Both the position numbers and the translations under genes were made by a program. This document shows positions 1 to 64,000 of a stretch of 64,000 nucleotides of DNA, piece after piece (the first letter of the stretch is position 1; each line of letters opens with the position of its first letter). This DNA is from an uncultured Croceitalea sp. (lineage in GTDB: Bacteria; Bacteroidota; Bacteroidia; Flavobacteriales; Flavobacteriaceae). Under the pieces are notes generated by a model. That model worked only from the letters and a program-made list of their open reading frames with translations. It did no database searches and was not told the origin of the DNA. Location: contig CANNDD010000007.1 in the NCBI GenBank assembly GCA_947503285.1, positions 124,001 through 188,000 of the forward strand, in the 5' to 3' direction.

Positions 1-554
1 AATTGAAAGAAGGGGATGTGGTTTCCGTCGATTGTGGTGCGCTCAAAAATGGGTATTATGGTGATCACGCATATACTTTTGAAGTTGGGGAAGTAGCTGA
101 AGAAACCAAAAAACTATTGCGGGTCACCAAAGAATCGCTATATATTGGAATACGGGAATTCAAACTAGGCAATCGCGTTGGTGATGTAGGTTTTGCCATT
201 CAAAACTATTGTGAAAGCCATGGCTATGGTGTAGTTCGTGAACTAGTGGGCCATGGGCTAGGCACAAAACTCCATGAAGACCCCCAAATGCCCAATTATG
301 GAAAAAGGGGGCGTGGTAAAAAATTCGCAAACGGAATGGTCGTCGCCATTGAACCTATGATCAATATGGGCACCAAAAGAATCAAGCAGCTTAGGGATGG
401 ATGGACCATCTTGACGGCTGATGGCAAACCTAGCGCACATTTTGAGCATGATGTTGCCTTAGTGGATGGAAAACCACAATTACTATCCACTTTTAAGTAT
501 ATCTATGATGCCTTGGGGGTTACTTCCAATGAGGAAGAAGAATTTAGACACTAA
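1..554 (+). CDS. map: Type I methionine aminopeptidase, C-terminal part (5' end outside window)
   Basis: Removes the initiator methionine from new cytosolic proteins, using a two-metal centre. The reading frame is open from the window edge (frame set by base 3), so the start codon lies upstream; about 183 residues are visible of the usual 260-270. All five metal-ligand contexts of the family can be read: Asp in VDCG, Asp in GDHA, His in GHGLG, Glu in IEPM and Glu in FEHDVAL. The stop is TAA and the next gene begins 11 bases later on the same strand, so the two are probably co-transcribed. Identity is secure; only the N-terminus is unseen. Confidence 0.95.
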   Translation, partial: LKEGDVVSVDCGALKNGYYGDHAYTFEVGEVAEETKKLLRVTKESLYIGIREFKLGNRVGDVGFAIQNYCESHGYGVVRELVGHGLGTKLHEDPQMPNYGKRGRGKKFANGMVVAIEPMINMGTKRIKQLRDGWTILTADGKPSAHFEHDVALVDGKPQLLSTFKYIYDALGVTSNEEEEFRH

Positions 555-565
555 ATCATTCAAAC

Positions 566-1330
566 GTGTCCAAAGTCTTTAAATACTTTCTGAACCTTGT
601 TCCGCGGCCTTGGCTTATTAAAATAAGCTATTGGGTAAGGCCACTGTTGGCCCTTTATCTAAAGGGCAAGAAGTATGTCGATCCCATCGACAACAAAGGT
701 TTTCGTAAGTTTTTGCCTTACGGATATGAAAACCCTAGGGAAGGGGTACTATCACCATCTACCTTATCACTGGAAAGGCATCGACTACTTTGGCTATACC
801 TAAAAAACGAGACCATTTTTTTTAAAGACGAACTTAAAGTGCTTCATTTTGCGCCTGAACAGGCATTCTACAAGCGTTTTCGAAAGCTCGATAACATAAC
901 ATACCAGACCACGGATCTAAATTCACCCCTAGCCGATGTCAAAGCGGATATTTGCAACCTTCCTTTTGACAGTAACGCTTACGATGTTATTCTATGTAAC
1001 CATGTATTGGAGCACATACCCGATGACGCCAAAGCGATGAAAGAACTCTACCGGGTACTCAAACCAGGGGGTTGGGGCATTTTTCAAATTCCACAGGACA
1101 TAAGCCGCGAGACTACCTTTGAAGATGATAGCATCACTGATAGAAAAGAACGCGCACGAATTTTTGGACAATATGACCATGTTCGCATTTACGGCAAAGA
1201 TTATTTTGACAAGTTGAAAAATGCCGGATTCAAAGTAGAACAAGTCGATTATACCTCAAAACTGACCACTGAGGAAGTGGACCGTTACCGACTGGCAAAA
1301 GGGGAAATCATTCCTTTGGTGCGTAAATGA
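566..1330 (+). CDS. Class I SAM-dependent methyltransferase (Methyltransf_11 type)
   Basis: A 254-residue cytosolic protein with a GTG start, 11 bases after the map stop. The C-terminal two thirds is a Rossmann-type SAM domain. The usual GxGxG loop is replaced by KVLHFAPE; acidic residues follow in TTDLNSPLADVKADI, then the motif CNHVLEHIPDD (post-motif II) and LYRVLKPGGWGIFQIP, typical of Methyltransf_11 proteins. The N-terminal 70 residues are basic (PRPWLIK, GKKYVDP) and do not match a domain I can name. The substrate cannot be inferred from neighbours. The gene converges on apbE with one base between stops, leaving no room for a separate terminator. Confidence 0.8.
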   Translation: MSKVFKYFLNLVPRPWLIKISYWVRPLLALYLKGKKYVDPIDNKGFRKFLPYGYENPREGVLSPSTLSLERHRLLWLYLKNETIFFKDELKVLHFAPEQAFYKRFRKLDNITYQTTDLNSPLADVKADICNLPFDSNAYDVILCNHVLEHIPDDAKAMKELYRVLKPGGWGIFQIPQDISRETTFEDDSITDRKERARIFGQYDHVRIYGKDYFDKLKNAGFKVEQVDYTSKLTTEEVDRYRLAKGEIIPLVRK

Positions 1331-1331
1331 A

Positions 1332-2333
1332 CTACTTTACCAGAAGTTTTTGAAAACCATCGGTCAAATAGGTTTGTAACGTATCATTTTCATCCAAATA
1401 GATGATATAAGCTTGTAAGTGGGGGCTTTTTTGCAATAAGCTAATGGAATCTTCTAAATCCATAGCCATAAAAGCAGTGGCATAGGCATCAGCGGTGGCA
1501 CAATCATCGGCAATAACACTCGCTGCAAGGACTTTTGAATTTTTTGTGAAACCGGTTAACGGGTTTATCGTGTGCACATACTTTTCGCCAGTTTCTTCAT
1601 CGAACCGAAATTTTCGATAGTTACCAGAAGAAGCCAACGCTTTATCTTTTAGATTGATAATTGCTGCAGTACCACGCTTCAGTAAATTATTAGGGCTATC
1701 AATGCCTACTGCCCACGGCTTTTGTTTTAAAGTATTGGTGCCTTTTGCCAATACCTCACCCCCTACTTCTACCAAGTAATTGGAAACTCCTTTTGTAGCT
1801 AACATCGCCCCCAACCTGTCTATGGCATATCCTTTTGCGACGGCGTTAAAGTCAAATCTAATCTCAGGGTCTTGCTTTTTTATAGTTCCGTCCTCCCGTA
1901 ACGTAACTTTGTCCCATCCCACATAATTAAGTAGGCTATCCACTTTGACACTGTCAAGTTTTATTTGTTCTCCCGGACCAAAACCCCATGCATCCGCCAG
2001 AATTCCGATGGTAGGATCAAAATAGCCTTGAGAAGTAGTATACACTTCGGAAGAAATCGCAAAAACCTCTTTAAACATATCATCCACAATCACCGTTGAA
2101 TTTCCCTCATTTATCCTTGAGATATCAGAATCGGGCATGTAGGTCGACATCGATTGGTTGACCACATTGATAACGGAATCGATCTCTTTCTGAAAATCCA
2201 CCGTACTAGCCGTAAGATATGTTATGGAATAGGTGGTTCCGAAGGCATTGCCCAAATTCCGGTTTTTCACCCAATTTTTTGGAGGGCTACAGCTACATAC
2301 CATAAAAACGAAAAACACTGCTATTTTCTTCAT
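1332..2333 (-). CDS. apbE: FAD:protein FMN transferase, lipoprotein
   Basis: ApbE transfers FMN from FAD to a threonine hydroxyl of target proteins in the periplasm. The N-terminus is a lipoprotein signal ending FMVCSCSPP, so the enzyme is likely anchored to a membrane from the periplasmic side. Family landmarks are DPTIGILADAWGFGP, FDFNAVAKGYAID, the YLVEVGGEV strand, ASSGNYRKF, HTINPLTG and the metal-binding C-terminal DDCATADAYATAF. Length (333 residues) is normal. It lies 6 bases downstream of the small NQR-associated gene and a few hundred bases from nqrF; NqrB and NqrC are the classical ApbE substrates, so the location fits maturation of the sodium pump encoded next door. Confidence 0.93.
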   Translation of the reverse strand: MKKIAVFFVFMVCSCSPPKNWVKNRNLGNAFGTTYSITYLTASTVDFQKEIDSVINVVNQSMSTYMPDSDISRINEGNSTVIVDDMFKEVFAISSEVYTTSQGYFDPTIGILADAWGFGPGEQIKLDSVKVDSLLNYVGWDKVTLREDGTIKKQDPEIRFDFNAVAKGYAIDRLGAMLATKGVSNYLVEVGGEVLAKGTNTLKQKPWAVGIDSPNNLLKRGTAAIINLKDKALASSGNYRKFRFDEETGEKYVHTINPLTGFTKNSKVLAASVIADDCATADAYATAFMAMDLEDSISLLQKSPHLQAYIIYLDENDTLQTYLTDGFQKLLVK

Positions 2334-2339
2334 TCCACA

Positions 2340-2711
2340 TTATTTAATCTCAACCAGCCCATCATAGTCCACCACATACGCTTCGTTCAGATATACCGGT
2401 AAATTATAATCTTTTGAATTGACCAAGCCGACCGCAGCATAGAATGTACGCGCCTCAAACTTTAAGGCATGGTCACGCATTTTATGCAGGTCTGCCTTAA
2501 AAAATTCCATATCCTTTGGGTCGCCAGGATATTCAATGCTTTTTACGACCACAAAGCTCATTTCTTTATTCTTGGTACATACGAATTGTGGATTCTTCTT
2601 TAGCTCGCTATTCACTGCCAAAAATTCGTAGCCATTCTTTTCGAGCTCCTTCCCCACGATATTCATAGCCAGGTTATGCAATTCTTGTGCTGTAAGTTTA
2701 CGTTGTTCCAT
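2340..2711 (-). CDS. Small conserved protein associated with the NQR operon
   Basis: A 123-residue soluble protein with no signal peptide or membrane segment. It begins MEQRKLTAQELHNLAMNIVG and is rich in Lys and Glu. Proteins of this type occur between nqrF and apbE in Flavobacteriia and are sometimes labelled NqrF in databases, but it has no ferredoxin or flavin motif, so that label is not justified. The visible FVCTKNKEMSFVVVKSIEYPG stretch and the alternating strand pattern hint at a small alpha/beta fold. It sits between a hairpin terminator and apbE (6-base gap), so it likely shares a transcript with apbE. Role unknown; help in NQR assembly is only a guess from position. Confidence 0.75.
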   Translation of the reverse strand: MEQRKLTAQELHNLAMNIVGKELEKNGYEFLAVNSELKKNPQFVCTKNKEMSFVVVKSIEYPGDPKDMEFFKADLHKMRDHALKFEARTFYAAVGLVNSKDYNLPVYLNEAYVVDYDGLVEIK

Positions 2712-2716
2712 TTAAC

Positions 2717-2747
2717 TGAAAAAGCCGATACGGAAAGGTATCGGCTT
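2717..2747 (-). terminator. Intrinsic terminator or attenuator after nqrF
   Basis: Read on the minus strand, a perfect 10-bp stem (arms 2738-2747 and 2722-2731, AAGCCGATAC/GTATCGGCTT) with a 6-base loop is followed by a short T run. It lies 40 bases after the nqrF stop and only about 6-10 bases before the ATG of the next minus-strand gene, so it may separate nqr expression from the small gene and apbE. Confidence 0.7.
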
Positions 2748-2786
2748 GTATTTTATAGTATTATGAGTAACCATATGTATTCGGGC

Positions 2787-4094
2787 CTATCCTCCGAAAT
2801 CGTCAAATCTAATATGTTCATCAGGTATTCCAAAGTCTTCACCCATTTTTTGGACAGCTTTGTTCATTAGCGGGGGGCCACAGAAATAAAGCTCAATATC
2901 TTCAGGGGATTCGTGATGGTTCAGATAATTATCAATGACACAATTATGTATAAAACCAACAAAACCGTCACCTGGAGCGTCTATATCCTCTTTTACCTTC
3001 CAATTATCCTCCTCCAAAGGCTCTGAAAGGGCCAAGTAAAATTTAAAATTCGGAAACTCCTTTTCCAATTTGTAAAAGTGATCCAAATAAAACAACTCAC
3101 GTTTCGAACGACCACCATACCAATAGGTAACTTTTCGGTCGGTCTTCAAGGTTTTAAAGAGATGGTACAAATGTGAACGCATCGGAGCCATACCGGCACC
3201 ACCACCAACGTATAACATCTCAGAGTCCGATTCGTTGATGAAGAACTCACCGTAAGGTCCGGAGATAACGACATCATCCCCAGGTTTTAAGCCAAAGATA
3301 TACGATGAAGCTACACCAGGGTTGACATCCATCCATCCATTCTTAGAACGATCCCATGGCGGCGTGGCAATACGCACATTCAACATAATCTCCCTTCCTT
3401 CAGCCGGGAAAGAGGCCATTGAATAGGCCCTTTCTACCATTTCAGGATTTTTCATCACAAGGGGCCAAAGATTGAACTTATCCCATTCAGCTTGAAATTT
3501 ATCTGGGGTATCGTGCTCTTCAGGATGTGCGGTAATATCCATATCAGCAAACTTCACCTCACATTTTGGAACCTCAATCTGAATGTAACCACCAGCTTTA
3601 TAGCCCATATCCTCTGGAATTTCAACAACAAATTCTTTGATAAAGGAAGCTACATTATAGTTACGGACTACTTTGGCCGGCCATTTTTTAATACCGAATA
3701 CTTCTTCGGGTATCGTGATATCCATATCTTGCTTTACCTTGACCTGACAAGCCAACCTAGCGCCATGTTGCAATTCTTTTCTTGAAAAATGGGGTGTTTC
3801 CGTAGGCAAAGCCTCCCCACCACCTGATAATACGTGACATTCGCACTGAATGCAGGTACCCCCCCCACCACAAGCTGATGGTAAGAATACTTTTTGATTG
3901 CCCAAGGTCGACAGTAAGGTACCCCCTGAGGCCACTTCAATTTTCTTTTCACCATTGATGGTCAACGTTACCGGACCAGAAGGTGAAAGCTTTTCTTTGG
4001 TGAACAATAAAAGTGCTACCAAAAGCAATAACAATATCAAAAATGCAACTACGGTTATCAGAATGGTACCACCAGTACTTGTAGCTAATATCAT
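2787..4094 (-). CDS. nqrF: Na+-translocating NADH:quinone reductase subunit F
   Basis: The electron entry subunit: it oxidises NADH through FAD and passes electrons to a [2Fe-2S] cluster. In order (435 residues): an N-terminal membrane anchor (residues 8-31), a plant-type ferredoxin domain with cluster cysteines Cys75, Cys81, Cys84 and Cys116, an FAD domain with the RAYSMAS motif (RxYS), an NADH domain with YVGGGAGMAPMRS and the closing CGPPLMNKAV segment. All cofactor residues are present. It is the last gene of nqrABCDEF, 1 base after nqrE, and is followed by a terminator hairpin. Confidence 0.97.
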   Translation of the reverse strand: MILATSTGGTILITVVAFLILLLLLVALLLFTKEKLSPSGPVTLTINGEKKIEVASGGTLLSTLGNQKVFLPSACGGGGTCIQCECHVLSGGGEALPTETPHFSRKELQHGARLACQVKVKQDMDITIPEEVFGIKKWPAKVVRNYNVASFIKEFVVEIPEDMGYKAGGYIQIEVPKCEVKFADMDITAHPEEHDTPDKFQAEWDKFNLWPLVMKNPEMVERAYSMASFPAEGREIMLNVRIATPPWDRSKNGWMDVNPGVASSYIFGLKPGDDVVISGPYGEFFINESDSEMLYVGGGAGMAPMRSHLYHLFKTLKTDRKVTYWYGGRSKRELFYLDHFYKLEKEFPNFKFYLALSEPLEEDNWKVKEDIDAPGDGFVGFIHNCVIDNYLNHHESPEDIELYFCGPPLMNKAVQKMGEDFGIPDEHIRFDDFGG

Positions 4095-4095
4095 T

Positions 4096-4836
4096 TTATT
4101 CGTTTATTACATCGTTATAAGAGACCGCTTTTTTGTCATCAATCTCTTCTTTAATTATTTTCTCTTCCTCAATTTTTTCAGCGGTGGTCTGCTCCGTAGT
4201 TTCAGGTGGATCATTATCACCTGTCAACATACCACCAAAGCTTTGAAAACCAATACCCATTAAGCCTGTGATTATAAAGGTGATTCCCAAACCACGCAGT
4301 GGCGGCGGAACATTGGAATATCTAATTTTCTCGCGAATGGCGGCAATCGCCAAAATCGCCAAAAACCACCCAATACCAGAACTAATGCCATAGTTTAAGG
4401 CAAGCCCCAATGAAGGGATGTCCCTTGCCTGCATGAATAGGGACCCACCTAAAATAGCACAGTTTACTGCTATCAACGGCAAAAAGATACCTAAGGAGTT
4501 GTATAGGGATGGTGAGAACTTCTCGACCACGATTTCTACCAACTGCACCATCGTCGCGATAGTAGCAATAAACATAATGAAGGAAAGAAAACTCAGGTTA
4601 TAATCCGCATATTCAGGACCCAACCATGCCAATGCCCCATCACGAAGCAAATATTGATCCAATAACCAGTTTAGGGGCACGGTTACCGCTAAAACAAATA
4701 TAACGGCCGCCCCGAGCCCTACCGCAGTGGCTACTTTTTTAGAAACCGCTAAATAAGAACACATTCCTAAAAACACAGCAAATACCATGTTATCTATAAA
4801 AATGGACTTGAAAAATAATTCTATATGCTCTAACAT
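4096..4836 (-). CDS. nqrE: Na+-translocating NADH:quinone reductase subunit E, with extended acidic tail
   Basis: A six-helix integral membrane subunit that, with NqrD, holds the intramembrane iron centre and forms part of the sodium path. The conserved membrane core (MVFAVFLGMCSYLAVSKK, then LIAVNCAILGGSLF) occupies about residues 1-200; the cysteines in MCSY and NCAI fit the NqrE cluster ligands. The protein is 246 residues, against about 200 in well-studied homologues; the surplus is a C-terminal soluble tail of about 40 residues rich in Glu, Lys and Thr (EKIEEEKIIKEEIDDKK). Gaps: 13 bases after nqrD and 1 base before nqrF. Confidence 0.95.
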   Translation of the reverse strand: MLEHIELFFKSIFIDNMVFAVFLGMCSYLAVSKKVATAVGLGAAVIFVLAVTVPLNWLLDQYLLRDGALAWLGPEYADYNLSFLSFIMFIATIATMVQLVEIVVEKFSPSLYNSLGIFLPLIAVNCAILGGSLFMQARDIPSLGLALNYGISSGIGWFLAILAIAAIREKIRYSNVPPPLRGLGITFIITGLMGIGFQSFGGMLTGDNDPPETTEQTTAEKIEEEKIIKEEIDDKKAVSYNDVINE

Positions 4837-4849
4837 AATCTTCTTCTAT

Positions 4850-5497
4850 TTATGCTTCTTCAATTAATGCCCTATTTCTAGAACGCTGTACCCAAATGAT
4901 GACCCCCACCACAATAAGTGCCGCAGGAGGTATAATCATAAATCCATTGTTCTCATAACCAATGGAATATAGGCCGGTCTTCGCAATTGGATCACCCAAA
5001 ACCGGAATTCCAAACAAGGTTCCCGCGCCTAGAAGTTCCCTAAAGAATCCTACCATAACCAAAATTAAGCCGTATCCCAAGGCATTACCAACACCATCTA
5101 AAAACGAGCGCCATACGCCATTACCCAAGGCAAAGGCCTCAAATCTACCCATGATAATACAGTTGGTTATGATAAGACCAACGAATACCGACAGTGTTTT
5201 ACTAAGTTCGTAAGCGAAAGCCTTTAAAACTTGATCTACGACAATTACCAGTGTGGCCACAACGATTAATTGCGCAATGATCCTGATTTTTGAGGGGATA
5301 AGGTTTCGCATTAGGGAGATGACCACGTTACCGACGCCCATCACGAAAATCACTGAGATGGACATCACCAATGAAGCTTTTAATTCGGCGGTAATCGCCA
5401 AGGCAGAACAAATACCCAATACCTGTATGGTAATAGGATTATTATCCGCTAGTGGATCTAGAATTAGATTTGCATCTTTCTTTGATAGTAGTGCCAT
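4850..5497 (-). CDS. nqrD: Na+-translocating NADH:quinone reductase subunit D
   Basis: A 215-residue, six-helix membrane subunit that pairs with NqrE. Family marks include DPLADNNPITIQVLGICSALA near the N-terminus, with one iron-ligand cysteine, and IITNCIIMGRFEAFALGN with the other. It starts 1 base after nqrC on the minus strand and is followed by nqrE after 13 bases, consistent with one polycistronic message. Length and residues are ordinary. Confidence 0.96.
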   Translation of the reverse strand: MALLSKKDANLILDPLADNNPITIQVLGICSALAITAELKASLVMSISVIFVMGVGNVVISLMRNLIPSKIRIIAQLIVVATLVIVVDQVLKAFAYELSKTLSVFVGLIITNCIIMGRFEAFALGNGVWRSFLDGVGNALGYGLILVMVGFFRELLGAGTLFGIPVLGDPIAKTGLYSIGYENNGFMIIPPAALIVVGVIIWVQRSRNRALIEEA

Positions 5498-5498
5498 C

Positions 5499-6248
5499 TT
5501 AATTTGTTCTGATTGTTTCTAAATAAGGTTTGTAGGCTTTCAAGGTCTCCTTTATCATAGCGGTAACCCCATTTCCTGTAATCGTAGATCCCGCTATGGC
5601 ATCCACTTCATTATCTTCTTTGTCGTTGTTCAAGGGGTCGTTATTGGTCTTTGAAACCGTTATACCAGAATAACTACCATCATCCAGAAGGGACTCCCCA
5701 ATAAAGTCATCCATAAAGAACCGCAATTTGATGTTAGCTCCTAAACCGGCTGTTTCGCCCTTGTGATCAAAATACACTCCTTGAACGACCATGTTCTTGT
5801 CTACGGAGATATAACCCCAAATGGCATCCCAAAGACCTTTACCGTACATTGGAAGCACATAAATCTTCTCACCATCTTTTTCACCAACAAATATGGGAAG
5901 TTTGGCCTCTTCACCTTTTTTGAAAGCGTCAATTTGCTTCTTGACGTCTAAAGAAAAGGCATCATCATCTTTTTTGATTTCACCATCGATCAGCACATAT
6001 TGTTCCGTTATGTTTTCATTGAACTTTTCTTCGACGACATCCGTGGGAATGAAATTTACACCACTATCTGGGGTGTTTTCATTTACCCCCATGGCGTAAA
6101 GAATATTCTGTTGTTTCTCAAATCGTTCGTTCTCTTTGATGCGTTCACTAAGTCCTGAGGCCAAAAAAGCCAGCAATGAACCCACTACGATAACCATGAT
6201 AATCGCAAAAACGACCGTGTACCCGTTTTTATCCGTATTGATAGCCAT
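5499..6248 (-). CDS. nqrC: Na+-translocating NADH:quinone reductase subunit C
   Basis: A periplasmic FMN-carrying subunit with one N-terminal membrane helix (VVFAIIMVIVVGSLLAFLA, about residues 12-30). FMN is attached by ApbE to a threonine; the candidate is Thr222 in DAIAGSTITG. This differs from the common DxxSGAT form by a Ser/Ala swap but keeps the Asp, Gly and Thr. The core IYVLPMYGKGLWDAIWGY and the HKGETAGLGA segment are typical of the family. Length is 249 residues. It is separated from nqrB by 2 bases and from nqrD by 1 base. Confidence 0.96.
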   Translation of the reverse strand: MAINTDKNGYTVVFAIIMVIVVGSLLAFLASGLSERIKENERFEKQQNILYAMGVNENTPDSGVNFIPTDVVEEKFNENITEQYVLIDGEIKKDDDAFSLDVKKQIDAFKKGEEAKLPIFVGEKDGEKIYVLPMYGKGLWDAIWGYISVDKNMVVQGVYFDHKGETAGLGANIKLRFFMDDFIGESLLDDGSYSGITVSKTNNDPLNNDKEDNEVDAIAGSTITGNGVTAMIKETLKAYKPYLETIRTN

Positions 6249-6250
6249 AT

Positions 6251-7519
6251 TTAAACAGTTTCTGCTTTAAGTTCTTCCGCTTTGCCATCTGAGGGCTTTG
6301 GAAAGATGGTTGCATTTTTCAATCGCTTCATTCTTTTTCGTACGTTACCCTGAACCACATAATGGTCAATGGTCGGCGCGAATACGTTCATTAAAAGTAT
6401 CGCCAAGAAAACACCTTCTGGATACCCCGGATTGAAAACCCGTATCATGACTGATATGAAGCCTATTAAGAACCCATATACCCATTTTCCTTTATTGGTC
6501 TGCGAACCCGTTACCGGGTCTGTTGCCATATATACGATTCCGAATGCCAAGCCTCCAACGATAAGGTGTTTCCAAAAATCGAATTGCATTAATCCGTAAA
6601 ACTTGCTGTAATCAGGAATCCAACCTGCATCCACAACACCATTAAAAATCAGCCCCATGGCCAAAGAACCTAAGACCGCACTGACCATAATCCTCCAACT
6701 GGCTATTTTGGAAAAAATCAAAAACAACCCACCAAGCAGAATCAAAAAGGTTGATGTCTCCCCTACGGAACCAGGAATGAACCCAAAGAACATGTCGGAA
6801 AGCGAATATGAAAATTCGCTTGCATTACCTTGGGCCAAGTAGCCCAAAATCGTTTCACCAGAGATGGCATCGGTCGAACCAGCTTGGGTCATCCCTTCTT
6901 TTGCGCCATGGACCCAGACCTTATCACCACTCATCCAAGTTGGATATGCAAAGAATAAGAATGCGCGAATGGTCAGTGCAGGGTTCAAGATATTCATACC
7001 CGTACCGCCAAAAACCTCTTTACCGATGATTACCCCAAAAGCTACGGCTACGGCCAACATCCAAAGTGGGGTATCAACAGGTATTATCAAGGGTACCAAC
7101 ATACCCGTAACCAGGTAACCTTCTTCCACTTCATGCCCTTTGATGACCGCAAAGATAAATTCTATGAGCAAGCCTACCCCATAAGAAACTATTACCAATG
7201 GCAATACGGTAATCGCGCCTAACCAAAAATTATCCCACGTAATGAAATGCTCCATCACCGAAAAATCGGTAGGAAAACCATTTATGGCTGAATAGTGTTG
7301 GTAGCCTGCATTAAAAATACCGAACAACAAACACGGTACCAATGCCAAAATAACGGTATTCATGGTACGCTTTAAATCGTCTACTGCACGAACATGCCCA
7401 CCTGAGTGGGTAGTTTCGTTTGGGGTATATAAAAATGTATGCAATGCATTGAATGCAGGTGCCATTTTTTTACCCTGATACTTTAACTTTAACTGATGTA
7501 ATTTTTCTTTCATGCCCAT
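6251..7519 (-). CDS. nqrB: Na+-translocating NADH:quinone reductase subunit B
   Basis: A polytopic membrane subunit that carries a covalent FMN and riboflavin and takes part in sodium translocation. The reading frame is open into nqrA, but I chose the ATG at 7519 (422 residues): it lies just past the nqrA stop and yields MGMKEKL, matching the MGLK start of known NqrB. The frame before it only repeats the end of nqrA. The flavinylation site is probably Thr223 in DAISGETILG; the usual Ala before Thr is Glu here. About ten hydrophobic helices follow, with the motif FGGTGMNILNPAL typical of the family. The ATG at 7513 is the alternative start. Confidence 0.95.
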   Translation of the reverse strand: MGMKEKLHQLKLKYQGKKMAPAFNALHTFLYTPNETTHSGGHVRAVDDLKRTMNTVILALVPCLLFGIFNAGYQHYSAINGFPTDFSVMEHFITWDNFWLGAITVLPLVIVSYGVGLLIEFIFAVIKGHEVEEGYLVTGMLVPLIIPVDTPLWMLAVAVAFGVIIGKEVFGGTGMNILNPALTIRAFLFFAYPTWMSGDKVWVHGAKEGMTQAGSTDAISGETILGYLAQGNASEFSYSLSDMFFGFIPGSVGETSTFLILLGGLFLIFSKIASWRIMVSAVLGSLAMGLIFNGVVDAGWIPDYSKFYGLMQFDFWKHLIVGGLAFGIVYMATDPVTGSQTNKGKWVYGFLIGFISVMIRVFNPGYPEGVFLAILLMNVFAPTIDHYVVQGNVRKRMKRLKNATIFPKPSDGKAEELKAETV

Positions 7520-7521
7520 TT

Positions 7522-8874
7522 TTATCCGATTTCTTGATACATTAAGTCGAGTCCTTCCCTGATTATTTGTTGGTGGGGTTGTTTCGAAATACAAATGAAT
7601 TCAGTCAATGAGAAATCTTCAGGAGCAACCTCATATAGACCGAGTTGTTCCATCTCATCCAAGTCTTTGACCATACATGCCTTTAAAAGCTGTAATGGAT
7701 AGATATCCAAGGGAAAGACCTCTTCGTACTTACCGGTAACCACAAATGCACGATGTTCACCGTTGGTGTTGGTGTCTAGATCATATTTCTTGTTTTTGTT
7801 CAACCAAGAAAAAGTAAGTGCCCTAGTAGACGAGATTTTATTGAAGACCGGTTTGTTCCATCCGAAAAACTCGTAATCATCCCCTTCAGGAATCGCCGTA
7901 ACCGTGTTATTGTAGAATCCTAAGTGACCATCTGGTGCGGTTTTATGTCCGGTCAGCACATCACCGTTGATCAATCTAAATTTTTCATCATTGACCCCAC
8001 TGGCGTACAAGAAGGTAGAGATTTCCGCACCGATTTTGGTAGTGTAATATTTTGGGGATTTCACCGCTGAACCTGCCAACGCAACGACCCGTTCCGCATT
8101 AAATTTACCGGTCAACAAAAATTCACCCATTATGACAAGGTCTTGGGGTGAGATGGTCCAAACCATTTCCCCTTTATTTATAGGATCGATTTTATTGATC
8201 TGCGTGCCGACCAAACCAGAAGGATGCGGACCTGATACTTTATGCAAGGTCACTCCATTGACGGCGGCAAAAATAGAACTCGAAGTATCCCCTACCGACA
8301 CATGGATCTTACCTGGGGTCAATTTACCCAATGCCGTTATAGCAGCTTGTAATTCCGCCTCTTTGCCCTTTAATGCATAGTCCACATTAGCAGCCAAAGG
8401 CGCTGTAGCATGTGCAGAGACAAATATGGCCTTGGGCGTGGCATCGGGATTTGCGATGATATCATATGGCCGTTGCTTTATAAAAGGCCAACAACCCGAT
8501 TGCAACAGGGTCTTTCTAACCGTTTCGGCGTCGACGCTATCCAAATCCAATGTTTTTGAAACATGGAAACCTTGTTCTTTGTCCGCTAAGATCTTAATGG
8601 TCAGAATACGTCTTCTCGCGCCTCTTATAACCTCAACTATCTCTCCACTAACCGGAGAGACAAATTGCATTTCCTCAATGTTCTTGTTATAAAAAATGGG
8701 TTCTCCCGCTTTAACCTCACTACCTTCTTTCAATAATAACTTGGGGGTTATTCCATGAAAATCATCAAGATTCAATGCGTATACATTACTCAAAACGGCT
8801 TTGGAGGTATTCTGTTCAGCAGCCCCGACAAGATTGATGTTCAACCCTTTCTTAATTCGGATGTCTTTGGACAT
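7522..8874 (-). CDS. nqrA: Na+-translocating NADH:quinone reductase subunit A
   Basis: A 450-residue cytosolic subunit that docks on the membrane part and is linked to ubiquinone or menaquinone binding. It opens MSKDIRIKKGLNINLVGAAEQ and contains the barrel-sandwich region (FVSPVSGEIVEVIRGARR) that is shared with RnfC, followed by FIKQRPYDIIANPDATPKA. It is the first gene of the operon, with a -7 promoter element about 35 bases upstream, and stops 2 bases before the chosen nqrB ATG. It diverges from the plug-protein gene; the 151-base gap carries both promoters. Confidence 0.96.
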   Translation of the reverse strand: MSKDIRIKKGLNINLVGAAEQNTSKAVLSNVYALNLDDFHGITPKLLLKEGSEVKAGEPIFYNKNIEEMQFVSPVSGEIVEVIRGARRRILTIKILADKEQGFHVSKTLDLDSVDAETVRKTLLQSGCWPFIKQRPYDIIANPDATPKAIFVSAHATAPLAANVDYALKGKEAELQAAITALGKLTPGKIHVSVGDTSSSIFAAVNGVTLHKVSGPHPSGLVGTQINKIDPINKGEMVWTISPQDLVIMGEFLLTGKFNAERVVALAGSAVKSPKYYTTKIGAEISTFLYASGVNDEKFRLINGDVLTGHKTAPDGHLGFYNNTVTAIPEGDDYEFFGWNKPVFNKISSTRALTFSWLNKNKKYDLDTNTNGEHRAFVVTGKYEEVFPLDIYPLQLLKACMVKDLDEMEQLGLYEVAPEDFSLTEFICISKQPHQQIIREGLDLMYQEIG

Positions 8875-8908
8875 ATTAGTGTAGACCTTTTGTTAACAAA
8901 ATTGGATG

Positions 8909-8916
8909 CAAATTTA
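8909..8916 (-). promoter_or_regulatory. -7 promoter element of the nqr operon
   Basis: The minus strand reads TAAATTTG, an exact match to the Bacteroidota -7 form TAnnTTTG. Transcription would start near 8904, leaving a leader of about 30 bases before the nqrA ATG. No clear -33 TTTG lies at the usual distance, so the call rests on one element and position. Confidence 0.55.
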
Positions 8917-9025
8917 CTACTAAAACGCTAAAAAATATAATAATTATCTAGAAATTTGGGATTATAACGAGCTTCGTTTGTTAGGCATACTTTTTGTTTA
9001 CCTTTACCCCAAAACTTGGTCGTAA

Positions 9026-10270
9026 ATGCGTTTTTTACTTAAACATTTTCCATACTTGTTAACATCATTCTGTGTTTTTGGGCAAGTTCAGGAAGAAATC
9101 AATCCCCCACCAAATATCAAGACCATCATTTTCAAAGGTCCTACCGAAGATCAATTTCCGGTTATCAAGCTGGGCGAGGCCATGTATTTGGAATTTGATG
9201 ACCTAACTGCCAGTGAGCAGGATTATTACTACAAGATCATACATTGTGATTACGATTGGACACCCTCGCAATTATTAAAATCACAATATATTGTCGGCAT
9301 GGACAATCAACGGATCATAGATTATGAAAATAGCTACAACACCCTACAACCCTATTCCAATTATCGTTTGACGATACCAAATAACGAGGTGCAACTCAAA
9401 GTCACCGGAAATTACGTACTTGAGATCTACAATACCTATCAAGAGCTGCAATTCACAAGGCGCTTTGTAGTTTATAAAGATTTGGTAACCGTGGGGGGCG
9501 TGGTAAGACGTTCAAGGGATTTTGAGTTTTTGAATGAAAAACAGGTGGTTCAATTTACCGTCAATACTGCTGGTTTTCCTGTGGTAAATCCTAAAAAAGA
9601 GGTAAAAGTGGCGGTAATTCAAAATCACTATTGGCCAACTGCCCTGTATAATGTAAAACCACAATTCACCGTGGGTAATGAGTTGGTCTACAGATATGAT
9701 AAGGAAACCAGTTTTTATGGAGGTAATGAATTTCTGAATTTTGACACCAAAGATTTAAGGACCCCGACTTTCGCAATATCAAGTATTGATTTTAAAGAAG
9801 TGTATCATCATTATTTGTTTCCCAATGAATTTAGAAATGAAAAACCCTACACATTTTTTCCTGATATCAACGGGGATTTTGTAGTACGAACGTTGCAAGG
9901 TGAAGACATATCGAGGGAGGCAGAATATACCAAGGTTCATTTTTTCTTGCCTTATGACCCCAAATTAGGCTTGGACCAAGTCTATGTCTATGGCAAGTTC
10001 AACAACTATGATTTGGGTGAGGAAAACCTGATGACGTATAATCCAGACACCGGAAATCTCGAGCTTACCTACCCCATCAAGCAAGGTTTTTACAATTACA
10101 AATACGTGGTAGAGCGCGAAGATGGAACTTTAGAGCGCAATGCCATCAGTGGGGACTTTCATTTCACGGAAAACAATTATTTAATTTTGATTTATTACCG
10201 TGACTTTGGCGAGTTCTTTGACGGTATTATCGGGATTGGATCAGTAAATTCAGAAACAATCAGTAATTAA
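9026..10270 (+). CDS. Type IX secretion system plug protein (former DUF5103)
   Basis: A 414-residue periplasmic protein with an N-terminal signal (LLTSFCVFGQ). The family was first DUF5103 and later linked to the Plug protein that closes the SprA translocon channel on its periplasmic side. Hallmarks seen are PPPNIKTIIFKG near the mature N-terminus, LGEAMYLEFDDL, the YYYKIIHCDYDW motif, YIVGMDNQRI, and the late VYVYGKFNNYDLGEENLMTYNPDTG strand region ending in YYRDFGEFFDGIIGIG. A likely promoter precedes it (TTTG at 8977-8980 and the near-match TACCTTTA at 8999-9006). It is followed after 15 bases by a DUF3667 gene with which it is probably co-transcribed. Confidence 0.78.
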   Translation: MRFLLKHFPYLLTSFCVFGQVQEEINPPPNIKTIIFKGPTEDQFPVIKLGEAMYLEFDDLTASEQDYYYKIIHCDYDWTPSQLLKSQYIVGMDNQRIIDYENSYNTLQPYSNYRLTIPNNEVQLKVTGNYVLEIYNTYQELQFTRRFVVYKDLVTVGGVVRRSRDFEFLNEKQVVQFTVNTAGFPVVNPKKEVKVAVIQNHYWPTALYNVKPQFTVGNELVYRYDKETSFYGGNEFLNFDTKDLRTPTFAISSIDFKEVYHHYLFPNEFRNEKPYTFFPDINGDFVVRTLQGEDISREAEYTKVHFFLPYDPKLGLDQVYVYGKFNNYDLGEENLMTYNPDTGNLELTYPIKQGFYNYKYVVEREDGTLERNAISGDFHFTENNYLILIYYRDFGEFFDGIIGIGSVNSETISN

Positions 10271-10285
10271 CCACAGGTATTGCCC

Positions 10286-11512
10286 ATGGATAACTTGGCC
10301 GAGAAGGAAAAGGAATCGAAATCCATAATATCAAAAGGACGCTACGAACTCAAATTTCGAGGGACCGAATGCCTGAATTGCGGTCATGTTTTAGATGTGA
10401 GTGACAAGTATTGCCCCAACTGCTCTCAAGCCAACAGCACCAAAAAACTGGTGCTCAAAGACTTTTTTGACGAGTTTTTCTCGAGTTTGGTCAACTATGA
10501 CTCAAAACTCTTGAAAACGCTCTATACCATGTTGGTAAAACCCGGCACCATTACCAAAGACTATATCAATGGTAAGCGCGTCTCTTACACCAACCCGTTT
10601 CGGTTTCTGCTCAGTTTAGCCTTTCTTTACTTTCTTATGGCCACTTATAATAATAGTGTTTCATCAAATCTTGATAATCTCAAACTCAATGAAAGGATGA
10701 GACAGACCGGGCCTTTCTCATTTACAATCGATACCAATGATTCGATTTCAGGAAATACCGATAGCATTCAACGCACAGATCCCTTGAACGTCGCTTTTCG
10801 TGGACTCGATTCCCTTCAGAACATTGACCCCGAAATACGGAAAGGTATGAAAGGGCTGGACTCTTTGGAGTATTTTATGAAAGAGGGAATCCGAAAGAAA
10901 CAAAAGGCCGATTCGCTACTATTGGCAAATCCGAAAGCATACATCACCCAACTCAAGCAATCTGGGGAGGATACCTTTTTTGCCAAAATGGAATTCTTCT
11001 GGAAAATGCTACAGCGGGACTCCATTGCCACTTTTGAAGAAGCCCGGGAAAAATACGCAGTTGATGATAACTGGGGCACCAAAATGGCTTTTAATGGATC
11101 AAAAAGCTCGTTAAAGGCATTGGCACAACCAGGTACATGGTTGAATGACACCTTGGCAAAGCTACCCTTTGTGATTTTCTTCTTTCTACCCATCTTCACC
11201 ATTTTTCTTTATGTGGTATACATCCGTAAAAAATACACCTATACCGATCATTTGATCTTTAGTTTCCATACCCAATCGTTATTATTTATCTTGCTCATCC
11301 TTAGCCTGATGATTGACACATTGTTCGGCTGGGAGACCACGGGGATTTTTGGAACCATATTTTCGATATACCTATTTCAGGCAATGCGAAAGTTTTACGG
11401 CCAAGGTCTTTTTAAAACGATTGTTAAATATTTGTTCTTGAACTCAGTTTTTGCTTTTTTAGCGATTATAACGATAATCTTACTGTTTACAGGAAGCGTT
11501 TTTACCTATTGA
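10286..11512 (+). CDS. DUF3667 membrane protein with N-terminal zinc ribbon
   Basis: A 408-residue protein. Near residue 30 it has two CxxC pairs (CLNCGHVLDVSDKYCPNCSQ), a zinc-ribbon signature, followed by a conserved block (DFFDEFFSSLVNYDSKLLKTLYTML) and TKDYINGKRVSYTNPFRFL that mark DUF3667. One membrane helix follows (FLLSLAFLYFLM), then a long charged soluble loop of about 190 residues, then three or four C-terminal helices. The ATG at 10286 is preferred over an in-frame TTG two codons earlier. The stop overlaps the TTG that precedes apaG. Function unknown for the family; plus-strand neighbours suggest only co-transcription. Confidence 0.75.
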   Translation: MDNLAEKEKESKSIISKGRYELKFRGTECLNCGHVLDVSDKYCPNCSQANSTKKLVLKDFFDEFFSSLVNYDSKLLKTLYTMLVKPGTITKDYINGKRVSYTNPFRFLLSLAFLYFLMATYNNSVSSNLDNLKLNERMRQTGPFSFTIDTNDSISGNTDSIQRTDPLNVAFRGLDSLQNIDPEIRKGMKGLDSLEYFMKEGIRKKQKADSLLLANPKAYITQLKQSGEDTFFAKMEFFWKMLQRDSIATFEEAREKYAVDDNWGTKMAFNGSKSSLKALAQPGTWLNDTLAKLPFVIFFFLPIFTIFLYVVYIRKKYTYTDHLIFSFHTQSLLFILLILSLMIDTLFGWETTGIFGTIFSIYLFQAMRKFYGQGLFKTIVKYLFLNSVFAFLAIITIILLFTGSVFTY

Positions 11513-11514
11513 AT

Positions 11515-11901
11515 ATGATAACTCAAGTCACTAAAGGAATCAAGGTATCGGTACAGACCAGTTTTGAGGGCACCTTCTTTAAAAACTATAAAATGCACTA
11601 TGCATTCGGCTATACGATTACCATTGAAAACCAAAGCAAGGAAACCGTTCAGTTGACTGCACGGCATTGGGATATTTTTGATTCCCTAAAAGAAATGGAA
11701 ACCATTGATGGTGAGGGTGTCATAGGTAAAAAACCCGTTATACGGTCGGGCAAATCACATACCTACAGTTCTGGATGTTTATTGGCATCGCCGATCGGCG
11801 CAATGCGGGGTCATTATCGAATGGTGGATTTGGCTTCGACCGAAGAATTCGAAGTCGAGGTGCCTACCTTCAAATTTGCCGCTCCGTTTGCTATGAACTA
11901 G
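11515..11901 (+). CDS. apaG: ApaG-family protein
   Basis: A 128-residue cytosolic beta-sandwich protein of the ApaG family (fibronectin III-like fold); in enterobacteria it has been linked to Co2+ resistance and Mg2+ efflux and the biochemical role is unsettled. Diagnostic segments are YAFGYTITIENQS, VQLTARHWDIFDS, GEGVIGKKPVI, YSSGCLLASPIGAMRGHYRM. The ATG at 11515 was chosen over a TTG at 11509 that overlaps the upstream stop. Coding begins 2 bases after the DUF3667 stop, so the pair is likely translationally linked. Confidence 0.93.
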   Translation: MITQVTKGIKVSVQTSFEGTFFKNYKMHYAFGYTITIENQSKETVQLTARHWDIFDSLKEMETIDGEGVIGKKPVIRSGKSHTYSSGCLLASPIGAMRGHYRMVDLASTEEFEVEVPTFKFAAPFAMN

Positions 11902-11941
11902 AACAAATTTTTGATTCTTAATTATGAATTATTGATTGCCA

Positions 11942-12313
11942 ATGCCTAGTTATACATCATTTGAAGAACTAGATTGTTGGCAAAGATGTAGGGATGTCCG
12001 TATTTGGGTCGAAAGTTTTATCCATACGAATATTAACAAGGGTGATTTTGATATGATTCAAAACATCCGTAGGGCTGCACGTTCTACTACAAGAAATATT
12101 GCGGAAGGTTTTGGCAGATTTCATTACAAAGAAAATATACAATACTGCAGAATAAGTAGAGGGTCATTGTTCGAAATAAAAGACGACCTGATATGTTGTT
12201 TAGATGAAAAGAAAGCTATCCGAACAGAAGTTCAAGAAGGTTTAAACCTCATAAGTAAAGCAGTTCACTCCGTAAATGGTTATATAAAGTATCTGGAGTC
12301 AAAAATCAAATAA
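11942..12313 (+). CDS. Four-helix-bundle protein (23S rRNA intervening-sequence family), stand-alone
   Basis: A 123-residue helical protein of the S23/IVP family (TIGR02436 type). The family signature is readable: ELDCWQRCRDVRIWV, MIQNIRRAARSTTRNIAEGFGR, FHYKENIQYCRISRGSLFEIKDDL. It forms a helical bundle; members sit inside 23S rRNA intervening sequences in some bacteria and stand alone in many Bacteroidota. Here it sits between apaG and pruA, with AT-rich flanks (ATTCTTAATTATGAATTATT at 11914-11933) and no rRNA sequence. I chose the ATG at 11942; a TTG two codons upstream is possible. Biological role unknown. Confidence 0.8.
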   Translation: MPSYTSFEELDCWQRCRDVRIWVESFIHTNINKGDFDMIQNIRRAARSTTRNIAEGFGRFHYKENIQYCRISRGSLFEIKDDLICCLDEKKAIRTEVQEGLNLISKAVHSVNGYIKYLESKIK

Positions 12314-12372
12314 TCCATAATTTTAAATTAGTAATCTCGCAACTGCTCATAGATAATCCTAAATTCATTCGC

Positions 12373-12380
12373 TAACTTTG
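12373..12380 (+). promoter_or_regulatory. -7 promoter element upstream of pruA
   Basis: TAACTTTG matches TAnnTTTG exactly and lies 26 bases before the pruA ATG. No clear -33 TTTG at 19-21 bases upstream was found. It places pruA under its own promoter, downstream of the four-helix-bundle gene. Confidence 0.5.
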
Positions 12381-12406
12381 CAATTCAAATTTAAAACACA
12401 TCAAAA

Positions 12407-14035
12407 ATGGGCAAAGGTTTTTTTCAAATTCCAACAGCGTTCAATGAACCTATCAAAAGTTACGCTCCTGGTACTCCAGAACGTGAGGCCGTACTCAAGC
12501 AATATAAGGCCTATTATGACGGTCAAGTAGAAGTGCCTTTATACATAGGTTCTGAAGAAATTAAAACCGGAAACACAAGACCAATGTCCCCTCCGCATGA
12601 ACACCAACATGTGGTGGGTCAGTACCACACTGCCGAAAAGGGCCATATCGAAAAAGCCATTTCAAGCTGTTTGAGCTCAAGGGATGCTTGGGCAAACCTG
12701 ACTTGGGAACAACGCGCAGCTATCTTTTTAAAAGCAGCGGAGCTTGTTGCCGGGCCTTACCGCGCCAAAATAAACGCTGCCACGATGATGGCACAATCTA
12801 AGACCATACACCAAGCTGAAATTGACGCGGCTTGTGAGTTTATTGATTTTCTACGCTTCAATGTAGAATATATGTCGAACATTTACGAAGAACAGCCTGA
12901 TTCTGCCGAGGGAATTTGGAATCGTGTGGAGTATCGTCCGCTAGAAGGTTTTGTTTATGCTATAACCCCTTTTAACTTTACGGCCATTGCAGGTAACTTA
13001 CCCGCAAGTGCCGCTATGATGGGCAATGTTGTTGTCTGGAAGCCTAGCGATAGTCAAGTCTATTCCGCAAAAGTCATTATGGATGTTTTTAAAGAAGCAG
13101 GGCTGCCCGATGGCGTCATCAATATGGTCATGGGTGACCCCATTATGATTACCGAGACCGTTTTGGCAAGTCCTGATTTTTCAGGAATCCACTTTACGGG
13201 ATCCACACATGTATTTAAGGAATTGTGGAAACAAATCGGAACGAACATCCACAAATACAAGACCTATCCGAGAATCGTAGGGGAAACAGGGGGCAAGGAT
13301 TTTATTATTGCCCATCCAACAGCGAAACCTGCACAGGTGGCCACGGCTATTGTCAGGGGTGCTTTTGAGTTTCAAGGACAAAAATGTAGTGCCGCGTCTA
13401 GGGTATATCTACCAAAATCCACTGCTAATGAAATCTTAGGTCTGGTGAAAACGGATATCGAAAGTTTTAATAAACCGGGGTCACCTGAAGATATGGGCAA
13501 CTTTATCACGGCTGTAATCCACGAAGGTTCTTTTGACAAACTGGTAAACTACATTGACCAGGCAAAGGCGGACAATGATGCGGAAATTTTTGCTGGAGGT
13601 GGTTATGACAAATCAAAAGGGTATTTTATAGAACCTACGGTAATCGTGACCAAAGACCCAAGTTATACCACAATGGAAACTGAACTTTTCGGACCTGTAG
13701 TTACCGTTTACGTTTATGAGGATAGCGCTTGGTCGAAAACTTTAGAACTCGTAGATGGTACTTCTGAGTATGCATTAACGGGTGCGGTCCTTTCACAAGA
13801 TAGATATGCCATTGATGAGGCCACCAAAGCACTTCAAAACTGTGCCGGTAACTTTTACATTAACGACAAACCTACCGGTGCTGTCGTAGGGCAACAACCT
13901 TTTGGTGGTGCAAGGGCATCAGGCACCAACGACAAGGCGGGTTCCGCACAAAACTTATTACGTTGGGTATCTCCGCGTTTGATCAAAGAAACCTTTGTTA
14001 CCCCTGAAGATTACCGTTATCCTTTTTTGGGCTAG
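12407..14035 (+). CDS. pruA: L-glutamate gamma-semialdehyde (1-pyrroline-5-carboxylate) dehydrogenase
   Basis: Oxidises glutamate semialdehyde to glutamate with NAD+, the last step of proline degradation. A 542-residue aldehyde dehydrogenase of the long PruA type found in Bacteroidota and eukaryotes: an oligomer-type N-terminus (TPEREAVLKQYKAYYDG), the general-base Glu293 in VGETGGKDF, the nucleophile Cys327 in FQGQKCSAASR, the cofactor strand ITPFNFTAI and the C-terminal GQQPFGGARASGTNDKAG. All catalytic residues are present. It has its own promoter and is followed 23 bases later by an intrinsic terminator, so it is likely monocistronic; no putA/prodh is in the window. Confidence 0.96.
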   Translation: MGKGFFQIPTAFNEPIKSYAPGTPEREAVLKQYKAYYDGQVEVPLYIGSEEIKTGNTRPMSPPHEHQHVVGQYHTAEKGHIEKAISSCLSSRDAWANLTWEQRAAIFLKAAELVAGPYRAKINAATMMAQSKTIHQAEIDAACEFIDFLRFNVEYMSNIYEEQPDSAEGIWNRVEYRPLEGFVYAITPFNFTAIAGNLPASAAMMGNVVVWKPSDSQVYSAKVIMDVFKEAGLPDGVINMVMGDPIMITETVLASPDFSGIHFTGSTHVFKELWKQIGTNIHKYKTYPRIVGETGGKDFIIAHPTAKPAQVATAIVRGAFEFQGQKCSAASRVYLPKSTANEILGLVKTDIESFNKPGSPEDMGNFITAVIHEGSFDKLVNYIDQAKADNDAEIFAGGGYDKSKGYFIEPTVIVTKDPSYTTMETELFGPVVTVYVYEDSAWSKTLELVDGTSEYALTGAVLSQDRYAIDEATKALQNCAGNFYINDKPTGAVVGQQPFGGARASGTNDKAGSAQNLLRWVSPRLIKETFVTPEDYRYPFLG

Positions 14036-14057
14036 ACACATTTTGTATCGAAAACAT

Positions 14058-14088
14058 AAACCGCCAAAGTAATTTGAGCGGTTTTTTT
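14058..14088 (+). terminator. Intrinsic terminator of pruA
   Basis: A 7-bp stem (AAACCGC at 14058-14064, GCGGTTT at 14078-14084) with a 13-base loop runs into a seven-T tract, 22 bases after the pruA stop. Confidence 0.85.
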
Positions 14089-14192
14089 ATTGAGAGAACT
14101 TTTGGTAGACGCCAAAGACCCTAATAATAAAATCATAACATTACATGCCGCAACCCTTTTTTAAATACCCATCTTAGGTAAAAATAATCATC

Positions 14193-14846
14193 ATGAAAAA
14201 ACGAATCCTACTTTTTGCAACACTTTTGGTTGCTTTTACCTCTTGTTCGGAAAATGACGACAATACTGTTTTGATCAAAGAAATACCTTTAGGCACCAAC
14301 CTCAGGGTCAATTATTTTACCAGCATATGTGAGGGTCTTTTTACCCAAGAATGCTTACTCGTGCAAGAAGGTGACAGGTTGGGTTCTGGTGACTGGAATT
14401 TCTTCTATTCAGAAATCAATGGATTTGAATTTGAACCCGGTTTTGTCTATAATCTCGAAGTGAACAGAACCACTATAGACAACCCGCCGGCAGACGGTTC
14501 CTCTTTGAGATATGAACTTGTTCGCGTAATTTCCAAAGTAGCGGTGACCTGTAGTTTTGATAATGCTGTCGAAGATCTTGATTGGCTTCGCTTTGAAATC
14601 AATCAAAGGGAACTTAACCCCACGGAAGATATGAAGTATTGTTATATAGCCCAAGCTGAGATTCAAGATGAACCTGTTTTTCTATACTGGGACTGTAATC
14701 CGCTTGTAAATAAAGTTATTCTCGTTTACGACTGTATCGGGAGTATTATAGGGTATTTGGGTAATGACAACATAAAATTTGAGGATTTGGAAAATATGAA
14801 AATCATCTGGCAGCCCGACAACTTTGTTTGCCAACCAAATTTCTAG
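14193..14846 (+). CDS. DUF4377-type lipoprotein
   Basis: A 217-residue secreted lipoprotein: the signal ends VAFTSCSEND, so Cys is lipidated and the following SEND should favour outer-membrane or surface placement. A DUF4377 unit is readable at about residues 45-115: CLLVQEGDRLGSGDW, FYSEINGFEFEPGFVYNLEV, NPPADGSSLRYELVRVISK. The C-terminal half (about 120-217) has several cysteines and no domain I can name. Gene is free-standing between the pruA terminator and the DinB gene (74-base gap). Function unknown. Confidence 0.75.
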   Translation: MKKRILLFATLLVAFTSCSENDDNTVLIKEIPLGTNLRVNYFTSICEGLFTQECLLVQEGDRLGSGDWNFFYSEINGFEFEPGFVYNLEVNRTTIDNPPADGSSLRYELVRVISKVAVTCSFDNAVEDLDWLRFEINQRELNPTEDMKYCYIAQAEIQDEPVFLYWDCNPLVNKVILVYDCIGSIIGYLGNDNIKFEDLENMKIIWQPDNFVCQPNF

Positions 14847-14920
14847 ACCCCTCATACTTAAGTAGTTTTTGATTAAATTTATACCTCTTTTAATATACAA
14901 CAACCTTAATCAAGATCACA

Positions 14921-15433
14921 ATGAAGAAATTAACTGCATTATGCATGCTCATGACCGTCGTTTTGACGCATGCACAAGACAATTTAGCCCAAACTACCAT
15001 TAAAGGTGTTCTAACGGGCAATCAGGCTCAGGTCGTACAATTGGCCGAAGCCTTTTCTGAAGATCAATACGACTGGCGACCATCAGAAGGGGTGAATTCA
15101 GTTGGCGAAGCACTTTTGCATGTTGCTGGGGCCAATTACTACCTCGCCATGAAAATGGGATTTCCCCCACCGGAGGATGTCGATATGATGGCTATCGGAA
15201 AAATCACCGGCAAGGATAATATTATTGCCGCTCTTAAAAAATCAAATGAATTCGTGCTAGGCACGATTATGAAGGTCGAAAATGAGGACTTGGATACGGA
15301 AGTTGATTTTGGCTTTGCCAAAATGAACAAAATGGGTGGACTTTTGGCCATGATGGAACATAATGGTGAGCATAAAGGACAACTTATTGCCTACGCACGT
15401 TCTAATGGGGTCGTACCACCATGGAGCAAATAA
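14921..15433 (+). CDS. Exported DinB-family protein
   Basis: A 170-residue DinB/YfiT-type four-helix protein with a signal peptide (MKKLTALCMLMTVVLTHAQ). The three metal-binding histidines of the fold fit HVAGA (after EALL) and EHNGEHKGQL near the C-terminus, while DWRPSEGVNSVGEALLH is the usual entry motif. Most DinB proteins are cytosolic thiol transferases or damage-inducible proteins; an exported copy is common in Bacteroidota and its substrate is unknown. It is followed by a hairpin terminator shared with the convergent rsmG. Confidence 0.85.
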   Translation: MKKLTALCMLMTVVLTHAQDNLAQTTIKGVLTGNQAQVVQLAEAFSEDQYDWRPSEGVNSVGEALLHVAGANYYLAMKMGFPPPEDVDMMAIGKITGKDNIIAALKKSNEFVLGTIMKVENEDLDTEVDFGFAKMNKMGGLLAMMEHNGEHKGQLIAYARSNGVVPPWSK

Positions 15434-15454
15434 GTGATTCATTTTAAAGTATGG

Positions 15455-15480
15455 AAAAGGCGCTTTTTGCGCCTTTTTTA
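15455..15480. terminator. Bidirectional terminator between the DinB gene and rsmG
   Basis: GC-rich 8-bp stem (AAAAGGCG/CGCCTTTT) with a five-base loop and T runs on the plus strand; the mirrored A run serves the minus strand. The rsmG stop codon falls at its edge (15478-15480). Confidence 0.8.
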
Positions 15481-16113
15481 CTTCTTAAATTTTTGGGGTA
15501 GGTACACTACTTTCTTGGTATCAAAAAAATCTTCTTCAAAATGATTTTTCAACTCGAATATTTGTGCCGTTTTATAATCTTTCAGCTCATCTGTCAAATC
15601 GCCGCCTTTTAGGTATAGAATTCCGTTTCTGCGCTCATGGGCAGAATCTTTCTTTATTTTTCCTCTTGTCCAGTGCACGAATGTTGGCATGGCGGCAACG
15701 GCCCTGCTCACGATAAAATCAAACTGGCCCCCTAGATCTTCGACACGCGTATGGTGCGCCGAAATATTATCCAATTGTAATCCGTCGATTACCTCTTGTA
15801 CTACCTTGATCTTTTTACCGATGGCATCGACCAAAGTGAACTTGGTCTGCGGAAAAAGAATGGCTAAGGGTATGCCAGGGAAACCGCCCCCTGTACCAAC
15901 ATCCAAAATATGGGCACCTTCGTTGAATTGTTGAATTTTCGCAATCCCGAGGGAATGCAGAACGTGACGCAGATACAATTCATCGATATCTTTTCTAGAG
16001 ACAACATTTATTTTTTGATTCCAATCTTGATAAAGTGACCCCAACCCCGAAAAATGCGCCCTTTGGTCTTCGTTGAGTGTCGTAAAATATTTAAAAATTA
16101 TTTCAACATTCAT
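15478..16113 (-). CDS. rsmG: 16S rRNA (guanine-527-N7) methyltransferase
   Basis: Methylates G527 of 16S rRNA with SAM. The frame is open further upstream, but I chose the ATG at 16113 (211 residues) because MNVEIIFKYF aligns with the normal RsmG N-terminus and the extra 22 residues look like translated leader. The SAM loop ILDVGTGGGFPGIPLAI is intact; the N-terminal NQKINVVSRKDIDELYLRHVLHSL and later FIVSRAVAAMP are diagnostic. Convergent with the DinB gene, divergent from the desaturase. Single-gene unit. Confidence 0.94.
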   Translation of the reverse strand: MNVEIIFKYFTTLNEDQRAHFSGLGSLYQDWNQKINVVSRKDIDELYLRHVLHSLGIAKIQQFNEGAHILDVGTGGGFPGIPLAILFPQTKFTLVDAIGKKIKVVQEVIDGLQLDNISAHHTRVEDLGGQFDFIVSRAVAAMPTFVHWTRGKIKKDSAHERRNGILYLKGGDLTDELKDYKTAQIFELKNHFEEDFFDTKKVVYLPQKFKK

Positions 16114-16203
16114 TGACATTGCCTTATTTTGGATAAAAATAATGTTTTTAGACCCGTGTACCGGTTTTAAGTAAACCATAACTTATGCGGGAATTCAAAT
16201 TAG

Positions 16204-16211
16204 TACCTTTG
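16204..16211 (+). promoter_or_regulatory. -7 promoter element of the desaturase gene
   Basis: TACCTTTG matches TAnnTTTG and ends 14 bases before the ATG at 16226, giving a leader of only about 8-10 bases. No convincing -33 element is seen. Confidence 0.5.
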
Positions 16212-16225
16212 TATAAATTTTTTTT

Positions 16226-17326
16226 ATGACTAAAGAGACCATTCGTTTTTCTAGAAAAGATTCAGCACAATTTTTTAGGACTCTAAATAAACGCGTCAAT
16301 CAGTATTTCGCTGAAAATAAAATCAAAAAAACAGGTAATTGGAAGCTTCATTTAAAGACCATTATCATGTTTGCCTTGTTTTTGACCCCTTATTTCTTAA
16401 TATTGACCTTGAACCTTCCTTTTTGGGCTTATGTACTGTTATCCATGTTAATGGGCGTCGGTATGGCCGGTGTTGGTATGAACGTTATGCATGATGGAAA
16501 CCATGGCGCATACTCCAATAAAAAATGGGTCAATAAATTAATGGGAAGTAGTATTTATATTTTAGCGGGGAATGTATATAATTGGCAAGTGCAACATAAT
16601 GTACTGCACCATACCTATACCAATATCCATGAACATGATGAGGATATGGAGGCAGGCCGTATCCTTCGCTTCTCAAAACATGCCGAGTGGAAGAAACACC
16701 ATAAATTCCAACATTTTTATTCCATATTTTTATATGGGTTACTTACGTTCAATTGGGCCATTACCACTGATTTTCAGCAAATGTATCGCTATATGAAACG
16801 AAAACTTTCTTATGGTAAACTACCTAGCCCTGTTATCAATTGGAGCACTTTGGTCGTCACAAAAGCATTGTATATCACTATTTGGATTGTGTTACCATTG
16901 GTGTTGGTCGATATTGCCTGGTGGCAAATATTACTTGGCTTTTTTATCATGCACTATGTGGCAGGGGTTATTTTGAGTGTCGTCTTTCAATTGGCGCACA
17001 TTGTAGATGATGCCCAGACACCTTTACCTGATGCTACCGGCACCATGAAAAACACTTGGGCCATTCACCAATTATTCACAACGGTGAATTTTGGCACAAA
17101 AAATAGAATCGTAAATTGGTTCACAGGTGGTCTGAACCATCAAGTGGAACATCATATTTTTCCAAATATCAGTCACGTCCATTACACAAAAATCTCGAAA
17201 ATTGTGAAACAAACGGCCAAGGAGTTCAATTTGCCCTACAATGAATATAAAACCACTAGAAAAGCCATAATTTCACATTTTCAACACCTAAAGGAATTGG
17301 GCAGGCAACCTGCATTACAGTATTAG
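16226..17326 (+). CDS. Membrane fatty acid desaturase (acyl-lipid/acyl-CoA, front-end type)
   Basis: A 366-residue integral membrane di-iron desaturase. The three histidine boxes are present: HDGNH in NVMHDGNHGAYS, HNVLHH in WQVQHNVLHHTYTN, and HQVEHH in GGLNHQVEHHIFPNISH. The first residue of the last box is His/Gln-type (QVEHH), as in front-end delta-6-like enzymes; there is no cytochrome b5 domain. Two pairs of hydrophobic helices flank the boxes. It would introduce a double bond in membrane acyl chains; regiospecificity cannot be told by reading. aspC follows in the same direction after 15 bases. Confidence 0.87.
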   Translation: MTKETIRFSRKDSAQFFRTLNKRVNQYFAENKIKKTGNWKLHLKTIIMFALFLTPYFLILTLNLPFWAYVLLSMLMGVGMAGVGMNVMHDGNHGAYSNKKWVNKLMGSSIYILAGNVYNWQVQHNVLHHTYTNIHEHDEDMEAGRILRFSKHAEWKKHHKFQHFYSIFLYGLLTFNWAITTDFQQMYRYMKRKLSYGKLPSPVINWSTLVVTKALYITIWIVLPLVLVDIAWWQILLGFFIMHYVAGVILSVVFQLAHIVDDAQTPLPDATGTMKNTWAIHQLFTTVNFGTKNRIVNWFTGGLNHQVEHHIFPNISHVHYTKISKIVKQTAKEFNLPYNEYKTTRKAIISHFQHLKELGRQPALQY

Positions 17327-17341
17327 AAATTTCAATTGAAA

Positions 17342-18529
17342 ATGAGCAACCAACTATCGGATAGGATTAACAGTGTTACCCCTTCCGCAACCCTTGAAAT
17401 GGCCGCTAAGGCACGGGAATTAAGAGCTTCAGGCCAAGATATCATTGGATTAAGCCTAGGTGAACCAGATTTTAAAGTACCGGATTATATTCGCGAAGCC
17501 GCCATACAGGCAGTAAATGATGGGTATAATTCATACACCCCGGTTGATGGGTATGGTGAGCTTAAAGAAGCCGTAATAACAAAATTCAAAAGGGATAACG
17601 GTTTAGACTATGAAGCCTCTCAAATTGTGGTTTCAACAGGAGCAAAACAAGCACTCTACAATGTCGCCCAAGTTTGTTTGAATAAAGGTGACGAGGTAAT
17701 TCTACCCTGTCCGTATTGGGTGAGCTACAGCGATATCGTAAAACTGGCGGACGGTGTTCCGGTAGAGGTACCGACTTCCATTGAAACCGATTTCAAAATG
17801 ACCGCCGAACAATTGGAAACGGCGATTACCCCAAAGACCAAAATGCTTTGGTACAGTTCGCCATGTAATCCCAGTGGTTCCATTTATAGTGAGAAAGAGT
17901 TGCGGGCATTGGCAGATGTTTTACAAAAACATCCGCAGATTATCGTAGTCAGTGATGAAATCTATGAACATATCAATTATGGCGTAACGTCCCATGCCTC
18001 AATGGCGGCATTTGATGATATGTACGATAGAACGGTTACTGTTAATGGTGTTGCAAAAGCCTTCGCCATGACAGGATGGCGAATTGGCTTCATCGGAGGG
18101 CCAACTTACATTGCCAGGGCTTGCAACAAACTGCAGGGGCAAGTGACCAGTGGTGCCAATTGTATTGCACAACGCGCCGTCATAACCGCTTTGTTAGAGT
18201 CGCCCGATCGTGTTCGATATATGGTCGATGAGTTCAAAGAGCGGAGAAAATTGATTTTGGGTCTACTGAACGAAATCGATGGTTTTCAATGTAATGAGCC
18301 CGAGGGTGCTTTTTACGTGTTTCCAGATGTGTCCGCTTATTTTGGGAAGACATTAAACGGTGCCAAAATCAACAATGCCTCAGATTTTGCGATGTATATT
18401 CTTGAGCATGCGAATGTAGCTACGGTAACTGGTGACGCTTTTGGCAATCCGAAATGTATTCGAATTTCTTATGCCGCTTCACAAGAAGAGATTACAGAAG
18501 CCGTTTCGAGAATAAAATCGGTACTCTAG
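17342..18529 (+). CDS. Class I pyridoxal-phosphate aminotransferase, aspartate aminotransferase type
   Basis: Transfers the amino group of aspartate (or a related amino acid) to 2-oxoglutarate. Start moved to the ATG at 17342 (395 residues) from a TTG two codons upstream. Landmarks: LSLGEPDFKVPD, STGAKQALYN, CPYWVSY (aromatic stacking on PLP), SSPCNPSGS, SDEIYEHINY and the PLP-lysine Lys239 in GVAKAFAMTGWRIGF, then PKCIRISYAAS with the substrate-binding Arg. This is the subgroup I-gamma type common in Bacteroidota; exact substrate unproven. Co-directional with the desaturase (15-base gap). Confidence 0.9.
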   Translation: MSNQLSDRINSVTPSATLEMAAKARELRASGQDIIGLSLGEPDFKVPDYIREAAIQAVNDGYNSYTPVDGYGELKEAVITKFKRDNGLDYEASQIVVSTGAKQALYNVAQVCLNKGDEVILPCPYWVSYSDIVKLADGVPVEVPTSIETDFKMTAEQLETAITPKTKMLWYSSPCNPSGSIYSEKELRALADVLQKHPQIIVVSDEIYEHINYGVTSHASMAAFDDMYDRTVTVNGVAKAFAMTGWRIGFIGGPTYIARACNKLQGQVTSGANCIAQRAVITALLESPDRVRYMVDEFKERRKLILGLLNEIDGFQCNEPEGAFYVFPDVSAYFGKTLNGAKINNASDFAMYILEHANVATVTGDAFGNPKCIRISYAASQEEITEAVSRIKSVL

Positions 18530-18579
18530 CAGAAGTGACCTACGTTTAAAACCAAGTGGAATTCAAGACGGCTTTATTG

Positions 18580-19734
18580 CTATTTGGCCGATTGTATAAT
18601 CATTTCAGCTATTTCACCGTGTACCCAGGTTAAACTATTTCTATCCAACAGTTGAAAGTTTCCCCCATCGTCCCAAACTATTGTCAGCAAGCCCCTTGAA
18701 GTGGCCTCTTTCACATAGAACCCTGCATAGTCCAATCTATCGTCCATAGCGTTATCAACAATACTGCCCCACTCGCCCAAAATCACGGCACGTTGTTCTT
18801 GTACCATCCATTTATCCCTTATTCTGTCAAATTCTTGCCGTAACTGGGTTTTATCGCTATCAGAACCCCATCGATCTTGGGCCAAGCCTGCAAAAGACCA
18901 TGGAAAATAACTATGAAGCGAAATGATAATATTGGCATCATCATTGGGGATAACCAAATCATCCATGGCAATCGGTAAGGTACTAGCGGCGTACGTGGGA
19001 ATCATCAAATGTCTTTTTTCATTATTGCCGCCCGTTGACCTTATAGCATCGACACCTGTCTTGTTCAGGGCATTCAAAACTTGTCTGCCTTCTTGGGTGC
19101 CACCAGACCATTCGTTGTCAGAACCAATGAGACGTGGTTCATTCAATATTTCGAATACTAAGGAATCGCCATACGATTTGAACTTTTCCGCGACTTGTGT
19201 CCATAAACTCCGCAACCGCTCTTTAGCCATTTCCTCATTGTCAAAGGTTGGTTTGGCCCATTCTTCATCGTGATGTACGTTGATAATAACATGCATCTTG
19301 TTTTTCAAACCATAGTTCACGACCTGTTGTACCCTGTTCAAATACGCTTCTTCAATAGTATATGGTGCTACATCTTCTTGGTTAAATCGCCACGTTATAG
19401 GCACACGCAAGGTTTTAAAGCCAATCTCATGAACCGTTTTTATAATGTTTCCATTTGGTAACGGATTACCCCAATCGGTCTTATCTTTTGAAATTACATC
19501 AAAGCTATTTCCCAAATTCCAGCCTATCCCCATTTCGGCTACCAATTCAGAAGAGCTGATATCACGTATCGTACCTGAAAATATTTCAGCGATTGGCTCG
19601 ATATCCGGATTTTCTTTTTCTTCATCATTCGAAACAATTGCAATTTCGGTAGTACTAGATCCACATGACAACAAGCCAACTTGAAACAGTAACATACCCA
19701 CGATAGTTATTATGCTTAAATACTTTTTCCCCAT
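18580..19734 (-). CDS. Glycoside hydrolase family 5 lipoprotein (cellulase/endo-beta-glucanase-like)
   Basis: A 384-residue lipoprotein: signal peptide ending VGLLSCGSS with Cys24 as the lipid anchor, then a TIM-barrel GH5 domain. Substrate-site and catalytic motifs are MGIGWNLGNSFD (residues 68-79), the RVPITW strand, VHHDEEWA, the acid/base Glu199 in ILNEPRL, HSYFPW and the nucleophile Glu321 in VILGEWGS. It would hydrolyse a beta-1,4-glucan or related polysaccharide at the cell surface. No SusC/SusD pair or other CAZyme adjoins it, so it is not part of a classical polysaccharide locus. Convergent with aspC, 62 bases downstream of trkH. Confidence 0.88.
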   Translation of the reverse strand: MGKKYLSIITIVGMLLFQVGLLSCGSSTTEIAIVSNDEEKENPDIEPIAEIFSGTIRDISSSELVAEMGIGWNLGNSFDVISKDKTDWGNPLPNGNIIKTVHEIGFKTLRVPITWRFNQEDVAPYTIEEAYLNRVQQVVNYGLKNKMHVIINVHHDEEWAKPTFDNEEMAKERLRSLWTQVAEKFKSYGDSLVFEILNEPRLIGSDNEWSGGTQEGRQVLNALNKTGVDAIRSTGGNNEKRHLMIPTYAASTLPIAMDDLVIPNDDANIIISLHSYFPWSFAGLAQDRWGSDSDKTQLRQEFDRIRDKWMVQEQRAVILGEWGSIVDNAMDDRLDYAGFYVKEATSRGLLTIVWDDGGNFQLLDRNSLTWVHGEIAEMIIQSAK

Positions 19735-19796
19735 ATTCCTTATATTAATTTCGCTGCCAATACGAACTACAGCTTAGATTGATTTCTTGGTACTCC

Positions 19797-21287
19797 CTAA
19801 ATCCGTTTCCAGAAATAAGGGGTCATGATAATGAGTACGGTAAAAAGTTCCAATCTTCCCAAAAGCATTAAAAAGCCGCACCACCATTTACCAAATGCGG
19901 GTAATTCACTAAAATTCACTACCGGATTTAAATCACCCAAAGCCGGCCCTACATTACCTAATGACGATGCCGCGCCCCCAATTGCAGATTCGAAATCAAG
20001 GCCCAAATACCCTAAAACCAATGCCCCTATTATGAACAAAAGCATGTATAAGACAAAAAAAGCGATGATGTTATAAACAATATGTTCGGTCACGGTCTTT
20101 TGGTTGTAGCGTACCGGAATTATCGCATTGGTATGCAGGGTTCTTTTGAACTCCAACAACCCATTTTTTATAATCAACAAATGGCGCATTACTTTTATAC
20201 CTCCTGATGTGGAACCTGCACATCCCCCTAAAAACATCAAACCAAAAAAGAAAACAGTCAAAAAAGGGGTCCAATTGGTAAAATCGGCCGTAACAAAACC
20301 GGTAGTCGTGATGATTGCCAATACTTGAAATAGGCCATGCCTAAAGGCACTTTCAGCCTTTCCCAATACTTGTGGATAATAGTCAGAGACCGGAACGTCG
20401 GCTTGAAACCAAACAATCAGGGCCGCAATAATCGTAAAGCCGACTATAAAGAAAGAATAGACCCTAAATTCCTCATCCTTCAGAACACGCTGTATTTTAC
20501 CGGTAAAGGCAAAATAACTCATTACAAAGTTGGTCCCTGCCAAAAACATAAAAACAATGATAATGTACTGAATGAGCGGTTCATTGTTCCAAAAAGCGAC
20601 ACTCGAATTTTTTGTTGAGAATCCACCAGTGGATAAGGTTGCCAAGGCATGATTTGCTGCATCAAAAAATGACATTCCAGCCAATTTCAGCAATACCGTT
20701 TCTGCCACGGTATAGCCCACATAAATCAGCCAAAGCCTTTTAGCCGTGTCGGTAATTCTTGGATGTAGTTTATCACCGCCTGGGCCGGGGGCTTCTGCTG
20801 CGAACAGTTGCATTCCCCCGATTCCCAACAAGGGAAGGATTGCGATTGCCAAAACAATGATTCCCATGCCACCAATCCAATGGGTAAGGCTACGCCAAAA
20901 CAAAATACCTTGAGGTAATGATTCTATATCGTTTAAAATAGATGCACCTGTCGTAGTGTAACCCGATATCGTTTCAAAGAACGCATCCGTGACCGAAGGT
21001 ATTGCCCCCGAAAAAATATAGGGTAAGACCCCTGACAGCGACATGATCAACCAACCAAAAGTGACTATGAGGTATCCCTCTTTTCGATTCACCTCTTTGC
21101 GATGACCCCTGGTATAAAACATTGCCATGACCCCGACGAGCAGGGTCACGATGGCGGCCATACTGATATCCATTGTAGCGCCATCCTTATAAAACCCGCT
21201 TACAAATGCCGATAGAAGCATAAAAGCACCATTACAGAGCATTAAAAGCCCCATAATATGTATGATGATCCTGAAATTAAACCGCAT
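19797..21287 (-). CDS. trkH: Trk-type potassium uptake membrane protein
   Basis: The K+-conducting subunit: 496 residues, about ten hydrophobic helices and four pore loops. Selectivity-filter-like repeats are visible at SGYTTTGASIL, ATLSTGGFSTK, TTTGFVTADF and SLGNVGPALG. Its start codon overlaps the trkA stop by one base (TAATG), so translation is probably coupled and the regulator is made first. Length is typical for the TrkH family. Confidence 0.95.
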   Translation of the reverse strand: MRFNFRIIIHIMGLLMLCNGAFMLLSAFVSGFYKDGATMDISMAAIVTLLVGVMAMFYTRGHRKEVNRKEGYLIVTFGWLIMSLSGVLPYIFSGAIPSVTDAFFETISGYTTTGASILNDIESLPQGILFWRSLTHWIGGMGIIVLAIAILPLLGIGGMQLFAAEAPGPGGDKLHPRITDTAKRLWLIYVGYTVAETVLLKLAGMSFFDAANHALATLSTGGFSTKNSSVAFWNNEPLIQYIIIVFMFLAGTNFVMSYFAFTGKIQRVLKDEEFRVYSFFIVGFTIIAALIVWFQADVPVSDYYPQVLGKAESAFRHGLFQVLAIITTTGFVTADFTNWTPFLTVFFFGLMFLGGCAGSTSGGIKVMRHLLIIKNGLLEFKRTLHTNAIIPVRYNQKTVTEHIVYNIIAFFVLYMLLFIIGALVLGYLGLDFESAIGGAASSLGNVGPALGDLNPVVNFSELPAFGKWWCGFLMLLGRLELFTVLIIMTPYFWKRI

Positions 21288-22636
21288 TATAAGAAGAGCT
21301 TTTCTATTCTTGGTATTGCTTTAGGCAGACAACATACCACTACTTTATCACCTTGGGTTATCCTAAAATCACCTAAGGCTATTATGCCCTCACCATCTCT
21401 GATCACGCCACCAATAATCGCCTCTCTTGGAAAATCGAGTTCTTTAATCAATTCGCCGTTTACCGCAGAGCTGGCTTTTACCTCAAACTCCAATATCTCG
21501 GCATTTAAATTGTTCAATCGCGTCAATGCCAAAACCTCACCCCTTCTGATGTACCTAAAAATATTATTTGCGGCCAACAGTTTTTTGTTGATAAGGGTAT
21601 CTATACCAATGGATTGTGAAAGTTCGAAATAATCCATATTCTCAACGAGCGCAATGGTTTTCTTTATCTTCTTTGATTTTGCCACCAGACATGACATGAT
21701 ATTCGTTTCTGAATTCCCGGTAACGGCGATAAAAGCATCCATAGACTCAAGACTCTCTTCATCAAGTAACTCAACGTTACGGCCATCTCCATTGATCACC
21801 AAGGCATTGGGAAGGTTATCGGCAATATCAAATGATTTCTCTTTGCTCTTTTCTATCAATTTGACATTAAATCGATTTGCGCATAGGTCGCGTGCCGTTT
21901 TAAAACCGACCTTACTGCCCCCCAATATCATCACATTCTTTATTTGCTTTTTCTGAACACCAGTAAGTTTATGAAGTTCATCAACACCACCTGCCGATGT
22001 AATAAAATAGACTTGGTCGCCTTCTTTAAAAACGGTATCTCCACGAGGTATCAAGGTATATTGGGTACCCATTCGCTGCAATGCAATGGGCATAAAATGC
22101 AATTCTGGAAAGATGTTTGCGGCTTCTTTCACCATTTTACCCACAAAAGGTGCTGACTTTGGCAAGAACATGCCAACCATGGTCAACAGTCCACCCTCAA
22201 ACTCATAGGTGTCGTTAAATGCGGATTGGTGCAATAGCAATTGAATTTCCGTTGCGGCCAATTCTTCTGGTGAGATCAATTCATCGATACCGAGCTGTTC
22301 GAACTTAATCAATTCTTTATTATCGATAAACTCGGTATTTGAAATTCTAGCAATGGTTTTTTTACTCCCCAATTGTTTCGCCAACAAGCACAAGGTCAAG
22401 TTAGTGGTTTCTGATGCCGTAACACCGATGACCAGATCTGAACTTTCGACATTGGCATCCTGAAGGACCTCCACACTTGTGGCATCACCCTTCAAAACCC
22501 TTATATCTAAATGATTGTCAGCATATGAAAGACTTTCTTTGTCGGTGTCGATCAGTGTTATCTCTTGGGCTTCATACGATAATAATTTAGCTAAATGAAA
22601 ACCTACCTCACCCGCTCCTGCAATGATTATTTTCAT
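21287..22636 (-). CDS. trkA: Trk potassium uptake regulator, NAD-binding
   Basis: A 449-residue peripheral membrane protein that gates TrkH. It contains two RCK units: the first nucleotide loop is GAGEVGFHLA (residues 6-15), followed by an NDTYEFEGGLLTMVG TrkA-C domain, then the second loop ILGGSKVGFKTA and a second TrkA-C domain ending CLPKAIPRIEKLFL. Both glycine motifs and the acidic residues after them (LIDTDKESL, LIEKSKEK) are kept. First gene of the trkAH pair; divergent from ubiE across 177 bases. Confidence 0.96.
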   Translation of the reverse strand: MKIIIAGAGEVGFHLAKLLSYEAQEITLIDTDKESLSYADNHLDIRVLKGDATSVEVLQDANVESSDLVIGVTASETTNLTLCLLAKQLGSKKTIARISNTEFIDNKELIKFEQLGIDELISPEELAATEIQLLLHQSAFNDTYEFEGGLLTMVGMFLPKSAPFVGKMVKEAANIFPELHFMPIALQRMGTQYTLIPRGDTVFKEGDQVYFITSAGGVDELHKLTGVQKKQIKNVMILGGSKVGFKTARDLCANRFNVKLIEKSKEKSFDIADNLPNALVINGDGRNVELLDEESLESMDAFIAVTGNSETNIMSCLVAKSKKIKKTIALVENMDYFELSQSIGIDTLINKKLLAANNIFRYIRRGEVLALTRLNNLNAEILEFEVKASSAVNGELIKELDFPREAIIGGVIRDGEGIIALGDFRITQGDKVVVCCLPKAIPRIEKLFL

Positions 22637-22789
22637 TACCTAAAATATAATTTTAAACTAAAATTGTCTTCGGAAAGAATCTTTGGGCTTGTTTGCGCTT
22701 GGCCATATCCCATACTGCTACTTGTATTTATCGCGTAAAATTACATATTATTTTATTCTTAATGCCCAATGCCCTTTTTTGGCTTATCG

Positions 22790-22797
22790 TATCTTTG
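22790..22797 (+). promoter_or_regulatory. -7 promoter element of ubiE-porT
   Basis: TATCTTTG matches TAnnTTTG and ends 16 bases before the ubiE ATG. A T-rich TTTTTTGG lies too close (about 9 bases) to be a normal -33 element. Confidence 0.5.
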
Positions 22798-22813
22798 CGA
22801 AAAAATTGTTTGA

Positions 22814-23542
22814 ATGTCTAAAAACGTAAGGCCCTACAAAGATTCCAAGCTTGGTAAAAAAGCACAGGTAACCAAAATGTTCGATACCATTTCAGGAAGT
22901 TATGACAAGCTCAACAGGGTCATCTCATTAGGCATTGATATTAAATGGCGTAATCGCGTGGTAAGGCTAATAGGTGCCTCAAAACCAGAATCCATCTTAG
23001 ATATTGCAACGGGAACTGGAGATCTGGCAATAGCAATGGCAAATACCGGGGCCAAAAAAATCATAGGTCTTGATATCTCTACCGGAATGTTGGAGGTCGG
23101 CAAAAACAAGATCGTTCAAAAAAACCTTGACGATACGATTACCATGATTGTGGGTGATAGCGAGAACCTCCCTTTTGAAGATGATTCGTTTGATGCGATT
23201 ACAGTTGCTTTTGGCGTTCGAAATTTTGAAAACCTCGAAAAAGGGCTATCAGAAATTTATCGTGTTTTAAAACCTAAGGGTACTTTTGCTGTTCTAGAAA
23301 CTTCGATACCTACCAAAACTCCTTTTAAACAGGGGTATCGGCTCTACTCTAGATTCGTGCTACCGGTAATAGGAAAATTGTTTTCCAAAGACCGATCTGC
23401 ATATAGGTATCTATCAGAATCGGCCTCCGTATTCCCCTATGGTGAACAGTTCAACAATATTTTGGCAAAAATCGGGTTTATAGCTTTAGAACATAGGCCC
23501 CAAACATTAGGGGTAGCGACAATATATGTAGCTTCAAAATAA
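22814..23542 (+). CDS. ubiE: Demethylmenaquinone methyltransferase
   Basis: Last step of menaquinone synthesis: SAM-dependent C-methylation of demethylmenaquinone (menG/ubiE). The 242-residue protein shows MFDTISGSYDKLNRVISLGID near the start, the SAM loop LDIATGTGDLAIAMA, DISTGMLEVGKNK, VGDSENLPFEDDSFDAI, AFGVRNFENLEKGL, and the C-terminal ALEHRPQTLGVATIYVASK, all diagnostic. Menaquinone fits the Nqr and membrane redox systems nearby. porT follows after 4 bases, a linkage typical of Flavobacteriia. Confidence 0.96.
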   Translation: MSKNVRPYKDSKLGKKAQVTKMFDTISGSYDKLNRVISLGIDIKWRNRVVRLIGASKPESILDIATGTGDLAIAMANTGAKKIIGLDISTGMLEVGKNKIVQKNLDDTITMIVGDSENLPFEDDSFDAITVAFGVRNFENLEKGLSEIYRVLKPKGTFAVLETSIPTKTPFKQGYRLYSRFVLPVIGKLFSKDRSAYRYLSESASVFPYGEQFNNILAKIGFIALEHRPQTLGVATIYVASK

Positions 23543-23546
23543 TTAA

Positions 23547-24245
23547 ATGAAAAATGCCCTGTTTCTGATTGCCCTGGTTGTTTTGACCAGCAGTACTGCG
23601 TCGGCCCAGTTTAGAAAAGACCCCATTATCAATATTCAGAATGAGGATAAAAAGCTGATAAACTTCGGTTATTACCTCGGCTTTAATCAATATGACTTTC
23701 AATTTGAGTATCGGGAAGATGTCGGCGAAGATATTTTGGTCGATAAAAGTTTGGGATTCAATGTCGGGGTCTTAGGCGAGTTGCGATTCAATGAATTTTT
23801 AGACCTAAGATTTGAACCTGGACTTTTATACACCTCTAGGTTATTAGGGTTTCCTGGGTTTGACAATGAAGTTGATGCCCTAAGGGAGGTTAGATCAACC
23901 TATATTCGATTTCCTTTGCTTTTAAAGGTCAGTACCAGACGTTTCAATAATATGAAACCCTTTATTATCGGTGGGGGCTATACGTCAATAAACCTCGGTG
24001 CAAACGAAGATAGTTTAGCAGACAATTTTAGTGGCGAGTTTAGAATGACGTCAAATGTATACGGCTACGAACTTGGTTTTGGTATTGACTTCTACACCGA
24101 ATTTTTCAAATTTACCCCATCTATACGCGGTGTGTTCGCACTAACCGATGAATTGGTAAGGGATGAAGATCCCAATAGCCCATGGACTGGAAATATAGCA
24201 GCGATGCGGACCAGGGGCATTTTTATAAATTTCACGTTTGAGTAA
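23547..24245 (+). CDS. porT: Outer-membrane beta-barrel protein of the type IX secretion system
   Basis: PorT (SprT in gliding Flavobacteria) is an outer-membrane barrel needed for type IX secretion. The 232-residue protein has a signal peptide cut near STASAQ, then FRKDPIINIQNEDKKLINFGYYLGFNQYDF, which is the family's N-terminal signature, eight predicted strands (LRFEPGLLYT, STYIRFPLLLKVS, FIIGGGYTSINLG, YGYELGFGIDFYTEFFKFTPSIRG) and a terminal aromatic strand ending INFTFE. The gene is 4 bases after ubiE, the usual context in this group, which adds weight. Confidence 0.85.
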   Translation: MKNALFLIALVVLTSSTASAQFRKDPIINIQNEDKKLINFGYYLGFNQYDFQFEYREDVGEDILVDKSLGFNVGVLGELRFNEFLDLRFEPGLLYTSRLLGFPGFDNEVDALREVRSTYIRFPLLLKVSTRRFNNMKPFIIGGGYTSINLGANEDSLADNFSGEFRMTSNVYGYELGFGIDFYTEFFKFTPSIRGVFALTDELVRDEDPNSPWTGNIAAMRTRGIFINFTFE

Positions 24246-24271
24246 GAACCACCTTTAAGATTCCCTTCATC

Positions 24272-24994
24272 TCACCCTTTTCTAATCTCATTTAAAAGAA
24301 TCGCTGTTGCCGTTGCAATATTCAAGCTTTCGGCTGATGGATCACCGAATTGGGGAATGCCGATTTTTTTTTGGATATTCTGCGCAACGGCATCTGAAAT
24401 TCCATTGGCCTCATTACCCATAAGCAATATACCCGCCTCAGGTAATTTTTCATGATGGACATTAGCCCCATCCATGAAAGCCCCGAAAACAGGCAGTTCT
24501 GTCCCTTCAATCAGTGTACCCAAATCTTCATACACTATATTTACCCGAGCTATGGAACCCATTGTTGCCTGCAAGACTTTCGGATTATAGCAATCGACCG
24601 TCCCTTTTGAACATATCAGATGTTCGATACCAAACCAATCACATAATCTTATCACCGTCCCCAAATTTCCGGGATCCCTCACCTCATCTAGCGCAACAAT
24701 CCAATCTTGGGCAAGCACTTTCTTTGGTTTGGGCATTTTAAATACCCCAAGCACACCGCTGGGGCTGCGAAGGGCACTTATCTTTTTGAGATCTTTTTCT
24801 GAAATAATCGTTGTCGCCAAACTTGAAAATTGTGCGGCACTATCCCCAACCACATATAAGCCATCAACTTCAAAGTCTGATTTCAACAACTCATTGACGG
24901 TCTTTATTCCCTCCACAAAAAAAAGCTGATACTGATTTCGGTATTTTTTTTGATGTAGGTTTTTTATCAGTTTTAGTTGGTTTTTGCTAACCAT
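24272..24994 (-). CDS. SpoU/TrmH-family RNA 2'-O-methyltransferase
   Basis: A 240-residue SPOUT-fold enzyme that methylates a ribose 2'-OH in rRNA or tRNA with SAM. N-terminal L30e-like substrate domain (about 1-95: KNQLKLIKNLHQKKYR, FFVEGIKTVNELL), then the knot domain with motif 1 LDEVRDPGNLGTVIRLCDWFG, motif 2 LLMGNEANGIS and motif 3 IPQFGDPSAESLNIATATAIL. These fit RlmB/TrmH-like proteins; the exact target nucleotide is not readable. The gene diverges from tamL; the tamL promoter lies across its first codons. Confidence 0.9.
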   Translation of the reverse strand: MVSKNQLKLIKNLHQKKYRNQYQLFFVEGIKTVNELLKSDFEVDGLYVVGDSAAQFSSLATTIISEKDLKKISALRSPSGVLGVFKMPKPKKVLAQDWIVALDEVRDPGNLGTVIRLCDWFGIEHLICSKGTVDCYNPKVLQATMGSIARVNIVYEDLGTLIEGTELPVFGAFMDGANVHHEKLPEAGILLMGNEANGISDAVAQNIQKKIGIPQFGDPSAESLNIATATAILLNEIRKG

Positions 24995-25013
24995 ACGAAA
25001 TCATGTAATTTTG
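24983..25013 (+). promoter_or_regulatory. Promoter of tamL, overlapping the start of the divergent methyltransferase gene
   Basis: -33 TTTG at 24983-24986 and -7 TAATTTTG at 25006-25013 are separated by 19 bases, both exact matches to the Bacteroidota consensus. Transcription from about 25018 excludes the upstream TTG starts and leaves a GTG at 25035 as the first usable start codon. Confidence 0.7.
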
Positions 25014-25034
25014 AACTTTATAAAGCAACGCTTA

Positions 25035-27665
25035 GTGCCCAGAAAATTTAGGACAAAAATAGGTTTATTATCATTGGTAGTTGTCCTTGCCTCGTGTAAT
25101 GCGGTAAAAAAAGTTGGTGAAGATGAATTGTTACTCACCAAGAATACGGTCTATACCGATGGAACGAAAGTGGTTAATGAGGATGTCAAGGGGCTTATGG
25201 CCCAAAAACCCAATAGTACGTTATTGGGTTATCCATTACGTTTAAACCTATACAACCTTGCAAAAGAAAACCCGGACTCCCTATATCAAGTTTGGCTTAC
25301 CAGGAAAGAAAATCGAGAGAAACGACTAAATCGCCTTTTATCAAAAAAGCAAGTAAATAGATTGGGGGAATCTTTTGTTGTCAAAGGATATAATAACCTC
25401 TTTAAGAGAATTGGTGAAGCCCCTGCGATTATCGATAGTACGAGAACTAAAAAAACCCTTGAACGATTAGAGGCATATTATGGCAGCAAAGGATATTTCA
25501 ACAATAGTGCCAGTTACCGTATCAATGAAACCAAACGTAAAAAAAGGGCCGAAATGGATTACGATGTTAATTTGGGTAAACCCTATTGTATTGATTCCAT
25601 TTCAGAAAACATTGCCTCCAAATCATTAGATTCGCTCTATCGCACCAACATTGACAAATCATTGGTCAAGGAAGGTGAACAATTTGACTTGAAAAATTTC
25701 ACTAATGAAAGACAACGATTGACCACCCTTTTTCGAAACTCGGGCGTTTACAATTTTCAAGAAAGCTCCATACGCTACAATATCGTTAGGGATACTTCGA
25801 TAAGCAATGACAATCAAATGATGGACGTGATCTTGGATATCAACAACCTGAACGTGGCCGACGATAGCCTTGCAACTAAAGAATATCAAATAAGTAGATT
25901 TGATAAAATCAATATTTATGCCGATTACAGTTTCACTGATGACACCACCAAGTTAAATTCCATTGACTACAACAATTACACTATTTTCTTCAAAGACCAA
26001 CTTCGCTATAGACCCAAAGCGCTTACCGATGCGATTTTTTTTGAGAAAGACAGCATCTATAGGGATTTGGATTATGTGCGCACCAATAGGCAAATATCAA
26101 ACTTGAACACCTTTAAATATCCGTCGGTCAAATTTGAGGAAAACAGTGATGACGCAGCACTGACCGCCAATATCTTTCTTGCACCTAGATCAAAATATTC
26201 TTTGGATACTTCGTTAGAACTGTCAAGATCGGACATCCAACAGTTGGGTACCGCATTCTCTGCCTCTGTAATCACAAGAAATGTTTTTGGTGGCGCTGAA
26301 ACGCTAAGTATCTCAGCACGTGGCTCCATAGGTTTATTGGATGACCCTATATCAGATGAGAACTTTACCTCAGAAATTGGAGGGGACATCAATCTCACCT
26401 TCCCAAGAATTTGGCTGCCGTTTGACACTGAAAAAGTGATTCCCTACTATATGTTGCCCCAAACAAGATTATCGATAGGTACAAATTTTCAGCAGAATAT
26501 TGGATTGGACCGGCAATCATTGAACGCCGTTTTAAGCTACAGTTGGTCGCCTACAAGCTTTCAAAAGAATATTTTAGATCTTTTGAATATTGAATTTGTC
26601 AGAAATACGGACCCTAACGATTTTTTTCGGGTCTACAACAACACCTTTGGCACTTTGGATAACATAGCAAATGGCTTTGACGGTTTTTTGGACCCCAATG
26701 ATCCAGACGATAATGATACACAATTTCCAGAATTAGCGGATTTTTTTGAATTACCCCAAAACGGAACAGATCCCAATCCCAGATTGATCATTCCAACTGA
26801 CAATCCGGATACTCCTGATGGAACAAGCGGTTTTACCAATGCCATTCTTGAGGGAATCGTACCTGCAGATGCTGAGGTAGTGGAAGAAGTTCGCAGTATT
26901 GAAGAGCGTAGAAGAAGGTTAACACAGAACAACCTTATATTTACTTCAAACTTCACCTACCAAAAAAACAACCGGGAAAATATCAACGATAATGATTTTT
27001 ATCGCTATAGCATTCGATTCGAAAGTGCTGGTAATTTATTATCGATTATCTCAAATATTATTCCCTTTGAAACGGATGACATTGGCCAAGAGTTGGTGTA
27101 TTCCGTTCCCTATTCCCAATATTTCAAAACAGAGTTGGATTATGTCAAACATTGGAAGTCTGGCAATACCAATGTCATCGCGTTCAGAAGTTTTTTAGGT
27201 CTTGCGGTACCCTACGGAAATGCGAACAACATTCCATTTGTTCGCAGTTATTTTGGTGGGGGGTCGAATGACAATCGTGCTTGGAACGTATATACCCTAG
27301 GTCCCGGACGCACTCAAAATGTCAATGATTTCAATGAGGCGAACTTCAAGATTGGTTTGAACTTAGAATATCGTTTTCCAATCGTAGGTGCTATCAAAGG
27401 GGCCTTATTTGCCGATGGTGGTAATATTTGGAATGTTTTTGATGATGTTGAAGATGAAGATGCCACCTTCAATGGTTTCTCATCGTTGGCGGATGTTGCT
27501 TTAGGCACCGGTTTTGGCTTGCGATATGACTTCACCTATTTTGTATTGCGATTGGATACTGGTTTTAAAACCTACAATCCGGCCTTACCGCCATCAGAAC
27601 GGTGGTTTACGAACTTCAGACCAAGTGAAGCTGTTTTGAATATCGGTATCAACTATCCTTTTTGA
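25035..27665 (+). CDS. tamL: TamL-type BamA/TamA-family outer-membrane lipoprotein
   Basis: An Omp85-superfamily protein of about 876 residues. In Bacteroidota the TamA homologue is made as a lipoprotein (TamL); here the signal ends VVVLASCNAVKKV with a clear lipobox. POTRA-like segments fill the first half (GEQFDLKNFTNERQRLTTLFRNSGVYNF is one), and the second half is the 16-strand barrel with GGSNDNRAWNVYTLGPG, the lid-lock-type motif, and a terminal strand ending NIGINYPF (final Phe). No ATG exists near the signal peptide; GTG at 25035 is chosen because the promoter's start point lies just before it. TTG at 25011 is the alternative. The partner tamB is not downstream; fba is. Confidence 0.85.
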   Translation: MPRKFRTKIGLLSLVVVLASCNAVKKVGEDELLLTKNTVYTDGTKVVNEDVKGLMAQKPNSTLLGYPLRLNLYNLAKENPDSLYQVWLTRKENREKRLNRLLSKKQVNRLGESFVVKGYNNLFKRIGEAPAIIDSTRTKKTLERLEAYYGSKGYFNNSASYRINETKRKKRAEMDYDVNLGKPYCIDSISENIASKSLDSLYRTNIDKSLVKEGEQFDLKNFTNERQRLTTLFRNSGVYNFQESSIRYNIVRDTSISNDNQMMDVILDINNLNVADDSLATKEYQISRFDKINIYADYSFTDDTTKLNSIDYNNYTIFFKDQLRYRPKALTDAIFFEKDSIYRDLDYVRTNRQISNLNTFKYPSVKFEENSDDAALTANIFLAPRSKYSLDTSLELSRSDIQQLGTAFSASVITRNVFGGAETLSISARGSIGLLDDPISDENFTSEIGGDINLTFPRIWLPFDTEKVIPYYMLPQTRLSIGTNFQQNIGLDRQSLNAVLSYSWSPTSFQKNILDLLNIEFVRNTDPNDFFRVYNNTFGTLDNIANGFDGFLDPNDPDDNDTQFPELADFFELPQNGTDPNPRLIIPTDNPDTPDGTSGFTNAILEGIVPADAEVVEEVRSIEERRRRLTQNNLIFTSNFTYQKNNRENINDNDFYRYSIRFESAGNLLSIISNIIPFETDDIGQELVYSVPYSQYFKTELDYVKHWKSGNTNVIAFRSFLGLAVPYGNANNIPFVRSYFGGGSNDNRAWNVYTLGPGRTQNVNDFNEANFKIGLNLEYRFPIVGAIKGALFADGGNIWNVFDDVEDEDATFNGFSSLADVALGTGFGLRYDFTYFVLRLDTGFKTYNPALPPSERWFTNFRPSEAVLNIGINYPF

Positions 27666-27711
27666 ATCTGTTTCGTTATTTCTTCCTCCAATATAAATTT
27701 CGTTTTATCAA

Positions 27712-27744
27712 TTTGAAAAAGTTGAAATGAGTTCCTTACTTTTG
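27712..27744 (+). promoter_or_regulatory. Promoter of fba-accD
   Basis: TTTG at 27712-27715, a 21-base spacer, then TACTTTTG at 27737-27744: both elements match the Bacteroidota consensus. The leader to the fba ATG is about 27 bases. Confidence 0.7.
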
Positions 27745-27775
27745 TTCTTTGTTTAAAACCTTTAACCAACGAATT

Positions 27776-28843
27776 ATGTCTCATAATATCAAGCCTGGAG
27801 TAGCCACAGGAGATGAAGTACAAGCAATTTTCAAATACGCAAAAGAAAAAGGATTCGCATTACCAGCTGTAAATGTTATAGGGTCAAACACCATTAATGG
27901 GGTTTTAGAGACAGCTGCTAGCTTGAATTCTCCTGTCATCATCCAATTTTCAAACGGTGGGGCACAATTCAATGCGGGCAAAGGGCTTTCGAACGAAAAT
28001 CAACAGGCTGCAATTTTAGGTGCCGTTGCCGGCGCAAAGCATGTTCATGAAATGGCGCAGGCTTATGGCGCTACCGTAATTTTACATACGGATCACTGTG
28101 CAAAAAAGCTATTACCTTGGATTGATGGATTGTTGGATGCAAGTGAAGCACATTACAAAGCAACCGGAAAACCGCTTTACAGTTCACATATGATAGACCT
28201 CTCTGAAGAACCCATCGAAGAGAATATCGAAATATGCAAACAATATTTAGAGCGCATGGCCAAGATGGACATGACCCTAGAAATCGAATTAGGGGTCACT
28301 GGTGGTGAAGAAGATGGAGTTGACAACACCGATGTAGACAGTTCTAAACTATACACGCAACCCGAAGAAGTGGCCTATGCCTATGAAGAGCTTTCAAAAG
28401 TAAGCCCTAGGTTTACCGTTGCGGCTGCTTTCGGAAATGTACATGGGGTATACAAACCTGGCAATGTGAGCCTCACCCCGAAAATATTGAAGAACTCCCA
28501 AGAATTCGTATCGAAAAAGTACGGAGTTGAAGATAATCATATTGACTTTGTATTTCACGGTGGATCGGGTTCTACATTGGAAGAGATTCGTGAAGCAATA
28601 GGCTACGGAGTGATTAAAATGAATATCGATACTGATTTACAGTATGCATTTATGTCAGGTATTCGTGACTATATGCAAAGCAAAAAAGACTATTTGCAAG
28701 CCCAGATCGGCAATCCTGATGGGGATGATTCCCCAAATAAGAAATTCTATGATCCCAGGGTTTGGCTTAGGGAAGGTGAAAAGACCTTTATTGAACGCTT
28801 GAAAAAAGCGTTTGAAGATTTGAATAATGTCAATACACTTTAA
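27776..28843 (+). CDS. fbaA: Class II fructose-bisphosphate aldolase
   Basis: Zinc-dependent cleavage of fructose 1,6-bisphosphate in glycolysis (reversible). Start moved to the ATG at 27776 (355 residues), after the promoter; the longer frame begins upstream of the predicted transcription start. Zinc and phosphate contacts: HTDHCAKK, LEIELGVTGGEEDGVDN, AFGNVHGVYKPG, FHGGSGSTLEE and KMNIDTDLQYA. Length and motifs fit the long (type A) E. coli FbaA-like branch. accD starts 18 bases downstream, so the pair is likely co-transcribed, ending at the terminator embedded in accD. Confidence 0.95.
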   Translation: MSHNIKPGVATGDEVQAIFKYAKEKGFALPAVNVIGSNTINGVLETAASLNSPVIIQFSNGGAQFNAGKGLSNENQQAAILGAVAGAKHVHEMAQAYGATVILHTDHCAKKLLPWIDGLLDASEAHYKATGKPLYSSHMIDLSEEPIEENIEICKQYLERMAKMDMTLEIELGVTGGEEDGVDNTDVDSSKLYTQPEEVAYAYEELSKVSPRFTVAAAFGNVHGVYKPGNVSLTPKILKNSQEFVSKKYGVEDNHIDFVFHGGSGSTLEEIREAIGYGVIKMNIDTDLQYAFMSGIRDYMQSKKDYLQAQIGNPDGDDSPNKKFYDPRVWLREGEKTFIERLKKAFEDLNNVNTL

Positions 28844-28861
28844 TCAAAATCCCCCACTTTT

Positions 28862-29740
28862 ATGACAGCTTGGTTCAAAAGAAAAGAAAAGGGAATCCAA
28901 ACCGCTACAGAAGAGAAAAAAGACACCCCTAGGGGGCTTTGGTATAAATCCCCTACAGGTAAGATTGTTGAATCAGAAGATTTAGCGAAAAATTTTTATG
29001 TGAGTCCTGAAGATGACTATCATGTTCGCATAGGAAGCAAAGAATACTTTGAAATTCTTTTTGATGACAACAAATTCAAGGAACTTGATGAGAAATTGTC
29101 ATCAAAAGACCCTTTAAAGTTCGAGGATACCAAAAAGTATTCAGATCGCTTGAAAGCTGCAAAAGCTAAGACAGGGCTAAATGATGCGGTGCGCACCGCA
29201 GTGGGAAAATCGATGAATAAAGACCTCGTAGTAGCCTGTATGGATTTTAGTTTTATCGGCGGTTCAATGGGAAGTGTAGTCGGTGAAAAAATAGCTCGGG
29301 CAATTGATGTGGCCAAAAAGAAAAAAGCACCATTTTTAATGATTTCAAAATCCGGTGGTGCCCGTATGATGGAAGCTGCGCTTTCATTGATGCAATTGGC
29401 CAAGACCTCAGCAAAGCTTGCACAGTTGGCAGAAGCAAAAATACCATACATATCATTATGTACCGACCCTACAACAGGTGGCACGACCGCGTCTTACGCT
29501 ATGTTGGGCGATATCAATATTTCAGAGCCTGGGGCCTTAATAGGCTTCGCCGGACCTAGGGTCGTAAAAGATACTACGGGTAAAGAACTGCCAGAGGGTT
29601 TTCAAACCTCGGAATTCGTGAAAGAGCATGGTTTTTTAGACTTTATCACCCATCGTAGGGACTTAAAACAAAAAGTGAATCTATATATCGATCTAATTCA
29701 AAACCTACCTGTGAGAAAAGAAAAAGAGTTGGCCGATTAA
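28862..29740 (+). CDS. accD: Acetyl-CoA carboxylase carboxyltransferase subunit beta, without zinc-finger cysteines
   Basis: The beta half of the carboxyltransferase that makes malonyl-CoA for fatty acid synthesis. The crotonase-type core is complete: [64 protein letters not shown] and IGFAGPRVV. At the N-terminus, where AccD normally has a four-cysteine zinc ribbon (two CPxC pairs), this protein reads [20 protein letters not shown] and VSPEDDYHV: serines replace the expected first cysteines and no cysteine is left. The rest of the fold is kept, so the protein is probably functional without that zinc site. 292 residues. Confidence 0.93.
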
Positions 29741-29756
29741 CCAACTCTTTTTCTTT
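29717..29756. terminator. Bidirectional terminator embedded in the end of accD
   Basis: A perfect 16-bp stem (29717-29732 and 29741-29756) with an 8-base loop. The left arm is the coding sequence of the last accD codons and the stop codon is in the loop. A-rich and T-rich stem ends on either side allow termination from both directions. Confidence 0.85.
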
Positions 29757-29772
29757 AAATCAAGTTTTATTT

Positions 29773-30645
29773 TCAATTCTTTAAAAACCTACGTAGAAAA
29801 ACTTCTTCACTAGAACCATCAGGTAGCGTCAAGATTCCTTTTGCATCACAACTGCCATCGCCAAAATCTAAACTTGCGGTATTTTCATTTCGTGTTATAT
29901 CCAAAACCCCACTTACGATAAATCTACATGAAAGCTCCCTTCGCAATGGTGAGACCACTTCTTTGTCAAAGGTATTACCCGCTTTATTAATAAATGTTCT
30001 TTTACCTGTGATCAAGAACACATTATCACCCCAAAATCCACTTCCATATCCTTCAATCCATTCGCGGGTTCTTGTACCTGTGAATGAAGCTGTTTCCCCT
30101 TCAGGCCATGTCGCATTGAAAGATGCGTTTGCAGTACCTTGCGGATTACCATTTTCATTGGACCTCACCCTAAGAATATCAGCTCCACCCTCAACGCTAA
30201 CGCCATTGAACGTGAAATTCTCAAGCACTAGGGCAATCGTTTTTTGGGCCAAGGTCATATCCTTAACATAACTTAATTTGATAATTCCACTTAAGGTATT
30301 TCCATTGGGCAACTCACAACCCTCACCAAAATCAAGGGTACGTTCTTTGGTCGTATCCGTTACTACAGTGGCAATAGTGACACAATCGGGTAAATAATCA
30401 GACCTAAAATCCACCTTCGATGTTGTTGAAATTTCATCAGCGGCATAAACGTCTTCCGCAATTGCCGTCACTTCTTCTGAAATCAATTCCGATTCATCAC
30501 TGACCTTCAATTCAGTAGCCGTAATCACAGCTTCACTTGATTCAAATTCAACGGTTTCGGCATCTTCTTTACTACATGAGATTACCATAAGCACTAGACC
30601 AATCAATACTACTTTTAAGTTCACTTGTTTGAGACTCTTTTTCAT
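29773..30645 (-). CDS. Uncharacterised lipoprotein with two DFG.G motifs
   Basis: A 290-residue lipoprotein (signal ending LVMVISCSKED). After an acidic low-complexity stretch (residues 26-75) the protein is beta-rich with two similar segments: LDFGEGCELPNGNTLSGIIKLSY and, near the C-terminus, LDFGDGSCDAKGILTLPDGS. Both combine DFG(E/D)G, a Cys and a following strand, suggesting an internal repeat. The pattern is common in Flavobacteriaceae lipoproteins of unknown role. It converges with accD across the shared terminator and diverges from rpsO across 255 bases. Confidence 0.7.
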   Translation of the reverse strand: MKKSLKQVNLKVVLIGLVLMVISCSKEDAETVEFESSEAVITATELKVSDESELISEEVTAIAEDVYAADEISTTSKVDFRSDYLPDCVTIATVVTDTTKERTLDFGEGCELPNGNTLSGIIKLSYVKDMTLAQKTIALVLENFTFNGVSVEGGADILRVRSNENGNPQGTANASFNATWPEGETASFTGTRTREWIEGYGSGFWGDNVFLITGKRTFINKAGNTFDKEVVSPLRRELSCRFIVSGVLDITRNENTASLDFGDGSCDAKGILTLPDGSSEEVFLRRFLKN

Positions 30646-30838
30646 CTTTGTAATTTTTAATGTTTGTTAATTAGGATAAAATACATCGCCAAGAATGTTG
30701 ACAATTCGATGATAAAGACATTGACCGGTAGTATCTTTATGCATCAAACGCTAAAAAACCTTAACGTTTATTGCTATGACGGTTACCAACCAAAAAGGTT
30801 TAATTCTTGTATAAACTTTTTACTTTACAAAAAAGAAT

Positions 30839-30846
30839 TATCTTTG
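30839..30846 (+). promoter_or_regulatory. -7 promoter element of rpsO
   Basis: TATCTTTG matches TAnnTTTG; the ATG is 54 bases downstream, leaving a leader of about 50 bases in which S15 autoregulation could act. No clear -33 TTTG was found. Confidence 0.5.
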
Positions 30847-30900
30847 CGCCCTGATTGAAAGACAGTCAGATACATAAAAATCATTTAAAACAATATTGGA

Positions 30901-31170
30901 ATGTATTTAACCAAAGAAGTAAAAGCCGAGATTTTCAAAAAGCACGGCGGTTCTGAAGGGAACACAGGTTCTACTGAGGGCCAGATAGCGTTGTTCACAC
31001 ATCGCATCAACCACCTAACCACCCATCTGAAAAAGAATCACAAAGACTACAATACCGAGCGTTCATTAGTGCGTCTGGTAGGTAAAAGACGATCACTTTT
31101 AGATTACTTGAAGAAAAAAGATATCGAAAAATACCGTTCATTGATCAAAGAATTAGGTATTAGAAAATAA
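30901..31170 (+). CDS. rpsO: 30S ribosomal protein S15
   Basis: An 89-residue S15, the standard length, with the rRNA-contacting motifs GSTEGQIALFTHRINHLTTHLK, the SLVRLVGKRRSLLDYLKK core and the basic C-terminus KELGIRK. It binds the 16S central domain early in 30S assembly. It lies upstream of pnp, the widespread rpsO-pnp order, but a strong terminator separates the two here. Confidence 0.98.
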   Translation: MYLTKEVKAEIFKKHGGSEGNTGSTEGQIALFTHRINHLTTHLKKNHKDYNTERSLVRLVGKRRSLLDYLKKKDIEKYRSLIKELGIRK

Positions 31171-31173
31171 TAT

Positions 31174-31205
31174 AATGGGAGCATTAATGCTCCCATTATT
31201 TTTAT
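31174..31205 (+). terminator. Terminator between rpsO and pnp
   Basis: A 24-base perfect palindrome (31174-31197, core GGGAGC/GCTCCC) starting 4 bases after the rpsO stop and followed by an AT-rich ATTTTTAT tail. Confidence 0.75.
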
Positions 31206-31243
31206 CCTTTTATATGTAAAGGACCCAAAGTCCCAATATGTCG

Positions 31244-31251
31244 TAATTTTG
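31244..31251 (+). promoter_or_regulatory. -7 promoter element of pnp with long leader
   Basis: TAATTTTG matches TAnnTTTG and would give a pnp leader of about 145 bases. That leader contains a GC-rich imperfect inverted repeat at 31326-31343 (ACCG...CGGT core). pnp mRNA leaders are autoregulated through hairpins in other bacteria; the same here is inference. Confidence 0.45.
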
Positions 31252-31399
31252 GGCAAACACAAAAAGCTACTTTTAGTTTTTCATTGGTCACCAGTGCGAC
31301 AAGCACTTACACAACAACACAACCCGACCGTCCGGATGGCGGTAGACCAAATGTTTAACAAGTCCTTCTTGAATTTAGGGGAAGGCAACACAAAATTTT

Positions 31400-33619
31400 A
31401 TGATTCCAAAAACTTTTAAAGAGGTCATAGACCTTGGTGACGGTAGGGAAATCTCTATCGAGACCGGAAAATTGGCAAAACAGGCCCATGGTTCTGTTGT
31501 TGTACAATCGGGCAAGTGCATGCTTTTATGCACCGTCGTTTCAAATTACAAACAAGCAGATGTGGATTTTCTGCCGCTTACGGTTGATTATCGCGAAAAA
31601 TTTGCTGCCGCAGGGCGCTATCCGGGTGGATTCTTCAAAAGGGAAGCGAGACCAAGTGATGGCGAAGTATTAACGATGCGCTTGGTGGATCGTGTCTTAC
31701 GTCCATTGTTTCCAAAAGACTATCATTCTGAAACACAGGTGATGATTCAATTAATGTCACATGATGAAGATGTTATGCCAGATGCTATGGCTGGTCTTGC
31801 CGCATCTGCTGCCATTCAATTGTCTGACTTTCCTTTTGAATGTGCTATCTCAGAAGCAAGGGTTGGCCGTATTAATGGTGAATTTATCATTAATCCGACC
31901 AGGGCGCAATTAAAAGAATCTGATATCGACATGATGATCGGTGCTTCTGCAGATTCCGTCATGATGGTAGAAGGGGAAATGAATGAGATTTCTGAAGAAG
32001 AAATGACCGAGGCCATCAAATTTGCACACGAAGCCATTAAAGTGCAATGTGCCGCACAACTAAGATTAGCTGAAGCCTTCGGAAAGAAAGAAGTACGCGA
32101 ATATGAAGCGGAAAGAGCAGATGAGGATTTAGCAAAAAAGGTACATGATTTGACCTATGACAAGGTCTATGCCATTGCCAAAGCTGGTTCTGCCAAACAT
32201 GAGCGCAGTGCTGCGTTTGCTGAAATCAAAGAAGAGGTAAAAGCCACATTTTCTGAAGAGGAATTGGAAGACTTCGGGGATTTGGTCTCCAAATACTTCT
32301 ACAAAGCTGAAAAAGCTGCCGTAAGGGACCTGACCTTAAATGAAGGACTCCGTTTAGACGGTAGAAAAACCGATGAGATCCGACCTATCTGGTGTGAGGT
32401 TGATTATCTACCCTCAGTGCATGGTTCCTCTATCTTTACTAGAGGGGAAACCCAAGCTTTAGCAACAGTAACCTTAGGCACCTCAAGGGAGGCGAATCAA
32501 ATTGATATGCCATCTTATGAAGGAGAAGAAACATTCTATTTGCACTATAACTTCCCTCCTTTTTCTACAGGGGAAGCAAGACCGATTCGAGGTACTTCAC
32601 GTAGGGAAGTAGGCCACGGCAACCTAGCACAACGTGCGCTAAAAGGAATGATTCCTGAAGATTGTCCATATACCGTAAGAGTAGTATCTGAAGTATTGGA
32701 ATCAAATGGTTCTTCTTCCATGGCCACTGTTTGCTCAGGTACGATGGCGTTGATGGATGCAGGCGTGCAGCTGAAAAAACCTGTTTCCGGTATCGCCATG
32801 GGCTTGATTACCGATGGTGAATCAGGCAAGTATGCCGTACTTTCTGATATTTTAGGAGATGAAGATCACTTAGGTGATATGGATTTTAAAGTGACCGGTA
32901 CTGCGGATGGTATTACCGCTTGTCAAATGGATATCAAGGTAAAAGGGCTTTCTTATGAAATCTTGGTCAAAGCTTTAATGCAGGCCAAAAATGGTAGATT
33001 GCACATTCTTGAAAAACTTACCGATACCATTACAGCACCTCGAGAAGATGTCAAATCATACGCTCCTAAAATTGTCACCAAAATTATTCCTGGTGAATAT
33101 ATTGGTGCGGTTATCGGTTCTGGTGGAAAGGTGATCCAAGAATTACAAAAAGAGACCAATACGACCATAGTAATCAATGAAGACCCAGATACTGAAGAAG
33201 GTATTGTTGAAATTTTAGGTACTGGCCAAGAGGGTATCGATGCCGTTATCGCCAAAATTGACGCCCTGATGTTCAAACCTGAAGTGGGTAGTGTTTACGA
33301 GGTAAAAGTCATAAAAATGCTAGATTTTGGTGCTGTGGTAGAATATGTTGAGGCACCGGGCAACGAAGTATTGTTACATGTTTCAGAATTGGCATGGGAA
33401 CGTACCGAAAACGTTTCTGATGTAGTCAACATGGGCGATGTATTCGATGTCAAGTACTTTGGCCTAGACCCAAGGACTAGAAAAGAAAAGGTTTCGAGAA
33501 AGGCCTTATTGCCAAAACCGGAAGGTTATGTAGAACGCCCCCCAAGAAATGATAGGGGTGATCGAAGGGGCGGTGACCGTCGTGGCGGAAACCGTGACAG
33601 AAAGCCCAGAAGGGATTAA
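31400..33619 (+). CDS. pnp: Polyribonucleotide nucleotidyltransferase (PNPase)
   Basis: Phosphorolytic 3'-to-5' exoribonuclease of the RNA degradosome. The 739-residue protein has both RNase PH cores (first: [42 protein letters not shown]; second: [24 protein letters not shown], with [16 protein letters not shown]), a KH domain with [17 protein letters not shown], an S1 domain ([21 protein letters not shown]) and a C-terminal basic RG-rich tail ([20 protein letters not shown]). All core motifs are present. A terminator lies 20 bases after the stop. Confidence 0.97.
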
Positions 33620-33638
33620 ACCTTTTTAACTAAAAATG

Positions 33639-33677
33639 AAAACCCCTTTGTGACTATACAGTCCGAAGGGGTTTTTT
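33639..33677 (+). terminator. Intrinsic terminator of pnp
   Basis: Stem AAAACCCCTT/AAGGGGTTTT with a 17-base loop and a T run, starting about 20 bases after the pnp stop. Confidence 0.85.
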
Positions 33678-33797
33678 AGTTATCCCTGCTCCATTTGGTT
33701 TATCAAACAGCTGATTTCAAAATCCAAGCTGGATTTTCGATTATGCGCAACCTTTTACAAGTTTCGCAGACTACTTAAAGAATTAAAAATAAATCAA

Positions 33798-34184
33798 ATG
33801 AAAAGAACTTGCTCAATTTTATTATTCGGGTTTTTATTACTGATTTTCCAAGCCTGTGAAAGCGATCCTGAAGAATTGACCTTGGAAACACAAGAATTAA
33901 TCTTGGAAACAAATGATACTGATCAAGAACCGATTTGTCCTGCATATCGCGGCGAAACAAATCCCTCGCCCGGCAACATCTACACCTATGAAATAGTGCC
34001 GATAAGTTCAGACCAAGAGCTCTTTAATATTGTGTGGTCCGTTCAACCTAACAGTGGAATGGAAATTATCAGTGGTCAGGATACTGCTATTGTGGAAGTA
34101 AGTTTTGCGAGCGATTTTGTCTCTGGTGAGCTAACCTTTGAAGTTAATGATATCTGTAAAGGTAAATTACTGATAGGAAGCTGA
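33798..34184 (+). CDS. Small Ig-like lipoprotein
   Basis: A 128-residue lipoprotein with signal ending LIFQACESD. After an acidic linker, residues 50-128 resemble a single Ig/PKD-like sandwich: Pro-rich entry (YRGETNPSPGNIYTYEI), a WSV strand, SGMEIISGQD and VEVSFASDF. A cysteine pair (CPAYR near the start and DICKG near the end) could form a disulfide. Its plan resembles the next gene, so the two may be paralogues. Function unknown. Confidence 0.65.
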   Translation: MKRTCSILLFGFLLLIFQACESDPEELTLETQELILETNDTDQEPICPAYRGETNPSPGNIYTYEIVPISSDQELFNIVWSVQPNSGMEIISGQDTAIVEVSFASDFVSGELTFEVNDICKGKLLIGS

Positions 34185-34478
34185 TACATACAAATTTGAA
34201 GGCGGAATAAACAAAATGGCTATTAACAAGCCTATAAATCGGAAATGAAAAAGTTTCTGAATTATCCCGTTACCCCCTTAGAAAATTAGATAGAAGAAGG
34301 CTATAGGAATTTGAAAAACCTGAAAGAATTAAACATTTCTTTCCAATCAGTGGTTTAAACTTTAGTCCTATACTTGGGTCTTTTGTTTCAGGATGTTTGA
34401 GTGTCTTACGATAAACTGAATTTTTTAACGCAACTTTTCTGCGCAATGGTAGACTACCCTATAAACAATCCAATTACC

Positions 34479-34910
34479 ATGCTTAAAATCCATTTGAAAT
34501 TTTATTTCACACAATTAATCTGTTTGTTCATACTGTGCCTCTTAGGTTGCAGTGAAGATGAAAACAATGAAACATCCCCATCTACAACTGCATCGGAAAT
34601 ACAAGTAAATGGTGTAAGTTTCAATCAGTGCGATCAAGAAGAAATAGACAATCACCCCGGTACTATTTGTTGTATTTCTGGACCATTGGAAGCGTCACCC
34701 AATGAAACCATCTCACTTGAATATTCGAGTAATTTACAAAACCCAAGCGTCACTTGGGAAGTGGTTTCTGGCGAACTATCGTTGGTAAATAGCCCAAATT
34801 CAAATACGGCCACTTTTGATGTCTTAGAGGGCTTTAGTGGAGGTTCTGTAAAAGGTTATGGCGACACAGGGAAAGATTGTAGCGTAGTAATTGAAATATC
34901 CTTAAAGTAA
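34479..34910 (+). CDS. Small Ig-like lipoprotein, likely paralogue of the preceding one
   Basis: Start moved to the ATG at 34479 (143 residues): MLKIHLKFYF begins a good signal peptide that ends LCLLGCSED, whereas the longer frame has 26 extra residues with no signal character. The mature part has TICCISGPLEASPNETISLEYSS, a TWEVVSGELSLV strand pair, NSNTATFDVLEGFSGGSV and a late Cys, parallel to the preceding lipoprotein (Cys, Pro-rich entry, W-V strand, S-G turn, F strand, C-terminal Cys). Function unknown. Confidence 0.62.
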   Translation: MLKIHLKFYFTQLICLFILCLLGCSEDENNETSPSTTASEIQVNGVSFNQCDQEEIDNHPGTICCISGPLEASPNETISLEYSSNLQNPSVTWEVVSGELSLVNSPNSNTATFDVLEGFSGGSVKGYGDTGKDCSVVIEISLK

Positions 34911-35047
34911 ACGTTTCCATAATCCCTTAGTGTTCAAACAAATCGTATAAAATTGAAAGGCGGGTCATTTGCCTTGAAATTACTATAGCCTGATTATCTA
35001 AATCAATTTTGTATTGATCCAGACCCAAATTAAAAATGAATATCATT

Positions 35048-35977
35048 ATGAAAACAAGCACTTACTTCATACTAATACTACTTATCGCTGCTGGTTGTTC
35101 AGAAGACAATGCCATTGATGAAGAGTCTATTACTGAGGATGATATTGCACAACTTATCTCAAGAACCATAACTTTTTATCAAGACGATATCTTGAAAACC
35201 ACTACAAAACAGTTCTTCGTAGATGGCAAACTTTCAAAATCTGAATCATCTTCCGGCGATTATAACCTTTACACCTATGGAGATAGTGGTCGACTAGAAA
35301 AAATTGATTACTATGCCGAAGGTGATGAACTTCAGACTATTATAGAGTACGCTTATGATGCACAAGGGAGAATGATCACTAGATTGGCAACACCAATATC
35401 CGATTTTGAAAATACCGTGCCTTTTGAAAGAACTTATTCTTACGACGAGAATCATATCACAGGTAACCTAAAATTCTATGACCAAAATTATAATCTTGTT
35501 ATTTTAGACACCATCACATTCAATACAAATTCAGTGGGATTAATCTCAAAAAGTGAAAAATTGGATGATTTCCAAGGACCTTGGGGTGCCGAAATAACCT
35601 ATCAAAATGAATCACCTCGCTTATTTGAATATTATGGTTGGCGTACCGATTTTGAAGGAATAGTCGAATACTCCTATTCTGAGGATATTAACGTAGGTGT
35701 CTATCCGATAGCAAAATTGATGTTTGGGGAGAATTGGAGAAACAATATGGTTCTCAATGATGGATCCGTGCTATACCATACCACTTTTGGAATCTTAAGC
35801 AATCAGTATTTGACCGGTTATACCTATTGGAATACAGAACAAACGGAAATAAAGGAGACCGTTACCATTGACTACGAATTCGATACTAGTGGTAAATTAA
35901 TACGAAAAATATATTACGAAGAGAATTTATTTATGGGTCGCACCTATAAATACGATACAACTTACGACTATAATTAA
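35048..35977 (+). CDS. Lipoprotein with YD/RHS-like repeats
   Basis: A lipoprotein of 309 residues from the ATG at 35048, whose signal ends LLIAAGCSED; an ATG four codons earlier is also possible. The body has several tyrosine-aspartate strand motifs of the YD-repeat kind: YTYGDSGRLEKIDYY, YAYDAQGRMITRL, YSYDENHITGNLKFYD and YEFDTSGKLIRKIYYEE near the C-terminus. Similar standalone lipoproteins are common in Bacteroidota. Role unknown. The next gene, 51 bases on, encodes an ECF sigma factor, so this product could be part of its regulon, but nothing shows that. Confidence 0.68.
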   Translation: MKTSTYFILILLIAAGCSEDNAIDEESITEDDIAQLISRTITFYQDDILKTTTKQFFVDGKLSKSESSSGDYNLYTYGDSGRLEKIDYYAEGDELQTIIEYAYDAQGRMITRLATPISDFENTVPFERTYSYDENHITGNLKFYDQNYNLVILDTITFNTNSVGLISKSEKLDDFQGPWGAEITYQNESPRLFEYYGWRTDFEGIVEYSYSEDINVGVYPIAKLMFGENWRNNMVLNDGSVLYHTTFGILSNQYLTGYTYWNTEQTEIKETVTIDYEFDTSGKLIRKIYYEENLFMGRTYKYDTTYDYN

Positions 35978-36027
35978 CTTTTTCATTTCAACTGGTCACT
36001 ATGGTAATCAAAATCCAAATATAGCTA

Positions 36028-36582
36028 TTGGATCCAATCATTAAGAAGTGTATTGAGAAGGATGGTAGGGCTCAAGAAGAGCTCTACAATAAGTATCGTA
36101 AAAAGCTATTCTTGATATGCTTAAAATATACCTCTAGCGAAACCGAAGCAGAAGACCATTTACATGATACGTTCATAGAAATATTTGAAAAAATATCAAA
36201 GTATAAAGGCAAGGGTTCTTTCGAGGGATGGATGAAACGAATAGCAATTAATAAAGCTATAGATAAGTATAAAAGGAAAAAAGTATTCGGATTAGCTGAT
36301 CATACCCTAGAAAATTTGACCGAAGAAGTCTATCTAGATTTTGAGAACCCTGAAGTACCAATTGACAAACTGATGGTATTTATACAAGAATTACCCGAAA
36401 AGTACCGTCTTATTTTCAATTTATATGAACTTGATGGGTATTCTCATCGTGAAATTTCGAAAAAGGTCGGTATAAGTGAAAACACCTCTAAATCGAATCT
36501 TTTTCGGGCCAAGGTGAATTTAAAAAAGCGTATTTCTGCTTATCGAATAACTATTGTAAAAAAACAGCGTCGTGGCGAGTAA
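36028..36582 (+). CDS. ECF-type RNA polymerase sigma factor
   Basis: A 184-residue sigma-70-family factor with a TTG start (no in-frame ATG or GTG fits; the region-2 sequence begins close to it). Region 2 occupies about residues 10-80 (NKYRKKLFLICLKYT, DTFIEIFEKISKYKGKGSFEGWMKRIAINKAIDKYKR) and region 4 about 115-170 (LPEKYRLIFNLYELDGYSHREISKKVGISENTSKSNLFRAKVNLKK). It redirects RNA polymerase to a small set of promoters. The last 11 bases overlap the next gene, which encodes a membrane partner, the classic layout of a sigma/anti-sigma pair. Confidence 0.9.
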   Translation: MDPIIKKCIEKDGRAQEELYNKYRKKLFLICLKYTSSETEAEDHLHDTFIEIFEKISKYKGKGSFEGWMKRIAINKAIDKYKRKKVFGLADHTLENLTEEVYLDFENPEVPIDKLMVFIQELPEKYRLIFNLYELDGYSHREISKKVGISENTSKSNLFRAKVNLKKRISAYRITIVKKQRRGE

Positions 36583-37861
36583 GAAAAAAATTGGGGATTT
36601 TTTTAAAGAGGGTCTTGAAAAATCTGATTTTGAGCCACGTAATGATTTGTGGATAGAAATAAACAAGACACTTCAAAAAAGGAAAAAAAGAAGGTTCTTT
36701 TGGTATTATTTCGGGTTATTGGCATTTATATTCTTACTAATTCCATCAATATACCTATCCGTTTCACCTTATAATGACCCTGAAGGTTCAAGAACAGATA
36801 AAAAAAATATACCCCTAGAATCAAGAAAGGTTTTTAAAGAAGGTACAATAGGCCATGAAACCATAAATCAAAAGCAAAATGGTATTGAAGGGACAATTCC
36901 ACAAAAAAGCCAAGAATACCCGAATAGTTCCAATTTTTTTGCTGTATCTAAAAACTACATCGAAGAGACTGTTCCATCGGGGCTAAACGAAAAACACATT
37001 GATGAACCATTCAATGACACCCAAAGAAAACTTGTAACGACCATTCAAGGGAATGGAAAGAGACAATTGGACAGTGTAACGAGCAATGTCAAAGATACAC
37101 TGCTCGACAGTACGAAAATAAGGAGACCCAAAAGAAAAGCCACATCAAAAGAACCTGAGATCCTAAAAAAAGATTCGCTGACAAAATGGATCGTCACCTT
37201 ACAAGGGGGCGTATCGACAAGCAGCTACCTGACTAAACAAAATCCCTTATTGCCACAAATGATTTCAAAAAGTGGAAATTTTGTTGTTTCCCCATCATTA
37301 AGAATTCTATTCAAAACCCCAGTAAATGAAAATATAGCCATACGATTTGGAATAGGTCACCAAGAATTCAGGTATAATGCCACTTACATACCACAATCAT
37401 CCAATAGCAATTCTTTCGGAGGTTTGCTCACATCAAACATAGATCCTCCGATTAACCCAGTGTCCAATGACCTTGCCAATACCGTTGAAATAGGCGATCC
37501 TATAACAGTAGACCATCGCATCAGGTACCTTCAGTTACCCATTGAATGTGTTTTCAAACTTAATTCAAATAAAATAACACCATATGTGACTTCAGGAATT
37601 GATTTTTTCATCCTTCAAGACGATGATATTACTTTATCAACCACAAATTCCAATGATTTTAAAGTAGGCAGTGCCTCATATTTATCTCGGTTGTCCTTAG
37701 CAGCCCATCTTGGCGCCGGTATAGAATACCCCATTGCCAATAGTATCTATATTCAACTTGAGCCTACTTTTACATATCAATTAGGCGGATATAGAAATGG
37801 AATCGAACATCCATACCCCTATTATTTTAATGTTTATTCAGGTATTTCAATCAAGTTTTAA
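36572..37861 (+). CDS. Putative membrane anti-sigma partner with C-terminal beta-barrel-like domain
   Basis: GTG start, overlapping the sigma gene by 11 bases, so translation is probably coupled. The 429-residue product has a short cytosolic N-terminus (GDFFKEGLEKSDFEPRNDLW...), one hydrophobic helix at about 42-64 (FWYYFGLLAFIFLLIPSIYL), a long low-complexity hydrophilic linker (70-200), and a C-terminal region (205-429) with alternating strands like OmpX/PorT-type barrels (IVTLQGGVSTSSYL, IRFGIGHQEFRY, LQLPIECVFKL, LAAHLGAGIEYPI) and a terminal Phe. The N-terminus is short for an anti-sigma domain, so regulation of the sigma factor is inferred from the overlap. A protein with one inner-membrane helix plus an outer-membrane barrel would span the periplasm. 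Confidence 0.7.
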   Translation: MASKKKIGDFFKEGLEKSDFEPRNDLWIEINKTLQKRKKRRFFWYYFGLLAFIFLLIPSIYLSVSPYNDPEGSRTDKKNIPLESRKVFKEGTIGHETINQKQNGIEGTIPQKSQEYPNSSNFFAVSKNYIEETVPSGLNEKHIDEPFNDTQRKLVTTIQGNGKRQLDSVTSNVKDTLLDSTKIRRPKRKATSKEPEILKKDSLTKWIVTLQGGVSTSSYLTKQNPLLPQMISKSGNFVVSPSLRILFKTPVNENIAIRFGIGHQEFRYNATYIPQSSNSNSFGGLLTSNIDPPINPVSNDLANTVEIGDPITVDHRIRYLQLPIECVFKLNSNKITPYVTSGIDFFILQDDDITLSTTNSNDFKVGSASYLSRLSLAAHLGAGIEYPIANSIYIQLEPTFTYQLGGYRNGIEHPYPYYFNVYSGISIKF

Positions 37862-37977
37862 GCATTTTTACCGACATATGCCCAAAATTAATTTTACCAA
37901 ATTGTAACTTTTTGCGTTTTCTTACGTATAAGTACATGAGCGCAAGCTTGTAAACTTAATTTGAAGGAGAAATTTAG

Positions 37978-38841
37978 ATGAGACAGTTAAAGATTACAAA
38001 ACAGGTTACCAATAGGGAAACCGCATCTTTGGACAAGTACTTACAAGAAATTGGAAAAGTTGACTTGATTACCGCTGATGAAGAAGTAGAATTGGCACAA
38101 CGCATCAAGGCAGGCGACCAGATCGCTCTTGAAAAACTTACAAAAGCTAATCTTCGATTCGTGGTATCCGTAGCCAAACAGTACCAAAACCAAGGACTCA
38201 CTTTACCGGATTTAATCAATGAGGGCAACCTTGGCTTGATTAAAGCCGCACAACGTTTTGACGAAACAAGGGGTTTTAAATTTATCTCTTACGCCGTATG
38301 GTGGATTCGTCAATCTATTTTACAGGCCTTGGCAGAACAATCGCGTATTGTTCGTTTGCCGTTGAATAAGATTGGTTCCATAAACAAAATCAACAAGACC
38401 TTTGCGTTTTTAGAGCAGGCACACGAACGTATGCCTTCTGCTGAAGAAATCGCAAAAGAATTGGATATGACCGTCGAGGATGTGAAACAGTCCCTAAAGA
38501 ATTCAGGGCGTCACGTATCTATGGATGCCCCACTTATTGATGGTGAAGATTCCAATCTTTATGATGTATTGCGTAGTGGTGAATCGCCAAATCCGGATAA
38601 GGAACTACTTCATGAATCTTTGCGAACTGAAATAGAACGCGCGTTGGAGACATTGACCCCGCGAGAGGCAGATGTCATACGGTTGTATTTTGGTCTTGCA
38701 GGCCAGCATTCCATGACCTTGGAAGAAATTGGTGAAACTTTTGATTTGACAAGGGAACGTGTACGTCAAATTAAGGAAAAAGCAATTCGCAGATTAAAGC
38801 ACACTTCAAGAAGTAAGATTTTAAAGACCTATTTAGGGTAG
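37978..38841 (+). CDS. rpoD: Primary RNA polymerase sigma factor (RpoD/SigA), short Bacteroidota form
   Basis: The housekeeping sigma factor; 287 residues, without the region 1.1 and non-conserved insert of E. coli RpoD. Region 1.2 ([29 protein letters not shown]), region 2 ([54 protein letters not shown]), region 3 ([13 protein letters not shown]) and region 4 with HTH ([29 protein letters not shown]) are intact. A strong Shine-Dalgarno GAAGGAGA (37963-37970) sits 7 bases before the ATG, which is unusual in this phylum. Followed by two terminator hairpins, so monocistronic. Confidence 0.97.
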
Positions 38842-38913
38842 CCCTAAATAAATTACAGTTAAATAAAGCTTAAATTTGATTTTTGGCAAGAATATTGTAA
38901 TTTAGTATACTAC

Positions 38914-38940
38914 AACAGTTATCATGACTGTTCGTTTTTT
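38914..38940 (+). terminator. rpoD terminator, first hairpin
   Basis: AACAGT/ACTGTT 6-bp stem with a 7-base loop, followed by CGTTTTTT, 73 bases after the rpoD stop. Confidence 0.7.
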
Positions 38941-38951
38941 GATTGATGAAT

Positions 38952-38979
38952 AAACTCCGGCTGATTACCGGAGTTTTTT
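38952..38979 (+). terminator. Second hairpin, between rpoD and rpe
   Basis: AAACTCCGG/CCGGAGTTT 9-bp stem with a 7-base loop and a T run. It lies inside the longest possible rpe frame, which argues that rpe starts later, at 39018. Confidence 0.85.
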
Positions 38980-39004
38980 CATTTTATGACCTCAATGTAA
39001 TTAC

Positions 39005-39012
39005 TACCTTTG
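39005..39012 (+). promoter_or_regulatory. -7 promoter element of rpe
   Basis: TACCTTTG matches TAnnTTTG and ends just 5 bases before the rpe ATG (39018). If used, the transcript would begin at or beside the start codon, giving a leaderless or near-leaderless mRNA. Confidence 0.5.
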
Positions 39013-39017
39013 TGTTT

Positions 39018-39677
39018 ATGAATACAAAACTAGTGGCACCATCCCTTTTGGCATCAGATTTTGCCAATTTACAGCATGATATTCAAATGGTCAACAATAG
39101 TGAAGCCGATTGGTTTCATCTTGATGTTATGGATGGCCTTTTCGTACCTAACATTTCATTTGGAATGCCCGTGGTAAAATCCATTCAAGAACATGCAACA
39201 AAACCGCTGGACATTCATCTAATGATCGTTGACCCTGACCGTTATATAAACACCTTTGCTGAACTCGGAGCTGCCACCCTCACGGTTCACTATGAAGCTT
39301 GCACCCATTTACACCGCACATTACAAGCCATTAAAGCAGAAGGAATGAAAGCAGGTGTGGCTTTGAATCCACACACATCGGTTGATTTATTGGAAAACAC
39401 CATTCAAGATATTGACCTGGTCTGTATCATGAGCGTAAATCCTGGTTTTGGCGGACAATCCTTTATTGAGAACACATATGATAAGGTCGCCAAATTAAAG
39501 AACCTGATTACGACAAAAAAAGCAACTACCTTAATTGAGATTGATGGGGGTGTCAATGCCGCAAATGCCAAAAAACTTACTAATGCAGGTGCCGACGTAC
39601 TAGTAGCCGGTAGTTTTGTATTCAAAAGCGATCACCCCACACAGACCATTGAAAATTTGAAGCAAATCATCAATTAA
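39018..39677 (+). CDS. rpe: Ribulose-phosphate 3-epimerase
   Basis: Interconverts ribulose 5-phosphate and xylulose 5-phosphate in the pentose phosphate pathway. From the ATG at 39018 the product is 219 residues: MNTKLVAPSLLASDFANLQ is the canonical N-terminus, with HLDVMDGLFVPNISFG (metal and catalytic residues), DIHLMIVDPDRYI, CIMSVNPGFGGQSF and IEIDGGVNAANA. The frame is open 75 bases upstream, but that extension contains the second terminator hairpin and no family sequence. Its stop overlaps the ypdA start (TAATG). Confidence 0.95.
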   Translation: MNTKLVAPSLLASDFANLQHDIQMVNNSEADWFHLDVMDGLFVPNISFGMPVVKSIQEHATKPLDIHLMIVDPDRYINTFAELGAATLTVHYEACTHLHRTLQAIKAEGMKAGVALNPHTSVDLLENTIQDIDLVCIMSVNPGFGGQSFIENTYDKVAKLKNLITTKKATTLIEIDGGVNAANAKKLTNAGADVLVAGSFVFKSDHPTQTIENLKQIIN

Positions 39678-40648
39678 TGCAGAAATTGGATGTTGTTATT
39701 ATTGGTGGAGGCCCAATCGGCATCGCCTGTGGATTGGAAGCACAAAAGAAAGGCCTCTCTTATCTTATTATAGAAAAAGGCCCGATTGTCAATTCCCTTT
39801 TCAATTACCCTGCAAACATGCAGTTTTTTTCATCCTCTGAAAAACTGGAGATTGATGACATTCCATTTATAAGTAAAGAAGCGAAACCCAAACGCAACGA
39901 AGCCCTTGAATATTATCGTAGGATAGTTACCTCAAACAATCTTAAGGTCCATCTTTTCGAAAAAGTCAGTAGTGTAAAAAAAATTGACAATAGTTTCACA
40001 ATCGCAACCGACAAATCAAATTACCAAACGTCAAATGTGATTGTTGCGACCGGATTCTATGACATTCCGAATAAAATAGGTTGTCTAGGTGAAGAGCTAC
40101 CCAAAGTTTCCCATTATTACAAAGATCCCCATTTTTATGCCAGTCAAAAACTTGCAGTAGTGGGCGCCAGTAACTCGGCCATAGATGCCGCACTTGAATG
40201 CTATCGAAAGGGGTCAGCCGTTACTTTGATCATACGAGGGCCAGAAGTTGGTCAACGTGTTAAGTATTGGGTAAGACCCGATATCATTAATCGCATCAAA
40301 GAAGGCAGTATCAAATCCCATTATAATTCAACGGTAAAGGAAATCACTAAAACCGATATCATTATCAATACGCCCGAAGGTGAACGAGTACTTAAAAATG
40401 ACTTCGTTTTAGCACTTACGGGGTATATGCCCGATTTCGCATTTCTCGAAAAACTAGGTATCGCGCTTTCGAAGGATGAAAAACTATTACCTACCTATAA
40501 CCCTGAAACGATGGAGTCAAATATAAAAGGACTTTACCTAGCTGGTGTAATATGTGGCGGAATGGAAACGCATAAATGGTTTATTGAAAACTCAAGGATA
40601 CATGCACCCATGATTATCAATGCTATTCTTCAAAACAACATCAAATAA
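39677..40648 (+). CDS. ypdA: YpdA-family FAD/NAD(P)-dependent disulfide reductase
   Basis: A 323-residue flavoprotein of the YpdA (Bdr) family, linked to bacillithiol disulfide reduction. FAD loop VVIIGGGPIGIACGLEA at the N-terminus, the GPIVNSLFNYPANMQFFSSSEKLEI motif, VVGASNSAIDAALECYRKG (NADPH loop) and the C-terminal GLYLAGVICGGMETHKWFIENSRIHAPMI. There is no CxxC redox pair, as expected for YpdA as opposed to thioredoxin reductase. Its start overlaps the rpe stop, so it is translated from the same message. Confidence 0.88.
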   Translation: MQKLDVVIIGGGPIGIACGLEAQKKGLSYLIIEKGPIVNSLFNYPANMQFFSSSEKLEIDDIPFISKEAKPKRNEALEYYRRIVTSNNLKVHLFEKVSSVKKIDNSFTIATDKSNYQTSNVIVATGFYDIPNKIGCLGEELPKVSHYYKDPHFYASQKLAVVGASNSAIDAALECYRKGSAVTLIIRGPEVGQRVKYWVRPDIINRIKEGSIKSHYNSTVKEITKTDIIINTPEGERVLKNDFVLALTGYMPDFAFLEKLGIALSKDEKLLPTYNPETMESNIKGLYLAGVICGGMETHKWFIENSRIHAPMIINAILQNNIK

Positions 40649-40724
40649 TCAGTATATTCAGGTAATCTGACAACTTTTTATGGCAAAGGCGACCAAATAG
40701 GCAAACAATTCAATACCTTGGGAT

Positions 40725-41249
40725 ATGCTTAAAATTCGCTTGGCATTTGTTTCCTCCATTTTATTTTTCAGCCTTTGCAGCCATGCACAAGAAGGCTGGA
40801 TGGTCGGTTTGGGCCCAATAACCGCTCCTGCCCCTTCTTTACTAGGTGGTAATTTCAGGGCTTACCTGGGTACAAGTCCTACGTTTTGTTTTGGCCCCGA
40901 AGTTTCTATTTTTCCGTATCAAAGTACTACTGACGAAAGTGAAACAAGTCTTTACGAGCTCAATTTCAACGCGCATTATGTATTTGAATTGGCGCATCGA
41001 TTCGGAGTGTACCCCTTAAGTGGGTTCAACTATACCAACGAAAAAGAACGACTACTACTAGATACCGAAGAGATTGAAGAAGAAGATGCGCTTGGGATAA
41101 ACTACGGTATTGGTGCGCATTATAGTATCAACCGGGTCCTATTATTCGCTGAATTTAAAGGGGTGGTAAGTCAACTCAGTGATGAATTCTTCACAGTAGG
41201 TGCTATCGTATTGCTATCAAAACCACAAAAGAAACCTCATCAAGAATAA
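40725..41249 (+). CDS. Small outer-membrane beta-barrel-like protein
   Basis: A 174-residue exported protein with signal peptide ending FFSLCSHAQ and alternating strands rich in Gly and aromatic residues (GWMVGLGPITAP, NFRAYLGTSPTFCFGPEV, LNFNAHYVFEL, GINYGIGAHYSI, LLFAEFKGVVSQL), typical of a six- to eight-stranded barrel. One near -7 box (TACCTTGG) lies just before the ATG. The gene is 76 bases after ypdA and converges with another small barrel protein. Function unknown; I cannot place it in a named family. Confidence 0.62.
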   Translation: MLKIRLAFVSSILFFSLCSHAQEGWMVGLGPITAPAPSLLGGNFRAYLGTSPTFCFGPEVSIFPYQSTTDESETSLYELNFNAHYVFELAHRFGVYPLSGFNYTNEKERLLLDTEEIEEEDALGINYGIGAHYSINRVLLFAEFKGVVSQLSDEFFTVGAIVLLSKPQKKPHQE

Positions 41250-41298
41250 CTAAAGGTGTTTCAAGTCGATTGTAACCATACGATAGCATTTCTTATTG

Positions 41299-41862
41299 TT
41301 ACAACGAGATTAGCCATTGCAATGACGCACTGGCAATAAAACCTTGTTCAACCTCATCACCATTTACGATCACATTAATCTCGCGACCAAAACCCAACGT
41401 CAATCCGATTTGTGACTTTGTGTTATTTATCGGCAAAAAATAGCCCCCTTCCAACCATGGCTGAACCACTAAGGTATAGGTGCTTCCCGAAATAAAAGCA
41501 TCTCCTCCAACGGTATCGGTCCAATCAATACTCAAACTCCAAACATCAAGGTTCAGACCAGCTATAAATTTTCCTTTACCCGCAGGATAATGTTTTCGAT
41601 ACCCCACGGTGCCCCCATAACCGGTTCCCTCTTCGGTATCGTTAAAATCACTAAAATCTTGCCGATCTACAATATTGAGTCCCGCCCTAAAAAGCAATGA
41701 AGTGTTTTCGTTAAGGTATTTTTCTAAATTTAGGGTAGGTATAAGGCCTGCTGGGTAAACCTGTATTGAAAGCCCTAAATCAGTTCTGTTATCGCTATCA
41801 TTTTGTGCAAAAACCCCAATAAAACTTAAGGCTGTAATCAAAAATGCCAATTTGATTTTCAT
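41299..41862 (-). CDS. Outer-membrane beta-barrel-like protein
   Basis: From the ATG at 41862 the protein is 187 residues, with signal peptide MKIKLAFLITALSFIGVFAQ; the longer frame (start 41907) would put 15 residues before it. The mature part has repeated strands (LGLSIQVYPAGLIPTLNLEKYL, SLLFRAGLNIV, YGGTVGYRKHY, FIAGLNLDVWSLSIDW, LTLGFGREINVIVNGD, FIASASLQWLISL) and ends in a hydrophobic strand. Likely an eight-stranded outer-membrane barrel of unknown role. Convergent with the previous gene. Confidence 0.62.
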   Translation of the reverse strand: MKIKLAFLITALSFIGVFAQNDSDNRTDLGLSIQVYPAGLIPTLNLEKYLNENTSLLFRAGLNIVDRQDFSDFNDTEEGTGYGGTVGYRKHYPAGKGKFIAGLNLDVWSLSIDWTDTVGGDAFISGSTYTLVVQPWLEGGYFLPINNTKSQIGLTLGFGREINVIVNGDEVEQGFIASASLQWLISL

Positions 41863-42017
41863 ACTGGACCAATTTTTATGTCTTAAAAAAGTAATGTGGC
41901 ACACCAAGCACCTAGGTAAAGGTATTCAAATGGTGTTAACCCAGAAAGTCTTTCTTTTGATTCCATTTTAAAAACCCTGCTCTCAATCGAACATTTACAG
42001 TACTTGAAATAGGTAAA

Positions 42018-42809
42018 TCAATAGATTGAGGATGCTTTCCCTAATTTTTCTATTCGGTCAACATCAATTTTTAGTACTTTCCAGTCACCCAGTTCACTCA
42101 GCTCGCCTAACAACTTTGCCGGTTGCCCAATAAAGGGCAGTATGTCTTGATGAATGGGTTCCCCCTTCAAATTAGTCAGCAAAAAATAGTCATCCGTTTC
42201 CTGTTCATTGGTGGCAACCAGTACCGGGGGTATACCCCCTGAAATACAGAGCGCCGCACAACTTCTGTGGATTTTTCCGAACCCGGGTTTCATCACCCCG
42301 AAATAACACTTGGGATCTACGATTTCACCCTCAAGTTCAATTTGACCAATTGACGAAGGTTTTTTGATTTCGTTCCTGTTTACTGAACCCGACAAGGTAA
42401 TCTTTTGACTATCGTCGATTTCAAGAAGCGTTTGCCCATTATAATAAATCAATTGGCCTTCAATGGTCAATGCCTTATTGACCAGGCTTCCGTTTTCACT
42501 TTTTATCGCATTCAGATACTGATTGGGACCAAACTTGCCAAATCCTAAAAGCAGTATATCCTTATAAATATCGTCTGCCAATTGAACGCGCAACATAGGA
42601 TAGGGCGTTTCATGATAAATGCCCGAGACCTTGGTAGGCTCATTAAAATCAAACGAACTGTTTACCGCTGTTTCTTGAAAGAAGGAAAACAAAAATCCAA
42701 CTACCACTAACGTAATAAGTGAATACAGCACAAAACGCTTTAACGTGGTCTTGGTTTCGGTACCCACCTCATCTACATATCCAATATAAAATTCATCATT
42801 CTTTTTCAT
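42018..42809 (-). CDS. Membrane-anchored protein with C-x15-C-x3-C motif, end of Rieske operon
   Basis: A 263-residue protein with one helix at about 25-46 (RFVLYSLITLVVVGFLFSFFQ) and a large extracytoplasmic domain. Two repeated beta segments read like OB-fold strands: LRVQLADDIYKDILLLGFG (residues 73-91) and ALTIEGQLIYYNGQTLLEID (113-132). The striking motif is DPKCYFGVMKPGFGKIHRSC (Cys168, His181, Cys184) followed by Cys188 and a Gly-Gly-Ile-Pro-Pro turn, which looks like a metal or haem-linkage site. I do not recognise the family. It is the last gene of the six-gene operon, 3 bases after the Rieske-cytochrome b gene. Confidence 0.72.
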   Translation of the reverse strand: MKKNDEFYIGYVDEVGTETKTTLKRFVLYSLITLVVVGFLFSFFQETAVNSSFDFNEPTKVSGIYHETPYPMLRVQLADDIYKDILLLGFGKFGPNQYLNAIKSENGSLVNKALTIEGQLIYYNGQTLLEIDDSQKITLSGSVNRNEIKKPSSIGQIELEGEIVDPKCYFGVMKPGFGKIHRSCAALCISGGIPPVLVATNEQETDDYFLLTNLKGEPIHQDILPFIGQPAKLLGELSELGDWKVLKIDVDRIEKLGKASSIY

Positions 42810-42812
42810 GGT

Positions 42813-43844
42813 CTAACAGGATATAGGGGTTACTTCAGTGCCTTCTTCATAAGCATTGGGGTTCACATAAACGAAACCATTGACTACCTTAAGTTGATAG
42901 GTTTTAACTTTCTCGGTAAAAGGTGGGGGTGACTGTCCATTGTGGGGTAAATACTGATACCCATGCCACGGACAGGTGATACAGCCATCAACTATCTTAC
43001 CTTCGCCCAAAGGCCCACCTTGATGCTTACATACATTATGAATCGCCGATAATTTACCCTCATTCTTAAAAACAGCGATACGTTCTCCTTCTACCGTAAA
43101 AATCTTTGCCCTGCTTTCTTCAATTTCACCTGTAGTACAGACTTCTAACCAACCATCACTATCCTTAGAAGCCTTGAAGCTATCTATTTTCCCTTCTTTA
43201 AATGCCGCCGTTAGATGAAGACCGGTAATGAGTACAAACCCCAAACACAAAACACCAATTGCGAAAGGCGAGGTTTCTTGTTGAAAAGCACCCAAAAAAA
43301 CGTGTAATACGATAAGTGAATAAGCTAGGTACACTAGCATATGAAGTCTTTTCCAGATCTTTGGGGATAGATTCTTCAAAAAGAAATCATGACTGGTAGA
43401 AGCCATTACAAATAGAATCAACAACGCCAAGAAGCCCAATACCTGAAAAGGAAAATTGGTCAGAGAACCATAATCCATATTGGAAGTAAAAATAGATTCA
43501 ATCGGGTTTTTACTTCCAAGGGTATGAAAATTAATAGTGGAGAAAACGCCATGAATCAAAGCGGCCAAAAACATACTCACGCCCAAATGCCTTCTATTAT
43601 AGAGAATAGGCAAATAGTTCGGGTTCAATCTGGTCAACGGACCTATCACCAAAATAAGGTGTAACAAAATAATGGCTAACGACCCAAAAGCCCGAATAAT
43701 GATGGTTTCAGCGGTCATCTCAGCATTGGTGACCAAACTCAACACAAAAAACACGATCAGGTATAGCACCATGCCCAGGGCAATCAACTTATCGTAGTTC
43801 TTTTTATGCTTATTCCACAATACCAGTTTATAATCGAGTCCCAT
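42813..43844 (-). CDS. Membrane cytochrome b-like protein (ferric reductase-like) fused to a C-terminal Rieske domain
   Basis: A 343-residue integral membrane protein. Residues 18-215 carry about five to six helices with several histidines suited to b-haem binding (His62, His86, His98, His107, His168, His181, His210), resembling the ferric-reductase-like/MsrQ superfamily. A linker leads to a Rieske domain at about 228-340 with ligand pairs Cys272/His274 (CKHQGGPLG) and Cys291/His294 (CPWHGYQY). This makes a direct path between a membrane haem and a [2Fe-2S] centre, so it is a likely electron bridge to or from the quinone pool. It shares 1 base with the upstream gene and is 3 bases from the last gene of the operon. 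Confidence 0.82.
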   Translation of the reverse strand: MGLDYKLVLWNKHKKNYDKLIALGMVLYLIVFFVLSLVTNAEMTAETIIIRAFGSLAIILLHLILVIGPLTRLNPNYLPILYNRRHLGVSMFLAALIHGVFSTINFHTLGSKNPIESIFTSNMDYGSLTNFPFQVLGFLALLILFVMASTSHDFFLKNLSPKIWKRLHMLVYLAYSLIVLHVFLGAFQQETSPFAIGVLCLGFVLITGLHLTAAFKEGKIDSFKASKDSDGWLEVCTTGEIEESRAKIFTVEGERIAVFKNEGKLSAIHNVCKHQGGPLGEGKIVDGCITCPWHGYQYLPHNGQSPPPFTEKVKTYQLKVVNGFVYVNPNAYEEGTEVTPISC

Positions 43845-44206
43845 TAAAAAGTAGTTGTATAGATGTTTTCATTCTTTATTTTGTCCACTATCGCAATTCC
43901 AGAGGCAGCCTCAGATACCTGGAATTCATAGGTTCCCTTGCCTTGAAGTTGCCCCATTACCTTACCCAATTTTCCGGCAGCATCAATTTCATACAATACG
44001 GATGAGGAGCTTGGTAGTGGCTTACTTAATGTAATCAATATCGTTCTGTCTTTTACCAGCTCAACCTTAAACTGTTCCGTAGTTTCAGTTGCTTTGATAT
44101 TAGCCGCGAAGTCTAGGTCTTTTATGGCAAAGAACAGTAGAATTGGAACCACCACTGCCATTAGTAACCAAACTAACTTATGTGCTTTTCGTTGCTTCGC
44201 TATCAT
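43844..44206 (-). CDS. Small single-pass membrane protein of the Rieske operon
   Basis: A 120-residue protein with one hydrophobic helix near the N-terminus (LVWLLMAVVVPILLFFAI, about 11-28) and an extracytoplasmic domain of alternating strands (TTEQFKVELVKDRTILITL, VLYEIDAAGKLGKVMGQL). No cofactor motif is visible. It overlaps the upstream 70-residue gene by 4 bases and the downstream cytochrome gene by 1 base, so its translation is coupled to both. An assembly or stabilising partner of the Rieske-cytochrome is a guess from this tight packing. Confidence 0.7.
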   Translation of the reverse strand: MIAKQRKAHKLVWLLMAVVVPILLFFAIKDLDFAANIKATETTEQFKVELVKDRTILITLSKPLPSSSSVLYEIDAAGKLGKVMGQLQGKGTYEFQVSEAASGIAIVDKIKNENIYTTTF

Positions 44207-44415
44207 ACCTTCTTTGATTGAAAAAGTTTACCTATCAGAAAAGGCCAAGTAGCTATGGTACCCGGTAGTAACAAGAGTCGCACCACTTTCTTACTTTCTT
44301 TCATTAAGGGGTCAATTGTCGTGGCCCCTGCAAATAGAAAGTACAATCCGAACAAAAGTCCGAGCCCGAAATACAGCCCCAAGGCAATTATGAATATATT
44401 GATCACTGTTTCCAT
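44203..44415 (-). CDS. Very small two-helix membrane protein of the Rieske operon
   Basis: Only 70 residues: one helix at about 3-28 (VINIFIIALGLYFGLGLLFG), a short loop (GATTIDPLMKESKK), then a second helix (VRLLLLPGTIATWPFLIG) and a basic end. The size and conserved tight linkage (1-base overlap with the Rieske-TPP gene, 4 bases with the next) support a real gene. The shape is like small accessory subunits of membrane oxidoreductases, but no family is recognised. Confidence 0.65.
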   Translation of the reverse strand: METVINIFIIALGLYFGLGLLFGLYFLFAGATTIDPLMKESKKVVRLLLLPGTIATWPFLIGKLFQSKKV

Positions 44416-46370
44416 TATATAAGATTTACATCTGTCATAATCTCTAATACTGCCGGGCCATCTTGAGCGAACATATTTCTCATTCCCTCTTCCAAAGCAT
44501 CTTCATTTTCAACCCGTTTGCCCCATGCCCCACATGATATGGCAAATTCTGCAAAGTTGGGATTAGATAGCGAAGTTTTCCAAACATCAAACTCCCCAGC
44601 TCGTTGTTCTTTTGAAATTTTACCCAATTCATGATTATTCAAAACAATCAACTTGACCGGCATTCGATACTTTACCAAGGTTGTGATTTCGGCCAGATAT
44701 TGACACAATCCGCCATCACCTGCTACAGCAACCACGGGTCTTGAATCACCAACGGCAGTCCATGCCCCGATAGCGGCAGGTAATGCAAAGCCAATTGACC
44801 CAAGATAGCCCGACATTAGAAAGTCTTGGTCAGTTGGTTCAAAATAGCGTCCAAAAGAATACGCGTTATTGCCCACATCAACACACATCACTGCATCTTT
44901 AGGGGTCAATGAGTTCATGGTTTCGAAAACGGCTATGGAACTAACACCTTTTTCTGAAGTTTCTAAAAGGCGCTTTGCTTTTTCTTCTTTCCAGATTTTC
45001 CAGCGTTCCGCAATTTCATGGGTTTGATCTTCGGTATTTATTTTTCCTCTAAGTTCATTTTCAAAAATACCCAGGGTCCTTGAAATCTCTCCCCAAACGG
45101 CGACTTCCACCTTATGGAATTTACTCAGGGCCATTGGGTCGAAATCAATCTGAATAATGGGTTTTTTAGGGGTAATACCGGTATGATTTGAAAAGGAGGC
45201 CCCAAATACGATCAAAAGGTCGGCTTCATTCATGAACCACGAGGCAATCGGGGTACCACTTCGCCCTAATACCCCCCCGCCTAAACGGTGATTATCGGCT
45301 ATGAGACCTTTTCCCTTAAATGTTGTCACTACCGCGGCATTCAAACTTTCTGCAAACTTGACAACGGCTTTTTTATGCGCCCTAGCCCCATGCCCCATAA
45401 TAATTACAGGGCGCTTGGCATTTTTAATACGTTCGATGGCCTCATTGACTGCTTCCTGTGGTGGCGCAATCTCCATTTGGGTGATACGCTTATCGGGTGT
45501 TTGTGCTTTTTCATTGGGCTTAGCCGGTTTCTCTTGCACCTCATCAGGGAATGTCAAATGCGAAACATCCCTTTTTAACAAGGCGGTTTTGACGGCTAAG
45601 GACATCAATTCAGCATGCTTACTATCACTTTGAACGCGTTGATTGAACTCAGCTACAGTACTAAACCCCCGCACCAAATCCACTTCTTGAAAATTTCCGG
45701 TACCAACGACCTGTGTCGCAACTTGACCGGTCAGTGCCAATAAGGGGGCTCGGTCTACCTTGGCATCCCACATACCGGTATACATATTGGTCGCCCCCGG
45801 ACCTGCAATTGAAAAACATGCGGCGGGTTTTCCAGTTAATTTGCCGTATGCGGAGGCTGCGAAGGCCGCAGCGCCTTCATGGCGAATTCCGTAAAAATTT
45901 AAATTTCCTTTTTCCTCTTGACGCTTCATAGCGTCTGCAAATCCGAGGTTCGAATGTCCCACCATTCCAAAAACCTTGGTTACCCCCCAATTTACCATAG
46001 TTTCAGCCATGATATCTGAAATTGTGGTTTGATGTACCTCTTCTTCTTCAACGCCGACATAGACCGCGTCTCCATCCTCTTTTACCACAAAGGTGTCAAT
46101 ACCATCGTCAAAACCACCAGGGGGCAATCCGGTACAAGGGTGAAAATCCCAACCATGCCAAGGGCATCGAAGCATTCCATTTTCTATGGATCCCTCACCC
46201 AACGGACCCCCTTGATGCGGGCATCTATTATCCAAGGCAGAAAATTTTCCTTCAAAATGGGTCAGGCATATTCCCTTATGGGCAGCGGTCACTGTTTTCA
46301 CCCTACCTTCTGGTAAGTCTTTTTTATGGTCCAGTACCTTATGCCAAACTATTTTTTTTGATTCACTCAT
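44415..46370 (-). CDS. Rieske domain fused to a thiamine-diphosphate-dependent enzyme
   Basis: A 651-residue fusion. Residues 1-110: Rieske [2Fe-2S] domain, ligands Cys50/His52 (CPHQGGPLG) and Cys69/His72 (CPWHGWDF). Residues 113-651: a full acetolactate-synthase/pyruvate-oxidase-like enzyme with PYR domain (catalytic Glu165 in RHEGAAAF, GPGATNMYTGM), central domain (VIIMGHGARAHKKAV) and PP domain with GDG...NN at 551-553 and 578-579. The catalytic Glu that is lost in glyoxylate carboligase is kept here. Reaction unknown; oxidative decarboxylation passing electrons to the Rieske centre is plausible. 10 bases after the previous gene and 1-base overlap with the next. Confidence 0.85.
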   Translation of the reverse strand: MSESKKIVWHKVLDHKKDLPEGRVKTVTAAHKGICLTHFEGKFSALDNRCPHQGGPLGEGSIENGMLRCPWHGWDFHPCTGLPPGGFDDGIDTFVVKEDGDAVYVGVEEEEVHQTTISDIMAETMVNWGVTKVFGMVGHSNLGFADAMKRQEEKGNLNFYGIRHEGAAAFAASAYGKLTGKPAACFSIAGPGATNMYTGMWDAKVDRAPLLALTGQVATQVVGTGNFQEVDLVRGFSTVAEFNQRVQSDSKHAELMSLAVKTALLKRDVSHLTFPDEVQEKPAKPNEKAQTPDKRITQMEIAPPQEAVNEAIERIKNAKRPVIIMGHGARAHKKAVVKFAESLNAAVVTTFKGKGLIADNHRLGGGVLGRSGTPIASWFMNEADLLIVFGASFSNHTGITPKKPIIQIDFDPMALSKFHKVEVAVWGEISRTLGIFENELRGKINTEDQTHEIAERWKIWKEEKAKRLLETSEKGVSSIAVFETMNSLTPKDAVMCVDVGNNAYSFGRYFEPTDQDFLMSGYLGSIGFALPAAIGAWTAVGDSRPVVAVAGDGGLCQYLAEITTLVKYRMPVKLIVLNNHELGKISKEQRAGEFDVWKTSLSNPNFAEFAISCGAWGKRVENEDALEEGMRNMFAQDGPAVLEIMTDVNLI

Positions 46371-46380
46371 TTTTTGTTGT

Positions 46381-47994
46381 TTAGTTTACCCCAGCAAAAG
46401 GAATTCCTGCCAGTTCATGCATTTCTTTCTTAAAAGTGGAGAGGTCATTATGATTGAATTTAGCAATATCATCATACCCACAAGAACGAGCGATTACCTT
46501 GATCAAATCATTGGTTGCATTAAAAAAGTTAGCCAACTGTTTTGCCGAGGTATCGATGATCAACCTACTTCGCAACGACTCTTTTTGTGTTGCGATACCT
46601 ACGGGGCAATTGTTCGAACCACAGGCCCGCATCCCCAAACAGCCAATCGCTTGTATGGCAGCATTGGAAACGGCAATGGCATCGGCACCCATCATCATGG
46701 CCTTCGCAAAATCTTCCGCGATACGTAAGCCACCGGTAATCACTAAAGTAACATCACTTGCCCCGACGCTATCCAAATACTTTCGAGCCCTTGCCAAGGC
46801 TGGAATCGTAGGTACATTAATGTTATCCCTGAGAATTGTTGGCGCTGAACCAGTTCCTCCTCCCCTACCATCCAATATGATGTAATCAACACCTACATCT
46901 AATGCAAATTGAATGTCTTTTTCAATATGGCTTGCGGCAATTTTAAAACCTACAGGTATACCACCTGTTCGCGCTCGAACTTTAGCGGCAAAATCCTTGA
47001 AATCATCCACGCCATGAAAATCAGGAAAGGTCGCGGGACTAATTGCGGTTTCCCCTTCATTCAGTCCACGAACCTCGGCAATTTCCTTACTCACCTTATT
47101 TCCGGGCAAATGTCCTCCTGTACCCGTCTTGGCCCCCTGACCTCCTTTAAAATGAAAGGCTTGAACATGGTCTAACTTATCCCATGTAAATCCAAATTTT
47201 GCGGATGCCAGTTCGTAGAAATACTTTGAGTTATTTTGTTGCTCTTCTGGTAAGATACCGCCTTCCCCGGAACAAATTCCAGTGCCAGCCATCTCAGCAC
47301 CTTTTGACAAAGCGATTTTAGCCTCTCTGGATAAAGCACCAAAACTCATATCACTAACAAAAAGGGGAATGTCCAATACCAATGGTTTTTTTGCTTTAGG
47401 GCCTATGACCACCTTTGTTGCTACCTCATCTTCATCCAACAACGGACGTGAGGCAAGTTGTGCCGGTAAAAATTGGATATCGGACCATTTTGGTAAGGTA
47501 TTTCTATCAACCCCCATGGAATCTGAAAAGCCGTGATGGCCCAGATTTTTCAATCCGTTTACCGCCAATTCCTTAATATATCCCGTATAAGGCTCCGTGT
47601 CTTCTGGATGGGTATCTTGGTAGGTCCCTAGATAGGCATCCCTATTGAAAGGTTGCGGATGTTGGATCTCAAAGGCAATCACTTCGTTTTCGTCGACTTT
47701 CAATGAATCCCCTTCAAGGTACTCTTGAAATTTGTGCAGTTGCTCGTCATTGTTATACTCGCTTATTCCAGTATCATAGCGGTAATCCCAACCGTGTACG
47801 CCACAGATTAAATTTTGACCGTCTATATGGCCATCGGCCAATAACGCACCTCTATGGTGACATCGGCCATAAAGTATTGAAATACCCGATTCATGCTTAA
47901 TAATGACTAAATCGGTATTTTTTACTAGGGCATATGCTGGTTCTTTTTCACGCAGTTCTGAAATTTTAGCAATTTCAATCAGCTTTTGGGTCAT
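46381..47994 (-). CDS. Rieske domain fused to an FMN/[3Fe-4S] glutamate-synthase-like enzyme
   Basis: A 537-residue fusion; the ATG at 47994 is preferred over a TTG one codon earlier. N-terminus: Rieske domain with Cys45/His47 (CHHRG) and Cys64/His67 (CGVHGW). C-terminal two thirds: the FMN-binding synthase barrel of glutamate synthase (MSFGALSREAKIALSKGA, GGQGAKTGTGGHLPGNK, GGRGGGTGSAP) with the Cys452-x5-Cys458-x4-Cys463 triad that binds a [3Fe-4S] cluster. There is no glutaminase domain. So three redox centres share one chain. First gene of the six-gene operon; 10 bases before the TPP fusion. Substrate unknown; reductive amination or amine-linked chemistry is possible. Confidence 0.85.
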   Translation of the reverse strand: MTQKLIEIAKISELREKEPAYALVKNTDLVIIKHESGISILYGRCHHRGALLADGHIDGQNLICGVHGWDYRYDTGISEYNNDEQLHKFQEYLEGDSLKVDENEVIAFEIQHPQPFNRDAYLGTYQDTHPEDTEPYTGYIKELAVNGLKNLGHHGFSDSMGVDRNTLPKWSDIQFLPAQLASRPLLDEDEVATKVVIGPKAKKPLVLDIPLFVSDMSFGALSREAKIALSKGAEMAGTGICSGEGGILPEEQQNNSKYFYELASAKFGFTWDKLDHVQAFHFKGGQGAKTGTGGHLPGNKVSKEIAEVRGLNEGETAISPATFPDFHGVDDFKDFAAKVRARTGGIPVGFKIAASHIEKDIQFALDVGVDYIILDGRGGGTGSAPTILRDNINVPTIPALARARKYLDSVGASDVTLVITGGLRIAEDFAKAMMMGADAIAVSNAAIQAIGCLGMRACGSNNCPVGIATQKESLRSRLIIDTSAKQLANFFNATNDLIKVIARSCGYDDIAKFNHNDLSTFKKEMHELAGIPFAGVN

Positions 47995-48210
47995 CAAGTC
48001 GGTTATTTTGGTGGTTACTATATTTAGGTCGGGATTCTCCCAACCACTTTACACCGTAATTTAACTTAAAAAAAGAAGAAATCGCACCAATCTGCACAAA
48101 TGAAAAAATAATCCAATATACGTATTCGCATACCCATTAAACCGTGTATGATGGTGAACCAGCATATCGTAAATCAAGGCAGCTTAAAATTGGCCATTAT
48201 CACTATTGAA

Positions 48211-49347
48211 CTATAGCATATTTCGCTCTAGTATCTTGGCAAAGTTAAAGGCCGCAAATTCAAGGTTATCGTAGCTCAAACGAAGGGCGTCGTCTAAGGT
48301 TCCTATATTTTTAAGTACGGAAGTCGCGTATGTAAGCCCCATTACCTCTTGTTCTTCGGGTGTCAGATCAATTGCACCACAAAATGCAGCAACCGGTATC
48401 CGTTGCTTTTTGGCAGATGCCACTACTCCGGAAATCGTTTTCCCTAAAAAGGTTTGACTATCCAATTTTCCCTCTCCTGTTATAATCCAATTTGCACCTT
48501 CAATGGCCGAATCGAAATCTGCAATCCCTTTTATCAAATCAATGCCAGAACTTAAGATTGCATTTAAAAAGACAACTGCACCGCCACCTACACCTCCAGC
48601 AGCACCTGAACCAGGTATTTGTTGTACATCAACCCCGAATTCATGCAATAGCACTTTCGCAAAATGCTTCAAGCCATTGTCTAAAAAGACAATATCTTCT
48701 TTAGAGGCCCCTTTTTGGCCTGCATAAATATGTGCCGCACCTTGCTCACCGTAAAAAGGATTGTTTACGTCACAGGCCACCTTGAAATTAGTACCTTTTA
48801 AACGTTTATGTACGTTTGATCTTTGTATGGTCTTGACCTTGATTAGGTTTTCGCCAATTGGTTTCAGCACCTCATCGTTTTCATCTAAAAATCCATATCC
48901 TAAGGCCACGGCGATACCCATTCCCCCATCATTGGTAGCGCTGCCCCCAATACCCAAAACAATAGTCTCCGCTCCATCTTCCAAAGCAGCTACGATAAGC
49001 TCTCCGGTACCTTGAGAGGTTGTAAACCTGCAATTTTTTTCGTCATCGGATAGCAGTTTATATCCAGATGCCTCTGACATTTCAATAAATGCCGTTTTCT
49101 TTTTTCTTGAATAAAGGTATTCCGCTTCAATGGTATTGAACAGTGGGTTTTTTACCAACTGCTTTTTTAACGAGGCTTCTAGGTAATCTTTGACCACCGC
49201 TATTGTTCCGTCGCCACCGTCAGCCAAGGGTTTCTTAATAATTTTGGGGTTCGAAAAAACCTTGCGCAGACCACTTTCCACAGCGTTACAGAATCCATCA
49301 CCTGAAAGTGACCCCTTGTATTTATCCGGTGCCAATACGAACTTCAT
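48211..49347 (-). CDS. Glycerate kinase (GlxK/GarK family)
   Basis: A 378-residue type I glycerate kinase, phosphorylating D-glycerate with ATP (2-kinase in most of this family). Diagnostic stretches: MKFVLAPDKYKGSLSG, LADGGDGTIAVV, IVLGIGGSATNDGGMGIAVALGYGF, GSGAAGGVGGGAVVFLNA, ITGEGKLDSQTFLGKT and CGAIDLTPEE. Length and motifs are complete. It lies between the sterol-desaturase-like gene and the Rieske operon on the same strand; the 213-base gap to the Rieske operon makes co-transcription uncertain. It would bring glycerate from serine, glyoxylate or sugar breakdown into glycolysis. Confidence 0.92.
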   Translation of the reverse strand: MKFVLAPDKYKGSLSGDGFCNAVESGLRKVFSNPKIIKKPLADGGDGTIAVVKDYLEASLKKQLVKNPLFNTIEAEYLYSRKKKTAFIEMSEASGYKLLSDDEKNCRFTTSQGTGELIVAALEDGAETIVLGIGGSATNDGGMGIAVALGYGFLDENDEVLKPIGENLIKVKTIQRSNVHKRLKGTNFKVACDVNNPFYGEQGAAHIYAGQKGASKEDIVFLDNGLKHFAKVLLHEFGVDVQQIPGSGAAGGVGGGAVVFLNAILSSGIDLIKGIADFDSAIEGANWIITGEGKLDSQTFLGKTISGVVASAKKQRIPVAAFCGAIDLTPEEQEVMGLTYATSVLKNIGTLDDALRLSYDNLEFAAFNFAKILERNML

Positions 49348-49448
49348 ATCATGTTGCTATGAAAAGATTACTAAAATAGCGAATACCAAATCACAATGTC
49401 CATTTTATCATAAATGACAACCCATTATTTTCTGGTCGAAAAGCACTT

Positions 49449-50336
49449 TTATGGGCTTTTAACCTTTTTTGGGTTGCCAAAACCGTAACTATTCTGATGC
49501 AGGAAATCTTTTGGAAACGCATCATCCCCAGGGAAACCAATTTCGACCGTGCCACTATCTTCTGGTATGTAATTGGTTTTAAAGATATAATCCCATAAAC
49601 TTAAGCTAATACCAAAATTAACACCATACGTACCTTTGGGAAGTTGATACGCATGGTGGTAAAGGTGCATCACCGGATTGTTGAATACATACTTTAAGGG
49701 ACCCCAGGTGATTTTAATATTCGCATGGTTCAAATGACCAATGGTAATAGCAGTGAAATGTACGATATAGGCCTGCTCAGGTTCAAATCCGCCAAGAAGC
49801 ATTACACCAAGGGTCTTTAGGGGCTTGTACAAAATGTTCTCCATCCAATGGTAACGTAGATGGGCGGCGAACCCCATTTCTTTGACGGAATGATGCACTT
49901 TATGGAAGTTCCACAAAAATTTATACTTATGCAGCATGATATGGGTAAACCATTGTACAAAATCCAAGATGACGAAGAAGATCACCAATTGCGCCCACAT
50001 CGGCATAGCCGATAAATCTAAAATAGTGAGGCTTTCAATCGAAATGCCGACGATTGTGAAAAATAGGGCCAACAATTTATAAAATCCACTAATTGCAATG
50101 GAAAACAAGAAAAAGTTAAAATACATATAAGCGGCATCCAACCAAAAATCCTTTCTAAATACCGCTTGTTCTTTTCGCCAAGGAAAAGCGATTTCCAAAA
50201 ACCAAACCACCAATGAAATTATGGTGAGACCCCAAAAATAATTGGTATACCAAGGCACTTCAAACAGAATGGATTTCCAGGTCCATTCCAAACTTCCCAT
50301 GAATGCATTGGCAAAGGCATTTAGATACTTATCCAT
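49449..50336 (-). CDS. Sterol desaturase/fatty acid hydroxylase superfamily membrane protein
   Basis: A 295-residue integral membrane di-iron enzyme. Hydrophobic helices lie at about 35-50, 70-98 and 110-132; the histidine clusters are HIMLHKYKFLWNFHKVHHS (HxxxH then HxxHH), then HLNHAN and the late HLYHHAYQLP. These mark the ERG3/ERG25 superfamily, which acts on lipids or isoprenoids. The substrate is unknown. It follows the cytochrome c gene after 3 bases, so it is likely translated from the sorAB message, which is odd for a desaturase. Confidence 0.82.
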   Translation of the reverse strand: MDKYLNAFANAFMGSLEWTWKSILFEVPWYTNYFWGLTIISLVVWFLEIAFPWRKEQAVFRKDFWLDAAYMYFNFFLFSIAISGFYKLLALFFTIVGISIESLTILDLSAMPMWAQLVIFFVILDFVQWFTHIMLHKYKFLWNFHKVHHSVKEMGFAAHLRYHWMENILYKPLKTLGVMLLGGFEPEQAYIVHFTAITIGHLNHANIKITWGPLKYVFNNPVMHLYHHAYQLPKGTYGVNFGISLSLWDYIFKTNYIPEDSGTVEIGFPGDDAFPKDFLHQNSYGFGNPKKVKSP

Positions 50337-50339
50337 AAC

Positions 50340-50819
50340 TTATTCTTCTAATTCGTACCAATCAATATCGGTCAATGTCGCCCTTCTCCCCTTTTTTCGG
50401 GGTGGATAGTTGGTTACCAAATAGTCTATTATAATTTCTTCATTTTTACCGAGATCCCATAGGTTCTGTGTTTCTTGCATCCACCGAATCGTGGCTAGCC
50501 AACTTTCTTTGTCCATTCTATTCTGGGTCACCAATTGTGCGGAATGGCAGTTGGTGCAATTATTGACCACTTCCATTAGTCCTGCAGCATCCACAAGTCC
50601 TGTTCTGACGTGTATTCCATTTTCAATCTTATCAAGATCTTCTTCGCTATCGATAATCGCATATTCCGTTACACTTGAGGTTTTTGTTGACAGTAATGTT
50701 TCATGATTGTAAATCGCATATACCATGAAAACACCTATAACTACAAATAATGCGAACGCTATGACCAAAAGCTTATAAATGGCCTTTATTTGTCGTCTTA
50801 TTTTTTGTTGCTTGTCCAT
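50340..50819 (-). CDS. Membrane-anchored mono-haem cytochrome c, likely SorB-like
   Basis: A 159-residue protein: N-terminal basic stretch and one helix at about 17-36 (LVIAFALFVVIGVFMVYAIY), then a domain with one CxxCH site at Cys88-Cys91-His92 (CTNCHS), and candidate distal ligand Met102 or Met114 (RMDKESWLATIRWMQ). The gene starts 4 bases after the sulfite dehydrogenase gene, matching the sorA-sorB order in which the cytochrome takes electrons from the molybdenum subunit. Anchoring in the membrane with the haem outside fits that role. Confidence 0.82.
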   Translation of the reverse strand: MDKQQKIRRQIKAIYKLLVIAFALFVVIGVFMVYAIYNHETLLSTKTSSVTEYAIIDSEEDLDKIENGIHVRTGLVDAAGLMEVVNNCTNCHSAQLVTQNRMDKESWLATIRWMQETQNLWDLGKNEEIIIDYLVTNYPPRKKGRRATLTDIDWYELEE

Positions 50820-50823
50820 AACC

Positions 50824-52044
50824 CTAAACCACTTTTACCGCTATTCGATGGCAAGCATTATTCAGATAACCCTTCGGATTCCAGCCCGGCAATACCATGG
50901 GTTGACCCACCCCTTGTGAATCTGTGGCACGGGCCCATACCTCATAGTAGCCTTTCTTAGGAAAACCGATACGTGCCGAAAAATGCTGCCATGCTAGGCG
51001 ATTTACGGGCTTTTCAATTGGGCATTCTTTCCAAGTAGCACCAAAATCAATGGAGTATTCCATTCGCGCGACCTCCAATTCCCCAGCCCAGGCATGTCCC
51101 CTTATATTCAATTTTTTTCCTTGTTTTAGCAGAGCCCCAGACTTCGGATAGGTGATTAGGGATTTTACGGGCATGGATTCAATAATGCACATAGCCTCAT
51201 CGTTTACCTTTTCACCGGGTGCAACGGTGTTACAAGGCACACGATACGCCGTGCCTGTCATTTTGGTACCATCATGTACCTTATTTCGAATACTGATCCT
51301 GTTCACCCATTTGCCTGAGACCGAAGCAGGCCAACCTCCAACGACCAACCGTAAGGGGTGACCATGGGCAAGGGGAATGGCCGCACCGTTCATTTGAAAT
51401 GCCAATAATGTTTCATCTTGCAAGGCTTTTGCCATGGGCACCCCTCTTGAAATGGGTTCCTTATTAGAGTCTCGGCTCAAGTGCGTATCAGCGGCATGAT
51501 ACCCGATATACACCGCATCATCTTTAATACCCGCATCTTCTAAGATATCACGTAATCGAATCCCCGTCCACGTAGCACAAGAGACGGCCCCTACCGTCCA
51601 TTGATTTCCTTTCGCCGGAGGATCGAACTCACTTCTACCATTGCCACCACATTCTAGGGTAAGTTGATAGGTATATTGCTGAAACTTTGATTTCAGTGCT
51701 GCAAGGGTATAGGTCTTTTCTTGTTTTGCCGACTCGCCATCTATGCGCAACGTCCATGTTCCAGCATCAATATTTTCTGGTATTAAGCCATTATTACGAA
51801 TGAACATCGCCTTATTTGGGGTAACCTTATCATTCAATAAATGTGCTTTGGCCTCAATATTCCAAGGTCTCTCGTTCAACACCACCATTTCATCATCCAA
51901 ACCGAACATTTTAAAAGGGTCAGGGTCTTGAAGTGCCAGTGGTTGATATCCTTTCGGAATTAGATTACCAAAAACGATATCAGCACCTAGTATACCTATC
52001 ATAGAGGCCAAGGTCGATTTTTTGATAAACTTTCTTCTTTCCAT
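50824..52044 (-). CDS. Sulfite-oxidase-type molybdopterin oxidoreductase (SorA-like)
   Basis: A 406-residue exported enzyme. The N-terminus MERRKFIKKSTLASMIG carries a twin-arginine-like motif, suitable for folded cofactor export. The molybdenum ligand is Cys156 in VGAVSCATWTGIRLRDIL; ECGGNGRSEFDPPAKG precedes it, and PLAHGHPLRLVVGGWPASVSGKWV is the pterin-site motif, followed by a C-terminal immunoglobulin-like dimerisation domain (MEYSIDFGATWKECPI). It likely oxidises sulfite to sulfate and passes electrons to the cytochrome encoded 4 bases on. Two palindromes lie upstream of the ATG. Other SUOX-fold activities (nitrate or methionine-sulfoxide reductases) are less likely because a cytochrome c gene follows. 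Confidence 0.83.
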   Translation of the reverse strand: MERRKFIKKSTLASMIGILGADIVFGNLIPKGYQPLALQDPDPFKMFGLDDEMVVLNERPWNIEAKAHLLNDKVTPNKAMFIRNNGLIPENIDAGTWTLRIDGESAKQEKTYTLAALKSKFQQYTYQLTLECGGNGRSEFDPPAKGNQWTVGAVSCATWTGIRLRDILEDAGIKDDAVYIGYHAADTHLSRDSNKEPISRGVPMAKALQDETLLAFQMNGAAIPLAHGHPLRLVVGGWPASVSGKWVNRISIRNKVHDGTKMTGTAYRVPCNTVAPGEKVNDEAMCIIESMPVKSLITYPKSGALLKQGKKLNIRGHAWAGELEVARMEYSIDFGATWKECPIEKPVNRLAWQHFSARIGFPKKGYYEVWARATDSQGVGQPMVLPGWNPKGYLNNACHRIAVKVV

Positions 52045-52497
52045 TCTTGATATCAGGTCTTTGAGTTTTTAAAGTAACGTGTTTTCCCCCACTGTTTTAG
52101 TAACAAAAGTTACAATTTATTACGAGAGTAGAAACTGATTTCTACTAGAAGTAAATGTTGCCTATAGTAAATATAACTTGTAAACGTATTTTTAAGCTCA
52201 AGGGACCAGAAAAGATTAATGCTTCAATAAATGCCACCAACTTACTAGTAATTATTTTTTTTAATTGCCGGGGAAAAGTATAATTTAAAGGTGTAACATT
52301 AGTGCAATGGGAATCTTAATTCCTGTGATGTCTAAATTTATGGGAATCCAATTACTTTGATCCTATTTTCATTTCATCATGTCCATCAAAGGAAGTTAAA
52401 GAAAATATAGGACGTAAAATATGTTGGAGATGGAAAGGATTATCGAGAAACAAAGACTAAGTATCTATTAGAATTTAAGCTATTCCATACTACTATC
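52045..52497. other. Intergenic region between the sulfite dehydrogenase and MGH1-like genes
   Basis: 453 bases, AT-rich and non-coding on both strands. Besides the two palindromes I see only a spacing variant of the -7 box (TTACTTTG near 52355) on the plus strand. No small gene with a believable start, and no hairpin terminator, was found. Confidence 0.6.
52100..52145 (-). promoter_or_regulatory. Pair of palindromes upstream of the sulfite dehydrogenase gene
   Basis: GTAAC-AAAA-GTTAC (52100-52113) and GTAGAAA-CTGA-TTTCTAC (52128-52145) are both perfect, share a 4-base spacer and have centres 30 bases apart, about three helical turns. They lie 56-101 bases upstream of the ATG, suitable for a dimeric regulator. 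The regulator is not identified. Confidence 0.5.
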
Positions 52498-55131
52498 ATG
52501 AACCTACCTTCAGAAGAACATAACCGATTGCAACAACACTATTCCAACAAAAAGGATTGGCTAAAATGGGGCCCATACCTTAGTGAACGTCAATGGGGAA
52601 CCGTACGGGAAGACTATAGCGAAAATGGGGACGCATGGAACTATTTACCACATGACCACGCCAGAAGTCGTGCATACCGATGGGGTGAAGATGGCATAGC
52701 GGGTATATCGGATCGTTACTGTAATATTTGTTTCGGTATTGCACTATGGAACCGAAAAGATCCTATTTTAAAAGAGCGGTTATTTGGGCTTACCGGCCCC
52801 CAAGGTAATCACGGTGAAGACGTTAAAGAGCTTTACTATTATCTTGAAAATACACCGACCCACTCGTATATGAAACATTTATACAAGTACCCACAAAATG
52901 AATTTCCGTACACGAAATTGGAGGAAGAAAATCGAAAACGGGGGAAACGTGAGGGTGAATTCGAATTACTTGATACGGGTATTTTCGATACCAACGAATA
53001 CTTTGATGTATATACCGAATACGCCAAAGGCGAAGCTGAAGACCTTTTAATAAAAATCACGATAAGCAATCGCGCTTCGGTAGCGGCACCAGTTGTGCTA
53101 CTTCCAACAATGTGGATACGGAACTTTTGGAGCTTTACGGGAATGCCCAAAAAACCCGTTATCAAATCAAATGGGGATACCAATACTCCATATGTGTCCA
53201 TCGATCATACTTATGTAGGGAACTATTTTCTTCATTTTGAAAAACCATCCAAACTACTTTTTACGGAGAATGAGACCAACAGCGAACGCATATTTAACTT
53301 TGGTAATGACCATCCCTTTAAAAAAGACCTATTCCATGATGCCGTAATCAACGATGACTATTCATTGGCTGAAAAAAATAAAGAGGGAACAAAATTCGCC
53401 CCACTCTATGAATTGGAAATTCCCGCGGGGCAAACCAAGACTATTAAATTAAGGTTCGCGAAAAGTATTTTAAAGTCGCCGTTCGATGATTCTTTTGACA
53501 CCTTATTTTCTAAAAGGGCGAAAGAATCAAAAGTATTTTTAGAGGCCATTACGGCTAAATCAGCCAAAGAACAACAAAAGATTCAAAGACAAGCTTTTGC
53601 CGGTTTACTCTGGTCGAAACAATACTACAATTATGATGTGGAACAATGGTTGAATGGAGATGATGGCCATACGCCGCCAAGCAACCGAAAAAACGGGCGT
53701 AATAGCGGCTGGACCACCTTACGTAATCATGACATACTGCTTATGCCCGATGCTTGGGAGTACCCATGGTTTGCGGCATGGGACAGTGCTTTTCACTGTG
53801 TAACCTACGCCATGTTGGATCCTGATTTTGCCAAACAACAATTATTGTTGTTTACCAAAGAATGGTATATGGCCCCAAATGGCCAAATACCTGCCTATGA
53901 ATGGAACTTTAGCGATGTGAATCCGCCTGTTCAAGCTTGGGCCGCCATTCAAGTCTATCAAATAGAACAACGAATGACGGGCAAAAAGGACCTGAAGTTT
54001 TTGAAACGGATGTTCAATAAATTGGCACTCAATTTCACATGGTGGGTCAACCGGGAAGACAGCTCCAATAAGAATATTTTTGAGGGTGGTTTCTTAGGAT
54101 TGGACAATATTGGGGTTTTTGATCGAAGTAATGGTGTGCCCGGCGGTGGGATTTTAGAACAGGTTGACGGAACTTCTTGGATGGCACTCTATTGTTTGAA
54201 CATGCTTGAAATGGCCCTTGAAATCGCTTTAGAAGATGAGGCCTTCGAAGATATGGCCATCAAATATTTCGGTCATTTTGTTTTTATTGCAGAGGCACTG
54301 AACAAATTGCAGGAAGGGGCCCCTAGCGCATGGGATGAGAAAGAAGGATTTTTCTACGATACGCTCATTTTACCTGATGGTCGATCAATACCCATAAAAG
54401 TGCGCTCTATTTCAGGTCTTTTATCAATAACCGCCGTTTTGAATATCAAAAAGGAAAAATTGGATAGACTGCCTCGATTTCGAAGTAGCATGGAGTGGTT
54501 TAGAAAATACCGGGCCAAAACCCTTAAGTATACAGTGATTGAAGAATATAGTCTAGAAAAAGATGTTTTGCTTTCATTGGTGCCTAGAAAACGCCTGCAT
54601 ACCTTGATCAACACCATATTGGACGAATCGGAGTTTTTGAGCGATTACGGTATTCGTTCGTTGTCAAAAAGACATGAAAATCCGTATTATGTACAAATCA
54701 ATGAAACCACCTATTGTATCAATTATGAACCCGCCGAATCAACGACAAATATGTTCGGGGGTAACTCAAACTGGCGTGGACCTATATGGATGCCAATGAA
54801 CTACCTGTTCATCAACACGTTAAAAGAATACCACAACCATTTTAAGGATGATTTAAAGTTCACTTATCCATCAAACGGAAACAACCAATTAAATCTTAAG
54901 GAAATTGCCAATGAAATCAGCAGGCGATTGATAAGCATCTTTGAAAATGATGAACACGGCGACCGCCCTGTCAATAACCCATATCAAAAGAAGTATCGCG
55001 ACGAAAATTTTAAAGATCTTATTTTGTTCTTTGAATATTTTGATGGAAACAATGGTAGGGGTGTTGGCGCAGCGCATCAAACGGGATGGACCGCCCTAGT
55101 GGCCAATTTAATCGAGGAAATCAACTGCTGA
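52498..55131 (+). CDS. Large glycosidase of the MGH1-like/GH63-related family
   Basis: An 877-residue protein with no signal peptide, so cytosolic. The N-terminal half is a beta-sandwich-like region; the C-terminal half (about 360-870) is an (alpha/alpha)6 barrel recognisable from WDSAFHCVTYAMLDPDFAKQQLLLF, NGQIPAYEWNFSDVNPPVQAW, LEQVDGTSWMALYCLNMLEMAL and GNSNWRGPIWMPMNYLF, typical of GH63/mannosylglycerate-hydrolase-like proteins. It could release glucose or mannose from an alpha-linked glycoside or glycerate glycoside. A candidate acid is Asp in the DGTSW motif; I did not confirm it. Free-standing gene, divergent from the sulfite oxidation genes. Its substrate is unknown. Confidence 0.78.
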   Translation: MNLPSEEHNRLQQHYSNKKDWLKWGPYLSERQWGTVREDYSENGDAWNYLPHDHARSRAYRWGEDGIAGISDRYCNICFGIALWNRKDPILKERLFGLTGPQGNHGEDVKELYYYLENTPTHSYMKHLYKYPQNEFPYTKLEEENRKRGKREGEFELLDTGIFDTNEYFDVYTEYAKGEAEDLLIKITISNRASVAAPVVLLPTMWIRNFWSFTGMPKKPVIKSNGDTNTPYVSIDHTYVGNYFLHFEKPSKLLFTENETNSERIFNFGNDHPFKKDLFHDAVINDDYSLAEKNKEGTKFAPLYELEIPAGQTKTIKLRFAKSILKSPFDDSFDTLFSKRAKESKVFLEAITAKSAKEQQKIQRQAFAGLLWSKQYYNYDVEQWLNGDDGHTPPSNRKNGRNSGWTTLRNHDILLMPDAWEYPWFAAWDSAFHCVTYAMLDPDFAKQQLLLFTKEWYMAPNGQIPAYEWNFSDVNPPVQAWAAIQVYQIEQRMTGKKDLKFLKRMFNKLALNFTWWVNREDSSNKNIFEGGFLGLDNIGVFDRSNGVPGGGILEQVDGTSWMALYCLNMLEMALEIALEDEAFEDMAIKYFGHFVFIAEALNKLQEGAPSAWDEKEGFFYDTLILPDGRSIPIKVRSISGLLSITAVLNIKKEKLDRLPRFRSSMEWFRKYRAKTLKYTVIEEYSLEKDVLLSLVPRKRLHTLINTILDESEFLSDYGIRSLSKRHENPYYVQINETTYCINYEPAESTTNMFGGNSNWRGPIWMPMNYLFINTLKEYHNHFKDDLKFTYPSNGNNQLNLKEIANEISRRLISIFENDEHGDRPVNNPYQKKYRDENFKDLILFFEYFDGNNGRGVGAAHQTGWTALVANLIEEINC

Positions 55132-55465
55132 TTCACCCTACTATGAAAATACGGTAATTATAGGCTTGGTTTAAAAATCATATTTCCTTCGAGAAGGGAA
55201 CCTTATGTTGTAACCTTGGTACAATATAAACGAAATACGATTTACATCACGAAACACTTCAGGCAAACCTATTTTTTTTTACTTGAATCCTTTAGATTTC
55301 CCTCGGGGTAACCTACTAAAAATGACGCAACCTCGCATAAGGATTTTCAAAGGAGAAAAAGAATACACCCTCACCATGAAAACACAACGTATTACAGGCT
55401 TTTCACAACAGAAAATTCGATATACCTTGGAATATGCATAGTTTTAAAAGATTAAATTCAACTCA
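55132..55465. other. Intergenic region before the PA14 protein gene
   Basis: 334 bases. It contains an imperfect TTCCTTC/GAAGGGAA hairpin near 55190 with no T run, and a near-match -7 box TACCTTGG at 55423-55430. A 39-codon frame at 55322-55441 ends just before the next gene but shows no signal peptide or family sequence, so I do not call it. Confidence 0.5.
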
Positions 55466-57652
55466 GTGAAGAAGCCAAGCTTTGCTATTCGTTACCTATT
55501 CTGCCTTTTATTTTTGATGCTATCTTCACAACGGATCATGGCGCAGGACAGTGACAATGATTCCTATCCTGATGTCAGTGATATTGACGATGATAACGAT
55601 GGTATATTGGATATTGATGAGATCCTGGGATGTACAGGTAGTTTAAGCTATGAATTCTATGATCTTTCACCGACCGGTAACACGGTCGATAATATTCCAA
55701 CCACAGGCGCCCTGGCGACCGGCACGGTAACCGATTTTGATGTGGACGCACTGCAGGCATTGGTTGACCCAGGTGATACTGAAAGGTTTTCCATCCGTTA
55801 CACCGGGAGTATCAATATCGTTGAATCAAACACCTATACCTTTTATACCACTTCTGACGATGGAAGTAAACTATATATAAATGGAATCGAGGTAGTCGAT
55901 AACGACGGGGCCCATGGCAGTCGCGAAAGAAGCGGCAGCATACTACTCAACCCAGGCATACATGCCATTACCGTCGAGTTTTTTGAACGCACAGGGGGGG
56001 AAAACCTATCGGTCGCCTATGAAAGTGCATCCATACCCAAACAAGCCCTGCCTTTTCAGATATTGATTTCTGGAGCAACTTGTGATTTTGATGGTGATGG
56101 ACTCACCAATGACTTGGACCTTGATTCAGATAATGATGGTATTCCCGATAATGTAGAAGCACAAACTACATTCGGATACGTGGCACCGTCTTTAATCGAT
56201 TCTGATGGAAACGGATTGGATGACGCCTATGAATCTACCCCAGGTGCTGGCGAAGGGCTATACCCCGTCAATACCCAACCCATTTCAAATTTTGATTTTA
56301 ACAACCTCGACTCTGATGGTGATGGTCTGCTGGATCAAGATGAGGCCGCTACGGGTTTAACGGCAAATGATAGTGATGGGGATGGCTTGGATGATGCTAC
56401 TGACACCACCGATGGCACCTTACCAGGGGGGCAACCCAATTATGACGATGCCAATGGTACGATTAATACCCCATCTACCCTGCCCAATACACAAAACCCT
56501 GGAGTAGCAGAAGTAGACTATCGAGATCGAACTTTGGATACGGACATGGACAACGTCATCGACTCCGTGGATGTTGATGATGATAACGATGGTATATTGG
56601 ATACCGATGAAACAAGATGTGCCGGACAGTTAGCCTATGAATTTTATGACAGTAGTCCTGTAGGTGATACCGTAGACAACATTCCGACAACGGGCGCCCT
56701 CTCAACAGGAACCTTTACCAGTTTTGATGTTGATGCCTTACAAAATCTGGTGGATCCAGGGGATAGGGAACGGTTTTCCATTCGATACTCAGGGTTTATA
56801 TTGATTGAGGCCGCTGATACGTATACGTTTTTCACCTCATCGGATGACGGAAGTAAGCTTTACATAGATGGTATTGAAGTCGTGGACAATGATGGCCTGC
56901 ACGGTGTACGCGAACAAAACGGATCCATCGCTTTGAGCATAGGCTTTCATGCCATTACAGTAGAATTTTTTGAACGTACCGGGGGAGAGTTTCTTTCCGT
57001 AAGTTACCAAAGTTCGACCATTTCGAAAACAACACTTCCTTTTGAGATACTATATGCCGATGGTGGCGGATGTGATACTGATGGTGACGGTATTGTCAAC
57101 AGACTTGACCCCGACAGTGATAACGACACATGTAATGATACCATTGAGGCCTATAATTCTGCCAGTGCAGACCCTGATAATGACGGTATTTATGGCACGG
57201 GTACCCCAAGCACCAACCCAGATGGTTCTGTAGTAGGAGCTCCTTATACTACCCCTGTGGATAATGATTTGAATGGTACTTTTGATTTTTTGGAAGCATA
57301 TGTTCCACCTGTAATTGTATCACAACCAGTGAATAGTACCGTATTTGCTGGTGAAAGCATCACGTTTTCAGTCAGCGCCAATAACGCGAATAGTTATCAA
57401 TGGCAACTGAGTATTGATGGTGGTGGATCTTTTACTGATATCGCCGAGGGTGGTATCTATTCAGGGACAAACAGCCCCGACCTTGTCATAAGTCAAACGG
57501 CACCTGATATGGATAGCTATTTATATAGGGTAGCCATATCCAATATGGATCATGTATGTGCAATACCCATTACAACGGATACAGCAATGCTAAACGTACG
57601 GGTACGTACCGTTGTCACCAACAGAAGAATTACGTTTAGGGTTAAAAACTAA
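55466..57652 (+). CDS. Secreted protein with two PA14-like domains, calcium-binding repeats and a C-terminal Ig-like domain
   Basis: 728 residues from a GTG start, with a signal peptide ending QRIMAQ. In order: thrombospondin type 3-like Asp-rich repeats (DSDNDSYPDVSDIDDDNDG), PA14 copy 1 (about 57-205; YTFYTTSDDGSKLYINGIEV), more DxDxDG repeats (DFDGDGLTND, DSDGDGLLDQDE, DSDGDGLDDATD), PA14 copy 2 (about 385-530) nearly parallel to the first, another repeat block, and an Ig-like domain (FSVSANNANSYQWQLSIDGG). The PA14 domains carry glycan-binding-like DDGS and FFERTGGE motifs. No classical T9SS C-terminal domain is clear; the tail ends VTNRRITFRVKN. A surface or carbohydrate-linked adhesin is plausible. 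Confidence 0.8.
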   Translation: MKKPSFAIRYLFCLLFLMLSSQRIMAQDSDNDSYPDVSDIDDDNDGILDIDEILGCTGSLSYEFYDLSPTGNTVDNIPTTGALATGTVTDFDVDALQALVDPGDTERFSIRYTGSINIVESNTYTFYTTSDDGSKLYINGIEVVDNDGAHGSRERSGSILLNPGIHAITVEFFERTGGENLSVAYESASIPKQALPFQILISGATCDFDGDGLTNDLDLDSDNDGIPDNVEAQTTFGYVAPSLIDSDGNGLDDAYESTPGAGEGLYPVNTQPISNFDFNNLDSDGDGLLDQDEAATGLTANDSDGDGLDDATDTTDGTLPGGQPNYDDANGTINTPSTLPNTQNPGVAEVDYRDRTLDTDMDNVIDSVDVDDDNDGILDTDETRCAGQLAYEFYDSSPVGDTVDNIPTTGALSTGTFTSFDVDALQNLVDPGDRERFSIRYSGFILIEAADTYTFFTSSDDGSKLYIDGIEVVDNDGLHGVREQNGSIALSIGFHAITVEFFERTGGEFLSVSYQSSTISKTTLPFEILYADGGGCDTDGDGIVNRLDPDSDNDTCNDTIEAYNSASADPDNDGIYGTGTPSTNPDGSVVGAPYTTPVDNDLNGTFDFLEAYVPPVIVSQPVNSTVFAGESITFSVSANNANSYQWQLSIDGGGSFTDIAEGGIYSGTNSPDLVISQTAPDMDSYLYRVAISNMDHVCAIPITTDTAMLNVRVRTVVTNRRITFRVKN

Positions 57653-57848
57653 GTGATAAGACATGGAATGCCCAGGTGTGCATCAACCTTAAAAAAGAAT
57701 GAGTGCAACCCTACGAAATCTTTTAGTAGTTCATATTACCATTAACCTGACATTGCCTAATGGACTTTACTTAAATTTTCAAAATAGGGTTTAGGTCAAT
57801 CATGAAATAGGTTCATCTAAAATTTCTGACTTGGCAAACCAAAGAAAA

Positions 57849-59885
57849 CTACGATGCAATATTTTGGTAAACATCATGCAGGGTTATCTTAAATTGACTG
57901 CCATTATCACCTGTTCGGGAAAAGTACCCGTCAAACTGCTCCGTCAAACCCTCTACCAATTTCAAACCAAAAGAATATTTGTCTTCTTGCACCTCGGGAA
58001 AACCATTTCCGTTATCCGCAATAAATAGGCTGTATGCATTTTCGGTTTTTTCGAAGGTCACCAGTATGCGTCCCTGTTTTCTATTTTCAAATGCATATTT
58101 ATAAGAATTGGTCAATAGCTCGTTCAATATCAGCCCTAAAGGTACTGCCATGGACATCTTTAGCTCCACGTCTTGTAGTTTCTTGTCAATCGTTATATTC
58201 TTTGCTGGGGAATCATAAGATATTCTAACATTTTCTAAAAGTCTATTGAAATAGTAGCGTGCATTCACACTGGTGATTTTATTGTTTTGATAGAGTTCTT
58301 CATGGATTATGGCAAGCGATTTAATACGGTTCTGACTCTCTTTCACCACTTTCATCACCTTTTTATCATCTGGAAATTTAGAGGTTTGGGCAGTCAAAAG
58401 ACTGGATATTATTTGAAGGTTGTTCTTTACCCTGTGATGCGTCTCTTTCACCAAAAGTTTGTTCTCGTTATTCTTGTGCTGAATTATGGCCAATGACTTT
58501 TTCTTATTTTTATAACCCTTGTAATAGACAACGGCCAGCACTAATAGCAATAAGGCAAGAATACCCAAGCCTATCTGAACTAGACGCATCTTGGCCTTAT
58601 TTGCCTCTTTAACACTGTTTTCCGTATTCAATAGGGCAATCTCATTGTCTTTACGCTCCGTTTCATATGCTATGTTCAACTGGGCAATCGTATTGGCAGT
58701 GTTCTCTGAGGCAATGCTATCTTTTAACCTAAGATAGGCCCAAAGGTTTTTAATATAGGATTCATGGTCCCCTTTAAGGGAATCTACCTTAGCCTGAAGT
58801 TGATAGATATCTTTCTCTGAAAGCATATCCTTTATCTTTAACTGAATTTTGGCTGCCTTATCTATTTGATTCTGGGCATTCACGATTTCATTTTGATCAA
58901 TATAGAAATGGGCCAAATCCAAATGGAATATCATCATACCATGTATATCATCCCTGGCCTTTGAAAGGGTCAATATTTTTTTATAGTCCAACACAACATC
59001 TTTGTAATTACCGGTATATTCATTATAATTAGCCTTATTCATGTGATAGGTAACTAAAAAATTCTTGGCGATATCTGGATATTTTTCCAGGTGTCTATCA
59101 AATTTGCCCAATCGCTCTTTTGCTTCATCGTATCTCTCCAATTCCAATAAACTTGCCGCCATCGTAAGCGATGAAAAGATAATGGATGCCGGGTTTTCCA
59201 TTTTATTGGCCAATTCATTTGCAATGGCTTGATGATGTAGCGCTTGTTCATAATCTTTAAAATAACCATACGCAATGGCGGTATTCATAGTAATATTATA
59301 AGTGTCAAAATCGTTGTCGGGTATCGTATTTGCTATACGGAGGGATGCTAACATTTCTTTTATTGCTAAATCGGTATATCCCTTTTTCAAGTAATCCACC
59401 CCTAATTTGTTGTAGAATATGTATTGTTTATATGGTGGGTCTATCTCTTTGGAAATCCTTAAAATCGCCCGGGTGTATTTCAAACAGGAGTCCAATTCGT
59501 ATTGCGGATAATAAATTCCATGTAGGGCATAAAAACCGGTTTTCTTGGCATAAGGCCCTAATTGTTTATTACGCAATAGTTCATAAATCCTATCTGCGGC
59601 GGCCAGATCATTGCCCGATCGATAATCGGCAAGGGCAATACTCGATTTACTGGCTATTTCCCCATCTAGATAGTCTAATTCCTCACTCATTTTAAGGGCT
59701 TTTTTCGCATAGTAGAGACCGCTGTCTGGCTGCGACTTGTAATGCCTGATGGATAAAAATGTAAGGTCTTGGACCGTACTCTTGCTAACCCCACTATTTT
59801 TAATTTTCAACAGTAGACCGTCTTTAAGCTGTGCGATACAAAATGTAGTACTTAAAAAAAAGTAGAGGAAGATGTATTTGTTCAT
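57849..59885 (-). CDS. TPR-containing sensor histidine kinase (HisKA_2/HWE-like)
   Basis: A 678-residue kinase from the ATG at 59885, which gives the signal peptide MNKYIFLYFFLSTTFCIAQ; an ATG 24 bases upstream is possible. A periplasmic region of tetratricopeptide-like repeats (about 30-390; YYAKKALKMSEELDYL, AIKEMLASLRIANTI) is followed by a membrane helix (LVQIGLGILALLLLVLAVVYY), the dimerisation domain with phospho-accepting His483 or His484 (ETHHRVKNNLQIISSLL), and an ATPase domain with the N box (LILNELLTNSYKYA) and DNGNGFPE (G1). No response regulator gene is adjacent. Repeated AACCCTA motifs flank it on both sides. Confidence 0.87.
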   Translation of the reverse strand: MNKYIFLYFFLSTTFCIAQLKDGLLLKIKNSGVSKSTVQDLTFLSIRHYKSQPDSGLYYAKKALKMSEELDYLDGEIASKSSIALADYRSGNDLAAADRIYELLRNKQLGPYAKKTGFYALHGIYYPQYELDSCLKYTRAILRISKEIDPPYKQYIFYNKLGVDYLKKGYTDLAIKEMLASLRIANTIPDNDFDTYNITMNTAIAYGYFKDYEQALHHQAIANELANKMENPASIIFSSLTMAASLLELERYDEAKERLGKFDRHLEKYPDIAKNFLVTYHMNKANYNEYTGNYKDVVLDYKKILTLSKARDDIHGMMIFHLDLAHFYIDQNEIVNAQNQIDKAAKIQLKIKDMLSEKDIYQLQAKVDSLKGDHESYIKNLWAYLRLKDSIASENTANTIAQLNIAYETERKDNEIALLNTENSVKEANKAKMRLVQIGLGILALLLLVLAVVYYKGYKNKKKSLAIIQHKNNENKLLVKETHHRVKNNLQIISSLLTAQTSKFPDDKKVMKVVKESQNRIKSLAIIHEELYQNNKITSVNARYYFNRLLENVRISYDSPAKNITIDKKLQDVELKMSMAVPLGLILNELLTNSYKYAFENRKQGRILVTFEKTENAYSLFIADNGNGFPEVQEDKYSFGLKLVEGLTEQFDGYFSRTGDNGSQFKITLHDVYQNIAS

Positions 59886-60551
59886 AGTGGTTGGTTTAGG
59901 ATAATTCATCTGGTTTGGTCAAATGGCCGTTATAGTCACCTGGCTAAGGTTACCCACCGTATCCATTTAAAAGTTTCGTATGTCTACATGAAATAGCGCT
60001 TGTTGGTTTCAATTAGTTTTTAGTTGGTCGAATCCCAAGTATGTAGCAGGCACGAGCAAACAAACTGGGGGCGAACCCTAATTTGACCGTATTACTCCAG
60101 TTTTGTGCTATTTAGGGTTTCAATGGATTGGGTCGTTTTTTCTGGTTTTTAGTTGCAAAAGGTGTTGGAAAAATTTAACATCCACTAAACCTTAATAATC
60201 TTTGATAAAATATTGAGAGAGCAGTTTTATAATATTTAGCGAACCCTACAAATGTAATTTTTAAGTTCTGTAAGGGTTAATTACCGAAACTACTAAAAAG
60301 AACGACAAATGGAACTACGCTGTGATGTCTTCTGTACCAAATCTGACGATTTGGTAAATCGGCCAGTTTCTGACACCTTTTATTTTCTATTGGAATTAAT
60401 TAAGGATGTTCAATATACATCAAAAGGAAAAAAGTTAAGAGAACGGTCAATTAGTAATCTCGACTTAAATCCATCAATGGAGAAGTCGGTTGTCAATATC
60501 CCTCTGTCCTCGAATTTAGATACCATTACAAAGTTTCAAACAACTAAAAAA
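59886..60551. other. Intergenic region upstream of the sensor kinase, with inverted repeats
   Basis: 666 bases between the kinase start and the end of the choice-of-anchor-L gene, both on the minus strand. It holds two AACCCT-type inverted repeats: AACCCTAA (60074) with TTAGGGTT (60112-60119), and AACCCTACA (60242-60250) with TGTAAGGGTT (60269-60278). An 84-codon plus-strand frame (60309-60563) overlaps the end of the neighbouring gene and shows no family features, so it is not called. Confidence 0.5.
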
Positions 60552-62177
60552 TTACCTAACTAAGCTAAAATGACCTTTCAAAATAAAGTTATTGTCAAAT
60601 ACCATATTAAACCAATAGTCAGATGCAGGCAATTGAATTCCATTAAGTGAACCATCCCAACCATCAGCTTCGGAGTCAATGACTGCAATCAATTTTCCGT
60701 ATCGATCATAAATCTCAATTTTTCCCGAACGTCCATAATCAGAAACGGGAATGTTCCAAGTATCATTATAACCATCATTGTTGGGTGTAAAAAAATTGGG
60801 GTAATCAACAACTACTATGGTAATTTCCACAAATCCACAGCCTCTTATATCTGTTACCACCACATCGTATTTACCGGGACCAATATTCGTGAATCTCGGA
60901 TTGACCTGTTCTGAGGAATCATTAATTTGGAATAAGTATTCTCCAATTCCATCCACGAATATGTTCAAGTCTTGGTTATTTGAAAATAGGTTGCCAGCAA
61001 GTTCATATTTAACATCGAAAGGTGCGGATGACCCGACCACATTCGTACTGTATAGAGACGAGCAGCCAGAAGGTCCAATTACCTCCACGGAATACTCTCC
61101 TGGAATCTCGGGCATGATTGAACTGTTTGTTTCTTCAGAAATTTCATTGTCCTGAAAAAACCATTTAAAGGAGTATTCGTTATCTTCGATTCTGGTGTCA
61201 ATTATGGTTTGGGAATTCGTAGCTTGTCCATTCTCATTTAAGCATAAAATATATTCTTCTTCCAAATCTGGAATCATAGGATTTTCTGGAAACTCAAAAA
61301 AAAGATAAGAATCCAATCTACTATCCCCCCGGTTGGCAAGAATAATCTCGATTTCATACGTCTCTCCTGGAACAATAGTTGATTCTGCCACCAAAGGCAC
61401 CGTTATTCCGTTTGCTGAAATAGCCCCCGTTCCCAGAGGAATCTCTTGGTAGAAGGAATGAAAAGGTGCATTTGAGCAAGTGGTGTTTTGATGGACACTA
61501 TGTAGGCCAACTTCGGTCATACCGTCAGGTAACAATGCGATATTTTTTCCAGTGTAACTAAATTCTATTTCTGGAGTAAGCACATCATTATCGTGATCAT
61601 ACGTGTCAGGCACTATACCTGGCCCTCTCAATATAATGGCAAAACCGTCCTGAAATTCATTGGCTCCGTTAAAGCATTCTATGTTGCCATTTTGGTATGC
61701 CTCCGAGGCAAACATATAACGTAACCTTAGCTGATTGGTAGAGGATGTCACGTTCAAATTTATCACTTTTGCTTCTGGATATTGTACCATATTGCCAATA
61801 CGGTGGTCAAGTAACTCTATGATTGGAAAGTAATTTCCAAACTCGTCGAAACCAGTACTGGTATCGAGTTGATCATTAGGTCCTACTATTCCAGTGGCTA
61901 TTCCAGTAGAAACTACTACGCCCCGCTCAAACGGAAAACTGGAATTACCATTATTGAATATTTCTAAGCTTTCTTCTCTAAGTGTAGTAGAAAAATTAAA
62001 GGAAACATCTGAGCACTCCGTATCGAAGAACGAATCGAATATTCGTTGGGATTTGTCAACTACATCAATTGACTCAATATTTTCTATCCTAACTACTTGT
62101 CCAGCTGCGTAATACGCGTTGATAACTGTAAAGACACAGAACACCAGAAACCTTTGGTAAAATAATTTATAAAGCAC
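60552..62177 (-). CDS. Choice-of-anchor L protein with T9SS type B C-terminal sorting domain
   Basis: A 541-residue secreted protein; GTG start at 62177 with signal ending INAYYAAGQ. The N-terminal half has the choice-of-anchor L pattern (FPFERGVVVSTGIATGIVGPNDQLD, LRLRYMFASEAYQNGN, GFAIILRGPG). A CHU_C-type gliding-motility-associated C-terminal domain ends the protein: FFTPNNDGYNDTWNIPV, GKIEIYDRYGKLIAVI, DGWDGSLNGIQLPASDYWF. It should be exported through the type IX system and surface attached or released. Upstream is a divergent lipocalin-like lipoprotein gene. Ligand unknown. Confidence 0.85.
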   Translation of the reverse strand: MLYKLFYQRFLVFCVFTVINAYYAAGQVVRIENIESIDVVDKSQRIFDSFFDTECSDVSFNFSTTLREESLEIFNNGNSSFPFERGVVVSTGIATGIVGPNDQLDTSTGFDEFGNYFPIIELLDHRIGNMVQYPEAKVINLNVTSSTNQLRLRYMFASEAYQNGNIECFNGANEFQDGFAIILRGPGIVPDTYDHDNDVLTPEIEFSYTGKNIALLPDGMTEVGLHSVHQNTTCSNAPFHSFYQEIPLGTGAISANGITVPLVAESTIVPGETYEIEIILANRGDSRLDSYLFFEFPENPMIPDLEEEYILCLNENGQATNSQTIIDTRIEDNEYSFKWFFQDNEISEETNSSIMPEIPGEYSVEVIGPSGCSSLYSTNVVGSSAPFDVKYELAGNLFSNNQDLNIFVDGIGEYLFQINDSSEQVNPRFTNIGPGKYDVVVTDIRGCGFVEITIVVVDYPNFFTPNNDGYNDTWNIPVSDYGRSGKIEIYDRYGKLIAVIDSEADGWDGSLNGIQLPASDYWFNMVFDNNFILKGHFSLVR

Positions 62178-62329
62178 AAATAAGGTTTTCTTGAAAGTCG
62201 TTGTGAATCAATCACAAGAATTATAAAATAATTTAGATCTTAATAAAGATTGTTGTTGGCAGTTAATTTTAAATTTAAGAATAATCTTAGAATAAATTAT
62301 TTTTTGAAATAAATTTCTTATATTCAATT

Positions 62330-62740
62330 ATGAAATACCTTACAATTTTCACCATACTTCTTCTTTTTTGTTGTAGTGATGACGATTCAGCGACACAGCT
62401 TTCGGTTACTGCTGAAAATCTTATTGGTCGCTGGCAAATATCTGAAATTGCTGATGACAATGGAACAGGGTCTCAGGAATTCAGGCCAGCTACAGAAACA
62501 GAAACTTCTATTTACATATTCTCTGAAAATTTAATGTTTATACTTGAGTCTAACAATCGGACTTGTCCAGGGGACTACTCGGTCAATACGTCCGAATCCT
62601 TGATAGGATTAAATATTACTTGTGATGATGTAGGTGATATTAGCTCCACTTTTCGAGTTGATTCTTTGACGGAAAGTGAGATTGAACTTTCAGGATTAAA
62701 TGCCGATGAAAGCGCAAAATTTAGAATGAAAAAAATTTAA
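62330..62740 (+). CDS. Lipocalin-like lipoprotein
   Basis: A 136-residue lipoprotein with signal ending LLLFCCSDDDS and a compact lipocalin-like barrel: ENLIGRWQISEI (GxW start motif), EFRPATETETSIYIFSENLMFILESNNRTCPGDY, and SSTFRVDSLTESEIELSGLN. Similar small proteins, often called lipocalin family or DUF-type, are abundant in Flavobacteriia. The next gene begins 4 bases after this stop, so the two are co-transcribed. Confidence 0.7.
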   Translation: MKYLTIFTILLLFCCSDDDSATQLSVTAENLIGRWQISEIADDNGTGSQEFRPATETETSIYIFSENLMFILESNNRTCPGDYSVNTSESLIGLNITCDDVGDISSTFRVDSLTESEIELSGLNADESAKFRMKKI

Positions 62741-62743
62741 TAT

Positions 62744-64000
62744 ATGAAATTATTGTCTCGTATAAATCTAATAACTATATCTTTACTAACTGTTTATCTC
62801 AATGGCCAAGACTGTGATACGCCGACACCCTCTTCTTTGCCCAACTATTCTTCTTCATTACCTGGTAAAACACCCGTTGTAGATATTTGCGTTGACGTTG
62901 AATTTCACATTCTGAGGACTACTGGCGGAGTTAATGCCTTTAATCCAGCTAATGTTCCAGATATTCTCGATATTTTGAACGAAGGATTTAATAGACACCA
63001 TATTTATTTCAATTCAATTGGTACCAATATTATCACAAACAATACTTATTTTGACCTTGATGAAATTGGGGGAGACAATGCAGATACAGAGTTTAACGCT
63101 TTAGTGGATATTGATCGAAATCCAAATGCTTTAAACATTTATATTGTGAATTTGTTCGAAGGTTCAGGAGGTAGAGCCGATGGTATTCCTAGCATAGCAA
63201 ATGTTGTTCCCGCTACAAGTGCATTAACATCTACGATTGTTCATGAGGTTGGACATAACTTTGGCCTAGTGCATACCCATGAAACAGCTTTTGGGACTGA
63301 GAATATTGAGAGACCCATTCATCCGAATGCAAATTGTTCTACAGCAGGAGATCGTTTTTGTGACACACCGGCAGATCCCAATTTAAATCCTCCAGGTGTT
63401 GATATTTGGACGGACAATGCCTGCAATTACACGGGTACTTTTATGCGCAATGGGCTGACGTATGACCCTGATACCAGCAATTACATGTCTTATTCAAGAC
63501 GGGCCTGTAGGGATAGTTTTAGTGATCAACAAGCTGCGGCTATGTACGGTATTTTGGATGATGAACCAGATTTAGTGGCTTTGCAAGGATCAAGTTGTAC
63601 TGTACCTGAAATAAATGGTGTTGATTTATTATGCTGCTGTTCTAATTCGACATTTACTTTGATAGACGGTGGGTCCACTGTAATATGGAGTGCATCAAGT
63701 AATCTTTCAATTATTAGCTCTTCTAATAATGGCATAACCGTTAAAGCTGTCTCCGGAGCAAGAGGAGTAGGCTTTGTTGAAGCTGAGCTTTCGTGGGAAA
63801 CCGTCCGACATGAATTTTGGGTTGGTAAACCTAATCCACCTTCGACGCTTTCAGGGCCTTCAACGGTTCTAACTGGAGCTTTGGTTAATTATTCCAGTTC
63901 TGAAGCGCCTGGCGCCACTAGCTACCTTTGGTGGCTCCCTCATCCCTATGATGTAGTCAGCCAATATAATTACAACAGTCCAAAATGGCAGAGACGAAAC
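62744..64000 (+). CDS. Secreted zinc metalloprotease, M43 (pappalysin-like), 3' end outside window
   Basis: The frame from the ATG at 62744 is open to the window end (419 codons seen), so the C-terminus is missing. Signal peptide MKLLSRINLITISLLTVYLNGQ, then a zincin domain with HEVGHNFGLVH at residues 167-177, the Cys/Asp-rich DRFCDTPADPN loop typical of M43, and the Met-turn NYMSY at 246-250. A Cys-rich segment (LLCCCS, about 296) and Ig-like sandwich repeats follow. It likely cleaves proteins outside the cell and, given the neighbours, may be a type IX cargo whose sorting domain lies beyond the window. It starts 4 bases after the lipocalin-like gene. Confidence 0.87.
   Translation, partial: MKLLSRINLITISLLTVYLNGQDCDTPTPSSLPNYSSSLPGKTPVVDICVDVEFHILRTTGGVNAFNPANVPDILDILNEGFNRHHIYFNSIGTNIITNNTYFDLDEIGGDNADTEFNALVDIDRNPNALNIYIVNLFEGSGGRADGIPSIANVVPATSALTSTIVHEVGHNFGLVHTHETAFGTENIERPIHPNANCSTAGDRFCDTPADPNLNPPGVDIWTDNACNYTGTFMRNGLTYDPDTSNYMSYSRRACRDSFSDQQAAAMYGILDDEPDLVALQGSSCTVPEINGVDLLCCCSNSTFTLIDGGSTVIWSASSNLSIISSSNNGITVKAVSGARGVGFVEAELSWETVRHEFWVGKPNPPSTLSGPSTVLTGALVNYSSSEAPGATSYLWWLPHPYDVVSQYNYNSPKWQRRN

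Follow-up and report, generated by a model that had tools for sequence, protein, structure and literature searches.

We found that the window, by which we mean the whole stretch of 64,000 nucleotides from a marine bacterium analysed here, carries a conserved operon of six genes, A to F, three of which fuse a Rieske domain to different partners. We propose that it encodes a modular transmembrane electron-transfer system running from A and B through E to F, a reading that we hold to be evenly balanced between right and wrong. An earlier note on this DNA had described six open reading frames on one strand with gaps or overlaps of -4 to +10 nucleotides, and three distinct Rieske fusions. Both statements were borne out, the first by the coordinates in Table 1, which give intergenic gaps of +10 (A-B), -1 (B-C), -4 (C-D), -1 (D-E) and +3 (E-F), and the second by Pfam domain matches in A, B and E. 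The start of A was set at the ATG at 47994, while the program that listed the reading frames begins at a TTG at 47997. A Pfam search with C, D and F gave nothing at E 0.01, and an Rfam scan of the operon gave no match.

Table 1. Positions in the window of the operon genes and of one gene upstream
Feature	Position	Strand	Description	Basis
A	46381..47994	-	Rieske + glutamate-synthase-type FMN/[3Fe-4S] barrel, 537 aa	Pfam, alignment, PDB matches
B	44415..46370	-	Rieske + ThDP enzyme, 651 aa	Pfam, NCBIfam, PDB, motifs, hydropathy
C	44203..44415	-	70-aa membrane protein, two hydrophobic stretches	ORF list, hydropathy
D	43844..44206	-	120 aa, one hydrophobic segment	ORF list, hydropathy, alignment
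E	42813..43844	-	six-TM ferric-reductase-domain cytochrome + C-terminal Rieske, 343 aa	Pfam, hydropathy, alignment, model
F	42018..42809	-	N-terminal TM anchor + two OB-like domains, 263 aa	motif conservation, model, Foldseek
molybdoenzyme gene	50824-52044		SorA-like; four genes upstream of A	

The Rieske ligands hold up in homologues. The pattern C-x-H...C-x2-H was present in 55/55 relatives of A, in 89/89 of E and in 66/66 of B, the last when a 5-residue insertion is allowed in one sequence (65/66 otherwise). Because this pattern is kept in relatives, and because all six genes lie together, on one strand, in 38 of the 80 best loci that a search with E alone retrieved, the fusions in A, B and E are not due to chance, and the operon is confirmed as a conserved gene set carrying three Rieske fusions. 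A tree was built from a short alignment of 15 Rieske domains each from A, B and E (14 taken at random from the 55, 66 and 89 relatives, plus the window's own) and five soluble Rieske proteins that came from a trial of ten loci. The domains formed separate groups, with support of 100/99 for A, 96/82 for B and only 88/86 for E, and a long branch parted A from B and E. This separation rules out a recent local duplication of one Rieske domain.

The genes travel together to different degrees. In the 80 loci, C was present in 78 and F in 79, so that C-E-F is a nearly invariant unit; D was found in 66, B in 52 and A in 45. Spacing was at most 50 nt between D and E in 62/66 loci, between E and F in 71/79 and between B and C in 45/52. 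In a family sample of 149 genomes, one per genus, A occurred in 18, B in 14 and E in 9. Genomes with E also had B in 9/9 cases (Fisher 2.6e-11) and A in 8/9 (7.4e-8), and those with B had A in 12/14 (9.8e-12), all three values coming from related genera that are not independent. The same sample held A without E in 10/18 genomes, A without B in 6/18 and B without E in 5/14. One of the last (G079) has C and D at a contig end, and thus E may merely be cut off there. In a phylum sample of 296 genomes, A was present in 9/10 genomes with E and 7/8 with B, whereas B was present in only 5/10 with E. When the E locus lacked B, no B was found anywhere in 19/27 genomes searched, and when it lacked A, no A was found anywhere in 23/34. 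Since many genomes have E without A or B, these two proteins cannot be the sole electron sources of E. The cluster is therefore modular, made of nested modules; of the six-gene set described in the earlier note, conservation and tight packing stand, and a single obligatory unit does not.

This modularity leads to the first competing explanation, in which a soluble A+B redox pair, partnered by CPA1 Na+/H+ antiporter, ion-channel and DUF5996-like genes, and an independent C-D-E-F membrane reductase are co-regulated and exchange no electrons. In its favor, A and B occur on three haloarchaeal plasmids in stretches with no match to E or F, and on one of these a sodium:proton antiporter gene directly follows B and is itself followed by a potassium-channel gene, as in flavobacteria, some of which also have A and B without E or F. 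Conversely, the stretches of Acidobacteria and Rhizobium that were examined have C-E-F without A or B. In one genome (G102) some 346 kb of a single contig separate A-B from C-D-E-F, and three others in the family sample have A-B without E (G090, G096 and G051, the last with no C to F in the 2.2 kb that remain after B). On the other hand, E was always accompanied by B in the family sample, B and C are closely spaced in most loci that have both, and A, B and E share the same type of one-electron domain. We regard two separate systems as possible but doubtful.

In B, Pfam matched a Rieske domain (2.3e-15) and the N, M and C parts of TPP_enzyme (1.1e-32, 1e-33 and 1.2e-31), and the catalytic-Glu motif RHE was present in 66/66 relatives and FQE/FQQ in 65/66. 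By its sequence, B is a ThDP enzyme nearest to the pyruvate oxidases: a PDB sequence search gave PoxB as its closest solved relative, and the NCBIfam model for ubiquinone-dependent pyruvate dehydrogenase scored 303.2 bits against a cut-off of 792. The ThDP part aligned to residues 3-526 of the 572 in PoxB, and as only 6 residues of B remain, its C-terminus falls about 40 residues short of the end of PoxB, which we take to be the membrane-binding part of that enzyme. Hydropathy revealed no hydrophobic segment in B. The earlier note had suggested amine or keto-acid oxidation; the latter is plausible for B, given its relation to PoxB, and the former is unsupported. Pyruvate may be the substrate and a redox-active FAD is probably present, both being putative assignments by homology.

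A matched Rieske (2e-11) and Glu_synthase (1.2e-85) in Pfam, and its PDB matches were the large chains of GltS. The N-terminal Rieske ligands are C45-x-H47...C64-x2-H67, and the [3Fe-4S] cysteines of the barrel are C452-x5-C458-x4-C463, the spacing C-x5-C-x4-C being kept in 55/55 relatives. Pfam found no glutamine amidotransferase domain in A, the N-terminal Rieske domain standing in its place. The GltS segment QGAKPGEGGQLPG corresponds to QGAKTGTGGHLPG in the window's A, with its His invariant in 13/13 aligned sequences; given this alteration, the substrate may differ from that of GltS. The tandem CDGSH motifs of type 5 CDGSH proteins are not in A, but they precede an A-type barrel in two loci (L051 and, from Vibrio, L205). 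In two further loci (L065 and L066), read by eye, the barrel follows rubredoxin-like domains, and a gene for a rubrerythrin-like protein lies close by. As the barrel can be joined to CDGSH, rubredoxin-like or Rieske domains, the domain at its N-terminal side seems to be an electron plug that can be swapped.

These features bear on a second alternative, which we consider unlikely, that A works as a reductase. Electrons from pyruvate would pass from the Rieske domain of B to that of A, then through [3Fe-4S] and FMN to an amino acid, and E would only vent or supply electrons. Glutamate synthases do run reductively with ferredoxin as the donor, A and B co-occur in two domains of life, and the alternative plugs of the barrel would suit this role. 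However, the ammonia-generating domain is absent from A, the altered segment leaves the substrate in doubt, and a third of the family genomes with A have no B.

E matched Ferric_reduct (9.7e-15) and Rieske (1.6e-17) and no other Pfam family. Hydropathy gave six hydrophobic segments and a positive N-terminus, and by the topology that we infer, the Rieske domain would be cytoplasmic. R84, R85, H86, H98, H168 and H181 were invariant in an alignment of 34 sequences. The signature of YedZ and STEAP1 consists of an Arg replacing the first His of TM3, plus equivalents of His-115, His-209 and His-222 (PMC3591440, in excerpt). Matched by spacing, its counterparts R85, H98, H168 and H181 were present in 34/34 E sequences. 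In the structure model (pLDDT 79.2), the Rieske part resembled the oxygenase-type ferredoxins CarAc and BphA3; all 50 Foldseek matches listed were Rieske proteins and did not confirm the FRD fold structurally. E scored 42.6 bits with the NCBIfam equivalog for MsrQ, below the cut-off of 130, and Pfam found no FAD/NAD(P)H dehydrogenase domain of the NOX/FRE type in it. No Pfam or NCBIfam match to a bc-type cytochrome b was found at E 0.01, and these searches and the PDB matches rule out a bc complex. A Rieske oxygenase is also ruled out: oxygenase matches were limited to the C-terminal Rieske domain, from about residue 214 on, and E has no catalytic mononuclear-iron domain.

F keeps the motif C-x12-H-x2-C-x3-C in 79/79 relatives and is predicted to have a single TM segment with its bulk facing outward. 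Its model (pLDDT 89.8) showed the N-terminal anchor and two OB-like domains, for which Foldseek gave weak tandem-OB matches, one of them below E 0.001, with TM-scores of 0.2-0.3. Up to E 1, a PDB sequence search gave a single match, to a superoxide reductase at E 0.9, which is chance level, and F was not taken as a known metalloprotein. In D, H9 and W13 were invariant among 40 aligned sequences. The YedZ/STEAP signature of E and the Cys protein F, predicted to face outward, favor single-haem export to F, as in MsrPQ, over a quinone link. The earlier note had electrons from A and B meet at E and perhaps reach the quinone pool, which would make the set a respiratory dehydrogenase system. For this we found no specific evidence, and we think it improbable: PoxB, the nearest solved relative of B, reduces quinone and E. 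coli MsrQ is quinone-linked, but B is without the C-terminal end of PoxB, the membrane part of E fits no bc-type family, and its constant partner F and its own signature fit export better.

The neighboring genes hint at redox or ion stress. The molybdoenzyme gene upstream scored 229 bits for SorA (cut-off 600) and only 32.4 bits for MsrP (cut-off 207), and there is no MsrP molybdoenzyme within the operon. A role in copper or electrophile stress was also considered from the neighbors and is not separable here from other redox roles.

In the transmembrane system that we propose, B would oxidize pyruvate or a similar 2-oxo acid, using ThDP and probably FAD, and would load the electrons one by one onto the Rieske domain that it carries; this domain would substitute for the missing membrane-binding tail of PoxB. 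A, with its flavin and [3Fe-4S] cluster, may convert an amino or oxo acid, and its Rieske domain, in place of the amidotransferase, would let it exchange electrons with these partners too. Docking and electron entry would take place at the Rieske domain of E, on the cytoplasmic side. A single b haem close to the outer face, as in the YedZ/STEAP/MsrQ type, would then carry the electrons to the periplasm, to be taken up or used there by D and by F, which has the Cys3His site. C and D may be accessory membrane subunits, and the role would lie in redox, metal or ion stress, not in bulk respiration. We observed which genes and domains are present, how far the ligands are conserved, the hydropathy pattern and the co-occurrence; from these we infer the substrates, the presence of FAD in B, the docking and topology, the direction in which electrons flow, the acceptor in the periplasm and the stress role. 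More tentatively, and with somewhat less than even confidence, we suggest a new class of transmembrane electron-transfer system, a "Rieske bus". In it, fused Rieske domains would be interchangeable plugs through which unrelated cytoplasmic enzymes, here a pyruvate-oxidase-like ThDP enzyme and a glutamate-synthase-like flavoenzyme, unload single electrons onto a YedZ-type cytochrome, which relays them to a Cys3His protein in the periplasm. The modules would be put to use again in organisms ranging from haloarchaea to rhizobia.

Should the proposed chain operate in this way, it would tie central metabolism, through the chemistry of 2-oxo acids and amino acids, to the periplasm by means of Rieske domains, and the use of these domains would extend beyond oxygenases, NirD-like proteins and bc complexes. 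The model also gives testable roles to the conserved unannotated families C, D, F and the DUF5996-like proteins, and to proteins of haloarchaea and bacteria whose sole annotation is "glutamate synthase-related" or "thiamine pyrophosphate-binding".

The earlier note knew of no system with the three fusions together, and we likewise found no publication describing them as one system in the open-licence PMC literature; the fusions of FRD with Rieske and of CDGSH with glutamate synthase are already published. The excerpts of PMC5676040, and those of PMC5449189 on Sec/Tat-inserted Rieske proteins, do not describe the architecture of this operon, and the Rieske/cytochrome c pair of the MliR regulon, taken as bc1 and respiratory in the corresponding part of PMC9478572, gave no lead. 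The legend of Fig. 3 in PMC3591440 names FRD plus Rieske as architecture M4, which shares the fusion with E but is also listed with an FMN symbol, and the portion consulted gives no operon, partners or function for M4. Type 5 CDGSH proteins place a 2Fe-2S module ahead of the glutamate synthase FMN domain (PMC3174974, in part), so A differs from them in having Rieske instead of CDGSH before the same barrel. Glutamate synthase itself shares the FMN/[3Fe-4S] barrel with A, which has an altered segment and no amidotransferase, and PoxB shares its ThDP part with B, which adds an N-terminal Rieske domain and is without the C-terminal end. MsrPQ/YedYZ, STEAP and NOX have, like E, a six-TM FRD cytochrome with the YedZ-type Arg/His pattern and a periplasm-facing partner. 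Their input is quinone, a flavin reductase or NADPH/FAD, whereas that of E would be the fused Rieske domain, and the partner is the molybdoenzyme MsrP in MsrPQ, whereas in this operon it would be the Cys3His tandem-OB-like protein F.

The operon lies in a 4.34-Mb genome (G000) and runs on the minus strand from 47994 down to 42018, and in the ORF listing its six genes, A to F, are separated by successive gaps of +10, -1, -4, -1 and +3. Pfam analysis placed a Rieske domain before a glutamate-synthase-type barrel in A, a Rieske domain before three thiamine-diphosphate (ThDP) enzyme domains in B, and a ferric-reductase-type (FRD) membrane domain before a Rieske domain in E; no Pfam family matched the small membrane proteins C and D or the membrane-anchored F at E 0.01. 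The gaps of -4 to +10 and these domains agree with the earlier note, which had described a tight, one-strand set of six genes with three Rieske fusions. Because every NCBIfam match of A and of E, and for B each of the top 25 of 57, lay under the curated cut-offs, we found none of the three, for B within those 25, to be a recognised member of a named NCBIfam family. The closest named relative of E among the best 80 loci, at 84% identity, is from an uncultured Croceitalea, which makes a flavobacterial host probable.

We then asked how far the gene set is conserved. A scan of named genomes with an E alignment gave at least 557 relatives in at least 585 stretches, of which the best 80 loci were analysed, so that this sample leans to close relatives. 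A gene was counted as present if its profile match spanned over 60% of the model; on this basis E was found in 80 loci, F in 79, C in 78, D in 66, B in 52 and A in 45, several loci being cut by contig ends. The best match to C, D, F, B or A shared the strand of E in every locus where it was present with E. In a family sample of one genome per genus (n=149), full-length A occurred in 18 genomes (row count), B in 14 and E in 9, and F in the same nine genomes as E plus one weak match. All nine E genomes carried B and eight carried A, and A was present in 12 of the 14 B genomes, on the same strand and within about 2.5 kb. Fisher tests gave 2.6e-11 for E with B, 9.8e-12 for A with B and 7.4e-8 for A with E; these values do not represent independent trials, because the genera are related. 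In a phylum sample (n=296, counted as full-length rows), A was found in 37 genomes, E in 10 and B in 8; the E search matched 46 genomes, 36 of them in the Rieske part only. Here A accompanied E in 9 of 10 genomes and B in 7 of 8, and B was present in 5 of the 10 E genomes. Four genomes (G192, G271, G282 and G333) showed an A-C-E-F cluster, and no B was found in them at E 1e-100.

The modules also occurred apart. B was missing from 28 of the 80 E loci (27 genomes searched: elsewhere in 8, none in 19) and A from 35 (34 genomes searched: elsewhere in 11, none in 23), many of the searched genomes being draft MAGs; in a 35th genome included in the A search, the one behind L141, A lay inside the E locus. 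Five family genomes had B without E. In one of these, G079, E may just be cut off, since the contig ends right after C and D; in the other four (G051, G090, G096 and G018) none of C to F was found beside B, with 2.2 kb of sequence remaining in G051. C-E-F was found in Acidobacteria, where the class to which an 'Acidobacteria bacterium' (L176) belongs had E in 8 of 151 genomes; E with F occurred on five Rhizobium plasmids. Three haloarchaea carried A and B on the same plasmid, about 1.4, 4 and 17 kb apart, and one Haloferax and one Mycobacteroides plasmid carried B without A. Thus, the idea of six co-occurring genes stands for the 38 of 80 E loci that hold all six (50% coverage), but not as a general rule, and the membrane module, A and B look like reusable parts. 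The ThDP enzyme on two of the Rhizobium plasmids (Table) is too short for a Rieske fusion and adjoins a CoA-transferase gene.

Features in the window and in related loci
Feature	Location	Remark
Barrel with tandem CDGSH motifs	L051:5823-7334	~64-66% identical to the window's barrel
Barrel with tandem CDGSH motifs	L205:5680-7230 (Vibrio fortis plasmid)	~64-66% identical to the window's barrel
Barrel with N-terminal rubredoxin-like domain(s)	L065:10831-12330; L066:9028-10617	beside rubrerythrin-like genes; by eye
ThDP enzyme, ~542 aa	L203:5054-6685; L204:5094-6722 (Rhizobium plasmids)	strand opposite C-E-F, ~3 kb off
SorA-like sulfite dehydrogenase and SorB-like cytochrome c	window 50340-52044	both below NCBIfam cut-offs
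OlsE-like fatty-acid hydroxylase	window 49449-50336	after SorA/SorB-like genes, upstream of A
Glycerate kinase	window 48211-49347	after SorA/SorB-like genes, upstream of A
S15-Flavobacteria ribosomal protein leader	window 30839-30903	RF03161, 75.9 bits

The Rieske ligands, whose loss in homologues would have spoken against the proposal of the earlier note, were kept in 55/55 full-length relatives of A, 89/89 of E and 66/66 of B if one 5-residue insertion is allowed (65/66 otherwise). A also kept C-x5-C-x4-C in 55/55, spaced as for the [3Fe-4S] cluster in the glutamate synthases aligned with it. At the position of their QGAKPGEGGQLPG the window's A has QGAKTGTGGHLPG, suggesting that its substrate may be other than 2-oxoglutarate. 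Since the same barrel elsewhere bears CDGSH or rubredoxin-like domains (Table), the N-terminal domain of A would be an electron plug. A second A-like protein in G001 (L050:5105-6739, 14-kb contig) has lost the Rieske ligands and adjoins genes that by eye resemble conjugation-type genes. In B, RHE was present in 66/66 relatives, FQE/FQQ in 65/66 (FQD in the Mycobacteroides copy) and the ThDP motif GDG...NN in 61/66, the exceptions being GDG...DN in Mycobacteroides and SDG with ND or TD in four haloarchaeal copies. In G086 (L110:6248-8200 and 9798-10553), B is split by a stop codon into pieces of 450 and 167 aa and one TAA was counted in the F match; the B match of G234 has one TGA.

Hydropathy analysis of E gave six hydrophobic segments, and its N-terminus is positive; with six transmembrane segments and the N-terminus inside, its Rieske domain should be cytoplasmic. 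The predicted structure of this domain folds like oxygenase-type Rieske ferredoxins (Foldseek). R84, R85, H86, H98, H107, H152, H168 and H181 were invariant in 34/34 aligned E sequences, and H62 was kept in 33/34. F kept C-x12-H-x2-C-x3-C in 79/79 relatives, and its model (pLDDT 89.8) showed a transmembrane helix and two beta-rich domains with weak tandem-OB matches in Foldseek; H9 and W13 of D were invariant in 40/40. The simplest chain would lead from the Rieske domain of B (and A) to that of E, on to the E haem and then to F on the outer side, a route we consider evenly balanced between right and wrong; for A, the direction could be reversed.

The neighbouring genes were also analyzed. Around A/B we found a CPA1-type Na+/H+ antiporter (37/80 loci; in Halorarius it also adjoins B), an ion-channel protein (a potassium channel in Halorarius), a Crp-type regulator (16/80), NAD(P)H-hydrate epimerase (identified through NCBIfam in L246, recognised by eye in L049 and L053, and annotated on Halorubrum and Haloferax plasmids) and DUF5996 proteins, which Pfam matched strongly in L061 and L240. 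When three x1 proteins of the flavobacterial type were compared with DUF5996, one gave E 0.007, below the cut-off, and two no match. Around C-E-F were YHS (seleno)proteins (36/80), LysE-type (29/80), DinB-like (28/80) and SDR proteins; YHS and DinB-like proteins were present in Acidobacteria stretches too, and a DoxX-like protein in one such stretch and one Rhizobium plasmid. Going by the gene neighbourhood only, the operon may have a role in redox, metal or ion stress. Next to the antiporter and A/B in one locus (L251:4750-5415) is a protein with a PycTM (Pycsar effector) domain, and proteins resembling it by eye occur in 7/80 E loci. In 9/80 loci (L165, L168, L175, L179, L182, L187, L190, L193 and L195), a ~540-aa protein, judged by eye to be subtilisin-like and to carry a CxxC region in its N-terminal part, lies at most eight genes from E, mostly directly upstream of C. 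The 877-aa protein at 52498-55131 of the window resembles by eye a ~890-aa family near E in 5/80 loci and in another Acidobacteria stretch, L237.

We compared the operon with known systems. PoxB is the nearest solved relative of B. The alignment stops at PoxB residue 526 of 572 with six B residues left, so the C-terminal end of PoxB, which is membrane-binding, is missing in B, whereas a Rieske domain is added at its N-terminus. A differs from glutamate synthase in lacking the amidotransferase domain, in whose place it has the Rieske domain; the tandem-CDGSH barrels of L051 and Vibrio fortis are like the type 5 CDGSH-glutamate synthase fusion already described in PMC3174974. An FRD-Rieske combination like that of E appears as architecture M4 in PMC3591440, where YedZ/STEAP1 are marked by an Arg in TM3 and equivalents of His 115, 209 and 222, a pattern that the invariant Arg and His residues of E fit, and probably bind a single haem near the outer face. 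Neither a Rieske-ThDP protein, a Rieske-glutamate-synthase protein nor this operon was found named in our searches of the open-licence PMC literature, and plasmid annotations read 'glutamate synthase-related protein', 'thiamine pyrophosphate-binding protein', 'Rieske 2Fe-2S domain-containing protein' or 'hypothetical protein'. The operon would belong to a kind of system already known, in which an FRD cytochrome carries electrons across the membrane, with a real chance of being a new class.
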